Shown one piece after another: positions 1-64,000 of a stretch of DNA of 64,000 nt. The position numbers were made by a program, and so were the translations under genes. Positions within the stretch are counted from its first letter, which is position 1. Every line of letters begins with the position of its first letter. A model generated the notes under the pieces. That model was not told the origin of the DNA. It worked only from the letters and a program-made list of their open reading frames with translations, and ran no database searches. The DNA is from Eretmocerus hayati (taxonomy: Eukaryota > Arthropoda > Insecta > Hymenoptera > Aphelinidae): assembly GCA_029851415.1 (NCBI GenBank), contig CM056742.1:86108748-86172747 (forward strand), given 5' to 3'.

Positions 1-777
1 CATTGCGTTCAATTTCGTTCATAAAAGCAACAGAGATCCGGTTTTCGTTTAGTTTCATGTCTCTTCAACATAACTGGGAATAATTTTATTACGTTTCGTT
101 TTTGATGGAATGAACGGAACAGAATAAAGGATTGCGTTTTGTTCCTGGCTAGGATGCGTTTCAGCCAAATGATGAGATGACTTTTCGAGGTGCTATCAGA
201 AAAATCTGCCTGATTTTGCAATGGATTCCCAAAAGATGACGAAATTCCCCAGGATCATCCTTTTAAAACTCACGAGAGCGAATTTTTCCCGCTCTCATAT
301 GTACAATGACGAAATATCATTTGTAATGATCCAAGAATAGATGCGTCCAATATGCATGTACAATTCCGAAAGACGCGTTTCGGGCTCTATTTGGATGATG
401 GTTCAAGTCTCCTAGTAATGAGTCTGTAAAGGTGCAATTTGACCATCACGGCGCGTGGATGCGATACGCACACAAAATCACTTCATGCTACAGTTTGGAG
501 AGAAGAGTGAAAGAACGGTAGAGAGCTTCCGAAGACAGGAACTGCATGAGCTTGCGACAGGTCGCGACCACGGCTTGTCACTCGCGCGGAGATCGATCGA
601 TCTCCAGGTATAGCGACAAGCGAGAGGATAACGTCAACCCGACCGGCACCCACTACCTGTTGTGCGAGAGGCGACGAGCATTACCGGACAGGGTGCGAGA
701 CGGACAACTAGGGAACATGAGGATTCAGAAAAGTGTAATTGGTTCTCTTTCCAGACTGTCTCCCGCCGTCGGGTCCT
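1..777. other. no recognisable gene
   Basis: I see no supported coding sequence. The first ~500 bases are AT-rich. From about 540 to 775 the composition becomes more GC-rich. A 158-codon open frame (546-1022) runs from here into the inverted repeat that follows, so it is probably fortuitous. Confidence 0.5.
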
Positions 778-1912
778 CGCCCACGGTGGTCCTGAACCAA
801 GTCTATCCTCCGCTGACGACAGCAAGTGGGATTCTTGTTAGATATGGTTGGGGATATCTGTGGGATCACAACCTACTAAGAATCAGAATCACCACTTGGG
901 CCGTTTTTTTAAAAAGGCGAAAAAACGTGTTCTTGCGATGTTTCCCCCTTTTCCAATCTCAAAAACTTGTAAGAAACGCATTTTATCAAAAAATATGTGG
1001 AGTAACTTTTTGTAGAACTTGAAACGATGGATAAAAAAGGTCACCATACATTTTTTCATATAAGACCTCCTGTTCCTGTAATGAACGTATTTTCGTTTGA
1101 AACTCGTATTTCATCTGTTATTTTTCACGGTTCTGTTCCCATAACTCAAAGGGAACGCATTTTATTAAAAAATGTGTGGAGTAATTTTCCGTAGATCTCT
1201 GAAGAATGAACAGAAGAGTTCTCAACACATTATTCGATACAAGATCTTCCGTTCCCGTAATAAACGTATTTCGTCTGAGACTCGTATTTTATCTGTCATT
1301 TTTCACAGTTTCAACCTCATGACTCGAAGGAAATACATTTTATGAAATGATATGTACATTAAATATTCGTAGATCTTCAGGTAAGAAAAACAAGAAACAC
1401 ATGTACATAATCTTTCATGTGAGGACTCCGGTTCCTAATACGAGTCTCAGACGAAAATACGTTCATTACGGGAACGGATGACCAACGAAAAATGCGTTGA
1501 GACCTTTTTGATTCATTCTTCAGAGATCTACAAAAAATTACTATACCCATTCTTCGATAAAATGCGTTCCCTTTGGGTTATGGGGTCAGAGCCGTGGAAA
1601 ATAACAGATAAAATACGAGTTTCAGGCGCAAATACGTGTATTACAGGAACAGGAGGTCTTATATGGAGAAATGTGTGTGGACCTGATTTGTTCATCGTTT
1701 TGAGTTCTACAAGAAATTGCTCAACATATATCTCGATAAAATGCGTCTCTTCCGAGTTTTCAGGGTGTTTCTAAAAAACGGCCCAAGTGGCGATTATGAT
1801 TCTCAGTGGGTTGTGATCCCACAGATGTCCCGAACCCTATCCAACAAGAATCCCACTTGCTGTCGTCAGCGGAGCATAGACTTGGTTCAGGACTACCGTG
1901 CGCCCTCTTCCC
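778..1912. mobile_element. foldback (FB-like) element with internal repeats
   Basis: The outer arms, 778-910 and 1771-1912, are reverse complements of each other (shared core reads GGTCCTGAACCAAGTCTAT on the left, inverted on the right). Inside each arm lies a tandem unit of about 178 bases: 978-1151, 1152-1331 and a partial 1332-1438 on the left, and inverted copies between about 1440 and 1770. The axis is near 1,438. Inverted arms built of internal direct repeats are the hallmark of Foldback/Galileo-type elements. No transposase is encoded. Target duplications were not identified. Confidence 0.75.
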
Positions 1913-3927
1913 CCAGCGACAGATATACTCGAATATTCGAGAGGCAGAAAGCGCAGGTTACGAGTGTGGACCGTTGCGAGAGCAATAGTATCATTTTCAA
2001 GTCATTATTGATTGAATATACTTCCGAAGGATGCGGAGGAGTATCCCACAGTGGAGGAGGAAGTTATGAGATGATCATTCCAAAAATTTTTTCCCCATAA
2101 TGATACATCCCCTTTTACATGCATATATGATTAGTTCCGTAGAAACTCTGATATTTCAGGAACGAAAATTTGCCAACCCCAAATCTCACTTCTGAGGGTT
2201 CTGAGATGGATTCTCTGACTCTTTGAAACATATGAAGCATAAATTAACCCACGCACGAATGGGAAAATTTTCACTCATGGGTACCATGAGTATAACATGG
2301 ATAACGTGTTAGCGGGCACGGAACCTGACATTTGGCCCTAAAATTGATGTCACAGCTAAACGGTTTGAGCTACGGTCTTGAGATTTTGGAGTTTTTATCT
2401 GGCCATCAGATATTTTGGAAAAAGCTGACTGGGACCTTCGTAATCTCACGTTCAAGGATCGCACTAGTAGGGCACGGAACTGACCAAAAAATTGAGCAAA
2501 ACCAGATTTTCACGGGAAAGAGCTCCGCAAAGTATAGAAATCAATCTTTTTCGAAATTCTGAGGCATGGAGAAGTGGCGCCTGACGATTTTCTTTAAGGA
2601 TAAGTTGGTACGGGAAGGCCTGGGATGGGGCAAATACACTTACATCGAGGGGGAAACTGAGGGAGCAAAATTTTGAGTAAAATTGCGCCACAAAATGTAT
2701 GTGCTCAGCAAACACACAAAGAATAGTCTTTGGGCTCTTATAGCAGTGGAATTTGGTACTTGATAGCATCACATTTGATGTATCTGCCCGCCCGAATCTC
2801 AAATAAGCTCCATCGCGGCGCTTCACAATTAGAAAGGTCGAAATGATGGAAAACCACAGGGCACGGAACTGACTTTTTGACGTTTTTTATGATATTAACT
2901 TTTTTGGGTAGCCCTGGATTGAGAAACTAATGGTTGCGCCAAAAAAAGGACCCAAAAATACTTCGAAGATGACCTTTCAGCTTTTTTGTCAAGCGTTTTT
3001 AGGGTTTGTACAAGCAGGCACACTTTATTCCAGAGATTCCACGGAATTATTCATATACACATAGATCCAGCATTACGATGACACTTCCGTACGTAGGTAC
3101 ATACTTAGGGTGACAGAAGCGGACTCATGATTACTGTCGTCATGAGTGATCGTGTTTTGCGCGCGGAAAAACCGACTTGAGACGACTGTCATCCCGAAGC
3201 TGAGTCGTACATTCAGAGAATTCTATTTCAATACATTCATATGCATTTTTATAGATTCTAATATTTTCATATGAGTTCATACAAATGTATATGGAATTGA
3301 ATAGATTTGTTTAGATTCGATATCCGTTCATGCGAATTCATGTCATGTCTTTCCAATGATGAATAAAAGTTGGCGTGTTCGCCACCCTTGATATGAGGCA
3401 GGTCCTATCCTATTGCCCATTCCCATAAATGCCATGAAGAGTTGCCAAATAATCTCTAAAATAGAATTGAGCTGACATACGTTTCGATATGGGTGGATTT
3501 TCCAGATTTTTCTCAAGCCTTCTTCTCCCTAGTTTCCACAGCGTGACTACACGTGTAATGTAACTTGTATTCACTGGATACATCCATATCATCCTTTGTT
3601 TTTATCAAACTCAATCTATGAGTTTACATTGGAGCGAATCCCACCGGTACTGGGATGAAGTACACACAAAGTTGAAGAGTCAAATGGGATTGATACTCAC
3701 AATGAGTAGTGAATTTCACAGTCATGAAGGAGCTCGATCCCTGTTCTACTCCTGAGGATCTTGCCCCCTCATTGAATGAGTAAGAAAGGGATGAGTATCA
3801 GTCAGAGTTTTGATTCATTGCTTGTGACGGGGTAGATCGCCACACGCGTGAGAAGCATATGATGAGCTACAAGCAGCAGAAAAGTATAGAGACAGCGCAA
3901 AAAGAGACAGAAATAGATCATCTGTAA
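1913..3927. other. AT-rich non-coding stretch
   Basis: No convincing gene is present. Three near-identical 15-16-base motifs (GGGCACGGAACTGAC type) occur at 2314, 2470 and 2859 in the same orientation, suggesting a very decayed local repeat. Bases 3220-3350 are rich in ATTCATA/CATATG words. The short open frames here have no recognisable motifs. Confidence 0.4.
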
Positions 3928-4250
3928 TCACCGGCATCGTCGCCACCGACGTCGTTTTCGTTGACGATCAGCTTGGCTCGAGGTGCGGAAGCGAGCAGCC
4001 GTGATCCGACGGATAGGGAAATCGCGCGCGCGACGCGAAATGTGTGTTGGTGTAAGTGACCCGATCGTGACCTCGACCGACGGCCTTCCGCGAGAGAACA
4101 GTGAGATCATCGTTCACAAGACGTAAGCCGAGCCGTCGACCGGATCGAGCTCAGTACAGGATAACCGGCGTGTTATCCACCTCGGGATTTGTCGACCAGA
4201 ATGCGAGACGCCGGCAGGCGCGAGAATGCACATGTGTGTACGGGCCATGG
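3928..4250 (+). promoter_or_regulatory. CpG-rich block, possible first exon or promoter
   Basis: This block is much richer in CG dinucleotides than its flanks (for example GCGCGCGCGACGCG near 4023). It ends with ATG followed by GTGAGT, a consensus 5' splice site, at about 4247-4255. That arrangement is compatible with a 5' exon, but no downstream exon or protein was recognised, so the call is speculative. A GC-rich transposon fragment is an equal alternative. Confidence 0.15.
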
Positions 4251-4450
4251 TGAGTCTCTCTTATAGCAGCGATATCTCTCCCTCACAGGCGTAATAGTTA
4301 TGTTTATTTCCTGCGTATAATAGTTGCGTGATATTGTACATCCTATGTACTTGAATCCACATATTCATCTCATGATAATGAACTTCCGAAGGCCACGCAA
4401 AAGGTGGCCCACAATCGACATAGAATATAGAAATTGAGTTCAATTCATTC

Positions 4451-4870
4451 ATTTAATTTGAGAATAATTTATGTTGGACATGAAAACGGGTATATTTTCC
4501 AAAACTCCTCAGTCCTTCAGGACAAGATCCGAGTGATACGGGGTATTAGTATTAGGATGATTACCCTATTGCAATGGCACCTAACGTTTGATTTATTATT
4601 GTGATTTAGAATTTCGTACAGGGCGTTTCGAACATACATTTCGGAGCAGAGAAGCTCTATTCTATTCGTCAAATCGTTAAGTGGAATGGAAAAGGGCACA
4701 GTGATTATAATCCACCCCAAATTTGATCTTTAAGATCTGAAAATGAATAGAATCATGAATCTTCTTAGGATACAATTGTTAAAATCGTCGAAGGGATGGT
4801 AAACTTGGAGACATACAAGTGATAGAAAGCGCGCCAAAGCCAAGCTTAGCCGGCGAGTGATAAAGTCAAG
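4451..4870. repeat. dispersed repeat Z-W, uninterrupted copy
   Basis: Bases 4451-4770 align without large gaps to 18283-18601. The continuation from 4768 (ATACAATTG onward, including ATCGTCGAA and CTTGGAGACATA) aligns to 20298-20400. This copy is therefore contiguous where the second copy carries a 1.7-kb insertion. No coding capacity was seen. Confidence 0.7.
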
Positions 4871-5269
4871 TACCTCACGCGTAAACATAAGATTGCGTGA
4901 TGGCTAAACATAGCAAGCTCCGTAAGCGTCAACACGAGTCGACGGCAGATTTTTTTCTCTTAGTAAGGAATGAAACTTCAAATTCCTAACAGCTGAATAG
5001 AGGCATCAGGAAATTTAACAGATACAGAATAGAATATAATATCTTGCTCATTCGCCCTCAGGCAAGAACATCAATCATTCATAAAACACGTGTACATATA
5101 CCTATACAATAATAGCATTATGGTCAAGGATTTATTATCGCAGTTGGGACTAGTCGTTTGATGAAAAATAACTTAAACTATTCTTTTCCACCGACGAGAT
5201 CATCAATGGCATAGATTGAAAATGAATAGTTATAATCATAGTTTACATAACAATTGGGCAACCGGAAGA
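4871..5269. other. no recognisable feature
   Basis: AT-rich sequence between the Z-W repeat and the reverse-transcriptase remnant. I found no long open frame, RNA gene or repeat structure. Confidence 0.4.
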
Positions 5270-5318
5270 CTTGGACCGAAAACAAGAAAATCACTCAATT
5301 TGTCATATAAGAAAGCCC

Positions 5319-6262
5319 TCAAAGATTGAAAAATTGCCCAATGTCCACATCAATCCTCATGGGAGGGAGAGTTTTCAGAAATTCTTCCACTGCCTCTCTG
5401 AACAGGGAAACCGCTTTTACATGCCGACAACTCAGAAGGAGAAAGTTCCAAAAGCGTGCGCTATGACTTGGAAACGATCTTAGTCCATAGTCGAGACGCA
5501 TTTTCAGAACTTTGAGTGTCTGTGCTCCTGCCCAGCGTGGTAAGGCACACCACGCTGGGGGCGCCTGGATTGGTAGGTGGTAAACATCACAGCGAGGTAG
5601 CCAGGTTAACCCATGTGCATCAAGAGAGCTGCGAAATACATTCTTCACAAATCAGTACGCAACCAATCCAAGCGCTTTCCGTTCGGGGTGATATGTTCTC
5701 TCTTCTTAATTCGGGAGATGTACCGCACACATGAATTACTCAGTCTCTGCACCCGCGTCCTTAGTTCGTCAGTGGCGTCTAGATTCACGACTGTGTAGTA
5801 GTCTAGGTGCAGTTGGACTAAAATCTCGACCATCCGAATACGGAAGTATCTCGGTAGTGCAAGCCCTCATAAACCGCGAGCCATACAGGGACTTATTGAA
5901 CTTCTTTGTAACCTGATCCATATGCGGTCTCCACGATAATTCACTATCTAATGTCACGCTGAGACTCACGACAGTGTCACTGAATGGGGCAAAAACTCCC
6001 GTGAGATCCGTGATGTTTCTGTCGGAACCAAAAAAGATTGCATTGGTTCTACCAGCGTTGAGACGAAAGTCAGAGTTTTGAGGCCATCTTGCAACAAGTC
6101 TTCCGATTTCTCTTAACCGAGTGATTCCATCCAAGATGTTCTCTCCTTCAACTTGGAGATAGATTCAAAGGTCATCTGCATAAAAGAGATGAGATATCGA
6201 CATATACAGATAAACCGGTACCGAGACATATATTGCGACGGGCCCCTTTGCTATGATACCAG
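5319..6262 (-). pseudogene. non-LTR retrotransposon reverse transcriptase, C-terminal half (dead copy 1)
   Basis: Read on the minus strand, the segment contains the reverse-transcriptase catalytic box YADDL (6168-6182). It is followed by a palm/thumb segment with LNAGRTNAIFFGS and SWRPHMDQVTKKF (within 5769-6134), and then by the conserved C-terminal box LQRLSNSCVRYI-x-KKREHIT (within 5645-5833). The last piece (5319-5648) is the tail after the polymerase. At least three frame changes and several stops separate these blocks, so the copy is inactive. The downstream part is clearly related to the copy at 17,367-17,960 (both contain xQVTKKx and RACTTE). The clade is probably CR1/jockey-like. The 5' part with endonuclease is absent or unrecognisable. 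Confidence 0.75.
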
Positions 6263-7080
6263 TAAAGCTCCGGTACCCGCGCAATTCATCGAGCAGCTAG
6301 AGTAACTCGAGCCTCAGCCGCCAGGTGGCTGTCTCGAAAACATCGTTCACGAGCGAAACACTTGTCAGCATTGATGTACACCCGATGCCTGACCAGAACA
6401 AACCAGTCTGCACCCAGCAGCGGACTCACGCGCCTCTCTTGGCACCAGAAGCTCTGGTCTAAGAGATGGCTCTAGAGTCTAGCAGCTGGCAACTCCTCTC
6501 TGTCTAAGGAGGTCTTAGACAGATGAGACCATCTAGTAGACGACTTCTCAGAAGCGCTGAGAGTCGTAGTTGACAGCGACACCGTTACACCCATTTGTGG
6601 CCCGGAGGGAGCTCCTCCGTGGCACCAGAGTGAAGCATAGTAGTATCGTAACCGGTATCAACCGTTCATTGGGCTAGACCGCATTTGTAATACACACGTT
6701 AGTAATGAATATCAGATTCCTTAAACATATTTATCTTTCATGACCATTTGTATCTTATCTTCAATATATATTCCTATCAATAAAACGCTGTATTTGAAGT
6801 CTTGAACCGGACCTAAACCCTAACTTCCCTGATCCCAGTAAATCCCTCAGTTACAATATAGATATATAGATATAGATATAGCATTCCAATCTTCTCCTCG
6901 ACCAGTTTTCACGCTTATGTCTGACCAATTTTGCACGATACGAGAATATTCCCATAATAGAATAATGGATCATTGCGGCGTGAATTCCACACGAGTAATA
7001 TTAAAGTGATGACATTTTGGATCGATAACAGTGATTTCTGGCCCGTTTGAGGATTCTTCTTCAAGTGAAAAAAGTGGAGT
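6263..7080. other. unassigned sequence with a short AT microsatellite
   Basis: GC-moderate sequence (6290-6660), probably continuing the decayed retroelement, passes into AT-rich DNA. A compound GATATA/ATATAG microsatellite lies at about 6858-6882. An AATAAA occurs near 6780. No gene is supported. Confidence 0.35.
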
Positions 7081-7093
7081 GTCAATTTAGAGA

Positions 7094-7303
7094 ATGGCGG
7101 TAACTCATTTGGGTAGTCACATAGTGGACAATTTTATTAATAATATTGAGCAGGTAACACTGGATGGGGCGTTAGGTGAACTCTTGCTCTCGCGTGAGGG
7201 ACCGTTCAGAGCTAGAGTGGAACGGTTGCGTAGACGCGTTCTCGGTGGAAATATTGAGACAGATATTGATCAGTATTTATTGCTGTATTCGACTGAGTTG
7301 TGA
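7094..7303 (+). CDS. unrecognised short ORF
   Basis: A 69-codon frame beginning MAVTHLGSHIVDNF, with a charged middle (RARVERLRRRV). I do not recognise the family. It sits 110 bases upstream of another unrecognised ORF, and the pair may be exons or pieces of one decayed gene or retroelement gag. Amphipathic spacing suggests a possible short helical domain, nothing more. Confidence 0.2.
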   Translation: MAVTHLGSHIVDNFINNIEQVTLDGALGELLLSREGPFRARVERLRRRVLGGNIETDIDQYLLLYSTEL

Positions 7304-7413
7304 CCGCGCGAATCGACGCGTTGCCGAGATTTTTGCGCAAACTAACGCAGACAGCCCGCGATAGGTGATCAATCCTCAATAGATACGAGGAAAATAATAC
7401 TTTTGCATGCGAA

Positions 7414-7770
7414 ATGGAAGACGGAAACGTAACAAGACGAGATCATCGAGTTCGAAGGAGTTCGTTACGCGATGAACTAGCGGGTTCACATGCAACCGCG
7501 CAACAGCGGTCGAAATTACCCCAAAGTGAAGCGCGCCCCGAAATACAAAGAACGAATGAACCATCAATGAAATCTATCACTTTACGTGATGAGAGCGGTG
7601 GATTGTATGGGATTCCAATCCAAATCGCGCATAGTTGGAAAGATCATGCGAGCCGTGACAACGCGGGAAATCAAATGATTCAGGAAAATATTCTTGATCA
7701 GACGGGAATTAGAAATGTTCGGGAGATTCGGTTGATTCCCAAATATTCGAGAGCAGGAGAATCGGGGTGA
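7414..7770 (+). CDS. unrecognised ORF, possible exon
   Basis: A 118-codon frame, rich in Arg, Glu and Gln in its first half (MEDGNVTRRDHRVRRSS), with a more ordered second half (GGLYGIPIQIAHSWK). I do not recognise it. The frame ends next to GGGGTGAGT (about 7764-7772), a consensus 5' splice site, so it could be an internal exon of a host gene or of a decayed element. It lies 160 bases before the X repeat. No functional claim is made. Confidence 0.25.
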   Translation: MEDGNVTRRDHRVRRSSLRDELAGSHATAQQRSKLPQSEARPEIQRTNEPSMKSITLRDESGGLYGIPIQIAHSWKDHASRDNAGNQMIQENILDQTGIRNVREIRLIPKYSRAGESG

Positions 7771-7933
7771 GTGCTATGAACTTACCTCCCCTTGAAATCG
7801 TATGATTTGCTGACGCCTCATGATTGGCGTATTCAAATTTCTTAGAAATTTGGCGACATCGCTCTTCCCTGGATTCTTTCGGGCTCGACTGTGATCTCGC
7901 TACGGCAAATCGGCAGTTGACCACGGACCATCG

Positions 7934-8172
7934 GGCAGGCAAAATTGTGAGCCTGACTCTTGCTCAATTTCGCGCCGCGAGCTCCATCGCCTTTTTATCG
8001 CGAATTCCCTCTTCGCGCCTAATTTTCACCCCTCACTTCCCTCGCGCCTTGTCTTTCAACAAATGAAAAGGAACGAAACAAAGGATAAATGTTTCACCTT
8101 TCCATCCAGCAAAACCGAGTGACTTGTGATTTTGCACGCTTCCACGCCCCCTCAATTTTCGAGCGCCCCTCC
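7934..8172 (+). repeat. dispersed repeat X-Y, left part (split copy)
   Basis: This part starts GCAGGCAAAATTGTGAGCC and aligns along its length to 17994-18231. The alignment stops at GAGCGCCCC, where the 2.1-kb inverted-repeat element begins. It resumes at 10311 with CACGCCTCTAATAG, matching 18235 onward. The repeat has no coding capacity. Confidence 0.75.
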
Positions 8173-8173
8173 C

Positions 8174-10303
8174 GGTGTGCCTGAACGTATTTTCTTTGAA
8201 GTGAAGACTCCCTCTGAGATGATTTTGGTTCCTGATTCTACATTCTTGGGGCATCATCCTCCCACTAAAATTAAAATCGCGGGCTGAGCCTTTTTGAACG
8301 AACGTCGTTTGGAACATTTTTCGGACCCAGTCTAGGAACGCCCAAGTGATATGGCTCATCTCTCGTTGAATATGAGCCCGAAATCAAATTTTTCCACTTT
8401 CTAACACTAGTTGTCAAAAAACGTGAACGCTTTGGATACTTCTGAGGCTTGTTGAGGTTGGGCATGCACCCTGAAAACCCTTCAAAAATGCAAGAACCAA
8501 TCCCTTGATGTCTCATTCGAGAAATGACCATCTACCGTTACAATGTTCATCACGATGTCTCTTGTGATGAAAATTGTAATTATTCAATTGACATTATAAC
8601 GAATTCCAATAAAATCATCTTGTTCTTTCTGTGATGTTCAGGTAATGGCGAGGAATTTGTTATGTCAATTCATCACTTTTTTAGGGTAAAAAAAACTGAA
8701 AATAACTCTTCTACATAACTCGTAAATTTTGCCGAGAGTGGGATTCGAACCCTCGATCTTTTGGTTACGAGACCAAGCACATACCTCGGAGCCAGGGAGT
8801 CATGTTGAAGGTAGGCGTCTAATAAGCTTACTTGACGTTTGACTGACTGGAACAATCCGTTCATTCGCTCAAAATCTGATCATCCGTTCACTCAGTTCGT
8901 CATACAAACAACTCAGAGTGGATCAGGTGGATGCTTTGAAATGGTCCGGTTTCAATGAAAATCCACAATTTTGACTATTTCGGGAATCTCATCCGTACAA
9001 CAAGAAAAATGATTGGAAAGACAGGAAATAACTTCTTTCACGTTCCTAAATTTGTTAGAAGGTAAGTCTGCCTGGAATTACCCCATGCCCTAATATGCCC
9101 CGACTCAAGTTCTCAAATGTACCAGCTTGCAGACCTCGACACGCATTTTTCATGTTTGTTACGTTGAAATGTGAGGAAATCAACGGTTTGGGCCGATCCA
9201 AAATGACCCGCGCCTTCCTTACAACATTACTAGCGATATTCGGTACTTTCGACTTATTTTATCTTAATCACTGAAAGCTGTGCCAAATAATATTGATTCA
9301 ATCAATTTTTCACGTAGTTCTCCTCATTCTCTTTGTCTTTGTCCGAACTTTGAAATACTTCTCACAAATTGGAAAAAGTTGGATTTCTAGCTGATTCTAC
9401 GCCTATATTACTAAAAAAGTGCATTGTTGGCGCCATCAACCCGAGTGCTCTCAATATGTCTCCGAGTTTTTTGAAATTCAGAGAATCTTCTGGGAATCCG
9501 TGTGGTGGTTCAACTTTCCATAACACACCTTCTGCTGAAATTCCAAGGAGCTTGTCCATTTTGTTTCCGAGTTTTCGATGTCAAAAGTTCGAGCTCGTGA
9601 CACGTGAAGGATAGGAACGGCGCAGCAGAAGGCAAATTTTTGGGCCAATCTCACGAATGCTATGACAATTCTTTAGAGAACTCGCTGGAAGAATGATATG
9701 TCATTGATTCAAGTCTTGTATTCATCCCTGGCAAAAATAGGGACCCGTGCCCATTTATTTTGTTTACACGAGGGCTCGAATGTTTGTGATTCTCGTCTGC
9801 GCGCAATGTTAATATTCTGCCTCGCGGAGAGCGTGTGTGTGTAAGCGTGTGCGTAAATGAGCTTTTTTGTTGTGTATACGCGATTGTACATGAAAAAACG
9901 GCGAGCGCGCGTTGCTATCGAAACAACACGGCTCGCTCAAACTTTTCATCCTGATTGTCCCGGGAGACATACCTTGAATGAGACATCAAGTGATTGGTTT
10001 TTTGCATTCTTGAAGGGTTTTCAGGGTACATGCCCAACCTCAACAAGCCTCAAAAGAATCCAAAGCGGTCACATTTCCTGAGAACTAGTGTTGGAAAGTG
10101 AAGAAACTTGATTTTGGGCTGAAATCGAACGAGGAATGAGCCATATTATTTGGGCGTTCCTAGACTGGATCTAAAAAATGTTCCAAACGACATTCCTTTA
10201 AAGGGGCTCAGCCCGCGATTTCAATTTTTGTGGGAAAATGATGCCCCAAATATGTAGAATCAGGAACCAAAATAATCTCAGAGGGAGTTCGTTCAGGCAC
10301 ACC
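8174..10303. mobile_element. 2.1-kb foldback insertion with ~340-bp inverted arms
   Basis: The left arm 8174-8519 and right arm 9976-10303 are reverse complements with moderate divergence (both include GGTGTGCCTGAACG at the tip and TGATGTCTCATTC at the inner edge). The element splits the X-Y repeat; the empty paralogue at 18,231 shows the insertion point. Flanks GCCCCTCC (8165-8172) and TGCCCTTC (10305-10312) both resemble GCCCCATC in the empty copy, compatible with a mutated 8-bp target duplication. The 1.45-kb interior holds a tRNA-like sequence but no transposase, so the element is non-autonomous. Confidence 0.7.
8731..8802 (-). tRNA. tRNA-like sequence, Thr(CGT)-type anticodon loop, probably a pseudogene or SINE head
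   Basis: Read on the minus strand there is a box A-like TGGCTCCGAGG, an anticodon arm TTGGT-CTCGTAA-ACCAA that would read CGT (threonine), and a good box B GGTTCGAATCC. The 5' acceptor strand (GACTCCC) does not pair with the 3' side (TCTCGGC), and one T-stem pair is mismatched. It is therefore more likely a tRNA pseudogene or tRNA-derived SINE than a functional gene. It lies inside the foldback insertion. Confidence 0.45.
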
Positions 10304-10310
10304 GTGCCCT

Positions 10311-10355
10311 TCACGCCTCTAATAGCTCTTCCTCAACATTTCTGGGGATCTCGCG
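10311..10355 (+). repeat. dispersed repeat X-Y, right part
   Basis: CACGCCTCTAATAGCTCTTCC and the following TCTCGCG match 18235-18277 in the uninterrupted copy. This is the right-hand remainder of the repeat split by the foldback insertion. Confidence 0.6.
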
Positions 10356-11467
10356 AACATTTTTGGGCGCAGAGCGTGATTGGGGCTCAGTGCACTTCGA
10401 TAATTCGATTGGGTTTTTGTGGGTTAATGGCATCGTTGGGTGCGAGTGAATATTTCGTCGCGCGAGTGTAAGTGATGTGAGTGCGCGGAGAGAAGGAGCT
10501 CGCGGCCGTTGGACATTGTGTTCGACGCGAACGAGATCATCAAAGAGGCAGTTCAAGCCTCAAGTACTGGCTTCGTGCAGCACCGGAGTCGACAAGGTGC
10601 ATACATCCCCGGATCCGCAGCAAGCAGCTGCACGGCGTCAGGACGAGCAGCTGGTGATCATCTTCACGTCAAGCTGCAGCAGGGCAAGCCGCGTGGAATT
10701 TTTTCATGCGCGCTTCCGGGTATTATCCTGCGCATCGCGCCATCACCTGCTGTTAGCTGGAGCTACGTCACATCGACGTCGCTCCCCACCACCGCTGTCT
10801 TCTACGCCTGCTTGCTTCGTCTTCATTGCTGCTGCGGGTCGCGTGCTCAGCTAAGACAGCGCGCACTACAGGAGAGTGGGGATAAGGTGGCCGTCACGCA
10901 ATGCAGTCGCCTCAGAGCGATTGGTGAGCGTATCATTCCCTTACTAGTGTGCATGTATAGTGCGGTCTTCCGCACTTATGATTCTCATACGCTCACCTGC
11001 GAGCCAGCTGATGGATATAAACGCGACGCATGCATTCGGCGTTTGCGAGGCTCGCAGCATAGCATGAATATAGTTGCCCACTTGGAAATATCTTACCCGT
11101 GGTCACGTTCAGGAGTCGAATGGAGTCGAACTCGCGACTCTCTTCTAAGGGTTCGTATTGGTGTTGAGAAGTATATGTCTGGCGCAATAGGATCACGCTG
11201 CAGCAGAAGATAGACGCATTCGATCATATTTTCAGCGAGTTGATGGGGGAGATCGGTCGACCCAACGCTCTAGCCTCTCTGTGTCAGTCAAACAGCTGAT
11301 CCATCTCAACTATTCTTCTGTTGGGAGAATTTTTATGTCTCGATGGGTGGTAGTTTCGCGCGTTAGTGCGCGGTTATTTCAGCGTGTTTTTGGGTCTAAT
11401 TTCATGGTTAGACTGTGGTAACGATTTCTAAACATGAGAGATTTATCTGTGATATTTAATTTTAAAC
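10356..11467 (+). other. GC-rich stretch and presumed 5' LTR/leader of the BEL/Pao element
   Basis: Bases 10460-10870 are GC-rich; long frames here (for example 10509-11213) show no motif and I do not call them genes. A TATA-like GGATATAAACGCGAC occurs near 11013. TGGCGCAATAGGATC at about 11179 begins with TGG, as a primer-binding site should, and lies 290 bases before the gag start. A 3' LTR for comparison is missing, so the LTR limits cannot be fixed. Confidence 0.3.
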
Positions 11468-12001
11468 ATGGCGGCTAGATCACTTTTCGATAGACAACTA
11501 AGATTAGTAGCTTACATTCGTGATTTCGATACGAATACTGCCAAAAAGGGCGAAGAAAACATCACGGTGAAATTCCTCAAGACTCGCTTAGAGTTATTAG
11601 AGAAATATTGGATTGAATTTTGTCAAAATGATTTGGATTCACAGCAGTATGCCAATGAACTAAAAGATGAAGTATATTTTACAAAATTAGGTTTCCTTGA
11701 TATAGAAGGTACATATTCAGAATCGAAGTCTGACTCATTAGACAACATTGCCACGCTATCAGTCCCAACGGAAACTCAGTCAGAAAATGGTTCAGTGCAT
11801 AATTCCATCCACAATTCGGTACAAGAACCAGATGCTGCTGCTAATCTCCCACCGGATCGAAATTATTATCCGTCTCAACCGTTCGATGCGCAACAGCTGA
11901 TACGTGCATCATCCGAATTGCAGTCAATTCCTAGGCTGCAACCACCTAAGTTCTCGGGTAAACAAGCTGGGAATTTTTCAAAGAACGCTTCATATCCGTA
12001 A
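11468..12001 (+). pseudogene. gag: BEL/Pao gag, N-terminal part
   Basis: The frame starts MAARSLFDRQLRLVAYIRDF and contains a helical segment (LKTRLELLEKYWIEFCQ) typical of the N-terminus of Pao-family gag. It is followed by a Ser/Asn-rich linker and then RLQPPKFSGK, the conserved entry to the DUF1759 capsid-like domain. The coding sequence shifts frame at about 11,970: the next conserved words (GDDPDLSPSAKL) are in another frame and then hit a stop. Gag forms the particle that packages the element RNA. This copy is broken. Confidence 0.75.
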
Positions 12002-12157
12002 TTGGGGATGATCCTGATTTGTCGCCGTCTGCTAAATTACCATCTGCTCAACTCAACCGACGGTGATGCAGAGGGAATGATGAAGAGTGTAAAAACGAAT
12101 TCTGTGAACTTTCTGGTTGCATGAAATAAATCATGTCGGCGTTAGGATAATTCTCGG

Positions 12158-12607
12158 TTGAGATTGAACACACGTTTGAATGCATTAATCGATTTGGCTC
12201 CAATTGCGGAAAAATCAGCGCAAGCCTACGTAACAATAATGAACCAAGCGGAGGAAGCGATTCAGGGGTTGCGGGATTTGGAATGCCCGGTAGATGAATG
12301 GGATTGTTGGCTTATACACTTGATAGTTAGAAAATTAGATCATGGTATCAGAAAGAGCTGGAGAATTGCTCAAGAACCCATTGAAGGTTTTTCGACGTAT
12401 ACATCGTTATTTCCTTTTTTGGAGACTCGATTTCAATCGCTGGATGCAGCTCATGCGGGTTCTGTCCCATCTAATGATTCTGAACCTAATTTCCCGTCAT
12501 TTGGCAGATCTCAAAATAATTCGAATCGAAGAAAAGTAAATCCAAATTTTGGAAATCTCAGGGTAATAAGGGTCAATCTGGCGGTCAACTTTCCTGTTGT
12601 ATTGTAA
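12158..12607 (+). pseudogene. gag: BEL/Pao gag, DUF1759 C-terminal part
   Basis: This continues the gag reading in the same frame number as the first piece, after about 150 bases with stops. Conserved features are LIDLAPIAEKSAQAYVTIMNQ, then a WDCWLIHLIVRKLDHGIRKSW segment and a LFPFLETRF helix, as in DUF1759 proteins. The expected zinc knuckle lies further on in decayed sequence (12,600-12,760 has several Cys/His codons). The usual role is RNA packaging; this piece is truncated. Confidence 0.7.
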
Positions 12608-12673
12608 AGGTGATCATGCATTGCATAATTGTGATAAATTCTTAGCATTATCTTTCCACCAAAGATTTGAATT

Positions 12674-13363
12674 TTGCAAATCGAATCGTTGATGTTTAAA
12701 TTGTTTAGAGCCTGGTCATTTCGCAGAAAATGTGAATCAATGTATAAGTATTCTAAGTGCCAAAGGCCACATCACACGAAATCACGTATGGAATCAATGG
12801 GTGCTCCCAAACCAGAGGACGCTCAACGCAAATCGCAGCAGACTGATTGTCATTTGATTCATTGTTTTTCTGCTGTGTCGGAGCAAGCGCGTTTAGTAGC
12901 GACGGCGCGTATATGGTTACAAGATCCTCATGGACCAGAGGTAGAAGCTCGTGCACTAATCGATCCAGATTCGGATTGTTCGTTTGTCGTTGATGGAGTA
13001 GTTCAAGCTTTGGATCTGCCGTCTCGCAAACTTAGGTTAAGGATCAATACTATTGGGGATGGACGCACAGTCGTTTCGACGAGTGAAGTCTCGCTCACGC
13101 TGCTGTCGAAAATCGATTCAAAATTCTGTCTCGAGATCGAGGCTCTGATTCTTCCGGAACTAACCTCATTTTTGCGTAGGTCAAAGGTGAAATGTAACAA
13201 TTGGTCGCATTTGCATGGATTAACACTTGCTGATCCGGAATATTTCATTCCTGCAAAAGTCGATTGCTTATTGGGTACCGAGGTTTATAGCAACATTCTT
13301 CGGGAGGGTTCGATAAAGGGCCCACCAAGAATTCCTACCGCACAGAACACAGCATTGGGTTGA
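12674..13363 (+). pseudogene. BEL/Pao aspartic protease domain (DUF1758)
   Basis: The active-site region reads ARALIDPDSDCSFV, where the family normally has a Leu-Leu-Asp-Gly/Ser-Gly type motif. The following text with LRINTIGDG and VDCLLGTEVYSNIL is typical of Pao proteases. The Asp is present, but the loop after it has Pro-Asp instead of the usual small residues, which may be a damaging change. The domain lies between gag and reverse transcriptase, as expected for the pol polyprotein. The frame ends at 13363 and pol resumes in another frame 24 bases later. Confidence 0.7.
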
Positions 13364-13386
13364 ATTCTCACTAGACGGAGTCGAGT

Positions 13387-14218
13387 GTGGGAACTGTAAA
13401 TCCTCGTGTCGTTTCATCCTTACATGCTGGCGTTGATAGTCCTCTGTCAGATCAGCTAAATAGATTTTGGGAAATTGAAGAACTCCCAGCTACTCGTCAT
13501 CTCACAGCTGAGGAGGAGTATTGTGAAGAATTATTGACGTCTTCTGTCGAGCGCACGCCTGGAAGATGCTTCGTCGTGCGCCTCCCTTTCACAAAAAATA
13601 CTCATGAAGCTTCGTTTTCTGAATCTAGAGACGTTGCGGGGGCATGCCTACTAAGATTTGTGAAAAAACGACAACGAGATTCGAAGTTGGATGAAGCGTA
13701 CACCGAATTCATGGAACAGTACGAGTCATTGGGACATATGAAACGCACACAGCCACCAGATGGGTCGACTCCGGTGCCATCTCTCCTGCCATATCATCCT
13801 GTTTCCCGTAAGGACAGCGACCTAATTCGAGTCGTTCTGAATGCTTCGCATAAAACAGGTAATGGTAAAAGTTTGAATGTTTTTTTATTGGCTGGCCCCA
13901 AGCTTCAAGATGATCAAACATTTGTATTGATTCGCTGGAGAATTCCCAAACATGGATTTCGTACAGACACCGTAAGAATGTTCAGACAAATTTTGGTACA
14001 TTCTGAGGATATGAATTGGCAGAGGATTGTCTGGCGATCATGGAGACAAGACGATATCCTTGACTTCGTTTTGCCAACGGTCACTTATGGTACAGTTTGT
14101 GCGCCGTATCTGGCGATTAGAGTTCTCCTCCAATAGGCAGAGACTTACAAAGATGAATTTCCTATCGCAGTTTTAATTATCCTGTTTCGTCGATACATGG
14201 ATGATTTGTTTGGGGGAG
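13387..14218 (+). pseudogene. pol: BEL/Pao reverse transcriptase
   Basis: Conserved Pao reverse-transcriptase features appear in order: FWEIEELP, RCFVVRLPF, VRVVLNAS-like RVVLNASHKTGNGKSLN, the LAGPKLQDD segment, and MFRQILVHSEDMNWQRIVWR. A TAG at 14134-14136 interrupts the frame just before the catalytic block. The frame continues after it, with RRYMDDLF (the catalytic aspartate pair) at about 14191-14214. Near 14,220-14,440 the frame decays further. The enzyme would copy the element RNA into DNA; this copy is not functional. Confidence 0.8.
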
Positions 14219-14437
14219 GGAATACTCTACCAGCCGCTTTGGAAGCTCGGGACCAGCTGATCTCGATCATTTCATGCGCCTGCATGAACTTGGAAAGTGG
14301 TCGGCAAATCACTGGGATTTGTTGAGAGGGCTCTTTTCAGAAAACTCAGGTGACATTGCGATAGAACTCGACCATGTCGTCTCCACCCTTGAATCGAAAA
14401 GGTTTCCGCATGATGATCAATTTTTTATGGGATATCG

Positions 14438-15231
14438 ATGCCTTCAGCTCCTGATATTGTTACGAGAAGATCGATTCTATCAGAAGTAGCTCGGTTGTTT
14501 GATCCACATGGTTTGTTAGCTCCGTTTCTGATACAAGCTAAAATCTTATTGCAAAATATGTGGCATTTGAAAATCGAATGGAACACTCCCGTCGTCGGTG
14601 AAGTACTCGTTGAATGGCAGGAAATACGGTCACAAGTCCAACTATTGGCCCGAGTTCGAGTGTCTCGATGGTTAAGCACACTGTCGAGTTCAAGTTGGGA
14701 ACTGCATGGGTTCGCAGACGCGTCGGAAAGGGCATATGCGGCCGCGGTTTACTTGGTGATTCCAGGAAAAACTTCACAATTGATTATGGCTAAGACCAAA
14801 GTGGCACCTGATAAAACACTTTCCATCCCAGAACTCGAGTTGTGCGGTGCAGCTTTGTTAGTCAAATTAGCCAAACATGTCATGAGTAATTTGGAAATTC
14901 GACCATCAGCTGTTCATTGCTGGTCTGATTCAAAGGTGGTCCTGGATTGGCTCAATTGTCATCCGTCTAAATGGGAGACTTTTGTGGCCAATCGAGTACG
15001 ATTAGCAAAACTTTACCAGAGGCTGTATGGAGGCATGTTTGCTCGGAAGATAATTCCGCAAACTGCGCAACCCGGGGGTTGACCGCGAAAAAGCTCTTAA
15101 ATTTGGATATCTGGTGGAATGGACCAAACTGGGTGACTCAACCGAAGAATGAATGGCCTGAAGTAACTTCAGAACCGGTATGCGCGGAATCGTTGGCTCA
15201 TCTAGTTGTGGAATCGTCGCAGGTTTCATAA
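14438..15231 (+). pseudogene. pol: BEL/Pao Pao-specific connection and RNase H-like region
   Basis: The frame carries RRSILSEVARLFDPHGLLAP, the conserved Pao block after the polymerase. It is followed by HGFADASERAYAAAVY (first RNase H aspartate), IPELELCGAALL (glutamate), and CWSDSKVVLDWL (second aspartate), so the catalytic D-E-D set is visible. At about 15,060 the frame shifts and continues in the frame 14971-15231 (SEDNSANCATRGLTAKKLLNLDIWW). It degrades the RNA strand during reverse transcription in intact elements. Confidence 0.75.
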
Positions 15232-15276
15232 CACTTTAAATCACATGTCAGTTATTTTTCAAAAATAATCCGAATA

Positions 15277-15660
15277 GTGGCTTACATCTTTCGATGGGAA
15301 TTTAATGCTTCTAGCAAATCTGAGGATCCTCGCGAATCGTCCTTGAGTCCAATAGAATTGAACTCCGCAAAAATCGCACTGTCCAAATCCATCCATAGGC
15401 AGCATTTTGCTGAAGAAATCAAAGCTTTAGAGAAAGGTCGACATTTGTCGACTAAAGTGACATGAGACGATTGCTGCCATTTTGAGATTCCCGTGGTGTA
15501 TTGAGAGTAGGCGGACGACTTCAAAATGCAAATCTTCCGTATGAAGAAATACATCCTATCATATTGTCAAGTAGGAGCATCTTTGTACGACGCTTGATCG
15601 AAGAATTACATCGAGACTTGTTACATGGTGGAGTTCAGCTCATGTTGAGCGATTTGTATA
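15277..15660 (+). pseudogene. pol: BEL/Pao integrase N-terminal (H2C2) region, truncated
   Basis: Bases 15277-15465 read IALSKSIHRQHFAEEIKALEKG, the conserved linker before integrase. After a frame change, 15490-15660 encodes GVLRVGGRLQNANLPYEE, HPIILSSRS and LHRDLLHGGVQLMLSDLYR. These are the H2C2 zinc-binding start of retroviral-type integrases. The coding sequence stops abruptly at 15,660, where the (GATA)n tail of another element begins. The catalytic core of integrase and the 3' LTR are missing from the window. Confidence 0.75.
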
Positions 15661-15698
15661 GATAGATAGATAGATAGATAGAAAGCCTTTATTTGCTC
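15661..15698 (-). mobile_element. 3' tail of a minus-strand non-LTR element
   Basis: On the minus strand this reads GAGCAAATAAAGGCTTTC followed by five TATC units. An AATAAA signal just before a short microsatellite tail is typical of the 3' end of a non-LTR retrotransposon. It abuts the BEL/Pao integrase sequence directly. The rest of the element continues on the other side of the R1-clade insertion, from 17065 upward. Confidence 0.7.
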
Positions 15699-15779
15699 GT
15701 TGATGGAGAACACGGGAGTTTCGAAACTCCTCCTCTTGGTGACTAGCATCGCTTCGCACTTGTGCTCGGCAAGCTCCAT
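15699..15779 (-). mobile_element. inverted 5' fragment of the R1-clade element
   Basis: Read on the minus strand this ~80-bp piece encodes LAEHKCEAMLVTKRRSFETPVFSIN. It runs straight up to the residues (VFSIN) where the plus-strand part starts again at 15780. The 18-base overlap CGTTGATGGAGAACACGG (15698-15715) is repeated inverted at 15780-15797. This is the pattern left by twin priming during target-primed reverse transcription. Confidence 0.75.
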
Positions 15780-17064
15780 CCGTGTTCTCCATCAACGGGT
15801 ACGAGATTCCACTCAAGAGGGAACTTAGGTACCTTGGGGTTTGGTTTGATGACCGATGGAGCTACAAGGCACAAGCCAGAGAAGCAGTGCTGAAGGCAGA
15901 CAGGGTCGGTGGCGCCCTCCAGCGGCTCATGCCAAACATTGGTGGCCCCAAGCCAAACAGAGGGCCTTACTCAGCACCGTGAGCTATTCCATCATGCTGT
16001 ACGGTGCACCAATTTGAGGGCAGGTAGCTAGAGGGTCGTAATCGATGCGAAGCTAGGTCCAGTCCAGCGGCGTTTCGCGCTACGGACGATCAGTGCTTAT
16101 TGCACGGTGTCTGACCACGCAGCCTGTGTGCTTGCGGGTACACCACCCATTCGACTGCTTGTAGCCGAGAGTGTGCGGGTATGGAAACGCCAAGAAACCT
16201 TCAAGAGCGATGGAGTCGTGCTCAACCCCACTCGCAAGGCCCTCATACAAGACGTCGAGAGGGGGGAGACCGTCGAAGAGTGGCGAAAAGAGTGGGAGAG
16301 CTCAACGAAAGGGAAGTGGACGCGAAGGCTGATCCCCAACATAGCCAGGTGGATCGATCGAGCTCACGGAGAGCTGGATTACTGGCTGACGTAAGCTTTT
16401 AGTGGGCATGGCTGCTTCGGAGAGTACCTGGAGCGGTTCCAGAAGAGGGAGACCCCGGTCTGTCAGATGTGTGCGGCAGACTGGGACGATGCGGAGCATG
16501 CACTCTTCCATTGCATGAACACAGCTACGGAGAGAGCGGAGCTCGTGAACTGGCTTGGAAATCAGATCACCCCTGAGAATCTATTGCCGTTCATGCTCCG
16601 CAACAAAGAGACATGGGATAAGATCGCCGCCTATATCAAGACGGCGATCACCCGAAAAGGAGAGCGAGAACGGGCATTGCAGCGTCAAGCAAGAGGCGCT
16701 GCATAGCGAACAACGACGACTTAAAGAGTGATCATTGACGACGAAGAGAGAAGACAGAAGAGCGGACACACCGAAGAGGGACGCCTCATGGCGCGCGATA
16801 CGCCTCCCACCCTGAAGTAATGCTAACGCGGTTCCGGGGTGGGTTGGTTAGATAGTGGTTAGCTGCCCCCAGTTCTGCAATGATGGCTTGCCAACATCGT
16901 AGGGCTGAGAGCAGAAGGTTTTAGCCCCCAGGGCACACGGGCGTTGGATTCATGCTCATCCGGTTTACCGAGTGAGCAAAATGAAAGCGCTTATGGTCTG
17001 CCGGTGGGAGATCCATTAGGGATAGCCTGTCATCAGATTTTTCCTTATATTCCACTTAGAAAAA
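15780..17064 (+). pseudogene. R1-clade non-LTR retrotransposon, 3' end of ORF2
   Basis: The coding part (15780-16706) gives the thumb region ELRYLGVWFDDRWSYKAQ, then VSYSIMLYGAPI, a CVLAGTPPIRLLV segment, and a C-terminal zinc knuckle C-x2-C-x8-H-x4-C (CQMCAADWDDAEHALFHC, about 16465-16520). That knuckle and text identify the R1 clade (R1/TRAS-like). One frameshift near 15,955, a TGA in place of Trp near 16,016 and a TAA near 16,394 break the frame. The 3' UTR runs 16707-17060 and ends in an A run. Twin 17-base duplications (15682-15698 and 17065-17081) flank the insertion. Confidence 0.8.
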
Positions 17065-17366
17065 AAAGCCTTTATTTGCTCAGAGGCAGAATAACAAAAG
17101 TACAAATAAAATTCCAAATAAGTAAAACTGGAGAGGACAGTCATTGTCTCTTCATTAGTATATACATGACAAATATTTCTTTGTGTCATTCGGTAAGAAT
17201 TCGGTCAAGGCCATATTCAGTCTCACATTTTATCACAGATATGATACGTCATGTACACATTTTCAGTAATACACAGTATTACACAGTTTAAAACACAGTA
17301 ATCACAATGATTCAAGGAAATATGGAATATAAATCAGAAAATCCATAGAATTTCATGAAAAGGGGC
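17065..17366 (-). mobile_element. 3' UTR of minus-strand non-LTR element
   Basis: AT-rich non-coding sequence between the end of the reverse-transcriptase frame and the R1-clade insertion. Its last 17 bases (AAAGCCTTTATTTGCTC, 17065-17081) are the duplicated target. The natural continuation, with its AATAAA and TATC tail, is at 15661-15698. Confidence 0.6.
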
Positions 17367-17960
17367 TCATTGTGATGTTTGTGGGATGACTGGGAGATCT
17401 TGGGAATCAAGCTTGGGCAGATGGAGTTTTAGTGAGAACTTGAATGATGATAGTGACGGCAGGTTGCGCATAAGAAGCGGGAGAGAGTTGCAGAGTCTGG
17501 CGCACTGGATTTGAAATGAGTTCTCGGTTGACTTGAGTAGGACTCTGGGGATCTTCAATTCTCCAGCATCATCCCGACTCGTGGGTCTGCGCTGATTTTC
17601 AATGAACATCGCGGCTAAGTAATCGGGCTCTTTCATCTTTAAAATTTTATACATGAGGATAGCTGCAAAGTATGACCTACGCGAGTCTGAACGTAACCAG
17701 TTCCGGTTTCCTCTGAACGAGGTGATGTGCTCCCTCTTCTTCACTCCAAAAATATATCTCACCCATGAATTCTGCAGTCTCTGCAGTCGCGACCGTTCTT
17801 TGTCTGGGGCGTCAAGACATTCCACAGTACAGTAATCTAGGTGAAGCAGAGCGAGAGTCTCGACCAGCCTTCGGCGGAGTGTCTCGGTGGTGCACGCCCT
17901 GATAAACCGCAGACCATGAAGGGCACTGGTAACTTTTTTGGTAACTTGATCGATCTGCGG
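17367..17960 (-). pseudogene. non-LTR reverse transcriptase C-terminus (copy 2)
   Basis: The minus-strand frame is continuous from about 17,960 (PQIDQVTKKVTSALHGLRF, RACTTETLRRRL) through LQRLQNSWVRYIFGVKKREHIT to the tail ending LPVIPQTSQ. This is the thumb and C-terminal domain of a CR1/jockey-like reverse transcriptase, homologous to the decayed copy at 5.3-6.3 kb but better preserved. The catalytic part is missing, so this is a 5'-truncated insertion, the usual outcome of incomplete reverse transcription. It interrupts the BEL/Pao element and is itself interrupted by the R1-clade element. Confidence 0.75.
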
Positions 17961-17964
17961 TGTC

Positions 17965-18014
17965 GGCTTACAATTTTGCCTGCTCGGCGGTCCGAGCAGG
18001 CAAAATTGTAAGCC
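17965..18014. repeat. perfect 23-bp hairpin
   Basis: 17965-17987 and 17992-18014 are exact reverse complements separated by CGGT (arms begin GGCTTACAATTTTGCC). The right arm is the start of the X-Y repeat; the left arm is its inverted duplicate. Confidence 0.85.
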
Positions 18015-18278
18015 TTACTCTCGCTCAATTTTGCGCCGTGAGCTCCATCACATTTTCATCGCAACTTTTCTCTTCGCGCCTGATCTTCACCCCTCACTTC
18101 TGTCGCGCCTTGTCTTTCAACAAATGTAGTGAAACGAAACAAGGAATAAATGTTTCGCCTTTTCGTTCAGCAAAACCGAGTGACTTGTGATTTTGCACAC
18201 TTCCACGCCCCCCTTAATTTTCGAGCGCCCCATCACGCCTCTGATAGTTCTTCCTAAATATTTTTGGGCATCTCGCGG
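17994..18278 (+). repeat. dispersed repeat X-Y, uninterrupted copy
   Basis: This copy aligns to 7934-8172 and then, without a gap, to 10311-10355. It therefore shows the structure of the repeat before the 2.1-kb foldback insertion. No coding capacity was seen. Confidence 0.75.
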
Positions 18279-18282
18279 AACT

Positions 18283-18601
18283 AATTTGAAAATAATATAT
18301 GTTGAACATGAAAACGGGTATATCGTCGAAAATTCCTCAGTCATTCAGGACAAGATGCGAGTGATAAGGGTTATTAGTATTAGGCTAATTACCCTATCGC
18401 AATGACGCCTAACCTTTGATTCATCATTGTCATTCATAATCTCGTACAGCGCGTTTCGAACATAAATTCCGGAGCAGAGAAGCTCGATTTCATTCGTCGA
18501 ATCGTTGTGTGGAATGGAAGAGGGTACAGTGATTATAATCCACCCCAAATTTGATCCTGAAGATCTGGAAATGAATAAAATCATGAATCTTCTTAGGATA
18601 C
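18283..18601 (+). repeat. dispersed repeat Z, second copy (left part)
   Basis: This aligns to 4451-4770 (shared words include GACATGAAAACGGGTATAT and TTATAATCCACCCCAAATTTG). The homology stops at GGATAC (18601), where the other copy continues with AATTG. Confidence 0.75.
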
Positions 18602-20297
18602 GCTGCAAGAAGGCATTTGCAGAATGCTTTCTCGTTTCCTGTTAACCGTTTCATCATTTAAAACCATGAAAACTTGTATCGATTAATTTTTGATATTCAT
18701 CCGAATTCGAATCCAACATTTTGTCATTAACTTTTATCATCGATTATAATTTTTCCACCTTTGTAATAACAATCATAAACCTCATATTCATATCAATTAC
18801 TCGCATGGGAATTCACTTATCACACCAGATTTTATTATTTCCAATGAATGACTACGCACTAATTTTGTAGTGAGAGGAAATTCCAAATTGGAGAGAGAAA
18901 TATTCCTGGGGTAAATTTGGATCTAAAACTGATTCTTTAAAGTAACAGGGCCCATAGAACGAGAAAGTTGAATCATGTTTCAGAATTTCCAAAAGATCCA
19001 CGAATGGTCTTTGTAAGATTACAAGTATCATGGAACTAGAAATCGAAAAATTACTTTTTCTGAAAAAGGAAACTATGATCGAAATTTCGTATCAACTAAT
19101 CTATTCAGAATGAAAAGAGATATTTCAAGTCGATCACAGAAAGGTTTATATGTTCATAATTGGATGCTGGAGCGTTTGGACAAATATTTTCCAATAATGA
19201 TTCTCAATCTATTCTAATCAATTTCTCTTGATTTATGGATCATAAAGAGTAAGGAGCTGACATTGAAATGGGGGCATCACTGATACATTGAGAACAAATC
19301 CTGAGAATTTTATGGACATTAGTAAAAGGGTTTAGGAGAGATACGATGACAATGAGATAACAACATACATACACACATACATATGGACACACACAAGGTT
19401 TACTTTTGAATAATTCACTGACTGTGCTATGTGATCGGGAATGGGTGTAGGGGTACCATTCGATAGATCTCGGCAAGTAGAATGAAGTAAATCAATGTTC
19501 GTTTAGGTAGGGATTGAGCTGGGGGGTCAAAAAAGGGTATTTGAAAATTTTTCATGAAAAAATTTAAAGACGAAAAGTGAAATTTATATAAAAACGACTA
19601 TTTGTATCAATATGGAGCGGCAGATAATCGTCCAAAGTGACTGGGCCCACCGACCAAGGAAGCTGGATAATGTCTCGAATTTTCAGAGAGATCCATACAG
19701 GCGTTGGCCAAATTTCGAGTGATATGGAACGTGAAATAAAAAAATTCAATTTGAAAAAATGAACATTTCTATCAAAATTCCGTATTAACCAATCTCTTTA
19801 GAACGATCAAAGAATACTTGAACATCGATGAGTGACCATTTATATTGAGAATCGGAGGTGTTAGAACATTTGGAACAACAGGGTATGAAAATGGTGTTGA
19901 AATTTAGGCAATCAGTTGAACGTGGGAGAGGGAGTATTGAGAGTATAGAGCTGTCGATAGACTGGGCTCATCGCTGATCATTTTAGAACAAACCCTCAAC
20001 GTTTGAAGAAGATTGATCTAGAGGTTCAGGAGATATCGCGTGACAAAGACAAGACAACATACAGACACACATACATACGGACATAAGCAATGCGTGTTTG
20101 AAAATATCCCACAGAGAGCGTTGTGCATGTCGGAGGGAATGTACAGGAATACCATTTCATAGATCTCGGCGAGAAGAATAAGAAGGACTAACTTTCATTC
20201 GGCTATTGTTCCAATTAAAGGGTCAAAAATGGGAAATTTGGAAAATTTTTTTGCAAAACTTTCCGCACCGATACAATACTTTCTCTTCGAGAAAGCA
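18602..20297. mobile_element. 1.7-kb insertion splitting repeat Z-W
   Basis: This segment is absent from the paralogue at 4.77 kb. It is flanked by ATAC on both sides (18598-18601 and 20298-20301). TGCTTTCTCG at 18625-18634 and its complement CGAGAAAGCA at 20288-20297 could be short terminal inverted repeats. The interior consists of two diverged direct copies of about 0.7 kb (about 18,940-19,560 and 19,640-20,260). Each contains a GGGCCCA word, an ACACATACATA microsatellite, ATAGATCTCGGC, and GGTCAAAAA near the end. No coding capacity is supported. Confidence 0.5.
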
Positions 20298-20400
20298 ATA
20301 CAATTGCTATAATCGTCGAATAGCTGGTAATCTTGGAGACATAAAATTGAAAGAGAGCGCGCCTAGACCAAAATTTAAAATTTGAGATAGTTTGACAACT
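20298..20400 (+). repeat. dispersed repeat W, second copy (right part)
   Basis: ATACAATTGCTATAATCGTC and GGTAATCTTGGAGACATA match 4768-4830, continuing the Z repeat that ended at 18601. Confidence 0.6.
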
Positions 20401-20742
20401 CAAGAAGTAATCCATAAAACTGAGGAAAATATCGAGACATGATGGCGAAAAACTTGAAAATAAAAAGTTCATAGATTTGCTCAGCGATTTTTGCCGCTGG
20501 GAACTAAAAATGAAAAGATAATCGAGGGTCGCTATTTTCGACTCTGGAAGAGTGCCTCTGTTATTTGGTAATGAGGAGATAGTTAGATTGAAACTAATGG
20601 AAGTGGATAAAGTTGATTATAATCGATAAATGTGCACTAGAAAACAATTTGGCGAGCTCATCTTATCTTATTTTGATAATTTTATCTCGATTTTGATATT
20701 GATAATTAATAAACTTCTCTCATCTTTCTTGGTGAATTACTC
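20401..20742. other. no recognisable feature
   Basis: AT-rich sequence after the W repeat. No open frame with recognisable motifs, no RNA gene and no repeat structure was seen. Confidence 0.35.
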
Positions 20743-20984
20743 TCAGAGTATTATATTTCCTCGATTCACTCTGATATTCCAATCTTTCTTAACTTCCTCT
20801 GAAAGGTGATGGAAGAGATTGCTCTTCAATAGATCGGCTTCGTCAGGATCAGAATTGAGAAAAGGAAGGAAATTCAAGAGGACTGATGCTTCATGTGTGA
20901 AGGATTTTTTCAGTGCTGTAGTGCGAGCAGTTGGGATCAAGAGTGGTGTAGGTTGCTGTCTTTGTGATCTACGTATGTCAGGAT
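20743..20984 (-). pseudogene. non-LTR reverse transcriptase tail (target gene of the giant insertion, 3' part)
   Basis: The minus-strand frame reads RRSQRQQPTPLLIPTART followed by a KKSFTHEASVLLNFLP block. These are the post-thumb C-terminal residues of jockey/CR1-like reverse transcriptases, where a terminal SFxxxAxxLWNxLP-type motif is conserved. The frame begins directly at the 8-bp duplication GTCAGGAT (20977-20984). Its upstream part lies 14.3 kb away at 35,246-35,520, and the reading frame is preserved across the two pieces. Confidence 0.7.
20977..20984. repeat. 8-bp target-site duplication, left
   Basis: GTCAGGAT lies immediately outside the left terminal inverted repeat and is repeated exactly at 35246-35253. 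Confidence 0.85.
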
Positions 20985-21650
20985 CATAGACATATAAGAG
21001 ATAGACTGCGGGTCCCGTGCGCCGGCCGCCGTACATCGACCGAGAGAGACAGAAACTCTAAGAGTCGACTCTCCTGTCTTTCTCGCCGCTTCTGATTGGT
21101 CGGCGCTACTCCCCGCCGCTCTCGTCACCCGCCCGCTGGCTAACACACATAGCTGTGAAAATAAATCAAAACACCATAAATTGATGGAGATAATTCACCA
21201 CGGCTCTAATGTAATCACAATCATGCCATAATGTAATCACTCAATGTATCTGAGATCTTATTCTCAATAGTTGAACTCAAGTCCCGGAGGGGTTAGCGCT
21301 CTATATGCAAGTTGTATATCGATTAGCTACAAACTGATTCATGGTCGTGCGTGCTAAAGCGCTCGCCCTGTCATTCTGCCGACGCGGCGCGGCCAGGGTT
21401 CGATCCCCTCGCAGAAATTTTTTTATCTCTTGAAACTCTTTTTTTTTTCAATTTTTCTGTTCATTTCTAGGCAAAGATAATCTATTGCAGCAAGATTATT
21501 GTCAATTCAACACAAGGAAGATGCTTATTCCCATTTTCCACGCAGTTTTTCCCAAGATAACTTAAAATTTATGTCTTTAAAAAGAAGTGTTTGCTCTTTC
21601 TGTTTTAGATATCTTGAGATACTATCTCCATCTATAAGTATATTATCACA
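20985..21650 (+). repeat. left terminal inverted repeat (~660 bp)
   Basis: This is the reverse complement of 34585-35245. The outer 400 bases differ at roughly one base in 25-30 by eye, and the inner part is more diverged. It contains a subterminal palindrome (GAGAGACAG around 21043 against CTGTCTTTCTC around 21080, centred on GAGTCGACTC) and a tRNA-like segment ending in a T run at 21338-21424. Confidence 0.85.
21338..21424 (+). ncRNA. tRNA-like Pol III promoter segment inside the left TIR
   Basis: GGTCGTGCGTGC (weak box A) is followed by a consensus box B GGTTCGATCCC (21398-21408) and, ten bases later, a run of seven T, a Pol III terminator. The inverted copy in the right TIR (box B at about 34823-34833) is conserved. 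This may be a tRNA-derived SINE trapped in the ancestral terminus, or a Pol III unit belonging to the element. Folding into a complete cloverleaf is not evident. Confidence 0.4.
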
Positions 21651-21653
21651 AAT

Positions 21654-21801
21654 TATTACCATTACTTGAGACTCGAGAAAGTTGAGAACTTCAACGAGCC
21701 CCTCAAAAAGTGCAAGTATATTCAAGCGCAAAATATTAAAACTCTTCCTCAGTTCTCGTTAAAGTTTCCAACTTTCTCGAGTCTTAAGTAATGGTAATGA
21801 T
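21654..21801. repeat. inverted repeat with ~46-bp arms beside the left TIR
   Basis: 21654-21698 and 21755-21801 are near-perfect reverse complements (ATTACCATTACTTGAGACTC on the left, GAGTCTTAAGTAATGGTAAT on the right). They begin three bases inside the left TIR. The loop is 56 bases. Confidence 0.7.
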
Positions 21802-21837
21802 ATCTCCCTATATTATATAGTAGTAAGAAAGAAGGTC

Positions 21838-22164
21838 CACCGAACTCCATAAAACTCCACTGACTTCCACAGACCTCCAATTAACCCCACTCACCCCCAC
21901 TATCTCCACTGACATCCACTGACCTCCACTGATTGCCGTTGACTCCCACCGACGGCCACCGGTTGACCTCGACCACCACCTAATTCCACCGACCGCCACT
22001 GAACCCCACCGACCCCCAACCAATGATTTCCCTTTTTTTACCATATAATTTGGTTACTTCCACTGACCTCCACTGAAATCCACCGACCTCCACCGAAATC
22101 CACCGAATTCCATCGAATTCCGCTGATTGCCACTGAAGGCCACCGATTGCCGTTGAGCTCCACT
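21838..22164. repeat. degenerate 10-bp minisatellite (CCACTGACCT type)
   Basis: More than 25 tandem units of about ten bases (CCACTGACCT, CCACCGACCT, CCACTGATTG and similar) occur in two blocks, 21838-22019 and 22050-22164. A 30-base non-repeat spacer with TACCATATAATTTGG separates them. The opposite strand is purine-rich with GG steps every ten bases. Confidence 0.8.
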
Positions 22165-22207
22165 ATTTTTTTCTCATCCACCCAGAATACTATTGTCATC
22201 ATTTCCA

Positions 22208-22587
22208 TCATAGACATAGAAGTATACACTGCGTGTCCCGTATACCCCCCGTTGTCAGCTAGCCTCTACAATGAGAGTGGGAGAGACACAACATAGATGA
22301 CGCGTGTTTAAAGTGCTGACCTTTGGAGCATGTTGTCTCTCTCATCATAGACAATATGAAATACACTATTTGATTTGATTCTCATTTCATATATTGTCCT
22401 TACTTTTGAAATTTCGAATTACAATAAATTGTACAAGTTAGGTCTTTGTTACGTGAACCACTTGGTTTTACATATGATTTTTACTACCAACATTCTCACT
22501 ACACCTCCTTCAGTTTCTCCTGTAGGGATAACGATAAATATCTATCATTTGCGCATGGAAATCAATAATCACATAATTATTGAATAC
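22208..22587. other. related TIR tip and non-coding leader of the gene cluster end
   Basis: CATAGACATAGAAGTATACACTGCGTGTCCCGT at 22212-22244 resembles the giant element's own tip. A weaker copy (CATAGACAATATGAAATACACT) starts near 22351. GAGAGACACAACAT (22284) pairs with ATGTTGTCTCTCTC (22331). The rest is AT-rich without genes. Confidence 0.4.
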
Positions 22588-23659
22588 TCAAATAACCTCA
22601 ATGACAAAAATTTCGTTCGCAAGTATCAATTTTTCCATCTTCATTTTAGCGTCAGATAATTCTTTGATTTTATCAACTCCTTTCACTTTCAAAACGTAAG
22701 TCATACCTGAAATATATCATGAGAATAATTTTATCGTATTACTCAAGATTGGTATCGAACAATGCTATATAAATGATACGTAACCATCTTCCTGCAAATC
22801 TCCAGATATCTCCAGCTTAGTCCCACGTTCGTATTCAGGTGTTTTATCTCCTTCGCTTTTTCGTACAATAACATCTAACTTATTCTCCGGGATCTGTTAC
22901 AACTCCCAAAATCTCATTTTCATTCTTGTCCGATCTTTTCGTGAATTCGTCTTTCAGATAAGCTTTCAATCCTTGAATTAAATATTCGTTTCATGATTTG
23001 ACCAATACTCTTTATTTTGATTTATATATTCATTGGATATCATGCTTACTTATGAGTCCGTTTTTAGATGGTATTTCTTTGAAGGAAATGTCCTTGAATT
23101 TACAGTCGAATTCTCCACAGCAAAAAATACTAGAATAATTCTGAATCACAATCTCATAATCTGTATTACTTTTCGTGAATCGTTTTTTGGCTTGATTAAC
23201 AGAAACTTTCTCCAACATCAATTTCTAAAACTCAATTCATAAAGAATAGATCATTGATGTAAAACACAATAGGTGTCATATAGAATGAAAATTCAATTGT
23301 TACCTTATTAATTTTTATATCACGACTAAATTTCGAAATAGTATCGGTGTAAATATTACATTGGATCTTGATACCATCATTATTTGTCATGACAAATTTG
23401 AAAACTTCGAACTCAGTTTCATCCTTCTTCTGAAATGTCTGTTTACCGAAAATCTCTTCAACATAACCTATAATTGTTCTGCAAGAATAGATTTAACATG
23501 AAAAAATGTATTAGAGAATAGATTCCATATGAAAATTTACTTTACTAACGTAGTTTTATCGCCGATTTTGACTTTATTCTTCAAAAAGTCTGTTTCAGAT
23601 ACAGGAATTGACTTCAATTTCTTCATCAGCGGTTCGTTTGTACGCCCTGAACTACTCAT
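22588..23659 (-). CDS. RPA70-like single-strand DNA-binding protein, five exons
   Basis: Minus-strand exons: 23541-23659, 23304-23478, 23050-23224, 22785-22971 and 22588-22706, each bounded by GT and AG, with phases that agree at the first three junctions. The product (~258 aa) starts MSSSGRTNEPLMKKLKSIPV. It contains an OB-fold with FKFVMTNNDGIKIQCNIY and AKKRFTKSNTDYEIVIQN, matching the RPA1 DNA-binding-domain pattern, and a second partial OB-fold with ENEILGVVTDPGE and KLDVIVRKSEGD. Exon 4 has one base too many near 22,875, so the frame shifts there: a lesion or a missed splice choice. RPA-like genes accompany Rep-helicase proteins in many Helitrons, where they would coat single-stranded intermediates. 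It starts 64 bases after the zinc-finger gene on the same strand. Confidence 0.65.
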
Positions 23660-23722
23660 TTTGACTGTAAATATCCCAAATTCCAAATTTCACGTATTAC
23701 CCTCACAAAATTTCATTGAACT

Positions 23723-24195
23723 TCAAATTTTCATATTTTTGCACAATTTTGAATGTTTTTTCATCACATCTATCCTACGGAAATTTCTACCACATTCTTC
23801 ACATCTATATTGTGGTTCAATATGATTCAACTGATGTCTGGTTAGATTATCTTTAGTTTTGAACCACAATTTGCACGAAGAACAACAGAATCTCTTCGTT
23901 TTAGAGTGACTCATTAGATGCCTTTCAGCTAATCTTGATAATACTACCATTCCACAACGATTGCATTGGCTGTATTTCCCAACTTTGTTTTCGTGCTTTC
24001 TCTTTATATGTTTCTTTAGGTGATAAGGATCACAAAATTTCACTTTGCAAATTGCACATTGGACAGCTTTACTGACATCAAAATTTTCCGTGATTGATTT
24101 ACTAAGCAGAGGATCGAATGTTAAATAGATAGAATTTGATCAAGACTATTTGATATTCTATAAAAATCATGAAATTACTTTGTATTCTTCGCCAT
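23723..24195 (-). CDS. C2H2 zinc-finger protein, two exons
   Basis: Exon 2 (23723-24101) encodes four C2H2-type fingers: CAICKVKFCDPYHLKKHIKRKH, then CNRCGM...HLMSH, CSSCKLWFKTKDNLTRHQLNH, and CEECGRNF...KKHSKLC, the last ending in H-x3-C. A short first exon (24179-24195, ATGGCGAAGAATACAAA) joins across a 77-base intron with GT/AG ends (24102-24178), giving MAKNTNKSITENF before the first finger. The alternative is an uncapped frame beginning at a GTG. The product is probably a nucleic-acid-binding protein. It lies between the unknown 134-aa ORF and the RPA-like gene, all in one orientation, so it may be an accessory gene of the element or a captured host gene. Confidence 0.6.
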
Positions 24196-24270
24196 TTTTA
24201 CACTAATTTCAATCTTTACACTGTCATGAAAGTAACAGATGACCTAAATCATGGATATCAGTGGAATGTT

Positions 24271-24675
24271 TTAATTCATAAGCATGTTAATTATATTCGC
24301 CAAATTCAATAGATATTTCATTCGAAGATCGTTGTTATCTGTAACAGATCGATCGATTAGATTTCTTTTGGATCGGAAATGCCAAATGGTCAGAGCTTTT
24401 TTCTTCAAACATGGAGGCAATTCAATCCAATTATCAAATTTCCCAACAAAGCCATCATTCCTCTCGTGGATTACTATCGAACTGTTCAAACATTCTATCT
24501 CACTCATCATTTCCAGAGATTGAACGTAACTTTCATATCTCCTTTGTTCTTCCAAATGATTTTTTATTTGGAAATTGATTGATCTTAACAATTCTTCCTC
24601 TGTGGCATCTTTGATTTCCACTAACATGCCCAATAATGGATTCCACTCCATTACATTCAACATATTCTGATTCAT
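24271..24675 (-). CDS. unknown 134-aa ORF in the Rep-helicase cluster
   Basis: The open frame starts MNQNMLNVMEWNPLLGMLVEI and continues with a charged helical segment (EEELLRSINFQIKNHLEEQRRY) and a C-terminal part with WIELPPCLKKKALTIWHF and RMKYLLNLANIINMLMN. I do not recognise a family. A predicted helical, coiled-coil-prone middle is all that can be said. It lies 190 bases downstream of the helicase stop and 75 bases upstream of the zinc-finger start, on the same strand, with no frame lesions in 134 codons. That favours a real gene. Confidence 0.45.
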   Translation of the reverse strand: MNQNMLNVMEWNPLLGMLVEIKDATEEELLRSINFQIKNHLEEQRRYESYVQSLEMMSEIECLNSSIVIHERNDGFVGKFDNWIELPPCLKKKALTIWHFRSKRNLIDRSVTDNNDLRMKYLLNLANIINMLMN

Positions 24676-24865
24676 GACTGAAATTTAAATTCACCCAGGA
24701 AGTAACTTATATGTATAATCGTGAATGAAAAAATGTGTTTAGTATGATCGTGAATCATGTCTTATACATTTACTCTTCATTTTATTTGACCAATATTGAA
24801 TATATGAAGCCACAGAAAGACTAAAGTTCCTTATATGGTTGCATTTGATTTGAATCTATTACATA

Positions 24866-26668
24866 TTAATTAAAAACTTCTTTCCATACTACGTTATCTA
24901 AAAAATCTGCGTTGTCAAGCCGGTTCTCGATGTACAAATTTTTTGGATTCTTACACCTTGAAAGAGCAACATATAATTGACCATGGGAGAACAAGGGCCT
25001 CCTCAAGTATATACCAACTTTATCGAAACTTTGACCTTGTGATTTATTTATAGTCATAGCAAAAGCCAATACTACAGGAAATTGTTTTCTGTGAAGAATG
25101 AAAGGCAAGGATGACTCACCAGTATTAAGAGTTATCCTTGGGATGAAAACAATTCTGCCCTTGTTTTCCCCTGTAATTATCTCTGCTTTAAGATTAAACT
25201 TGAATAATTTCCTAACCTTCAATCGAGTTCCATTACATAAACCATCTTTCGTACTTATGTTACGTATGAGCATAACTATTGCATTCACTTTCAATTCCAG
25301 TTTATGTGGAGGTAATCCTTCTCTGATCTGATTTAGATTTTCCACAGGATAATTTAGTTGTATATTATCATCTGTCTGATCAACGCCTTTATGAGTTGCA
25401 TAGTCAATGCTGTGATACGTAGACGATTTTCCATCTAACATTTTGAGAATCTTTCCATTAAGCTTGATTACATCTTCATTATGCGAGGACAAAACAACTC
25501 GATTAGATTTATCATCCGAATTGATATTTTTGTATACGCTTTCACAAACATTGTCCGTTTTCCATTCTTCCCTTATCTCAACCGGATTTATAGTCCCTTT
25601 CCCTACACTCAATAAAAAATTAGAAAATTCTTGATCTTCACATCTCAAATTCTTCTTCAAATTCATAACTTTGAATAGAGGCCACAGAGATGAGAATTTG
25701 ATCGTCTCATTCACGATGGACTCCCTATTAGCACGCTTCATTACAGGTAAAATTTGGCGAAAATCTCCTCCCAAAATCACTAATTTCCCTCCAAACGGTG
25801 AATCATTGAAACTCACATCTCTCAATGTTCTATCCACAACCTCAAGTGCTTTTTTAGGAATCATAGAAGCCTCGTCCCAAATTATGATTTCGGCTTCTCT
25901 CAATTTCTTTTTATCCTTGTCTGATTTGAGGAAAACTGATTCAATACACTCTAAATCTAGAGGCAATTTGAAAGTTTTGTGACTTGTCAAACCTTTGGGC
26001 AAGAGTATCGATGCTATTCCAGTCCAAGCCATTGATAAAACCTTCATCTCTCGAGATAAAAAGTAGTAGATGAGAGTCTTGTACAGAAATGTTTTCCCAC
26101 AACCTCCAGGACCATCTATGAAATTCGTCAAATTTTCCATACTTTTTAATTTCTCGAAGATCAACTTTTGATCAAAATTTAACTGAGAAAATAAGATATC
26201 GAATCTTTTCTTACATTCTTCTGCAGTTAACTGATCTGATTCTTCACCTCTGCTCACTACTGATGGATTTGGTTTCGGCAGGCCGAAGTCTTCGCATTTA
26301 GTGTCTTCTGATTGCAATATATCATTTATATGATTCAGAGCCAAATTTTCACCATCTGATTTGAAGTCTTCTATGAAGAAAAATTTGAATTTTTCCCATA
26401 TCCCATTACCTTGAATTTTTTCAGCTATCAAGAACCACGCGAAGAACTGACGTAATTGGAATGGTAACATGATAGATATCGCTTCTTCAAATACTTCAAA
26501 ATTTTTTTCATCCGTCTCAATCAAACCCAAAGCCATCGCAGTTTCCCGGAATGAGTTGTACGTTACACCATCGTGCGTCATCAGATCTTTGTAGCAAGTT
26601 GCACCTTTTGTTCTATTCAAAATCAATTTCAAAAAAAAACCTTTCACCATCTTTTGGAGATACAACAT
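24866..26668 (-). pseudogene. Helitron-type protein, Pif1-like helicase part
   Basis: The 600-codon frame carries the junction text GFFLKLILNRTKGATCYKDL (link from Rep to helicase). It then has superfamily 1 helicase motifs: Walker A GPGGCGKT (residues 186-193), Walker B IIIWDEAS (261-268), motif III GGDFRQILPV (300-309), and near the C-terminus TINKSQGQSFDKVG and ALSRCKNPKNLY. This is the 5'-3' Pif1-family helicase that unwinds DNA in rolling-circle transposition. No AP endonuclease domain follows. The start shown is not the natural one: the helicase continues from the Rep part at 26613-27635 after a one-base slip in a run of nine T (+ strand A at 26631-26639); with eight the two frames join. 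Confidence 0.9.
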
Positions 26669-27635
26669 TCAATCTACCTATCGTTTCATGTTTTTGTGAA
26701 CGCAATCTTCTCACCCATTTCCTTTTAGAATTGTTGAAGCTATAGTACTTAGGTATATTCACATACTTTATTTTTCTTGCAAAAGGATCTGTCTTATTCA
26801 ACTCGAACCATGAAATCAAATGAGTCTTCCAACGTTTCAATGCATCCAGCTCTTTGCTTTCTTCGAAAACAATGTTCTGTTGGTTTTCAATATGTACAGG
26901 TAATCTTTCAACACAATGACTGCGACCGATTAGTGGAAATTTGGCCAATCTCCAAGCACATTCCATCGGGCTCAGGTATCTTCCATCGATATATTCTTTT
27001 ATTTCGTCGTGAATTTCACTTCGTTTTCCACTGTCTACTTTATCAATTCTACAAAGGGCTTTATCATGACCTTTATGGAGATATTTGTAAACATATTTTA
27101 TGCTCTGAATAGATGAACAATATTCCACGTTGATATGACATTTGTACTTCTTGAGCAGAAATTTGTTGTACGGTACAACCATAGAGTTATCAACTGACAA
27201 GCGCATACTTGGAAATATCGAGGAATAACGATGACCCTCATCTCTGTTATCTCTCCTTCGATAATTCGGATAACCGTCCTTGTTGATGCAAGTAGATGAT
27301 TGGAATTTTTTAGGATATTTTTTAGTGCATGTTTTTGTATCCATGTCATAACAAGGAGTCTTGTATGAGTGTGGACCATGCAGCATATGTTTCAAAACCA
27401 ACTTCTGTAATACATGGTCATCCGTGGGTATTTCTGCTGAAATATGTTTGTCGATGGCTTCTGAGGTCAACATTTTATCTTTCGGGTGTAAAGTTACCAA
27501 TAAGTGAGCATGTGGTAGACCTCTTTTCTGGAATTCTACTGTATGTACTTGAGCGATTGCTTTTCCAAAAATATTATTTTCCATGATATCTCTTACGAGC
27601 TCATCTAATTTGGTTTTGAACAAACGAACAGTCAA
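26613..27635 (-). pseudogene. Helitron-type protein, HUH Rep nuclease part
   Basis: Contains the HUH motif in RGLPHAHLLVTL (His 42 and His 44 of this piece) and the two-tyrosine motif KYVYKYLHKGHD (Tyr 181 and Tyr 185), the pair expected to nick and join DNA in Helitron Rep proteins. Between them are a Cys/Lys-rich segment (TKTCTKKYPKKFQ) and YNKFLLKKYKCHINVEYCSS, all typical. It is in the same frame as the upstream piece, separated only by the TGA at 27660-27662, and runs into a homopolymer frameshift at its end. All catalytic residues are present. Confidence 0.9.
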
Positions 27636-27659
27636 TCCCGGTATATCATTGACTGTCGT

Positions 27660-29762
27660 TCACTTAGGGAATCTTTTCAATACTCTCTTCAACTCCTCCC
27701 ACTTGGGATTGCATGTCATAGTTATGAATAAGTCAGGCCTCCCCTTCTCCCTCATTATAGCCATAGCATCCTGATAATGCTGTTGCATATAACGTGGGCC
27801 ACCGATGAAAGTGGAGGGTAGAATAAATAGATTTCCTAATCTCTCTTTTTTTTCAAAATTTTCTGAACAATTCGAAGCACAGTTTTGTACTGCGTCAAAT
27901 AAACCTTGGTAGCATTCAATTCTGAGCTTCTTCTGATTATTTCTAAGAAACCTCATACGATTACTCTCAACCATTACGTAAGCATGAATGAATTTTTGTT
28001 GAGTTAGCCTACCTCCAAACAAAAGTGGGCTGAATCTTTTATGATTAGGTCTATATGCCAATCGATATGAATAATAATCCAATACCGATAACTGTTTTTC
28101 ATCAGGAGCAGCATCAGGTCTACTTTTGTAACCAGTGCTCCAACCTAAATCCCCTTGAGGATAAAAGATCGGAAAGACCATTGGATCTACATGATGCGAT
28201 AACTTATGTAAACACGTGTGCTTAACATTGTCTTTAGAAGCTCTAGGATAGACACAGAGGTCGAAGTTGTCTGGTATGCCTTTGTCCGAAACAAGTATAG
28301 CACCACATTCAGATGTCAAAGGTTTGTTGTATGTGTGCTGTTGGGATCCTTTTTTCCTAACGAAATAGAGTCTATGATTTGATAGCTTATTATTTTTGGT
28401 AACGTTGTATAAATTTTTGTATTGTTTCGCGTAAGGATTGTGATTCATGACATCAGTAAGAATTCTCATATGTTCGTCACGTGAAGCTTGATCTATTGCT
28501 GTACATCCTTTCAAATCTTTCTTCCCCTTATTCCATCTCATTAATCTCTCATCAGTTGCCATCTTGTCATCATATATATACAACTGACAAAGTTCAGGTT
28601 GTTTATGTTTATTAGGAATAATATGATCTGGTGTTGTATGACAAACTTGACCTTGAATTTTGATATTATAAATGCCCTTTTCATCTTTGACAACAGCCTT
28701 GAAAGTTGCGAAACTAAACAAATTGTTATAGAACCGTATTAGATGTCTGAAAACCAAGTCATGAATGAGCATTTTCCCAAGTCTCGGATCATAATTACTT
28801 GGTGGAGATAAAACTATTTTACCATTTCGACAACAAGTAGATTTCATCCTTTCATTCTTCCAGTAAACAGCACCACAATATTTGCAGGTGTGATCCAAAT
28901 GACCGTAGTCAGAGACATGGTTCAATCCTTTTTTACCGTTATTTAAATTCTTGTACTTTGTTCTAAACTTTACTTGCGACCTCTTTACAGAATTTTTCAT
29001 TTTTTTATCTTTTATGAGTCCATAGTCAACAACATAGTTTACATCTTTTGGATTCCGGAATATAGACTTCTTAGGTTTTTCTATCAATCGCACCCTTGGA
29101 AGTCTTGTGATGACTTTTTTGTAAGGAATTTTCTGATTAAATCCCTCTATATCCATTTTAATGTCGATTTGATCACACTTTAGTGTTTGCACTTCATTTT
29201 GTAATCGTGAAACGTGATTCGTTTTGAATTTTTTCGGAGAAACATTGAAATAGTGATATGATTTGAATTTTTTAGCAGGTATGTTGTGTTGTTCTTTCTG
29301 ATACTTTCTCTTGGAGAATGATTCTTTCAAATCTTCACAGAAAGTGTAGGGATCACCAATTAGAACGTCATAATGAGCAGAATGGTTAACTCCGGAGAAG
29401 ACCAAATTCAGGTTGCTATTCCGTTCGTCAGACTTGAATGATATTAAGTCTCGAGTATCTTTCATGTGAACGTGAACGTTGGTTTTGTACAGTTTGCTAA
29501 AGGCTCTTATTTCAATTTCACTGCCGTAAGTTTTATCTCTGGACATAAATTGGCAGTACTGAGCGGAATTGAATATAGACTCATAATAGTGATTGCCTAG
29601 AATGAATGGCTTGTATTCCGACCAATTCGAAGAAATATATTTCACTATACGGTGACGCAGATCATTGTATAGATTCTGATTACCATGAAGAAAGTACGAA
29701 AAACAACGGAATAAACAGTTGCCATCGCCAACGATATGGACAATGTAATTATCCATTATCAA
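27660..29762 (-). pseudogene. Helitron-type protein, OTU protease and Helitron-like N-terminal part
   Basis: The 700-codon frame starts MIMDNYIVHIVGDGNCLFRCF. This is an OTU cysteine protease domain with Cys16 in GDGNCLFR and His130 in NHSAHYDV, spanning about residues 5-140. A Lys-rich linker follows, then a zinc-binding segment (CKYCGAVYW...STCCRNGK, near 290-315) and the Helitron_like_N domain, ending in FGGRLTQQKFIHAYVMVESNRMRF and RPDLFITMTCNPKWEELKRVL. The frame ends at TGA (27660-27662), but the same frame continues with TVNDIPGLTVRLFK. A CGA-to-TGA change would explain the stop. OTU domains occur in animal Helitron/Helentron proteins. The first ATG or the second (Met3) could be the start. 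Confidence 0.9.
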
Positions 29763-32700
29763 TGAGTTCCTTGAAGTGTAAATTCAACAATCATCAACAG
29801 ATTTTCTCAATATTTCGAAATTAGTAATAAAGATGGTTTATGTCATAGAACTCAATAGGAGAGTGCACACTCGATAAAATTAAAAATTACATTTGATTAA
29901 TGGTACTATGTTTTTGTAATGAATTTCGAAAACTATTGGGAAATAATCAACTTCAATCTGGACATCTTCCGAGGTTGAGGGAGAAAGATCTTGCATGATG
30001 ACTTTTCTTCATCTAGAGAAGATATTTTAATGAGATATTTCTCATCCGTATATTGGTGTAAAATATTTAACTTTGTTTTAACAAATACTATTAAGGGATG
30101 CGGTCGCCATGCAACCCGGAAATTATATTTCATTTAGATGTACCTCAAAATTTTGATCATATGAAGTTTGAGACCAGTTGTCCATTACGTATTATGATCT
30201 GAATTGTGGTGAAACTCGTCATTTTTCATTAATCGCAAGACTAATCGGTAATGAAAGAGAATAATTTGGTCGCGTGTACTTACTAACCTACAAATTGGCA
30301 CATTTTTGTTCACAGAAATTCCAATCTTTTCAAATTCGGGCTAAACTGCGAGCTATTCAGGCTTTCTAATCATGTAACTTGGCCTGGATAACTCTTCGTT
30401 CAGCCCAAATTGGAAAAGATTTCGATAATCGATTCAAAAATGAGCGTGCACGGTGACCGCATCGCCTTAAACATAGTCTATAATGCTTGATATAAATTCT
30501 GAAGATCTTATAGGTAGCAAGAAATTGACAGAACTCATGATTTCTAAAGAAGACACTTGTGTTCAAAGAAATCGAAGAAAAATAATGATTAGAAGCTGAT
30601 GCACAGCATTGCAATAGAAAAGCGCCAGAGGTTCATATCGCCCTAGGGGGTGTCCACTAATGAAGCGTACGCACTGCTCACGGCTCACGTGCGCGATGCA
30701 CTGCTCATCGGATTTTAACCTGCGAGTGACATGGATTTCCCGGAAGATCGTCATCCACCTATAGGTTATAAAGTCAAGTTCTGTATTTGATCCATCCGGT
30801 AACAAGGGAAATCCATATCTCTCGCAGGCTAAAATCCGATGAGTAGCGCATCGCGCACGTGAGCCGTGGGTATGCGCAGTGAGCCGTGAGCAAAGCGCTC
30901 GTGTTGAAATTTCCCATCTCTTGGATGTTGGGAGGGTATTTTTACATCCAAAGCTTGAGGCAGGATGTGAGACAATGAGTTTTTAGTGTTTATATACAAA
31001 AACAAATCGGCAGTTCGTATATGAATAAGTATTGTAAAATCCAATGCGAATCGACTAAGTGAATAGAAATCTCCGAGATCCTAGGTTCATCAAACGAAAG
31101 GTTGAAAACAAACAGACTCAGATATGAGCTGAACTTTGCAACGACGAGATTGAATATTCGCCAAATCCCGCGATAACACTCGATCGTCTCGGATCTAGCT
31201 CTGTAGGATTTAGCAAAATCAAACAAGGGTCGTACCGAAATGGAATTTTTCACTAACTCGTCGAGTTAGTAAGACTGACAAGCTTTTCTGGAAAACCAAG
31301 CAAGCTCAGTCACATTATATCAAGCAACAAATTTCTTCTCGAGCTTTTACTCGGTTTGTATCGTATAGGTATTTTAATAGGTATAGTGAATATCAATGTT
31401 AGAGGTAAAGTTTTTGATGTAAAAATTGCACCCACGAATATTTGTGATACGACAATGTTTCTTTTCGGAAAAGGTGCATTATAAGAGTTAAGTTCAATTC
31501 ACATTATCGTTATTCGTTCGATACAAAGTATGTTGTAATGCCGAATCTTCCATGTATTGACGATGATGTACTATGGAGTCAATACTCGTGATAATTTCGA
31601 CCCTCGCCAAGGCTCGGGCCGAAAACAATCACTCTCAAAGCAAAACAAAACTTACCACCCTCTTATCGAAAAATACTATTTCAAGATACTGACATAAGGG
31701 AAATTTACAAATTATGCATCAGCAAGTTTCAAAAATGTAAGAGCAAACTCGAGAAGCTGAGCATATATTGTCCAAGTACCCAAAGTCCTATCAATACCTG
31801 CCTGATAGATGTCAGTGTCAAACAATCGGTTTACTTAAGCAACATATCTTAGACCATATATCACGACGAGCTCGCGTCGATACCAACAGATGTTCATCAC
31901 CGAGCCTTTGGCCACGAGGATGTTTTAATTATACGGTCATGGATTTATACATTCGGTAAAAGCAATCGTATAAGTAGGTGAGCTGTCACACTCTTCATGT
32001 ATTCGTCATATGATTTGAATTATGCATAACATGGATAACGTAAGAGTGTGCAAATTGCACATGACTGATGTATGTGGTCTGATTTTCATAAGGATACGGC
32101 GCGCCAAGTCCGGTATTATGCTCGGTCCCGTGAATTCCCTCTGCTAAGTCCTTGATACATTTAATTGATACGGAATAAGGATAAGACAAAAGGATTTACC
32201 CAGTTCCTTGAGTTTGGACTATAATAAGAGAATGAGGAAGACTGAATATCCTGGGGTTTGGGCGCACCTTGCCTTGGTTGATTATATGGAATAAACCTTG
32301 GAAATTTGAAGCTTGGGACAGACGTGGATCTTTTTGCAAAAATCTTTTTCCCTTTCAAATGATGCTGCCCCCTCCCTTTCAAAACGCATCAAAACGGATT
32401 AGAAATTCATCTTTTCTAGAATTTAAATTGAATTGATTACTGTTAAATACAGATAAATGATAAAAATAATAAACAATTAACAATATTCATCAATGTTCAA
32501 TAATTCATCAATAATTCATCGGTGAATGAATTCGCATCAAGCATTGGTTGAGTTGAATTTTTTGAATTTCTATTGGTCGAGTGAGAGTGTATCTCGAATC
32601 CTGTATGAACGTCTAGGGCATTGTATACATACAACATTAATTTTATGTGAACGGTGGATATGTGTCGACCGTCTAAAGCGAAAAAAAGTAGTAGAAACTC

Positions 32701-34540
32701 CATTAAACCATCATTTTTGGCCTTTCGATCCTTTGAAGTACAATCCCGAGGCCATGTAATTGCAAAATATACCTACTTTGCACTCGACAACATCAAGGAC
32801 TCGATTTAATCATGGTTGAGGGAGAGCACACATCACAGAGCTTTCAAAAGTAGCCAATGTAACTCGCATAATGTGTGAGAAAGGATTTCAAAGAATCTTC
32901 TTAAAAATCGTGATATTTCGTCGTTGCGAGCAAAAATCAGGAATATAATCATTTAAAATTTTAGAAAGGCTGTGTCGGACGATATTTAGAAAAAAGTAAC
33001 GATTTCTGTTTGAAAATTTTCGAATTTATACATGTCCGATTTGAATATGTCTATTTCCGTACGGATTGAATGAATTCTATTTAGAAAACACACATTTGAC
33101 GAGAATCCAATCGTGACCTACATGACTTCAATACAAGAGCAAAGAATATCATTTTTGTAGATTTGTGAAGATTTATAAAGTATTTCAAGAGAATTCTAAG
33201 ATTCAAATTTCTCTGATAAAATCTTGCTTTTAAATCGCTTTGCTCTAATCTCATATAATCAGGACAGTTTCAAAGGATCTTATCTATGGAAATAGAATCA
33301 GTTCTTATAAAATGCAACATAAGTCATGCAAAGCGTGCTAGAAAATAGTCAGTGATGTCACAAGATGTGTATAATTAATAAATAGTTATAGGAAAAAATT
33401 CGTGTAATGTTTGAAAATATAACGGAAGTATTGAAATTTGAAATGATAATTTTATATGATATAACTATTGAAATCATTTAAGACTAAGGAGCAAAGATGA
33501 CTCACGGCATATTGTTTTGGCTAAAATTTTAGATATAAATCATACCTTGTAGAAGAAAAGTCACGTATTTGCTTGTATGAGCTGTAGAATATTTGCTTCA
33601 AATACAATCCAAAGTATCCAAAGTACTATCCGGTTAGACTGTTACTGTGTAAGAGAGATAATTTTAAGATATTTATCACGATTATGAATTTACATGTGAG
33701 ATATGATGTTAATGCATTATCAATAAAAAATATTAAGGATATTATTGTAAAGAACAATGGCAAAAGTATAGAAACGACTAACCTCAATTATGAATTCATC
33801 TCCTAGCTTATGCAATTATGTTAGTCAATCAAAATTTCTCATGAATTTCTTCAATCCAACAAAGTTTCGTGTAGATGGTGAGTTGCGGTAACTGAACTAT
33901 ATGACTTTTAAAAAATTTCCATCCTGGAAATTTCATATTACATATTCAATATTGTAGTATACTTGATATAATCTTATATTGATTATTTTATATATTTGGA
34001 TGAAAATGTATACTCACAATAACAATGATAATTTTTCTGATTTATGTCAATATTTGACGATTATCAAAATTGCCAAAAAATTCGGATATAAAAATCTAAA
34101 TTTTATACAAAAATGTACCATTCAAAACAAACAAGCAGAAAAACAGTGACAAATACTTAGTTCAGGTTAGATTTAGAATTGCATTTGTAGAAAATCAATA
34201 TATTGATTTTTCGTTGTTGTTGAATAGTAGCAATGAGACAAATTGGTAGGATGGGGTAAAAGGTCGAGCGTGGCGTGGAGAGAATTGAAGTTAATAAAAA
34301 TTGATCATTTTGAATTATTTCTTTTGGAAATTAAGCAAAAATTTTAGGTGGGATGATTTATACACCGTATGTAAGACAACCAAATGGACATACAATTCTT
34401 CTCTCTCCCATTGTTCCTAATTTCAGAAAGTACATAGATTTGCAGTTGAGCGTGTGTCTATGCATTAAATTTTGCATGTAACGGAACGGATCTAGGACAT
34501 ATTGTTTTAGTCTCTAAGTATAAGAGTACGGGTTATAGGG
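29763..34540. other. non-coding right half of the giant element
   Basis: AT-rich sequence between the Rep-helicase start and the right TIR, nearly 4.8 kb. Only short frames without motifs occur. An inverted repeat lies at 30676-30871. The small palindrome ACTAACTCGTCGAGTTAGT lies at about 31246-31264. Promoter elements for the minus-strand cluster should lie near 29,770-30,100, but I could not identify them with confidence. Confidence 0.5.
30676..30871. repeat. inverted repeat with ~65-bp arms
   Basis: 30676-30741 (CGGCTCACGTGCGCGATGC...GGATTTCCC) and 30806-30871 (GGGAAATCCAT...GCATCGCGCACGTGAGCCG) are reverse complements with few mismatches. The loop is about 64 bases. This may be a small foldback MITE; no target duplication was identified. 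Confidence 0.65.
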
Positions 34541-34545
34541 GTTGT

Positions 34546-34589
34546 GGGGGTTGGCGAGCGGAGCGAGCAGGGGGGCTTGCCCCCCCTAG
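34546..34589 (+). other. Helitron-like 3' terminus (GC hairpin followed by CTAG)
   Basis: GGGGTTGGCGAGCGGAGCGAGC is followed by AGGGGGG-CTTG-CCCCCC (hairpin 34570-34585) and CTAG (34586-34589), then T. A subterminal hairpin ending at CTRR next to T is the standard Helitron 3' end. It points in the opposite direction to the Rep-helicase genes, so it probably belongs to a different, non-autonomous copy. Its 5' end was not found. Confidence 0.45.
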
Positions 34590-35245
34590 TGTGATTATAT
34601 ACTCATAGATGGAGATAGTATCTCAAGATATCTAAAACAGGAAAAGCAAACACTTTGTTTCAAAGCCATGAATTTTGAGTTATCAAGGGAAAAACTGCGT
34701 GAAAAATGGGAATAAAAATCTTCCCCTTGTTGAATTGACAATAATTTCGCTGCAATAGATTATCTCTGCCTAGGAATGGACAGAAAAAAAAGAGTTTCAA
34801 GGGATAAAAAATTTTCTGCGAGGGGATCGAACCCTGGCCGCGCCGCGTCGGCAAAATGACAGGGCGAGCGCTTCAGCACGCACGACCATGGATCGGTTTG
34901 AATCTAATTGATATACAACTTGCATATAAAGCGCTAACCCCTCCGGGACTAGAGTTTAACTATTGAGAATAAGATCTCAGATACAATGAGTGATTACATT
35001 ATGGCATGATTGTGATTACATTAGAGCCGTGGTGAATTATTTCCATCAATTTATGGTGTTTTGATTTATTTTCACAGCTATGTGTGTTAGCCAGCGGGCG
35101 GGTGACGAGAGCGGCGGGGAGTAGCGCCGACCAATCAGAAGCGGCGAGAGAGACAGGAGAGTCGACTCTTAGAGTTCCTGTCTCTCTCGGTCGATGTACG
35201 GCGGCCGGCGCACGGGCCCCGCAGTCCATCTCTTATATGTCTATG
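34585..35245 (-). repeat. right terminal inverted repeat (~660 bp)
   Basis: Reverse complement of 20985-21650. It carries a strong subterminal hairpin: 35146-35158 (GAGAGAGACAGGA region) pairs with 35176-35188. The box B-like GGATCGAACCC lies at about 34823-34833, as in the left copy. The inner limit coincides with the CTAG of the Helitron-like terminus. Confidence 0.85.
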
Positions 35246-35253
35246 GTCAGGAT
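35246..35253. repeat. 8-bp target-site duplication, right
   Basis: GTCAGGAT directly follows the terminal CTATG of the right TIR and equals 20977-20984. Confidence 0.85.
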
Positions 35254-35520
35254 GGTTGGACATGAGTGTGAACTTTTCTGCTAGATGCAGTGGTTTCTTT
35301 TGACAAATGATGTTGTGAACAGTTGTACCAAGGAAGTATTCACGTCTCATTCCCACAGAGAGTCAGCTAAAGGATATTCGGTGAGGTGTAACATGACCTC
35401 GTGGGGGATGTTAGATATAACGAAACGGGTGCAAGCATTGATAGCCCTTTGAATTCTTGTGTCTCTAGTGAGGTCTATGTCGTGATAGACAGCACAGGCA
35501 TGGTCTACTACTGGGAAAAT
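35246..35520 (-). pseudogene. non-LTR reverse transcriptase (target gene of the giant insertion, 5' part)
   Basis: Minus-strand text SLIFPVVDHACAVYHDIDL, TRDTRIQRAINACTRFVI, and later YFLGTTVHNIICQKKPLHLAEKFTLMSNHPD is the conserved thumb region of jockey/CR1-like reverse transcriptases. One frame change lies between the blocks. The last residues meet the 8-bp duplication and continue in frame at 20,984 (DIRRSQ). Further 5' sequence (35,520-35,760) is too decayed to follow. Confidence 0.7.
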
Positions 35521-37073
35521 TAACGACTCATTTATTCATGTGTGGGTTTTTGGAACATGAAGAGCGTACTGCTCTATACCACTCACCTAGTCAGCTACAT
35601 TTCTCTTTATCTGAACTTCGATATACATATGAGAGGTTCTACAGAACTTTTGACATTAGGCGTACTGCACGCTATCTCTGAACCTTCAAAAGATTATCAA
35701 AGTGTCGGAGTTGATTTGAATAGGTTCGAGGGCCTCGGAATGTGTACTCTATTCGCTGTTCTATCAAAAGAATCTGTTTATCCACAGCACAGCCCGCAAC
35801 CCTCATTCTTTGGGTATCTCTTAGCGTACTCGCGCCGTTTTTTGATTTCTTCAGCCTGCTGCAAAAATAACATTGCTCGAAAGATTCTGCCAAAATTCAG
35901 TGACATTTTAGGCACCCTATATATTGAGAAAAGATTGGTTTCAGACGCGTGCCTTCAATGTGGCGTTCATAAACAAACGTCGAAGTCGCGTAACCGTGTT
36001 TTCACGAAAAGTTGAGATCTCCCGTACTGAGCTTATAAAAAAAATAACATTTGCGATAGTTACATGATTAAAACGGATTTCAATAGCTTGGAACAACACC
36101 AATAATATCCCGTTTGGTTTGGGTGCGTGCGACCAATTGCGTTTAAATGATAGCATCAAGAAGATGGGTCAGTTCATGCGCCCACTCGACTCAAAATGGT
36201 CAAATTTCCACGGCACGAGGGGGAGAAGGGGGGCACGCTCCTGGAATGTTTTGCCCATATTTCTCCACCTACTTTTGAACAATATCCCATAGTTCTTATG
36301 TCCTGATATGGAATGTTATTTGAGTGAGAAGCATTACAAGAATTGTATCGAAATCGAGCCCGTCTCAGCACTTCTATGAGGTTGCGATCGCTCATATCAT
36401 CTTGGAAACAGATTAATCACACCAGAGAACCCATTCTACCTCTAAATGACACCATAGACTTTATTCAAAAATTTTACGGTCAATTGAAGAATTACGGACG
36501 AGGCGCCAGATCTTGAGCAGAAGGAATTTCAGAGCTCCGGCTTGTCGTACAGGCTTATCAAATATAGACACAGCATTACGCTGTAGATGTGTATGTTTGT
36601 GCTCACCGGTAAACATTGTAGAGAATTTTGGACGACTGTGTACGGCAGGGAGGGGGGGGGGCTTGTAGTTATTCGCGCAACTAGTTGTTTCCTGATTCTG
36701 AGCTCTACTATCAATATCGGTTTCGGGCATTTGACAACAACTCTGTGCAAATCGACTATTATAACCATTTTGAAAGGATTTTAAAATTCGATACATGGGA
36801 AATAGCTTGCGTGGTGCTAGATCGTTGATTGTGACAGGATACTCAATATTATTGATTCGGGGAAAATAGTGAAAACAATGCTCGAGTCAAGAGGGAAAAA
36901 TCGAGACTTAAACGAGAGGAGCAAGAGGAGCAATTGGAGAAGAAAGAAGAAAAAAAAATAGCATTTGCCATATCTTCTTAGAATATGGAGCTCTACCTCG
37001 TGATTATCACTACTCTCGCCATCAGCACCACCCATGTACTGTCGATCGAAAAACACTCTGGGACCTTAGTATT

Positions 37074-37076
<3 letters not shown>
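35521..37076. other. no recognisable gene
   Basis: A 157-codon plus-strand frame (35542-36015) has no recognisable motif, and part of it overlaps the presumed reverse-transcriptase remnant on the other strand. A run of G lies near 36651-36661. A purine-rich stretch lies at 36897-36960. I support no gene here. Confidence 0.4.
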
Positions 37077-37125
<49 letters not shown>

Positions 37126-37126
37126 T
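37077..37126. repeat. (TA)n microsatellite at the edge of satellite 1
   Basis: About 50 bases of nearly pure TA repeat directly precede TTTAATTATCGAC, the first satellite bases. The same junction occurs at 54491-54520. Confidence 0.9.
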
Positions 37127-40100
37127 TTAATTATCGACATTTATGACGACCGAGAGCAGATTGGTTTTTTGTGAGGAATTTGGATTTATCATGCGTACCT
37201 AGCCATAACATAACATTCTGTTTCGGTAAATTCCCACTGGATTGCCCATGGCAGGTAATTTACTGATTTCTAAATTTATAGGGACTTATGCCGACCATCG
37301 ATGAAAATACGCATTCATGACGACCAAAATTCAGGAATATGAGCACTTATCACGACCGGAGCAGATAAGGATTTGATCGAGAATGTAACCCTTATACCGC
37401 CAAAATATGATATATTCTCTCATATTTTCGCGACATTCTCCTTGTATCGCGCGGTATTGCTAAATACTTTTCCCTGAATATTTTAGATAATTATGACGAC
37501 CGGTATATATGTGTCTCTACTGCACTTTAGACAATTATGACGACCGCGACAGATATTCGCTCGACCCCATAGCACGCGGTTAGGCTGAAAGGCAGAAAAG
37601 TCAAGAGCGAATGGGGAGGGGAAACTCTTGTGAGGTTCGATTTCGGGTGTTTCTAAGAACATTTTCCAGGAAAAAATCGGAAAAATTCGTCGGTGGATTT
37701 TGAGATAGTTAATCTCCCATCTTTTTCATGAAGGGTATGTAGGAGCTGATCTCTCTCGCGCATTCATGGTGTTTCGTATGAACCTTGAAGGACGGGTTTC
37801 ATCGAAAAATAGCTCGGATCGTTTTTTGTAGATTATTTTGGAGTCGAACAAGCTAATGTGCCTCATAATTACCAGTATATATGTGTCTGCAGTGTATTTT
37901 AGATGATTATGACGACCGCAGGAGATCCTTGCTCAACCACATAGCACATGGCTAGTTGGAAAGGCTGAAGAGACGAAAGTAGATGGAAATGAAAAATTCA
38001 TGTGGGATGTGATTCCGGTTGTCTCTACGATCATTTTCCAACACGAATCGGAAGAATTCGGACGGATTCCAGAATAATTCACTTTCCAGGTTATTTTCAT
38101 GATAAATGGTAAGTAAAAGCTTGTCTCTCTCGAACATTCGATGTTACTGGTATGAACCTCGAAGGACGGATTCCATCGATAAAAAACTAGAATACTTTCT
38201 TGTGGATCCTACTATATCATGCAACCACGATATTCCTAACAAAACATACATGCACAAGCACAGGGCATGGGAATAACCGGCAGATTTTGCCATCAATATT
38301 TATTCATCGGCATTGATGAAGACCGAGAGCCGATAGGTTTTTCGTGAGAAACTTGGATCTATCATGCGTACCTACTCATAACTCAACATTCTGCTTCGGT
38401 AAATTCTCACTGGAGTGGGACACGGCAGGCGATCTACTGATTCCTGTACTGATAGGGGCTTATGTCTGCCATCGACGAAAATATGCATGGATGACCACGA
38501 GAATTCAGGAATATGAGCACTTATGACGACCAGAGCAGATAAGGATTTGATCGAGAATGTAAGCCTTATACCACCAAAATATGATATATTCTCTCGTGTT
38601 TCGCGACATTCTCCTTGTATCGCGCGGTATTGCTAAATACTTTTCCCTGAATATTTTAGATAATTATGACGACTGGTATATATGTGTCTCTACTGCACTT
38701 TAGATAATCATGACGACCGCGACAGATATTCGCTAGACCCCATAGCATGCGGTTAGGCTGAAAGGCAGAAAAGTCAAGAGCGAATGGAAAGGGGGAATTC
38801 TAGTGAGGTTCGATTTCGGGTGCTTCTAAGAACATTTTCTAGGAAAAATCGGAAAAATTCGTCGGTGGTTATTGAGATAGTTAATCTCACATCTTCTTCA
38901 TGAAGGGTATGTAGGAGCTGATCTCTCTCACGCATTCATGGTGTTTCGTATGAACCTGGGAGGACGGGTTCCGTCGAAAAAGAGCTCGGATCGTTTTTCG
39001 TAGATTATTTTTGAGTCGAACAAGCTAATGTGCCTCATAACTACAAGTATATATGTGTCTGCAGTGTACTTAAGATGATTATGACGACCGCAGGCGATCC
39101 TTGCTCAACCACATAGCACGTGGCTAGTTGGAAAGGCTGGAGAGACGAAAGTAGATGGAGATGAAAAATTCATGTGGGATGTGATTCCGGTTGTCTCTAC
39201 GATCATTTTCCAACACGAATCGAAAGAATTCGGACGGATTCCAGAATTATTCACTTTCCCGGTTATTCTCATGATAAATGGTAAGGAAAGCTTGTCTCTC
39301 TCGAACATTCGATGTTACTGGTATGAACCTCGAGAGACGGATTCCATCGATAAATAACTAGAATACTTTCTTGTGGATCCTACTATATCATGCAACCACG
39401 ATATGCTTAACAAAACAGACATGCACAAGCACAGGGCATGGGAATAACCGGCAGATTTTACCATCAATATTTATTCATCGGCATTGATGAAGACCGAGAG
39501 CCGATAGGTTTTTCGTGAGAAACTTGGATCTATCATGCGTACCTACTCATAACTCGACATTCTGCTTCGGTGAATTCTCACTGGAGTGGCCCACGGCAGG
39601 CAATCTACTGATTCCTGTACTGATAGGGGCTTATGTCTGCCATCGACGAAAATATGCATGGATGACCACGAGAATTCAGGAATATGAGCACTTATGACGA
39701 CCAGAGCAGATAAGGATTTGATCGAGAATGTAAGCCTTATACCACCAAAATATGATATATTCTCTCGTGTTTCGCGACATTCTCCTTGTATCGCGCGGTA
39801 TTGCTAAATACTTTTCCCTGAATATTTTAGATAATTATGACGACTGGTATATATGTGTCTCTACTGCACTTTAGATAATTATGACGACCACGACAGATAT
39901 TCGCTAGACCCCATAGCATGCGGTTAGGCTGAAAGGCAGAAAAGTCAAGAGCGAATGGAAAGGGGGAATTCTAGTGAGGTTCGATTTCGGGTGCTTCTAA
40001 GAACATTTTCTAGGAAAAATCGGAAAAATTCGTCGGTGGTTATTGAGATAGTTAATCTCACATCTTCTTCATGAAGGGTATGTAGGAGCTGATCTCTCTC

Positions 40101-43100
40101 ACGCATTCATGGTGTTTCGTATGAACCTGGGAGGACGGGTTCCGTCGAAAAAGAGCTCGGATCGTTTTTCGTAGATCATTTTTGAGTCGAACAAGCTAAT
40201 GTGCCTCATAACTACAAGTATATATGTGTCTGCAGTGTACTTAAGATGATTATGACGACCGCAGGCGATCCTTGCTCAACCACATAGCACGTGGCTAGTT
40301 GGAAAGGCTGGAGAGACGAAAGTAGATGGAGATGAAAAATTCATGTGGGATGTGATTCCGGTTGGATCTACGATCATTTTCCAACACGAATCGGAAGAAT
40401 TCGGACGGATTCCAGAATTATTCACTTTCCCGGTTATTCTCATGATAAATGGTAAGGAAAGCTTGTCTCTCTCGAACATTCGATGTTACTGGTATGAACC
40501 TCGAGAGACGGATTCCATCGATAAATAACTAGAATACTTTCTTGTGGATCCTACTATATCATGCAACCACGATATGCTTAACAAAACATACATGCACAAG
40601 CACAGGGCATGGGAATAACCGGCAGATTTTACCATCAATATTCATTCATCGGCATTTTAATGACCGAGAGCCGATAGGTTTTTCGTGAGAAACTTGGATC
40701 TATCATGCGTACCTACTCATAACTCAACATTCTGCTTCGGTAAATTCTCACTGGAGTGGCCCACGGCAGGCGATCTACTGATTCCTGTACTGATAGGGGC
40801 TTATGTCTGCCATCGACGAAAATATGCATGGATGACCACGAGAATTCAGGAATATGAGCACTTATGACGACCAGAGCAGATAAGGATTTGATCGAGAATG
40901 TAAGCCTTATACCACCAAAATATGATATATTCTCTCGTGTTTCGCAACATTCTCCTTGTATCGCGCGGTATTGCTAAATACTTTTCCCTGAATATTTTAG
41001 ATAATTATGACGACTGGTATATATGTGTCTCTACTGCACTTTAGATAATTATGACGACCGCGACAGATATTCGCTAGACCCCATAGCATGCGGTTAGGCT
41101 GAAAGGCAGAAAAGTCAAGAGCGAATGGAAAGGGGGAATTCTAGTGAGGTTCGATTTCGGGTGCTTCTAAGAACATTTTCTAGGAAAAATCGGAAAAATT
41201 CGTCGGTGGTTATTGAGATAGTTAATCTCACATCTTCTTCATGAAGGGTATGTAGGAGCTGATCTCTCTCACGCATTCATGGTGTTTCGTATGAACCTGG
41301 GAGGACGGGTTCCGTCGAAAAAGAGCTCGGATCGTTTTTCGTAGATCATTTTTGAGTCGAACAAGCTAATGTGCCTCATAACTACAAGTATATATGTGTC
41401 TGCAGTGTACTTAAGATGATTATGACGACCGCAGGCGATCCTTGCTCAACCACATAGCACGTGGCTAGTTGGAAAGGCTGGAGAGACGAAAGTAGATGGA
41501 GATGAAAAATTCATGTGGGATGTGATTCCGGTTGTCTCTACGATCATTTTCCAACACGAACCGAAAGAATTCGGACGGATTCCAGAATTATTCACTTTCC
41601 CGGTTATTCTCATGATAAATGGTAAGGAAAGCTTGTCTCTCTCGAACATTCGATGTTACTGGTATGAACCTCGAGAGACGGATTCCATCGATAAATAACT
41701 AGAATACTTCCTTGTGGATCCTACTATATCATGCAACCACGATATGCTTAACAAAACATACATGCACAAGCACAGGGCATGGGAATAACCGGCAGATTTT
41801 ACCATCAATATTCATTCATCGGCATTTTAATGACCGAGAGCCGATAGGTTTTTCGTGAGAAACTTGGATCTATCATGCGTACCTACTCATAACTCAACAT
41901 TCTGCTTCGGTAAATTCTCACTGGAGTGGCCCACGGCAGGCGATCTACTGATTTCTGAACTGATAGCGGCTTATGTCGACCATCGACGAAAATATGCATG
42001 ATTGACCACGAAAATTCAGGAATATGAGCACTTATGACGACCGAAGCAGATAAGGATTTGATCGAGAATGTGAGCCTTGTACCACCAGAATATAATATAT
42101 TCTCTCGCATTTTCGCGACATTCTCCTTGTATCGCGCGGTATTGCTAAATACTTCTCCGTGTCCATTTTAGATAATTATGACGACCGGTATATAGGTGTC
42201 TCTCCTGCAGTTTAGATAATTATGACGACCGCGACAGGCATTCGCTCAACCCCATAGCACGCGGTTAGTCGGAAGGGCAGAAAATTCGAGAGTAAATGGG
42301 AATGGAGAATTCTTGTGAGGTTAGATTTCGGTCGTTTCTAAGATTATTTTCCAAGAAGAATCGGGGAAATTCGTAGGTAGATTTTGAAATGGTCTTCTCC
42401 TTCATGAATGGTACGTGGGAAACGGTCTCTCACGCATTCGGAGTGTTTCGTACGACCCTGGGAGGACAGGTTCCGTCGAAGAATAGCTAGAATCATTCTT
42501 TGTAGATTATTTTGGAGATGAACAGAGCTAATGTGCCTCATCACTACCAGTATATATGTGTCTGCAGTGCACTCTAGATCATTATGACGAACGCAGTAGA
42601 TCCTTGCTCTACACCATATCACGCGGCTAGTCGGGAAGGCTGAAAAGTCGAAAGTGGATGGAAATGAAAAAGTCCATGTAGGATGTGATTCCGAGTGTCT
42701 CTACGATCATTTTCCAACATGAATCAAAAGAATTCGGATGGATTCCAGGATGTTTCACTCTTTCGGTTTTCTACATGATAGATGGTAAGTGAAAACTTGT
42801 CTCTCTCATGCATTCGACGTTACTGGTATGAAACTAGAGGGACGGGTTCCATCGATGAATAACTAGGATAGCTCCTTGTGGATCCTACTATATGATGTGA
42901 CCACGGTTTTCCTAAAAAAACATACATGCACAATCACGTGATATGGGAATATTGGCACTTTCTGCCATCAAAATTTTTTCATCGGCATTTATGATGACCG
43001 GGAGCCGATAGGTTATTCGTGAGGAATTTGGATCTATCATGCGTACCCAGCCATAACTTAACATTCTGCTTCGGTAAATTCCCACTGGAGTAGCCCATGG

Positions 43101-45180
43101 CAGGTGATCTACTGATTCCTAAACTGATAGGGGCTTATGTCGACCATCGACGAAAATATGCATGAATGACCACGAGAATTCAGGAATATGAGCACTTATG
43201 ACGACGGGAGCAGATAAGAATTTGATCGAGAATGTAAGCCTTATACCACCGAAACATGATATATTCTCTCGTATTTTCGCGACATTCTCTTTGTATCGCG
43301 CGGTTTCGCTAAATACTCTTCCCTGTCCATTTTAGATCATTATGACGACCGGTATATATGTGTCTTACTGCACATTAGATAACTATGACGGCCGCGACAG
43401 ATATTCGCTCAACCCCATAGCAGACGGTTAGTCGGAGAGGCAGAAAAGTCGAGAGCCTATGGGAATGAGGACTTCTCGTGAGATTCGATTCCGAGTGTTT
43501 CTAAGAACATTTTCCAAGAAAAATCGGAAAAATTTATCGGAGGATTTCGAGATGGTTAATCTCCCATCTTCTTCATGAAAGGTATGTAGGAGCTGATCTC
43601 TCTCACGCATTCGTGGTGTTTCGTATGCACCTGGGAGGACGGGTTTCATCGAAAAATAGCTAGGATCGTTTTCTAAAGATTTATTCGGAGCTGAACAAGC
43701 TAATGTGCCTCATAAGTACCAGTATATATGTGTCTGCAGTGCACTCTAGATGATTATGACGACCGCAGTAGATCCTTGCTCAACCACATAGCACGTGGCT
43801 AGTTGGAAAGGCTGAAGAGACGAAAGTAGATGGAAATGGAAAATTAGTGTGGAATGTGATTCCGGGTGTCTCTACGATCATTTTCCAACACGAATCGGAA
43901 GAATTCGGACGGATTCCAGAATAATTCACTTTCCCGGTTATTCTCATGATAAATGGTAAGGAAAGCTTGTCTCTCTCGAACATTCGATGTTACTGGTATG
44001 AACCTCGAGAGACGGATTCCATCGATAAATAACTAGAATACTTTCTTGTGGATCCTACTATATCATGCAACCACGATATGCTTAACAAAACATACATGCA
44101 CAAGCACAGGGCATGGGAATAACCGGCAGATTTTACCATCAATATTCATTCATCGGCATTTTAATGACCGAGAGCCGATAGGTTTTTCGTGAGAAACTTG
44201 GATCTATCATGCGTACCTACTCATAACTCAACATTCTGCTTCGGTAAATTCTCACTGGAGTGGCCCACGGCAGGCGATCTACTGATTCCTGTACTGATAG
44301 GGGCTTATGTCTGCCATCGACGAAAATATGCATGGATGACCACGAGAATTCAGGAATATGAGCACTTATGACGACCAGAGCAGATAAGGATTTGATCGAG
44401 AATGTAAGCCTTATAACACCAAATATGATATATTCTCTCGCATTTTCGCGACATTCTCCTTGTATCGCGCGGTATTGCTAAATACTTTCCCCTGTTCATT
44501 TTAGATAATTATGACGACCGGTATATATGTGTCTCTACTGCACTTTACATAATTATGACGACCGCGACAGATATTCGCTCAACCCCATAGCACGCGGTTA
44601 GTCGGAAAGGCAGAGAAGTCGAGAGAGAATGGGAATGGAGAATTCTCTTGAAGTTAGATTTCGGTCGTCTCTAAGATTATTTTCAAAGCAGAATCGGGAA
44701 AATTCGTGGGTAGATTTTGAAATGGGCTTCTCCTTCATAAGTGGTATGTAGGAGCTGGTCTCTCACGCATTCGTGGTGTTTTGTACGAACTTGGGAGGAC
44801 AGGTTTCGTCGAAAAATAGCTAGAATCGTTTTTCGTAGATTATTCTGGAGATGAAAAGCTAATGTGCCTCATAACTACCAATATATATGTGTCTGCAGTG
44901 CACTCTAGATCATTATGACGAACGCAGTAGATTTTCGCTCTACCTCATGGCACGAGGCTACTCGGGAAGCCTGAAAAGTCGAAAGTGCATGGAAATGAAA
45001 AAGTCATGTGGGATGTGATTCCGGGTGTCTCTTTGATCATTTTCCAACATGAATCAAAAGAATTCGGATGAATTCCAGAATGTTCGACTTCTCCGGTGTT
45101 TTTAATGATAAATGGTAAGTGAAAACTTGTCCCTCTCATGCATTCGAAGTGACTGGTATGAACCTAGAAGGACGGATTCC
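37127..45180 (+). repeat. satellite 1 array, ~1,170-bp higher-order repeat (about seven units)
   Basis: Marker words recur every 1,170-1,171 bases (for example the start of the ATGCGTACCTACTCA segment at about 38364, 39535, 40705 and 41875). Within each unit the word TATGACGACCG or a close variant begins three related ~390-base monomers; measured spacings are about 369, 407 and 393. Two monomers clearly share a consensus (GGTATATATGTGTCT...CATAGCACG.GG...CATTTTCCA...ATGAACCT.G.AGGACGG). Units between 38.2 and 41.8 kb are almost identical; units at both ends are more diverged. Short frames repeat in each unit only because the units are copies. Confidence 0.9.
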
Positions 45181-48100
45181 AGCGAAGCGGTTCAAGCCAG
45201 CGAAGCGGTTCACCCCATCCCGCAATGAGCGCAGCTCCGAAAGCGTTACTCCTCTATGGAATGTCGGAACTTTATAGAGGATCCAACTATCCGTAGGACG
45301 TCGGCGGTCCTACATGATGCTTATCTGTATTGTTTCCCTTCTGCAACGGTCCTGTGGATAGCCCCGAGAGATGACGACAGGCCAGGGAGAGACCAAAGCG
45401 CTGGATTGGACCTCGTACAACAGGACAGAACGGTAGAAGATCAAAATGCCGTCAATAGCCGAATTGTCTCGCGATTTGATGACTCACAGAGGATGACATC
45501 CTCGAGAGCGACTCCAATGGTTGGCGAGGCGTCTGATCCGATCCCACAATGAGCAGAGCCCCTTGTGCACTACTCCTCTATGGAAAGTCGAAATGCTGTA
45601 GAGGACCCAACAATTCGAAGGACCTCGGCGGTCATACATGATGATTTCTGTATGGTTCCTTCGATGCAATTCTTTCGCTGAACTAGCCCCAAGGGAGAAC
45701 AACAGGCCCCTGGATGACTATAATACTAGTTCAGACCTAGCGTAACGCAACAGAACAGTAAAAGATCAAGATGGCGTCAATAGTCGGGTTGCATCACTTG
45801 CTCTGATACCAGAGCCACCCTCATGCCTTGCGAGGCGGCTGATGCGTATCCATAGTGAGCAGAGCTCAGAGTGCACTCCACTCCATGAAATGTCAGGACG
45901 TTATAGAGGATGCAATAACTCGGGAGATGTAGGCGGTGATTTATCATGCTCTCTAGTATCGGCCATTCTATGCGTTTCTCCTGCAAGAACAGCGCCAGTC
46001 GATGACGACCTAGCGTAACGCAACAGAACAGTGAGAGATCAAATTGCCGTCAAGAGTCGAGTTGTATCGACCGCTCACGTTCGAGAGACACTCTCATTGC
46101 TAGCGAGGCGGCTGATACGATCACACAATGAGTAGAGCTCCGAGTGCACTCCTACTCTATGGTATGTCGGAACGTTGTAGAGGATCCATGAATTCGAAAG
46201 ATGTAGACGGTCATTCATCATGCTCTCTGGTATCGGTCATTATATGGAATTCTCCTGCAACAACAGCCCCAAGCGATGACGAACGGCCAGTGAAAGACAA
46301 AAATGCTAGTTCAGACCTGGAACAACATAACAGAACAGTAAAAGATCAAAAAGCCGTCAGAACCTGGGTTGTATTGCTCGTTGGTCACTCAAAGAAGATA
46401 ACATCATCGAGAACCACTTTCAAAGCCAGCGAGGCGGTTCATCCCATCCCGCAATGAGCAGAGCTCCGAAAGCGTTACTACTCTATGGAATGTCGGAACT
46501 TCATAGAGGATCCAACTATCCGTAGGACGTCGGCGGTCCTACATGATGCTTACCTGTATCGTTTCTCCTCTGCAACGGTTCTGTGGATAGCCCCGAGAGA
46601 TGACGACAGGCCAGAGAGAGACGAAAGCGCTGAATTGGACCTGGTACAACAAGACAGAATGGTAGAAGATCAAAATGCCGTCAATAGCCGAATTGTCTTG
46701 TAAGTTGATGACTCACAGAGGATGACATCCTCGAGAGCGACTCCAATGGTTGTCGTGGCGTCTGATCCGAACCCACAATGAGCAGAGCCCCTTGTGAACT
46801 ACTCCCCTATGGATAGTCGAAATGCTATAGAGGACCCAACAATTCAAAGGACCTCGGTGGTCATACATGATGTTTTTTTGTATCGTTCCTTCGATGCAAT
46901 TCTTTTGCGAAACTAGCCTCAAGGGAGAACAACAGGCCCTGGATGACTAAAATACTAGTTCAGACCTAGCGTAACGCAACAGAACAGTAAAAGATCAAGA
47001 CGCGTCAATAGACGAGTTGCATCACTTGCTCTGATACGAGAGCCATCCTCATGCCTAGCGAGGTGGCTGATCCGAATCTATAGTGAGCAGAGCTCCGAGT
47101 GCACTCCACTCTATGAAATGTTAGGACGTTAGAGAGGATGCAACAACTCGAACGATGTAGGCGGTCATACATAATGCTCTCTGGTATCGTTCAATCTATG
47201 GGATTCTCCTGCAAGAACGGCCCCAAGCGATGACGACAACTAAGTGAAGGACAAAAATGCGATTTAAGACCTTGCGTAAAGCTTTAGAACAGTAGAAGAT
47301 CTGAATGCGGTCGAGAGTCGAGTTGTATCGCTCGCTCACATTCGAGAGCCACTCCCATGGCTAGCGAGGCGGCTGATACGATCACAAAATGAGTAGAGCT
47401 CCGAGTGCACTCCTACTCTATGGTATGCCGGAACGTTATGGAGGATCCATTGATTCGAAAGATGTAGGCGGTCATTCATCGTGCTCTCTGGTATCGGCCA
47501 TTATATAGAATTCTCCTGCAAGAACAGCCCCAAGCGACGACGAACGGCCAGTAAAAGACAGAAATGCTAGTTCAGACCTGGAACAACATAACAGAACAGT
47601 AAAAGATCAAAAAGCCGTCAGAACCTGAGTTGTATTGATCGTTGGTCACTCACGCAAGATAACATGATCGAGAATCAGATTCATGTCCAGCGAGGCGGTC
47701 AGTCCTATTCCACAATGAGCAGAGTTCCGGAAGCACTACTACTCTATGGAATACCGAAACGTTGTGGAGAATCCAATAATCCGAAGAACTCCTGCGGTCA
47801 TACATGATGCTCTCTCGTATCGTTACACGTCTTTAAATTCCTGCAGATCGCCTCGAGAGATGACGACAGGCCAGGGAAAGACGAAAGCGCTGAATAACAC
47901 CTGGTACATAAGGATAGAACGGTAGAAGATCAAAGTGCCGTCAAAAGCCGAATTGTCTTGCAAGTTGATGACTCAAGGAGGATGACATCCTCGAGAGCGA
48001 CTCCAATGGTTGACGAGGCGTCTGATCCGATCCCACAATGAGCAGAGCCCCTTGTGCACTACTATTCTATGGAAAGTCGAAATGCTATAGAGCACCCAAC

Positions 48101-50560
48101 AATTCAAAGGACCTCGGCGGTCATACATGATGTTTTTTCGTATCGTTCCTTCGATGCAATTCTTTTGCGAAACTAGCCTCAAGGGAGAACAACAGGCCCT
48201 GGATGACTAAAATACTAGTTCAGACCTAGCGTCACGCAACAGAACAGTAAAACATCAAGATGCCGTCAATAGACGAGTTGCATCACTTGCTCTGATACGA
48301 GAGCCATCCTCATGCCTAGCGAGGTGGCTGATCCGAATCTATAGTGAGCAGAGCTCCGAGTGCACTCCACTCTATGAAATGTTAGGACATTATAGAGGAT
48401 GCAACAACTCGAACGATGTAGTTGGTCATACATAATGCTCTCTGGTATCGTTCAATCTATGGGATTCTCCTGCAAGAACGGCCCCAAGCGATGACGACAA
48501 CCCAGTGAAAGACAAAAATGCGATTTAAGACCTTGCGTAAAGCTTTAGAACAGTAGAAGATCAAAATGCCGTCAGAAGTCGAGTTGTATCGACCGCTCAC
48601 ATTCAAGAGCCACTCCCTTGGCTAGCGAGGCGGCTGATACGATCACACAATGAGTAGAGCTCCGAGTGCACTCCTACTCTATGGTATGTCGGCACGTTAT
48701 GGAGGATTCATTCATTCGGAAGATGTAGGCGGTCATCCATCATGCTCTCTGGTATCGGCCATTATATGGAATTCTCCTGCAACAACAGCCCCAAGCGATG
48801 ACGAACGGCCAGTAAAAGACAGAAATGCTAGTTCAGACCTGGAACAACATAACAGAACAAAGATAAAAAAAAAAGATCAAAAAGCCGTCAGAACCTGGGT
48901 TGTATTGCTCGTTGGTCACTCAAAGAAGATAACATCATCGAGAACCACTTTCAAAGCCAGCGAGACGGTTCATCCCATCCCGCAATGAGGAGAGCTCCGA
49001 AAGCGTTACTACTCTATGGAATGTTGGAACTTTATAGAGGATCCAACTATCCGTAGGACGTAGGCGGTCCTACATGATGCTCATCTGTATCGTTTCTCCT
49101 CTGCAACGGTCCTGCGGATAGTCCCGAGAGATGACGACAGGCCAGGGAGAGACAAAAGCGCTGAATTGGACCTGGTACAACAGGACAGAACGGTAGAAGA
49201 TCAAAATGCCGTCAATCGCCGAATTGTCTTGCAAGTTGATGACTCACAGAGGATGACATCCTCGAAAGCGACTCCAATGGTTGGCGAGGCGTCTGATCCG
49301 ATCCCACAATGAGCAGAGCCCCTTGTGCACTACTCCTCTATGGAAAGTCGAAACGCTATAGAGGACCCTACAATTCAGAGGACCTCGGCGGTCATACATG
49401 ATGTTCTTTGGTATCGTTCCTTTGATGCAATTTTCTCGCGTAACCTAGCCCCAAGCGATAACAACAGGCCAGTGGAAGTTCCAAATGCCCGTTAAGACCT
49501 AGAGTATAGCAACAGAACAGTAAAAGATCAAAACGTCGTGAATATCGGAGATGTAACACTCGTTGACCATCCACAAAGGACAGCCTACTCGAGAACTATC
49601 CCATGGTTAGCGAGGTGGTAGATCCGAATCCACATGAACAGAAATTCAAGTACCATGCTACTGCATCAAATGTCGAAATGCTATGGAGGAACCAACGATA
49701 CGAACAATCTCGGCGGTTATACATCATGCACCTCGGTTATCGTTCATTCTACGGAATTTTTCTGCGAAAATAGCTCCAAACGATGGCGACATTCCAGTAG
49801 AAGACATAAATGCTAATTCAGAAACTAGAAAAACACGACAAAGCAGTGGAAGATAAAAATGCCATCCGCGACGGAGTGGTATTACTCGTTGACCACTCTC
49901 CGAGAATAACATCCTCGAGAGCCGGTCGATTGTCTGGTGAGGCGGCTGATCCGGTTCCACAATGAGCACAGCTCCGTGTACATTACTACTCTATGAAATG
50001 TCGAAATGCTATGGTAGTCCCAATAATTCGAATAACCTGGGCGGTCATACATGATGCTCTTTGATATCATTTTTTCATGCAATCCTCCTGCGGAACTAGC
50101 CCCAAGAGATGACAAGAGGCCAGTAAAAGACAAAAATGCTGATCAACATCTAGAGTAACGCAACCGAACAGTAGAAGATCAAAATGACACCAATAGCCGA
50201 GTTCTTTTGCTCGTTGATCACTCACAAAAGATAACATCCTGAGGGCCACTCTCGTGTCTAGCAAGATGGTTGACCTATTCCACAATGAAAAGAGCTCCGA
50301 GTGCCCTACCACCCTACGGAATGTCGAAATATTACATAGGATCCCGCAATTCGAAAAACCTCGGCAGTTATACATGATGCTCTTCGATATCATTCCTTTC
50401 ATGCAATTCTTCTGCAGAACTAGCCCCAAGAGATAACAACAGGCCAGTGAAAGAGATGAATGCTAGTTTAGACCTAGAGTAACACAACAGAACAGTCGAA
50501 GATCGAAATGCCGTGAGTACAAGAGTTGTTATGGTTGTTGATCGCTTACACATGATATCC
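45181..50560 (+). repeat. satellite 2 array, ~1,230-bp higher-order repeat of four ~307-bp monomers
   Basis: Each monomer contains a GCGAGGCGG..GAT....CCCACAATGAGCAGAGC segment, CTCTATGGAATGTCGAAA, a GGCGGTCATACATGATGCT segment, GATGACGACAGGCCAG, and ACAGAACAGTAAAAGATCAAAATGCCGTCA. Monomers start near 45208, 45526, 45832, 46106 and 46433. The first and fifth are closest, giving the 1,230-base higher-order period. The array begins at AGCGAAGCGG (45181), joined directly to satellite 1. Towards 49.5-50.6 kb the monomers become more diverged from each other. Repeated ORFs of 60-112 codons on both strands look like by-products. Confidence 0.9.
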
Positions 50561-50812
50561 ATCTGAAGAGTCGCTCTCAGGTGTAGCGAGACTGTTGATC
50601 CGATTCCACACGAAGCATCGATCCAAATGCACTATGACATGTAAAAATGCTATGAAAGCGAGAAAGTGCCTTCTCAGCCTCCGTCATGGATAATGATCCA
50701 TGATCACGCAACTCGGAGTGCATGATTTGAAGAAATTCGGAACGCTACAGAGGAACCGACGATTTGAAGCAGCTCCGCGATCGGTTGGGTTACGTTCTTT
50801 CTGATCCGATTT
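50561..50812. repeat. degenerate end of satellite 2
   Basis: Weak traces of the satellite 2 monomer (AACTCGGAGTGCA, GAACGCTACAGAGGA) fade out towards the foldback MITE. The stretch is nearly identical to 63333-63584. Confidence 0.6.
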
Positions 50813-51077
50813 CTTGAGAAGTATTCGAGCAGGTTGGTTTCTTTATTGATTCATGCCAACGTTTAGCTTGTCAAATTTCCACAAGCATCATCAGGGCATT
50901 ACATACTATTACATATTATACTGTGCTAACTAAAAGTGATTGTGTGTCTGACTATTGTTCATTCCAAGATCACCCTGCCGTAAACAACAAATGCCCTGAT
51001 GATGCTTGTGGAAATTTGACAAGCGGAATGTTGGAATGAATCAATAAAGAAACCAACCTGCTTGAATACTTCGCAAG
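50813..51077. mobile_element. 265-bp foldback MITE (copy 1)
   Basis: Arms of 88 bases, 50813-50900 and 50990-51077, are reverse complements (tips CTTGAGAAGTATTC and GAATACTTCGCAAG; inner words CATCATCAGGGCATT / AATGCCCTGATGATG). A second copy lies at 63585-63849 within the duplicated block. No coding capacity. Confidence 0.85.
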
Positions 51078-51332
51078 GAAAAGTCACTCCATCCCTAAGT
51101 ATGAAATGCTACATATTAACAGGAAGAACTATGAAAAACAGATAGGGCATGAATTTAAGCACCTTAATAACTAGAAAAAACTATTTAATTGACAACATCA
51201 AAGTGGAAATGTGAAGCAAGAGTTTTCCTAGTAAGAGCATGAACAACAATATTTGCAAAGACACTCATCAGTATTTTAACTAGCTTCTACTCAAGTTTGA
51301 GGAGAGATTCTAAGAGAAATCGCATCTCAACA
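51078..51332. other. AT-rich flank
   Basis: No feature seen. Up to about 51,230 this sequence is repeated at 63,850-64,000. Confidence 0.4.
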
Positions 51333-51742
51333 CTAAAAAAGTGTAACATATGCAAACCAGTAGGTGATGCCCACCAAGCTCAAGATCATGGAGTTGAAGT
51401 AAAGCTCGGTGTTGAAATACGCACCTTTTAAATCAGGCTTGATTACATCCCATTGGTGTCGAAGGAAAGTTGTCAAGGCTTGGAGATTGCTCAATTTTGA
51501 TTGACCTTTGTAATACATGTCTGATATACTTTGAGATACTTCCATGACTTCATCTAACGATGGGCAACTGTTACGGGTGATCTCAGATTCAAATTGTTTG
51601 TGAATACATTTTATAATCAGAGAATATCTGTCATCCTCGTATTGCATTCCTATCTTATTACTTTCAATAGTGGGAACAGACTGACAACAGTCAGCCACAT
51701 TGATTCGTTTTCTATTCAATATTGAAAGAAAGTGATCCATGC
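51333..51742 (-). CDS. unrecognised ORF, possible exon
   Basis: A 135-codon minus-strand frame starting MDHFLSILNRKRINVADCCQ and ending in a hydrophobic stretch (NSMILSLVGITYWFAYVTLF). TTTATTCAG immediately precedes the start on the minus strand, a good 3' splice site. I do not recognise the protein. The middle (SLIIKCIHKQFESEI, SISDMYYKGQSKLSNLQALTTFLRHQW) looks soluble and helical. It might be the last exon of a host gene lying between the two satellite blocks, or a remnant of an element. Confidence 0.35.
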
Positions 51743-51775
51743 CTGAATAAACGGAAATTGGTCCACACTTTGCTT

Positions 51776-51892
51776 ATATGGCCAAATAAAGTGTCAATCA
51801 ACTCGATCGGGATGAAACTTGAAAATGTTGTGATATGGTCAAATAAAGTGTCACTCAACTCGATCGGGATGAAACTTGAAAATGTTATGGAG
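51776..51892 (+). repeat. two-copy tandem repeat, ~57-bp unit
   Basis: ATATGGCCAAATAAAGTGTC...AAAATGTTGTG is followed by a second copy ATATGGTCAAATAAAGTGTC...AAAATGTTATG with two or three differences. Confidence 0.85.
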
Positions 51893-51927
51893 CATGATCA
51901 CAGAAGAAAGTTCCGGGTAAGAAAGGT

Positions 51928-52563
51928 CAGTTCCACGATCTCATATACAGGTCTGGGCACTCCATACAGCAGAGCCTTCGCGTTCTTGAGTCGCGGCTCG
52001 GCAATATGGCCGCCGAGCCAGGAAGCCAGGAAGCGCTTTGATTGGTCGGCCGTGATGACACGGCTTTAGTTATAAACACAACACGCCAGCAGTCGACGGC
52101 AACAGTTATGCCATAAATATTGGTTGATAAGTCGCGTAGATCGATTTGTGATTATGAGAGTCCTATGATGCCGAGTATTGTATTTTGTTTTGATTTTTGA
52201 TTTCATCATGCAGAGCACCTTATATTTTAATTACTCACGTGGCGAGAGTCAACCAAAGCCGTCGCGCGCGCGCAAGTTTGACATCCTGAGATACAAATTC
52301 TATCCTCCCGAGATCCATTGCACTACATCTCTGGATAGAGAATTGCATCCACGTGAGTACTATTTTCATTGCTGCTTATTTGTCTGCATCTTTTAATTTA
52401 TCTACGCGACTTTTGCATTTATCGCATAACTGTCGGCGTCGACTGCTGTGTGTTTACTATCACGCAGTTCCTGGCCGGGTGGCCATATTGCCGAGCGGTG
52501 ACTCAAAAACGTGACGGCTCTACTGTATGGAGTGCCCAGACCTGTATATAAGATCGTGGTCTG
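51928..52563. mobile_element. 636-bp foldback element with long inverted arms
   Basis: The outer arms 51928-52030 and 52458-52563 match as reverse complements (CAGTTCCACGATCTCATATA against TATATAAGATCGTGGTCTG). The match continues with indels to about 52145 and 52395 (CAGTCGACGGCAACAGTTATG against CATAACTGTCGGCGTCGACTG). The central ~250 bases have a CG-rich CGTCGCGCGCGCGC run. No transposase. The flanks show no clear duplication. Confidence 0.75.
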
Positions 52564-53507
52564 TTCTAGAGACCCCTCCAGGTCTGTTCACTCCAAGCTG
52601 CTCACGATTTCCCCTACACTTCCGCCTAGATTCAAATACGGCCGGCCCGGTATGAAAGCGCGCGCGCAGCCATCTACTTGGAGATGGTGACATAGAGGTA
52701 TTGTAGAGCAAGGAAGAGCGGCCTTCAGGAGGATCGCTCCTAGAGTGAGACAGACGATAGCAGGTCCTGTTCTTCAGCACGGGGAGGCCGGGCGAGCGCC
52801 ACACAGAAGATCACCGTGCAACACAGCGTTTACCTGCACGGAGAGAAAAAATAGGTAGGCCGTACTTCACCACCAAGGTGATTCCTAATATCCTAATTTG
52901 CTCGGTCAAGCAACTTGTACACTGAAACAAAATCTGTCGCCACTGGGACATGACTCAATTAATGGAATGATTTGAAATTCTGCACACACGTAGTTGAAAG
53001 ACACTGCTTCCATACAGTAAAAGATCTGCATGCGGGGAGCGACAATCTTCTGCTCGCTATCATATATAGTCAGTTCATGAATGTAAACATAAGCAACGAA
53101 GCGCTTACCATGTATAATAGTTATAGCGACCGGCTCGCTACACTTTTATTGTGCTTCAGGTATAGCTATAGCTACCCACACTTGAAGTATACTTTTCAAC
53201 GCTCGCTACCTAACCTTCTTTGCTGGCCCCAAGGTAAGGTGTCGGACTTCGAATTGGAACCATACAAAGTTCGTGGGTTCCTACCCTACGCTTATCAATC
53301 GACTTTTTGTCTATACAACTGGCTTTTTCAGTTGCGATGTGGGCATAAATTTTGAGAAAATTATACCTGGAGCCGAATCGGCTATCTGAAACTAGCTGAG
53401 CCGACTCGGTTCCTTCAGGCAGGGAAAGCCTGTAGAAAATTCGTAAATTCATGGCAAGAGATCACGATAAGGTCCCATGACATGCCTCGAGGTATGTGAA
53501 AATTGTG
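52564..53507. other. no recognisable gene
   Basis: Moderately GC-rich DNA up to 52,810, then AT-rich. The short frames (52520-52804 minus; 52972-53355 plus) show no known motif. A TAGCTATAGC-type palindromic word occurs near 53,160-53,172. Confidence 0.35.
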
Positions 53508-53509
53508 TA

Positions 53510-54102
53510 CCCACCAAACAGTGAATGTTGCCACAACGTTCCTGGGAAGTTGTCCTGTCAACCTGGAAACGTTCCGGCAAAGGTCGGGAAACACGTTGCC
53601 GACACGTTGGCGCAACGAAAAGATGTCTACCAGATGCGCGTTGCCTCGACGTTTCCAGAACGTTTCTGGGACGTTTCAGCGGTTTTTCAAAGGTTGCACG
53701 ATGGTTTCCTGTGCAACCAATACTTCGAATATTTTTTGTTAAATAAATGAACAAATTGTTTATAAAATTCCCGTTCTCGCAAGCTACCAGTTCCATCCCC
53801 GTTCAATCCCATCGATTGCACTCAATCAGAAACATGTCCACTGGTACAAGAAAGACGGGGAGATTACGCTTGAAAGCAACAAGAGCCAATTAACAACGAT
53901 TTTTCATCAATAATACATTTATTTATTCATATTCGAAACCGTCCCAGAAACGTTCCGGAAACGTTGAGGCAACGCGCATCTGGTAGACATTTTTTCGTTG
54001 CGCCAACGTGTCGGCAACGTGTTTCCCGAACTTAAGGGAACGTTTTAAGGTTGACAGGACAGCTTCCCAGAAACGTTGTTGCAACATTCACTGTTTGGTG
54101 GG
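53510..54102. mobile_element. 593-bp TA-flanked foldback element, ACGTT-rich
   Basis: It starts CCCACCAAACAGTGAATGTTG and ends with the exact reverse complement, flanked by TA on both sides (53508-53509 and 54103-54104). Inverted arms of roughly 180 bases (53510-53690 and 53930-54102) carry many ACGTT words. TA duplication is typical of Tc1/mariner-type (and some other) non-autonomous elements. The loop has no coding capacity. Confidence 0.85.
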
Positions 54103-54489
54103 TAAGCTCTTGACAACAGTTCATGACAAAGTCCCATGACAACTGCCCATGACATGACCCAGGCCGCGGAAAATCCGGAAAATCATGACGAAAATTCATG
54201 ACAAAACTTCATGTCAAATAGTTATGACAAGGTTCCACGATGTCATGTTACCCGGAAGGACTCATGTCACGTTTATAACTCATGTTTTTTAGAAATCGTG
54301 ACATCATGATTTTATGTTATATATATATATCATGATTTCATGCTATAATAGGGATTCATATAATAGGGACTTCATGTCAAATAGTTATGACAAGGGTCCA
54401 CAATGTCATGTTACTCGGAAGGACTCATGTCACGAATTGACAAGTTTATAACTCATGTTTTCTAGAAATCGTGACATCATGATTTTATG

Positions 54490-54522
<33 letters not shown>

Positions 54523-54523
54523 A
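54103..54523. repeat. GTCATGAC-rich tract with two ~165-bp tandem units and TA runs
   Basis: CTTCATGTCAAATAGTTATG starts at about 54207 and again at about 54371. Both copies continue through GGAAGGACTCATGTCAC and AGAAATCGTGACATCATG into a TA run (54320 and 54491). The words CATGAC/GTCATG occur more than fifteen times from 53,475 to 54,480. The second TA run abuts satellite 1. Confidence 0.75.
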
Positions 54524-56727
54524 TTATCGACATTTATGACGACCGAGAGCAGATTGGTTTTTTGTGAGGAATTTGGATTTATCATGCGTACCTAGCCATA
54601 ACATAACATTCTGCTTCGGTAAATTCCCACTGGATTGCCCATGGCAGGTAATTTACTGATTTCTAAATTTATAGGGACTTATGCCGACCATCGATGAAAA
54701 TACGCATTCATGACGACCAAAATTCAGGAATATGAGCACTTATGATGACCGGAGCAGATAAGGATTTGATCGAGAATGTAAGCCTTATACCGCCAAAATA
54801 TGATATATTCTCTCATATTTTCGGGACATTCTCCTTGTATCGCGCGGTATTGCTAAATACTTTTCCCTGAATATTTTAGATAATTATGACGACCGGTATA
54901 TATGTGTCTCTACTGCACTTTAGACAATTATGACGACCGCGACAGATATTCGCTCGACCCCATAGCACGCGGTTAGGCTGAAAGGCAGAAAAGTCAAGAG
55001 CGAATGGGGAGGGGAAATTCTTGTGAGGTTCGATTTCGGGTGTTTCTAAGAACATTTTCCAGGAAAAAATCGGAAAAATTCGTCGGTGGATTTTGAGATA
55101 GTTAATCTCCCATCTTCTTCATGAAGGGTATGTAGGAGCTGATCTCTCTCGCGCATTCATGGTGTTTCGTATGAACCTTGGAGGACGGGTTTCATCGAAA
55201 AATAGCTAGGATCGTTTTCTAAAGATTTATTTGGAGATGAACAAGCTAATGTGCCTCATAAGTACCAGTATATATGTGTCTGCAGTGCACTCTAGATAAT
55301 TATGACGACCGCAGTAGATCCTTGCTCAACCACATAGCACGTGGCTAGTTGGAAAGGCTGAAGAGACGAAAGTAGATGGAAATGGAAAATTAGTGTGGGA
55401 TGTGATTCCGGGTGTCTCTACGATCATTTTCCAACACGAATCGAAAAAATTCGGACGGATTCCAGAATAATTCACTTTCCCGGTTATTCTCATGATAAAC
55501 GATAAGTAAAAGCTTGTCTCTCTCGAACATTCGACGTTACTGATATGAACCTCGAGAGACGGATTCCATCGATAAATAACTAGAATACTTTCTTGTGGAT
55601 CCTACTATATCATGCAACCACGATATTCCTAACAAAGCATACATGCACAAGCACAGGGCATGGAAATAACCGGCAGATTTCCCCATCAATATTTATTCAT
55701 CGGCATTTCAATGACCGAGAGCCGATAGGTTTTTCGTGAGAAATTTGGATCTATCATGCGTACCTACTCATAACTCAACATTCTGCTTCGGTAAATTCTC
55801 ACTGGAGTGGCCCGCGGCAGGCGATCTACTGATTTCTGAACTGATATGGGCTTATGTCGACCATCGACGGAAATATGCATGAATGACCCCGAGAATTCAG
55901 GAATATGAGCACTTATGACGACCGAAGCAGATAAGGATTTGATCGAGAATGTAAGCCTTATAACACCAAATATGATATATTCTCTCGCATTTTCGCGATA
56001 TTCTCCTTGTATCGCGCGGTATTGCTAAATACTTTTCCCTGTTCATTTTAGATAATTATGACGACCGGTATATATGTGTCTCTACTGCACTTTACATAAT
56101 TATGACGACCGCGACAGATATTCGCTCAACCCCATAGCACGCGGTTAGTCGGAAAGGCAGAGAAGTCGAGAGAGAATGGGAATGGAGAATTCTCTTGAAG
56201 TTAGATTTCGGTCGTCTCTAAGATTATTTTCAAAGCAGAATCGGGAAAATTCGTGGGTAGATTTTGAAATGGGCTTCTCCTTCATAAGTGGTATGTAGGA
56301 GCTGGTCTCTCACGCATTCGTGGTGTTTTGTACGAACTTGGGAGGACAGGTTTCGTCGAAAAATAGCTAGAATCGTTTTTCGTAGATTATTTTGGAGATG
56401 AAAAGCTAATGTGCCTCATAACTACCAATATATATGTGTCTGCAGTGCACTCTAGATCATTATGACGAACGCAGAAGATCTTCGCTCTACCTCATGGCAC
56501 GAGGCTACTCGGGAAGGCTGAAAAGTCGAAAGTGGATGGAAATGAAAAAGTCATGTGGGATGTGATTCCGGGTGTCTCTTTGATCATTTTCCAACATGAA
56601 TCAAAAGAATTCGGATGAATTCCAGAATGTTCGACTTTTCCGGTGTTTTTAATGATAAATGGTAAGTGAAAACTTGTCCCTCTCATGCATTCGAAGTGAC
56701 TGGTATGAACCTAGAAGGACGGATTCC
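54524..56727 (+). repeat. satellite 1 array, second copy (about 1.9 units)
   Basis: The first ~700 bases match 37131-37840 closely. The sequence then corresponds to the region from about 43,660 onward. The copy is 5.85 kb shorter than the first array, equal to five 1,170-base units. It ends in the same junction GGATTCCAGCGAAGCGG as the first copy. Confidence 0.9.
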
Positions 56728-59700
56728 AGCGAAGCGGTTCAAGCCAGCGAAGCGGTTCATCCCATCCCGCAATGAGCGCAGCTCCGAAAGCGTTACTTCT
56801 CTATGGAATGTCGGAACTTTATAGAGGATCCAACTATCCGTAGGACGTCGGCGGTCCTACATGATGCTTATCTGTATTGTTTCCCTTCTGCAACGGTCCT
56901 GTGGATAGCCCCGAGAGATGACGACAGGCCAGGGAGAGACCAAAGCGCTGGATTGGACCTCGTATAGCAGGACAGAACGGTAGAAGATCAAAATGCCGTC
57001 AATAGCCGAATTGTCTCGCGATTTGATGACTCACAGAGGATGACATCCTCGAGAGCGACTCCAATGGTTGGCGAGGCGTCTGATCCGATCCCACAATGAG
57101 CAGAGCCCCTTGTGCACTACTCCTCTATGGAAAGTCGAAATGCTGTAGAGGACCCAACAATTCGAAGGACCTCGGCGGTCATACATGATGTTTTTTTGTA
57201 TGGTTCCTTCGATGCAATTCTTTCGCTGAACTAGCCCCAAGGGAGAACAACAGGCCCCTGGATGACTATAATACTAGTTCAGACCTAGCGTAACGCAACA
57301 GAACAGTAAAAGATCAAGATGGCGTCAATAGTCGGGTTGCATCACTTGCTCTGATACCAGAGCCACCCTCATGCCTTGCGAGGCGGCTGATGCGTATCCA
57401 TAGTGAGCAGAGCTCAGAGTGCACTCCACTCCATGAAATGTCAGGACGTTATAGAGGCAGCAATAACTCGGAAGATGTAGGCGGTGATTTATCATGCTCT
57501 CTAGTATCGGCCATTCTATGCGTTTCTCCTGCAAGAACAGCGCCAGTCGATGACGACCTAGCGTAACGCAACAGAACAGTGAGAGATCAAATTGCCGTCA
57601 AGAGTCGAGTTGTATCGACCGCTCACATTCGAGAGACACTCTCATTGCTAGCGAGGCGGCTGATGATCTCACACAATGAGGAGAGCTCCGAGTGCACTCC
57701 TACTCTATGGTATGTCGGAACGTTGTAGAGGATCCATGAATTCGAAAGATGTAGGCGGTCATTCATCATGCTCTTTGGTATCGGCCATTATATGGAATTC
57801 TCCTGCAACCACAGCCCCAAGCGATGACGAACGGCCAGTAAAAGACAGAAATGCTAGTTCAGACCTGGAACAACATAACAGAACAGTAAAAGATCAAAAA
57901 GCCGTCAGAACCTGGGTTGTATTGCTCGTTGGTCACTCAAAGGAGATAACATCATCGAGAACCACTTTCGAAGCCAGCGAGGCGGTTCATCCCATCCCGC
58001 AATGAGCAGAGCTCCGAAAACGTTACTACTCTATGGAATGTCGGAACTTTATAGAGGATCCAACTATTCGTAGGACGTCGGCGGTCCTACATGATGCTTA
58101 TCTGTATCGTTTCTCCTCTGCAACGGTTCTGTGGATAGCCCCGAGAGATGACGACAGGCCAGAGAGAGACGAAAGCGCTGAATTGGACCTGGTACAACAG
58201 GACAGAACGGTAGAAGATCAAAATGCCGTCAATAGCCGAATTGTCTCGCGAGTTGATGACTCACAGAGAATGACATCCTCGAGAGCGACTCCAATGGTTG
58301 GCGAGGCGTCTGATCCGATCCCACAATGAGCAGTGCCCCTTGTGCACTACTCCTCTATGGAAAGTCGAAATGCTGTAGAGGACCCAACAATTCGAAGGAC
58401 CTCGGCGGTCATACATGATGTTTTTTTGTATGGTTCCTTCGATGCAATTCTTTCGCTAAGCTAGCCCCAAGGGAGAACAACAGGCCCCTGGATGACTATT
58501 ATACTAGTTTAGACCTAGCGTAACGCAACAGAACAGTAAAAGATCAAGATGGCGTCAATAGTCGAGTTGCATCACTCTCTCTGATACCAGAGCCACCCTC
58601 ATGCCTTGCGAGGCGGCTGATGCGTATCCATAGTGAGCAGAGCTCAGAGTGCACTCCACTCCATGAAATGTCAGGACGTTATAGAGGCAGCAATAACTCG
58701 GAAGATGTAGGCGGTGATTTATCATGCTCTCTAGTATCGGCCATTCTATGCGTTTCTCCTGCAAGAACAGCGCCAGTCGATGACGACCTAGCGTAACGCA
58801 ACAGAACAGTGAGAGATCAAATTGCCGTCAAGAGTCGAGTTGTATCGACCGCTCACATTCGAGAGACACTCTCATTGCTAGCGAGGCGGCTGATACGATC
58901 ACACAATGAGTAGAGCTCCGAGTGCACTCCTACTCTATGGTATGTCGGAACGTTGTAGAGGATCCATGAATTCGAAAGATGTAGACGGTCATTCATCATG
59001 CTCTCTGGTATCGGCCATTATATGGCATTCTCCTGCAACAACAGCCCCAAGCGATGACGAACGGCCAGTAAAAGACAAAAATGCTAGTTCAGACCTGGAA
59101 CAACATAACAGAACAGTAAAAGATCAAAAACCCGTCAGAACCTGGGTTGTATTGCTCGTTGGTCACTCAAAGAAGCTAACATCATCGAGAACCACTTTCA
59201 AAGCCAGCGAGGCGGTTCATCCCATCCCGCAATGAGCAGAGCTCCGAAAGCGTTACTACTCTATGGAATGTCGGAACTTTATAGAGGATCCAACTATCCG
59301 TACGACGTCGGCGGTCCTACATGATGCTCATCTGTATCGTTTCTCCTCTGCAACGGTTCTGTGGATAGCCCCGAGAGATGACGACAGGCCAGAGAGAGAG
59401 ACGAAAGCGCTGAATTGGACCTGGTACAACAGGACAGAACGGTAGAAGATCAAAATGCCGTCAATAGCCGAATTGTCTTGTAAGTTGATGACTCACAGAG
59501 GATGACATCCTCGAGAGCGACTCCAATGGTTGTCGAGGCGTCTGATCCGAACCCACAATGAGCAGAGCCCCTTGTGAACTACTCCCCTATGGATAATCGA
59601 AATGCTATAGAGGACCCAACAATTCAAAGGACCTCGGTGGTCATACATGATGTTTTTTTGTATCGTTCCTTCGATGCAATTCTTTTGCGAAACTAGCCTC

Positions 59701-62700
59701 AAGGGAGAACAACAGGCCCTGGATGACTAAAATACTAGTTCAGACCTAGCGTAACGCAACAGAACAGTAAAAGTTCAAGATGCCGTCAATAGGCGACTGA
59801 CATCACTTGCTCTGATACGAGAGTCGACCTCATGCCTAGCGAGGTGGCTGATCCGAATCCATATTGAGCAGAGCTCCGAGTGCCTTCTACTCCATGAAAT
59901 GTTAGGACGTTATAGAGGATCCAACAACACGAACGATGTAGGCGGTCATACATAATGCTCTCTGGTATCGGTCAATCTATGTGATTCTTCTGCAAGAACG
60001 GCTCCAAGCGATGACGACAACCCAGTGGAAGACAAAAATGCGAGTTAAGACCTTGCGTAATGCTTTAGAACAGTAGAAGATCAAAATGCCGTCGAGGGTC
60101 GAGTTGTATCGCCCGCTCACATTCGAGAGCCACTCCCATGGCAAGCGAGGCGGCTGATACGATCACAAAATGAGTTGAGCTCCGAGTGCACTCCTCCTTT
60201 ACGGTATGCCGGAACGTTATGGAGGATCCATTGATTCGAAAGATGTAGGCGGTCATTCATCATGCTCACTGGTATCGGCCATCATTTGGAATTCTCCTGC
60301 AAGAACAGCCCCAAGCGATGACGAACGGCCAGTAAAAGACAGAAATGCTAGTTTAGACCTGGAACAATATAACAGAACAGTAAAAGATCAAAAAGCCGTC
60401 AGAATCTGAGTTGTATTGATCGTTAGTCACTCACGCAAGATAACATAATCGAGATTCAGATTCGTGTCCAGCGAGGCGGTCAGTCCTATTCCACAATGAG
60501 CAGAGTTCCGAAAGCACTACTACTCTATGGAATGTCGAAACGTTGTAGAGAATCCAACCATCCGAAGAACTCCTGCGGTCATACATGATGCTCATTCGTA
60601 TCGTTACACGTCTTCAAATTCCTGCAGATCGCCTCGAGAGATGACGATAGGCCAGGAAAGGACGAAAGCGCTGAATAACACCTAGTACATAAGGATAGAA
60701 CGGTAGAAGATCAAAGTGCCGTCAAAAGCCGAATTGTCTTGCAAGTTGATGACTCAAGGAGGATGACATCCTCGAGAGCGACTCCAATGGTTGACGAGGC
60801 GTCTGATCCGATCCCACAATGAGCAGAGCCCCTTGTGCACTACTATTCTATGGAAAGTCGAAATGCTATAGAGGACCCAACAATTCAAAGGACCTCGGCG
60901 GTCATACATGATGTTTTTTTGTATCGTTCCGTCGATGCAATTCTTTTGCGAAACTAGCCTCAAGGGAGAACAACAGGCCCTGGATGACTAAAATACTAGT
61001 TCAGACCTAGCGTAACGCAACAGAACAGTAAAACATCAAGATGCCGTCAATAGACGAGTTGCATCACTTGCTCTGATACGAGAGCCATCCTCATGCCTAG
61101 CGAGGTGGCTGATCCGAATCTATAGTGAGCAGAGCACCGAGTGCACTCCACTCTATGAAATGTTAGGACGTTATAGAGGATGCAACAACTCGAACGATGT
61201 AGGCGGTCATACATAATGCTCTCTGGTATCGTTCAATCTATGGGATTCTCCTGCAAGAACGGCCCCAAGCGATGACGACAACCCAGTGAAAGACAAAAAT
61301 GCGATTTAAGACCTTGCGTAAAGCTTTAGAACAGTAGAAGATCAAAATGCCGTCAGAAGTCGAGTTGTATCGACCGCTCACATTCAAGAGCCACTCCCTT
61401 GGCTAGCGAGGCGGCTGATACGATCACACAATGAGTAGAGCTCCGAGTGCACTCCTACTCTATGGTATGTCGGCACGTTATGGAGGATCCATTCATTCGG
61501 AAGATGTAGGCGGTCATCCATCAACCTCTCTGGTATCGGCCATTATATGGAATTCTCCTGCAACAACAGCCCCAAGCGATGACGAACGGCCAGTAAAAGA
61601 CAGAAATGCTAGTTCAGACCTGGAACAACATAACAGAACAGTAAAAGATCAAAAAGCCGTCAGAACCTGGGTTTTATTGCTCGTTGGTCACTCAAAGAAG
61701 ATAACATCATCGAGAACCACTTTCAAAGCCAGCGAGACGGTTCATCCCATCCCGCAATGAGGAGAGCTCCGAAAGCGTTACTACTCTATGGAATGTTGGA
61801 ACTCCATAGAGGATCCAACTATCCGTAGGACGTAGACGGTCCTACATGATGCTCATCTGTATCGTTCCTCCTCTGCAACGGTCCTGCGGATAGTCCCGAG
61901 AGATGACGACAGGCCAGGGAGAGACAAAAGCGCTGAATTGGACCTGGTACAACAGGACAGAACGGTAGAAGATCAAAATGCCGTCAATCGCCGAATTGTC
62001 TTGCAAGTTGATGACTCACAGAGGATGACATCCTCGAAAGCGACTCCAATGGTTGGCGAGGCGTCTGATCCGATCCCACAATGAGCAGAGCCCCTTGTGC
62101 ACTACTCCTCTATGGAAAGTCGAAACGCTATAGAGGACCCTACAATTCAGAGGACCTCGGCGGTCATACATGATGTTCTTTGGTATCGTTCCTTTGATGC
62201 AAATTTCTCGCGTAACCTAGCCCCAAGCGATAACAACAGGCCAGTGGAAGTTCCAAATCCCCGTTAAGACCTAGAGTATAGCAACAGAACAGTAAAAGAT
62301 CAAAACGTCGTGAATATCGGAGATGTAACACTCGTTGACCATCCTTAAAGGACAACCTACTCGAGAACTATCCCATGGTTAGCGAGGTGGTTGATCCGAA
62401 TCCACATGAACAGAAATTCAAGTACCATGCTACTGCATCAAATGTCGAAATGCTATGGAGGAACCAACGATACGAACAATCTCGGCGGTTATACATCATG
62501 CACCTCGGTTATCGTTTATTCTACGGAATTTTTCCGCGAAAATAGCTCCAAACGATGGCGACATTCCAGTTGAAGACATAAATGCTAATTCAGAAACTAG
62601 AAAAACACGACAAAGCAGTGAAAGATAAAAATGCCATCCGCGACGGAGTGGTATTACTCGTTGACCACTCTCCGAGAATAACATCCTCGAGAGCCGGTCG

Positions 62701-63340
62701 ATTGTCTGGTGAGGCGGCTGATCCGGTTCCACAATGAGCACAGCTCCGTGTACATTACTACTCTATGAAATGTCGAAATGCTATGGTAGTCCCAATAATT
62801 CGAATAACCTGGGCGGTCATACATGATGCTCTTTGATGTCATTTTTTCACGCAATCCTCCTGCGGAACTAGCCCCAAGAGATGACAAGAGGCCAGTAAAA
62901 GACAAAAATGCTGATCAACACCTAGAGTAACGCAACCGAACAGTAGAAGATCAAAATGACACCAATAGCCGAGTTCTTTTGCTCGTTGATCACTCACAAA
63001 AGATAACATCCTGAGGGCCACTCTCGTGTCTAGCGAGATGGTTGACCTATTCCACAATGAAAAGAGCTCCGAGTGCCCTACCACCCTACAGAATGTCGAA
63101 ATATTACATAGGATCCCGCAATTCGAAAAACCTCGGCAGTTATACATGATGCTCTTCGATATCATTCCTTTCATGCAATTCTTCTGCAGAACTAGCCCCA
63201 AGAGATAACAACAGGCCAGTGAAAGAGATGAATGCTAGTTTAGACCTAGAGTAACACAACAGAACAGTCGAAGATCGAAATGCCGTGAGTACAAGAGTTG
63301 TTATGGTTGTTGATCGCTTACACATGATATCCATCTGAAG
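56728..63340 (+). repeat. satellite 2 array, second copy (one extra higher-order unit)
   Basis: Same monomers and order as 45181-50560, but about 1.23 kb longer, the length of one four-monomer unit. The extra unit is at 56.8-59.5 kb, where marker segments recur at 58033 and 59263. The distal part (59.7-63.3 kb) matches 46.9-50.56 kb at near-identity. Confidence 0.9.
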
Positions 63341-63584
63341 AGTCGCTCTCAGGTGTAGCGAGACTGTTGATCCGATTCCACACGAAGCATCGATCCAAAT
63401 GCACTATGACATGTAAAAATGCTATGAAAGCGAGAAAGTGCCTTCTCAGCCTCCGTCATGGATAATGATCCATGATCACGTAACTCGGAGTGCATGATTT
63501 GAAGAAATTCGGAACGCTACAGAGGAACCGACGATTTGAAGCAGCTCCGCGATCGGTTGGGTTACGTTCTTTCTAATCCGATTT
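63341..63584. repeat. degenerate end of satellite 2, second copy
   Basis: Near-identical to 50561-50812, with only scattered substitutions (for example CACGTAACT instead of CACGCAACT). Confidence 0.7.
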
Positions 63585-63849
63585 CTTGAGAAGTATTCGA
63601 GCAGGTTGGTTTCTTTATTGATTCATGCCAACGTTTAGCTTGTCAAATTTCCACAAGCATCATCAGGGCATTACATACTATTACATATTATACTGTGCTA
63701 ACTAAAAGTGATTGTGTGTCTGACTATTGTTCATTCCAAGATCACCCTGCCGTAAACAACAAATGCCCTGATGATGCTTGTGGAAATTTGACAAGCGGAA
63801 TGTTGGAATGAATCAATAAAGAAACCAACCTGCTTGAATACTTCGCAAG
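63585..63849. mobile_element. 265-bp foldback MITE (copy 2)
   Basis: Same element at the same position in the duplicated block as 50813-51077, offset 12,772. It was therefore copied with the block and is not an independent insertion. Confidence 0.85.
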
Positions 63850-64000
63850 GAAAAGTCACTCCATCCCTAAGTATGAAATGCTACATATTAACAGAAAGAA
63901 CTATGAAAAACAGATAGGGCATGAATTTAAGCACCTTAATAACTAGGAAAAACTATTTAATTGACAACATCAAAGTGGAAATGTGGAGCAAGAGTTTTCC
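63850..64000. other. duplicated flank, cut by the window end
   Basis: Continues the match to 51078-51228 with very few differences, so the duplicated block extends beyond the window. Confidence 0.7.

Follow-up and report, generated by a model that had tools for sequence, protein, structure and literature searches.

A transposon unit of 14,261 bp (35245 - 20985 + 1) in the window, which is the whole 64,000-nucleotide stretch of DNA that was analysed, carries Helitron-type genes between long terminal inverted repeats (TIRs). On balance, and by a small degree of preference, the unit is read here as a non-autonomous long-TIR cut-and-paste transposon, probably P-type and similar to Galileo and P-MITEs, with a Helitron passenger that was moved in trans. 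The arms, the target duplication, the empty site, the gene content, its decay and an extra internal tip are directly observed. In the mechanism proposed for the remainder, a DDE transposase encoded elsewhere would have acted in trans, binding the arms and mobilising the unit, with insertion into a retrotransposon through an 8-bp staggered cut. A Helitron would have got inside, either through a nested insertion or through an exchange of ends, before the unit landed or shortly afterwards, and would have lost its recognisable ends, and the arms would already have been unequal when the unit inserted. If nested, the unit is a still readable case of a long-TIR element serving as carrier for another transposon. 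If it moves whole, the HUH rolling-circle and DDE cut-and-paste chemistries, which are normally separate, would be joined, and Helitron genes would have a route to travel without Helitron ends.

Unit boundaries and the empty site

The boundaries are defined by the following features.

20977..20984, no strand: left target-duplication copy, 8 bp, GTCAGGAT (sequence)
20985..21650, plus strand: left terminal inverted repeat, tip CATAGACATATAAGAGAT (sequence comparison)
34590..35245, minus strand: right terminal inverted repeat (sequence comparison)
35246..35253, no strand: right target-duplication copy, 8 bp, GTCAGGAT (sequence)

Global alignment of the left and right arms gives 615 identical bases among 656 compared, with 41 mismatches and 10 gap positions, and the mismatches are unevenly distributed (8 in the outer 300 bp; 33 in the 356 compared positions inward). 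This alignment and the pair of GTCAGGAT copies directly outside both ends confirm the 14.26-kb unit with ~660-bp TIRs and an exact 8-bp duplication that the initial annotation had described. A third copy of GTCAGGAT occurs in the window at 20842. Stand-alone arms are not favoured in the window because GTCAGGAT is absent at the inner edges of both. The tip motif CATAGACATAKAAG, allowing at most one mismatch, has three matches in the window (shuffle mean 0.07; at least three in 0 of 100 shuffles), which are the two ends of the unit and an internal tip at 22209.

Removal of the unit and one GTCAGGAT joins the flanks to read ...MSNHPDIRRSQRQQ..., and the joined peptide aligns with a related open reading frame (ORF) of the window (17367-18014, minus strand) with a score of 93, the best of 300 shuffles reaching 47 and the left and right halves alone scoring 62 and 48. 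The alignment spans the junction, with a 4-residue gap just past it, and stops are present further out in the joined frame. The earlier view that a single insertion occurred and that the site before it is still readable is supported by this alignment. It had also been stated that the unit splits minus-strand reverse-transcriptase pieces: the in-frame join holds, and the host sequence was recognised as reverse transcriptase by eye only, since Pfam matched neither the related ORF nor the minus-strand frames of the flanks. An assembly artefact joining unrelated repeats might be suspected in a window rich in satellite arrays, but it is very improbable, as the exact duplication, the paired tips and the continuous frame at one site would all need chance.

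Gene content and relatives

The interior is, as read from its sequence, a decayed Helitron gene set comprising OTU, Rep and Pif1 helicase, C2H2 and RPA-like parts.

22499..23659, minus strand: RPA-like gene, single-strand DNA binding (exon structure and boundaries by eye; one frame change)
23723..24139, minus strand: C2H2 zinc-finger ORF (Pfam)
24271..24684, minus strand: 137-aa ORF without recognised relatives (homologue search)
24866..26668, minus strand: part of the Helitron protein with a Pif1-type helicase (PF05970, E 1.2e-53)
26613..27659, minus strand: second part of the Rep domain (PF14214, E 5e-15; alignment; HUH and two-tyrosine motif by eye)
27660..29783, minus strand: OTU-like protease domain and first part of the Rep domain (PF02338, E 2e-13; PF14214, E 3e-35)

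The Helitron hallmark, a Rep (HUH/Y2) fused to a Pif1-type helicase, is interrupted twice: one in-frame stop ends the OTU/Rep piece before the next Rep piece, and one frame change separates the latter from the helicase piece. Conceptual splicing of the RPA-like gene gave DUF223 at E 3e-4, under the curated cut-off, and RPA70 chains at E 8e-4; if its last small exon is unused, the frame stops at 22588. A homologue search with the 137-aa ORF returned one candidate and no hits.

The Rep with its HUH and two tyrosines and the Pif1 helicase are shared with Helitrons and Helentrons, and OTU and RPA genes have likewise been described in such elements, according to the available portions of PMC4067079 and PMC6431247. 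The N-terminal OTU in the Rep reading frame is a point of difference from these elements, and it recurs in one protein (P0064) among the 120 matches listed. Relatives of the gene set made up 5 of 228 pattern matches (L001-L005), on contigs of 3.0-6.4 kb labelled as bacterial bins and with 32-40% identity; all five are without CATAGACATA and show no inverted arms above 45 nt among the matches listed, on contigs too short to decide. The tip patterns are absent from the viral and prokaryote collections, and no Rep-gene relative came from the viral collection. Neither collection yielded a second copy of any part, which counts against the preferred explanation; both are poor places for one and may leave out the source genome. 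Among the matches listed from PMC open-licence texts there is no TIR element with Helitron genes, although one may still be in print.

Internal tips and repeats

Several further features lie between the gene set and the ends, or within the arms.

21340..21425, plus strand: tRNA-like stretch in the left arm, box-B-like GGTTCGATCCC followed by oligo-T (by eye)
21652..21801, no strand: stem-loop with 47-nt arms, adjoining the left arm (sequence)
21836..22163, plus strand: degenerate 10-bp array, TCCACTGACC-like (sequence)
22209..22248, plus strand: internal second tip B, CATAGACATAGAAGTATACACTGCGTGTCCCGT, oriented like the left arm (sequence comparison)
22346..22362, plus strand: possible third tip C, CATAGACAATATGAAAT (weak)
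29784..34589, no strand: 4.8 kb without recognised coding (Pfam scan)

Tip B, which lies beside the gene set and is absent from the initial annotation, is new here. It aligns with the left arm at a score of 53 (best of 200 shuffles, 31) and lies some 290-380 bp beyond the stop of the RPA-like gene, the distance varying with the choice of last exon. A partner sought in the right half scored 29 at best, against 37-44 for the five best of 60 shuffles, and the 8-base sequence directly ahead of tip B (ATTTCCAT) is found again at 33915 and 35039 with no tip alongside. Tips B and C have in common an 11-bp repeat, CATCATAGACA. The proximity of tip B to these genes is a hint of an earlier association between ends of this type and the cluster, and counts against the preferred explanation.

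The tRNA-like stretch is present by eye in the right arm too; ARAGORN does not call it, and the RNA folds no better than its shuffles. The 4.8-kb stretch without recognised coding contains an inverted repeat with 63-bp arms (30679-30868), and its sole Pfam match is a sub-threshold XisH at E 0.026. Rfam gave two matches, both far under curated thresholds. Satellite arrays are abundant in the window at large.

Transposase and Helitron ends

A non-autonomous copy would be without a transposase, and Pfam scans in all six frames over 20985-24860 and 29780-34590 (E up to 0.5) gave no THAP or other transposase match, returning C2H2 fingers and the sub-threshold XisH alone. Two earlier statements are thus borne out: that the cargo is of Helitron type, by the PF14214, PF05970 and PF02338 matches and the RPA-like gene, and that no TIR-type transposase is visible, by these scans.

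The long TIRs and the 8-bp duplication set the whole unit apart from Helitrons, which have neither. In contrast to Helitrons and Helentrons, the coding strand has no CTRR-hairpin end and no AP-endonuclease domain is among the Pfam matches for the gene-set ORFs or the two six-frame scans. A search of the coding strand across 21651-34589 for the canonical 3′ end (hairpin then CTRR) gave no candidates, and a scan of 21645-24900 found none on that strand either; the non-coding strand gave five hairpin-CTRR rows at three places (31275, 22133 and 32065). A hairpin near 22350-22398, considered as a Helentron-like end, was rejected (z -0.52; 60 of 200 shuffles fold equally well). Helentron subterminal inverted repeats sought between 21651-22560 and 29784-34589 reached 12.0 at best, the maxima of 12 shuffles being 10.5-13.5. 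The 3′-end searches recognised none on the coding strand, although a nested passenger would be expected to have kept its Helitron ends, and this counts against the preferred explanation.

The Rep-helicase/OTU/RPA module could instead be a working part of a TIR family, for example by replicating an excised form, with a DDE transposase cutting and pasting in trans. This is rather unlikely. The gene set has no Helitron ends recognised on its coding strand and few lesions, is wholly enclosed by the outermost duplication and has a tip of the same kind past its RPA-like end, all of which would suit such a family; but a single copy is seen, the scanned intervals hold no recognised transposase, and Helitrons are common insertions whose ends can be removed by truncation. 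It is likewise unlikely that a TIR family with integral Helitron-type Rep-helicase, OTU and RPA genes would combine P-like DDE insertion at long arms with rolling-circle or episomal replication, so that replication and cut-and-paste went together.

Decay and age

The Rep-helicase ORFs (4,971 bp) hold one in-frame stop and one frame change. Decay was simulated with 300 runs at each rate, counting stops only. Divergence of the outer arms (8/300, or ~1.3% per arm) falls between rates giving 2.2 and 3.1 stops, at which the chance of at most one stop is 0.34 and 0.18, respectively. Whole-arm divergence (41/656, ~3% per arm) gives 6.6 stops, with a chance of 0.003. The decay of the genes fits residence since about the time of insertion, and the two arms probably differed from the outset, because whole-arm divergence predicts far more stops than the one seen.

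The same shortfall would also be expected if a short long-TIR (foldback-like) element had arrived first and a Helitron had jumped in later, so that the 14-kb unit never moved as such, since some 6-7 Rep-helicase stops are predicted and one is seen. This sequence of events is unlikely, though to be taken seriously: the arm divergence is uneven, which makes it probable that the inner part already differed between the arms before the insertion, and no Helitron junctions were recognised on the coding strand.

Affiliation of the arms

The favoured carrier is a probable P-type element. The 8-bp duplication has the same length as in fly P and zebrafish Pdre2, whose tips start CAT (CATGATG and CATACC) as the tip here does, and non-autonomous P-MITEs with 8-bp duplications exist, one with hybrid ends (available portions of PMC4004357, PMC10983969 and PMC1562414). 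The target GTCAGGAT agrees with the P target GTCCGGAC (PMC3276498, available portion) at 6 of 8 positions, a match of ~0.4% by chance and seen at one site only. These likenesses to P, Pdre2 and P-MITEs are suggestive of arms belonging to the P superfamily. The earlier hint at P is weakly supported by the duplication, the CAT start and the target, but not by the rest of the tip: the 17-nt tip is identical to the fly P tip (CATGATGAAATAACATA) at 10 of 17 positions (shuffle p 0.025), which becomes p 0.24 without CAT, and tip B matches at 7 of 17. Local alignment of a 31-nt P TIR with the left tip found only GGTCCCGT in common (score 16; top ten of 1,000 shuffles, 20-23). Compared with P elements, the tip is otherwise dissimilar, no P transposase was recognised in the scanned intervals, and the arms of 660 bp exceed the 13 bp of Pdre2 and 27-31 bp of Anopheles P given in the source texts available. 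Beyond the CAT start the P assignment is weak, which counts against the preferred explanation.

hAT tips generally follow the rule C/T-A-A/G-N-G, which CATAG breaks at base 3. The same composite with arms from hAT or another superfamily making 8-bp duplications is unlikely on this count and because the P target fits better (6/8), although the hAT element hobo also duplicates 8 bp, and its target GTNCGNAC is matched by GTCAGGAT at 4 of 6 fixed positions (PMC3276498, available portion).

Within the P superfamily, Galileo of Drosophila resembles the unit in layout, with long TIRs, many non-autonomous copies and inserted foreign elements. No Helitron gene set is mentioned for Galileo in the available portions of PMC3573991 and PMC4168063, and its duplications are mostly of 7 bp (GTATTAC or GTAGTAC), with three D. 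willistoni copies of 8 bp; the unit has the 8-bp GTCAGGAT rather than a 7-bp GTANTAC, and its scanned intervals hold no transposase match. According to the same portions, Galileo arms measure 18-1,250 bp, with a mean of 668 bp in D. mojavensis (PMC3573991), other elements are present in 17.3% of D. willistoni copies (PMC4168063), and chimeric copies with unequal TIRs also occur (PMC3573991, PMC4168063).

Insertion Site

The 14,261-bp unit at 20985-35245 is a real insertion. It is bordered on both outer sides by GTCAGGAT, and when the unit and one GTCAGGAT are removed, an unbroken minus-strand peptide (...MSNHPDIRRSQRQQ...) runs across the junction. Between the rejoined peptide and a related ORF (17367-18014) the alignment scores 93 (best of 300 shuffles, 47), with a 4-residue gap immediately past the junction; scored separately, the left and right halves of the peptide give 62 and 48. 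A search of the whole window places copies of GTCAGGAT at 20842, 20977 and 35246 alone, so neither arm carries one at its inner edge. The outer-only duplication and the peptide alignment bear out the initial annotation of a clean insertion with a readable pre-insertion site. Neither the 17367-18014 ORF nor the flanks, read in their minus-strand frames, had a Pfam match, and ‘reverse transcriptase’ is therefore a name given by eye. Stops are present farther from the junction in the rejoined frame, and thus the host copy was itself in decay.

Arms and Tips

The inverted arms (20985-21650 and 34590-35245) align globally with 615 identical positions, 41 differences and 10 gap positions, the differences being unevenly distributed: 8 fall in the outer 300 bp and 33 among the 356 positions compared farther in. 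The window contains three occurrences of the tip motif CATAGACATAKAAG, where 100 shuffles average 0.07. An internal tip, CATAGACATAGAAGTATACACTGCGTGTCCCGT at 22209 (tip B), is oriented as the left arm, aligns with the outer tip with a score of 53 (best of 200 shuffles, 31), and lies some 290-380 bp beyond the stop of an RPA-like gene, depending on where the last exon ends. With a weaker tip, CATAGACA, at 22346, there is thus more than one transposon end on the left side, a pattern that either end exchange or nested insertions of a single tip family would be expected to leave. No partner of tip B was found in the right half, where the best score was 29 against 37-44 for the top five of 60 shuffles. 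A degenerate decamer array (TCCACYGACC, 21836-22163) lies between the left arm and tip B. A stretch resembling a tRNA and a SINE head (GGTTCGATCCC followed by oligo-T) is recognisable by eye in each arm (21340-21425 and about 34810-34890); ARAGORN called no tRNA there.

Superfamily of the Arms

The P superfamily, hinted at in the initial annotation, is suggested by the 8-bp duplication, a CAT-starting tip and a target sharing 6 of 8 positions with the P motif GTCCGGAC; the published target motifs are GTCCGGAC for P and, for hobo, GTNCGNAC (PMC3276498, Table 4). The same combination of CAT start and 8-bp duplication is described in fly P (17-nt head CATGATGAAATAACATA; PMC4004357) and zebrafish Pdre2 (CATACCTGTCAAC; PMC10983969), and Galileo, whose arms average 668 bp, shows that long arms occur in P-type elements (PMC3573991). 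The hint does not extend to the rest of the tip: without CAT its resemblance to the P tip is not significant, tip B matches the fly P tip at 7 of 17 positions, and local alignment with the 31-nt P TIR scores within shuffles. As noted earlier, no transposase is recognised, here with all six frames of 20985-24860 and of 29780-34590 scanned. The sequence features are thus suggestive of P-type arms.

Gene Content

The following minus-strand ORFs lie within the unit:

27660-29783, minus: OTU protease domain and first part of the Helitron Rep domain
26613-27659, minus: remainder of the Rep domain, beyond one in-frame stop
24866-26668, minus: Pif1-type helicase, beyond one frame change
24271-24684, minus: 137-aa ORF without relatives, downstream of the helicase within the gene set

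HUH and two-tyrosine motifs are visible by eye in the Rep alignment, and a protein search with the 137-aa ORF, run to E 0.01, returned no homologue. Also downstream of the helicase are a minus-strand C2H2 zinc-finger ORF and the RPA-like gene, which has one frame change as well. With its exons spliced by eye, the RPA-like gene matches DUF223 at E 3e-4, short of the curated cut-off, and at E 8e-4 the RPA70 subunit. The Pfam scans gave no AP-endonuclease match. From its domain content and its stop and frame changes, the gene set is read as Helitron-like and broken; the OTU, Rep, Pif1-type helicase and RPA-like matches substantiate the Helitron-type cargo proposed earlier. An inverted repeat with 63-bp arms (30679-30868), MITE-like by eye, lies in the non-coding right part of the unit.

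Passenger or Integral Genes

The Helitron genes may be a passenger nested within the TIR element or integral to it. A nested Helitron is expected to have ends. A scan of the unit interior found no hairpin-CTRR end on the coding strand, the other strand yielded five weak candidate rows, which fall at three places, and subterminal repeat pairs scored no higher than control; the absence of a 3′ hairpin-CTRR end on the coding strand and of subterminal repeats is negative evidence only on nesting. The tip patterns had no match in viral or prokaryote collections. Five relatives of the Rep gene (32-40% identity) lie on short contigs, L001-L005, binned as bacteria (Zixiibacteriota, Bacteroidetes, Desulfosporosinus, Tenacibaculum) and probably representing eukaryotic contamination of those bins; they carry no tip or long arms and are too short to decide between passenger and integral genes. 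Among the matches listed, no single group accounts for the best named relatives of the Rep gene, which come from a nematode, a mite and a sawfly. The unit is most likely a non-autonomous long-TIR element, probably of P type, with a Helitron passenger, a reading that retains the insertion event and Helitron-type cargo of the initial annotation and leaves P membership as suggestive only.

Timing

When random substitutions were simulated in the three Rep-helicase ORFs (4,971 bp; 300 runs at each rate, counting stops alone), 2.2, 3.1 and 6.6 stops arose at divergences of 1%, 1.5% and 3% per lineage; one is seen. If the outer arms serve as the clock (about 1.3% per arm), the genes could have been in place from the insertion onwards, whereas on a whole-arm clock they look younger than it. 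The uneven arm divergence favours residence since the insertion, and is not proof of it.

Other Repeats

Bel/Pao-like retrotransposon pieces lie on the plus strand at 11453-15082, with a Pfam match only at 14417-15082 (PF05380, E 4e-49). Among the best 20 of 306 proteins matching the latter ORF, the seven named sources are all wasps or ants (Copidosoma twice, Trichogramma, Lasius, Nasonia, Vollenhovia and Linepithema; 44-54% identity), and flies and spiders appear among the lower of the best 120. Relatives of this ORF and of the Rep gene make an insect, perhaps a hymenopteran, the likely source of the DNA. Large satellite-like arrays span 37147-63352. Units of ~1,170 bp occur at 37.1-45.0 kb and recur at 54.5-56.7 kb, while units of ~325 bp, grouped in a ~1,230-bp higher order, occupy 45.1-50.6 kb and return at 56.6-63.4 kb.
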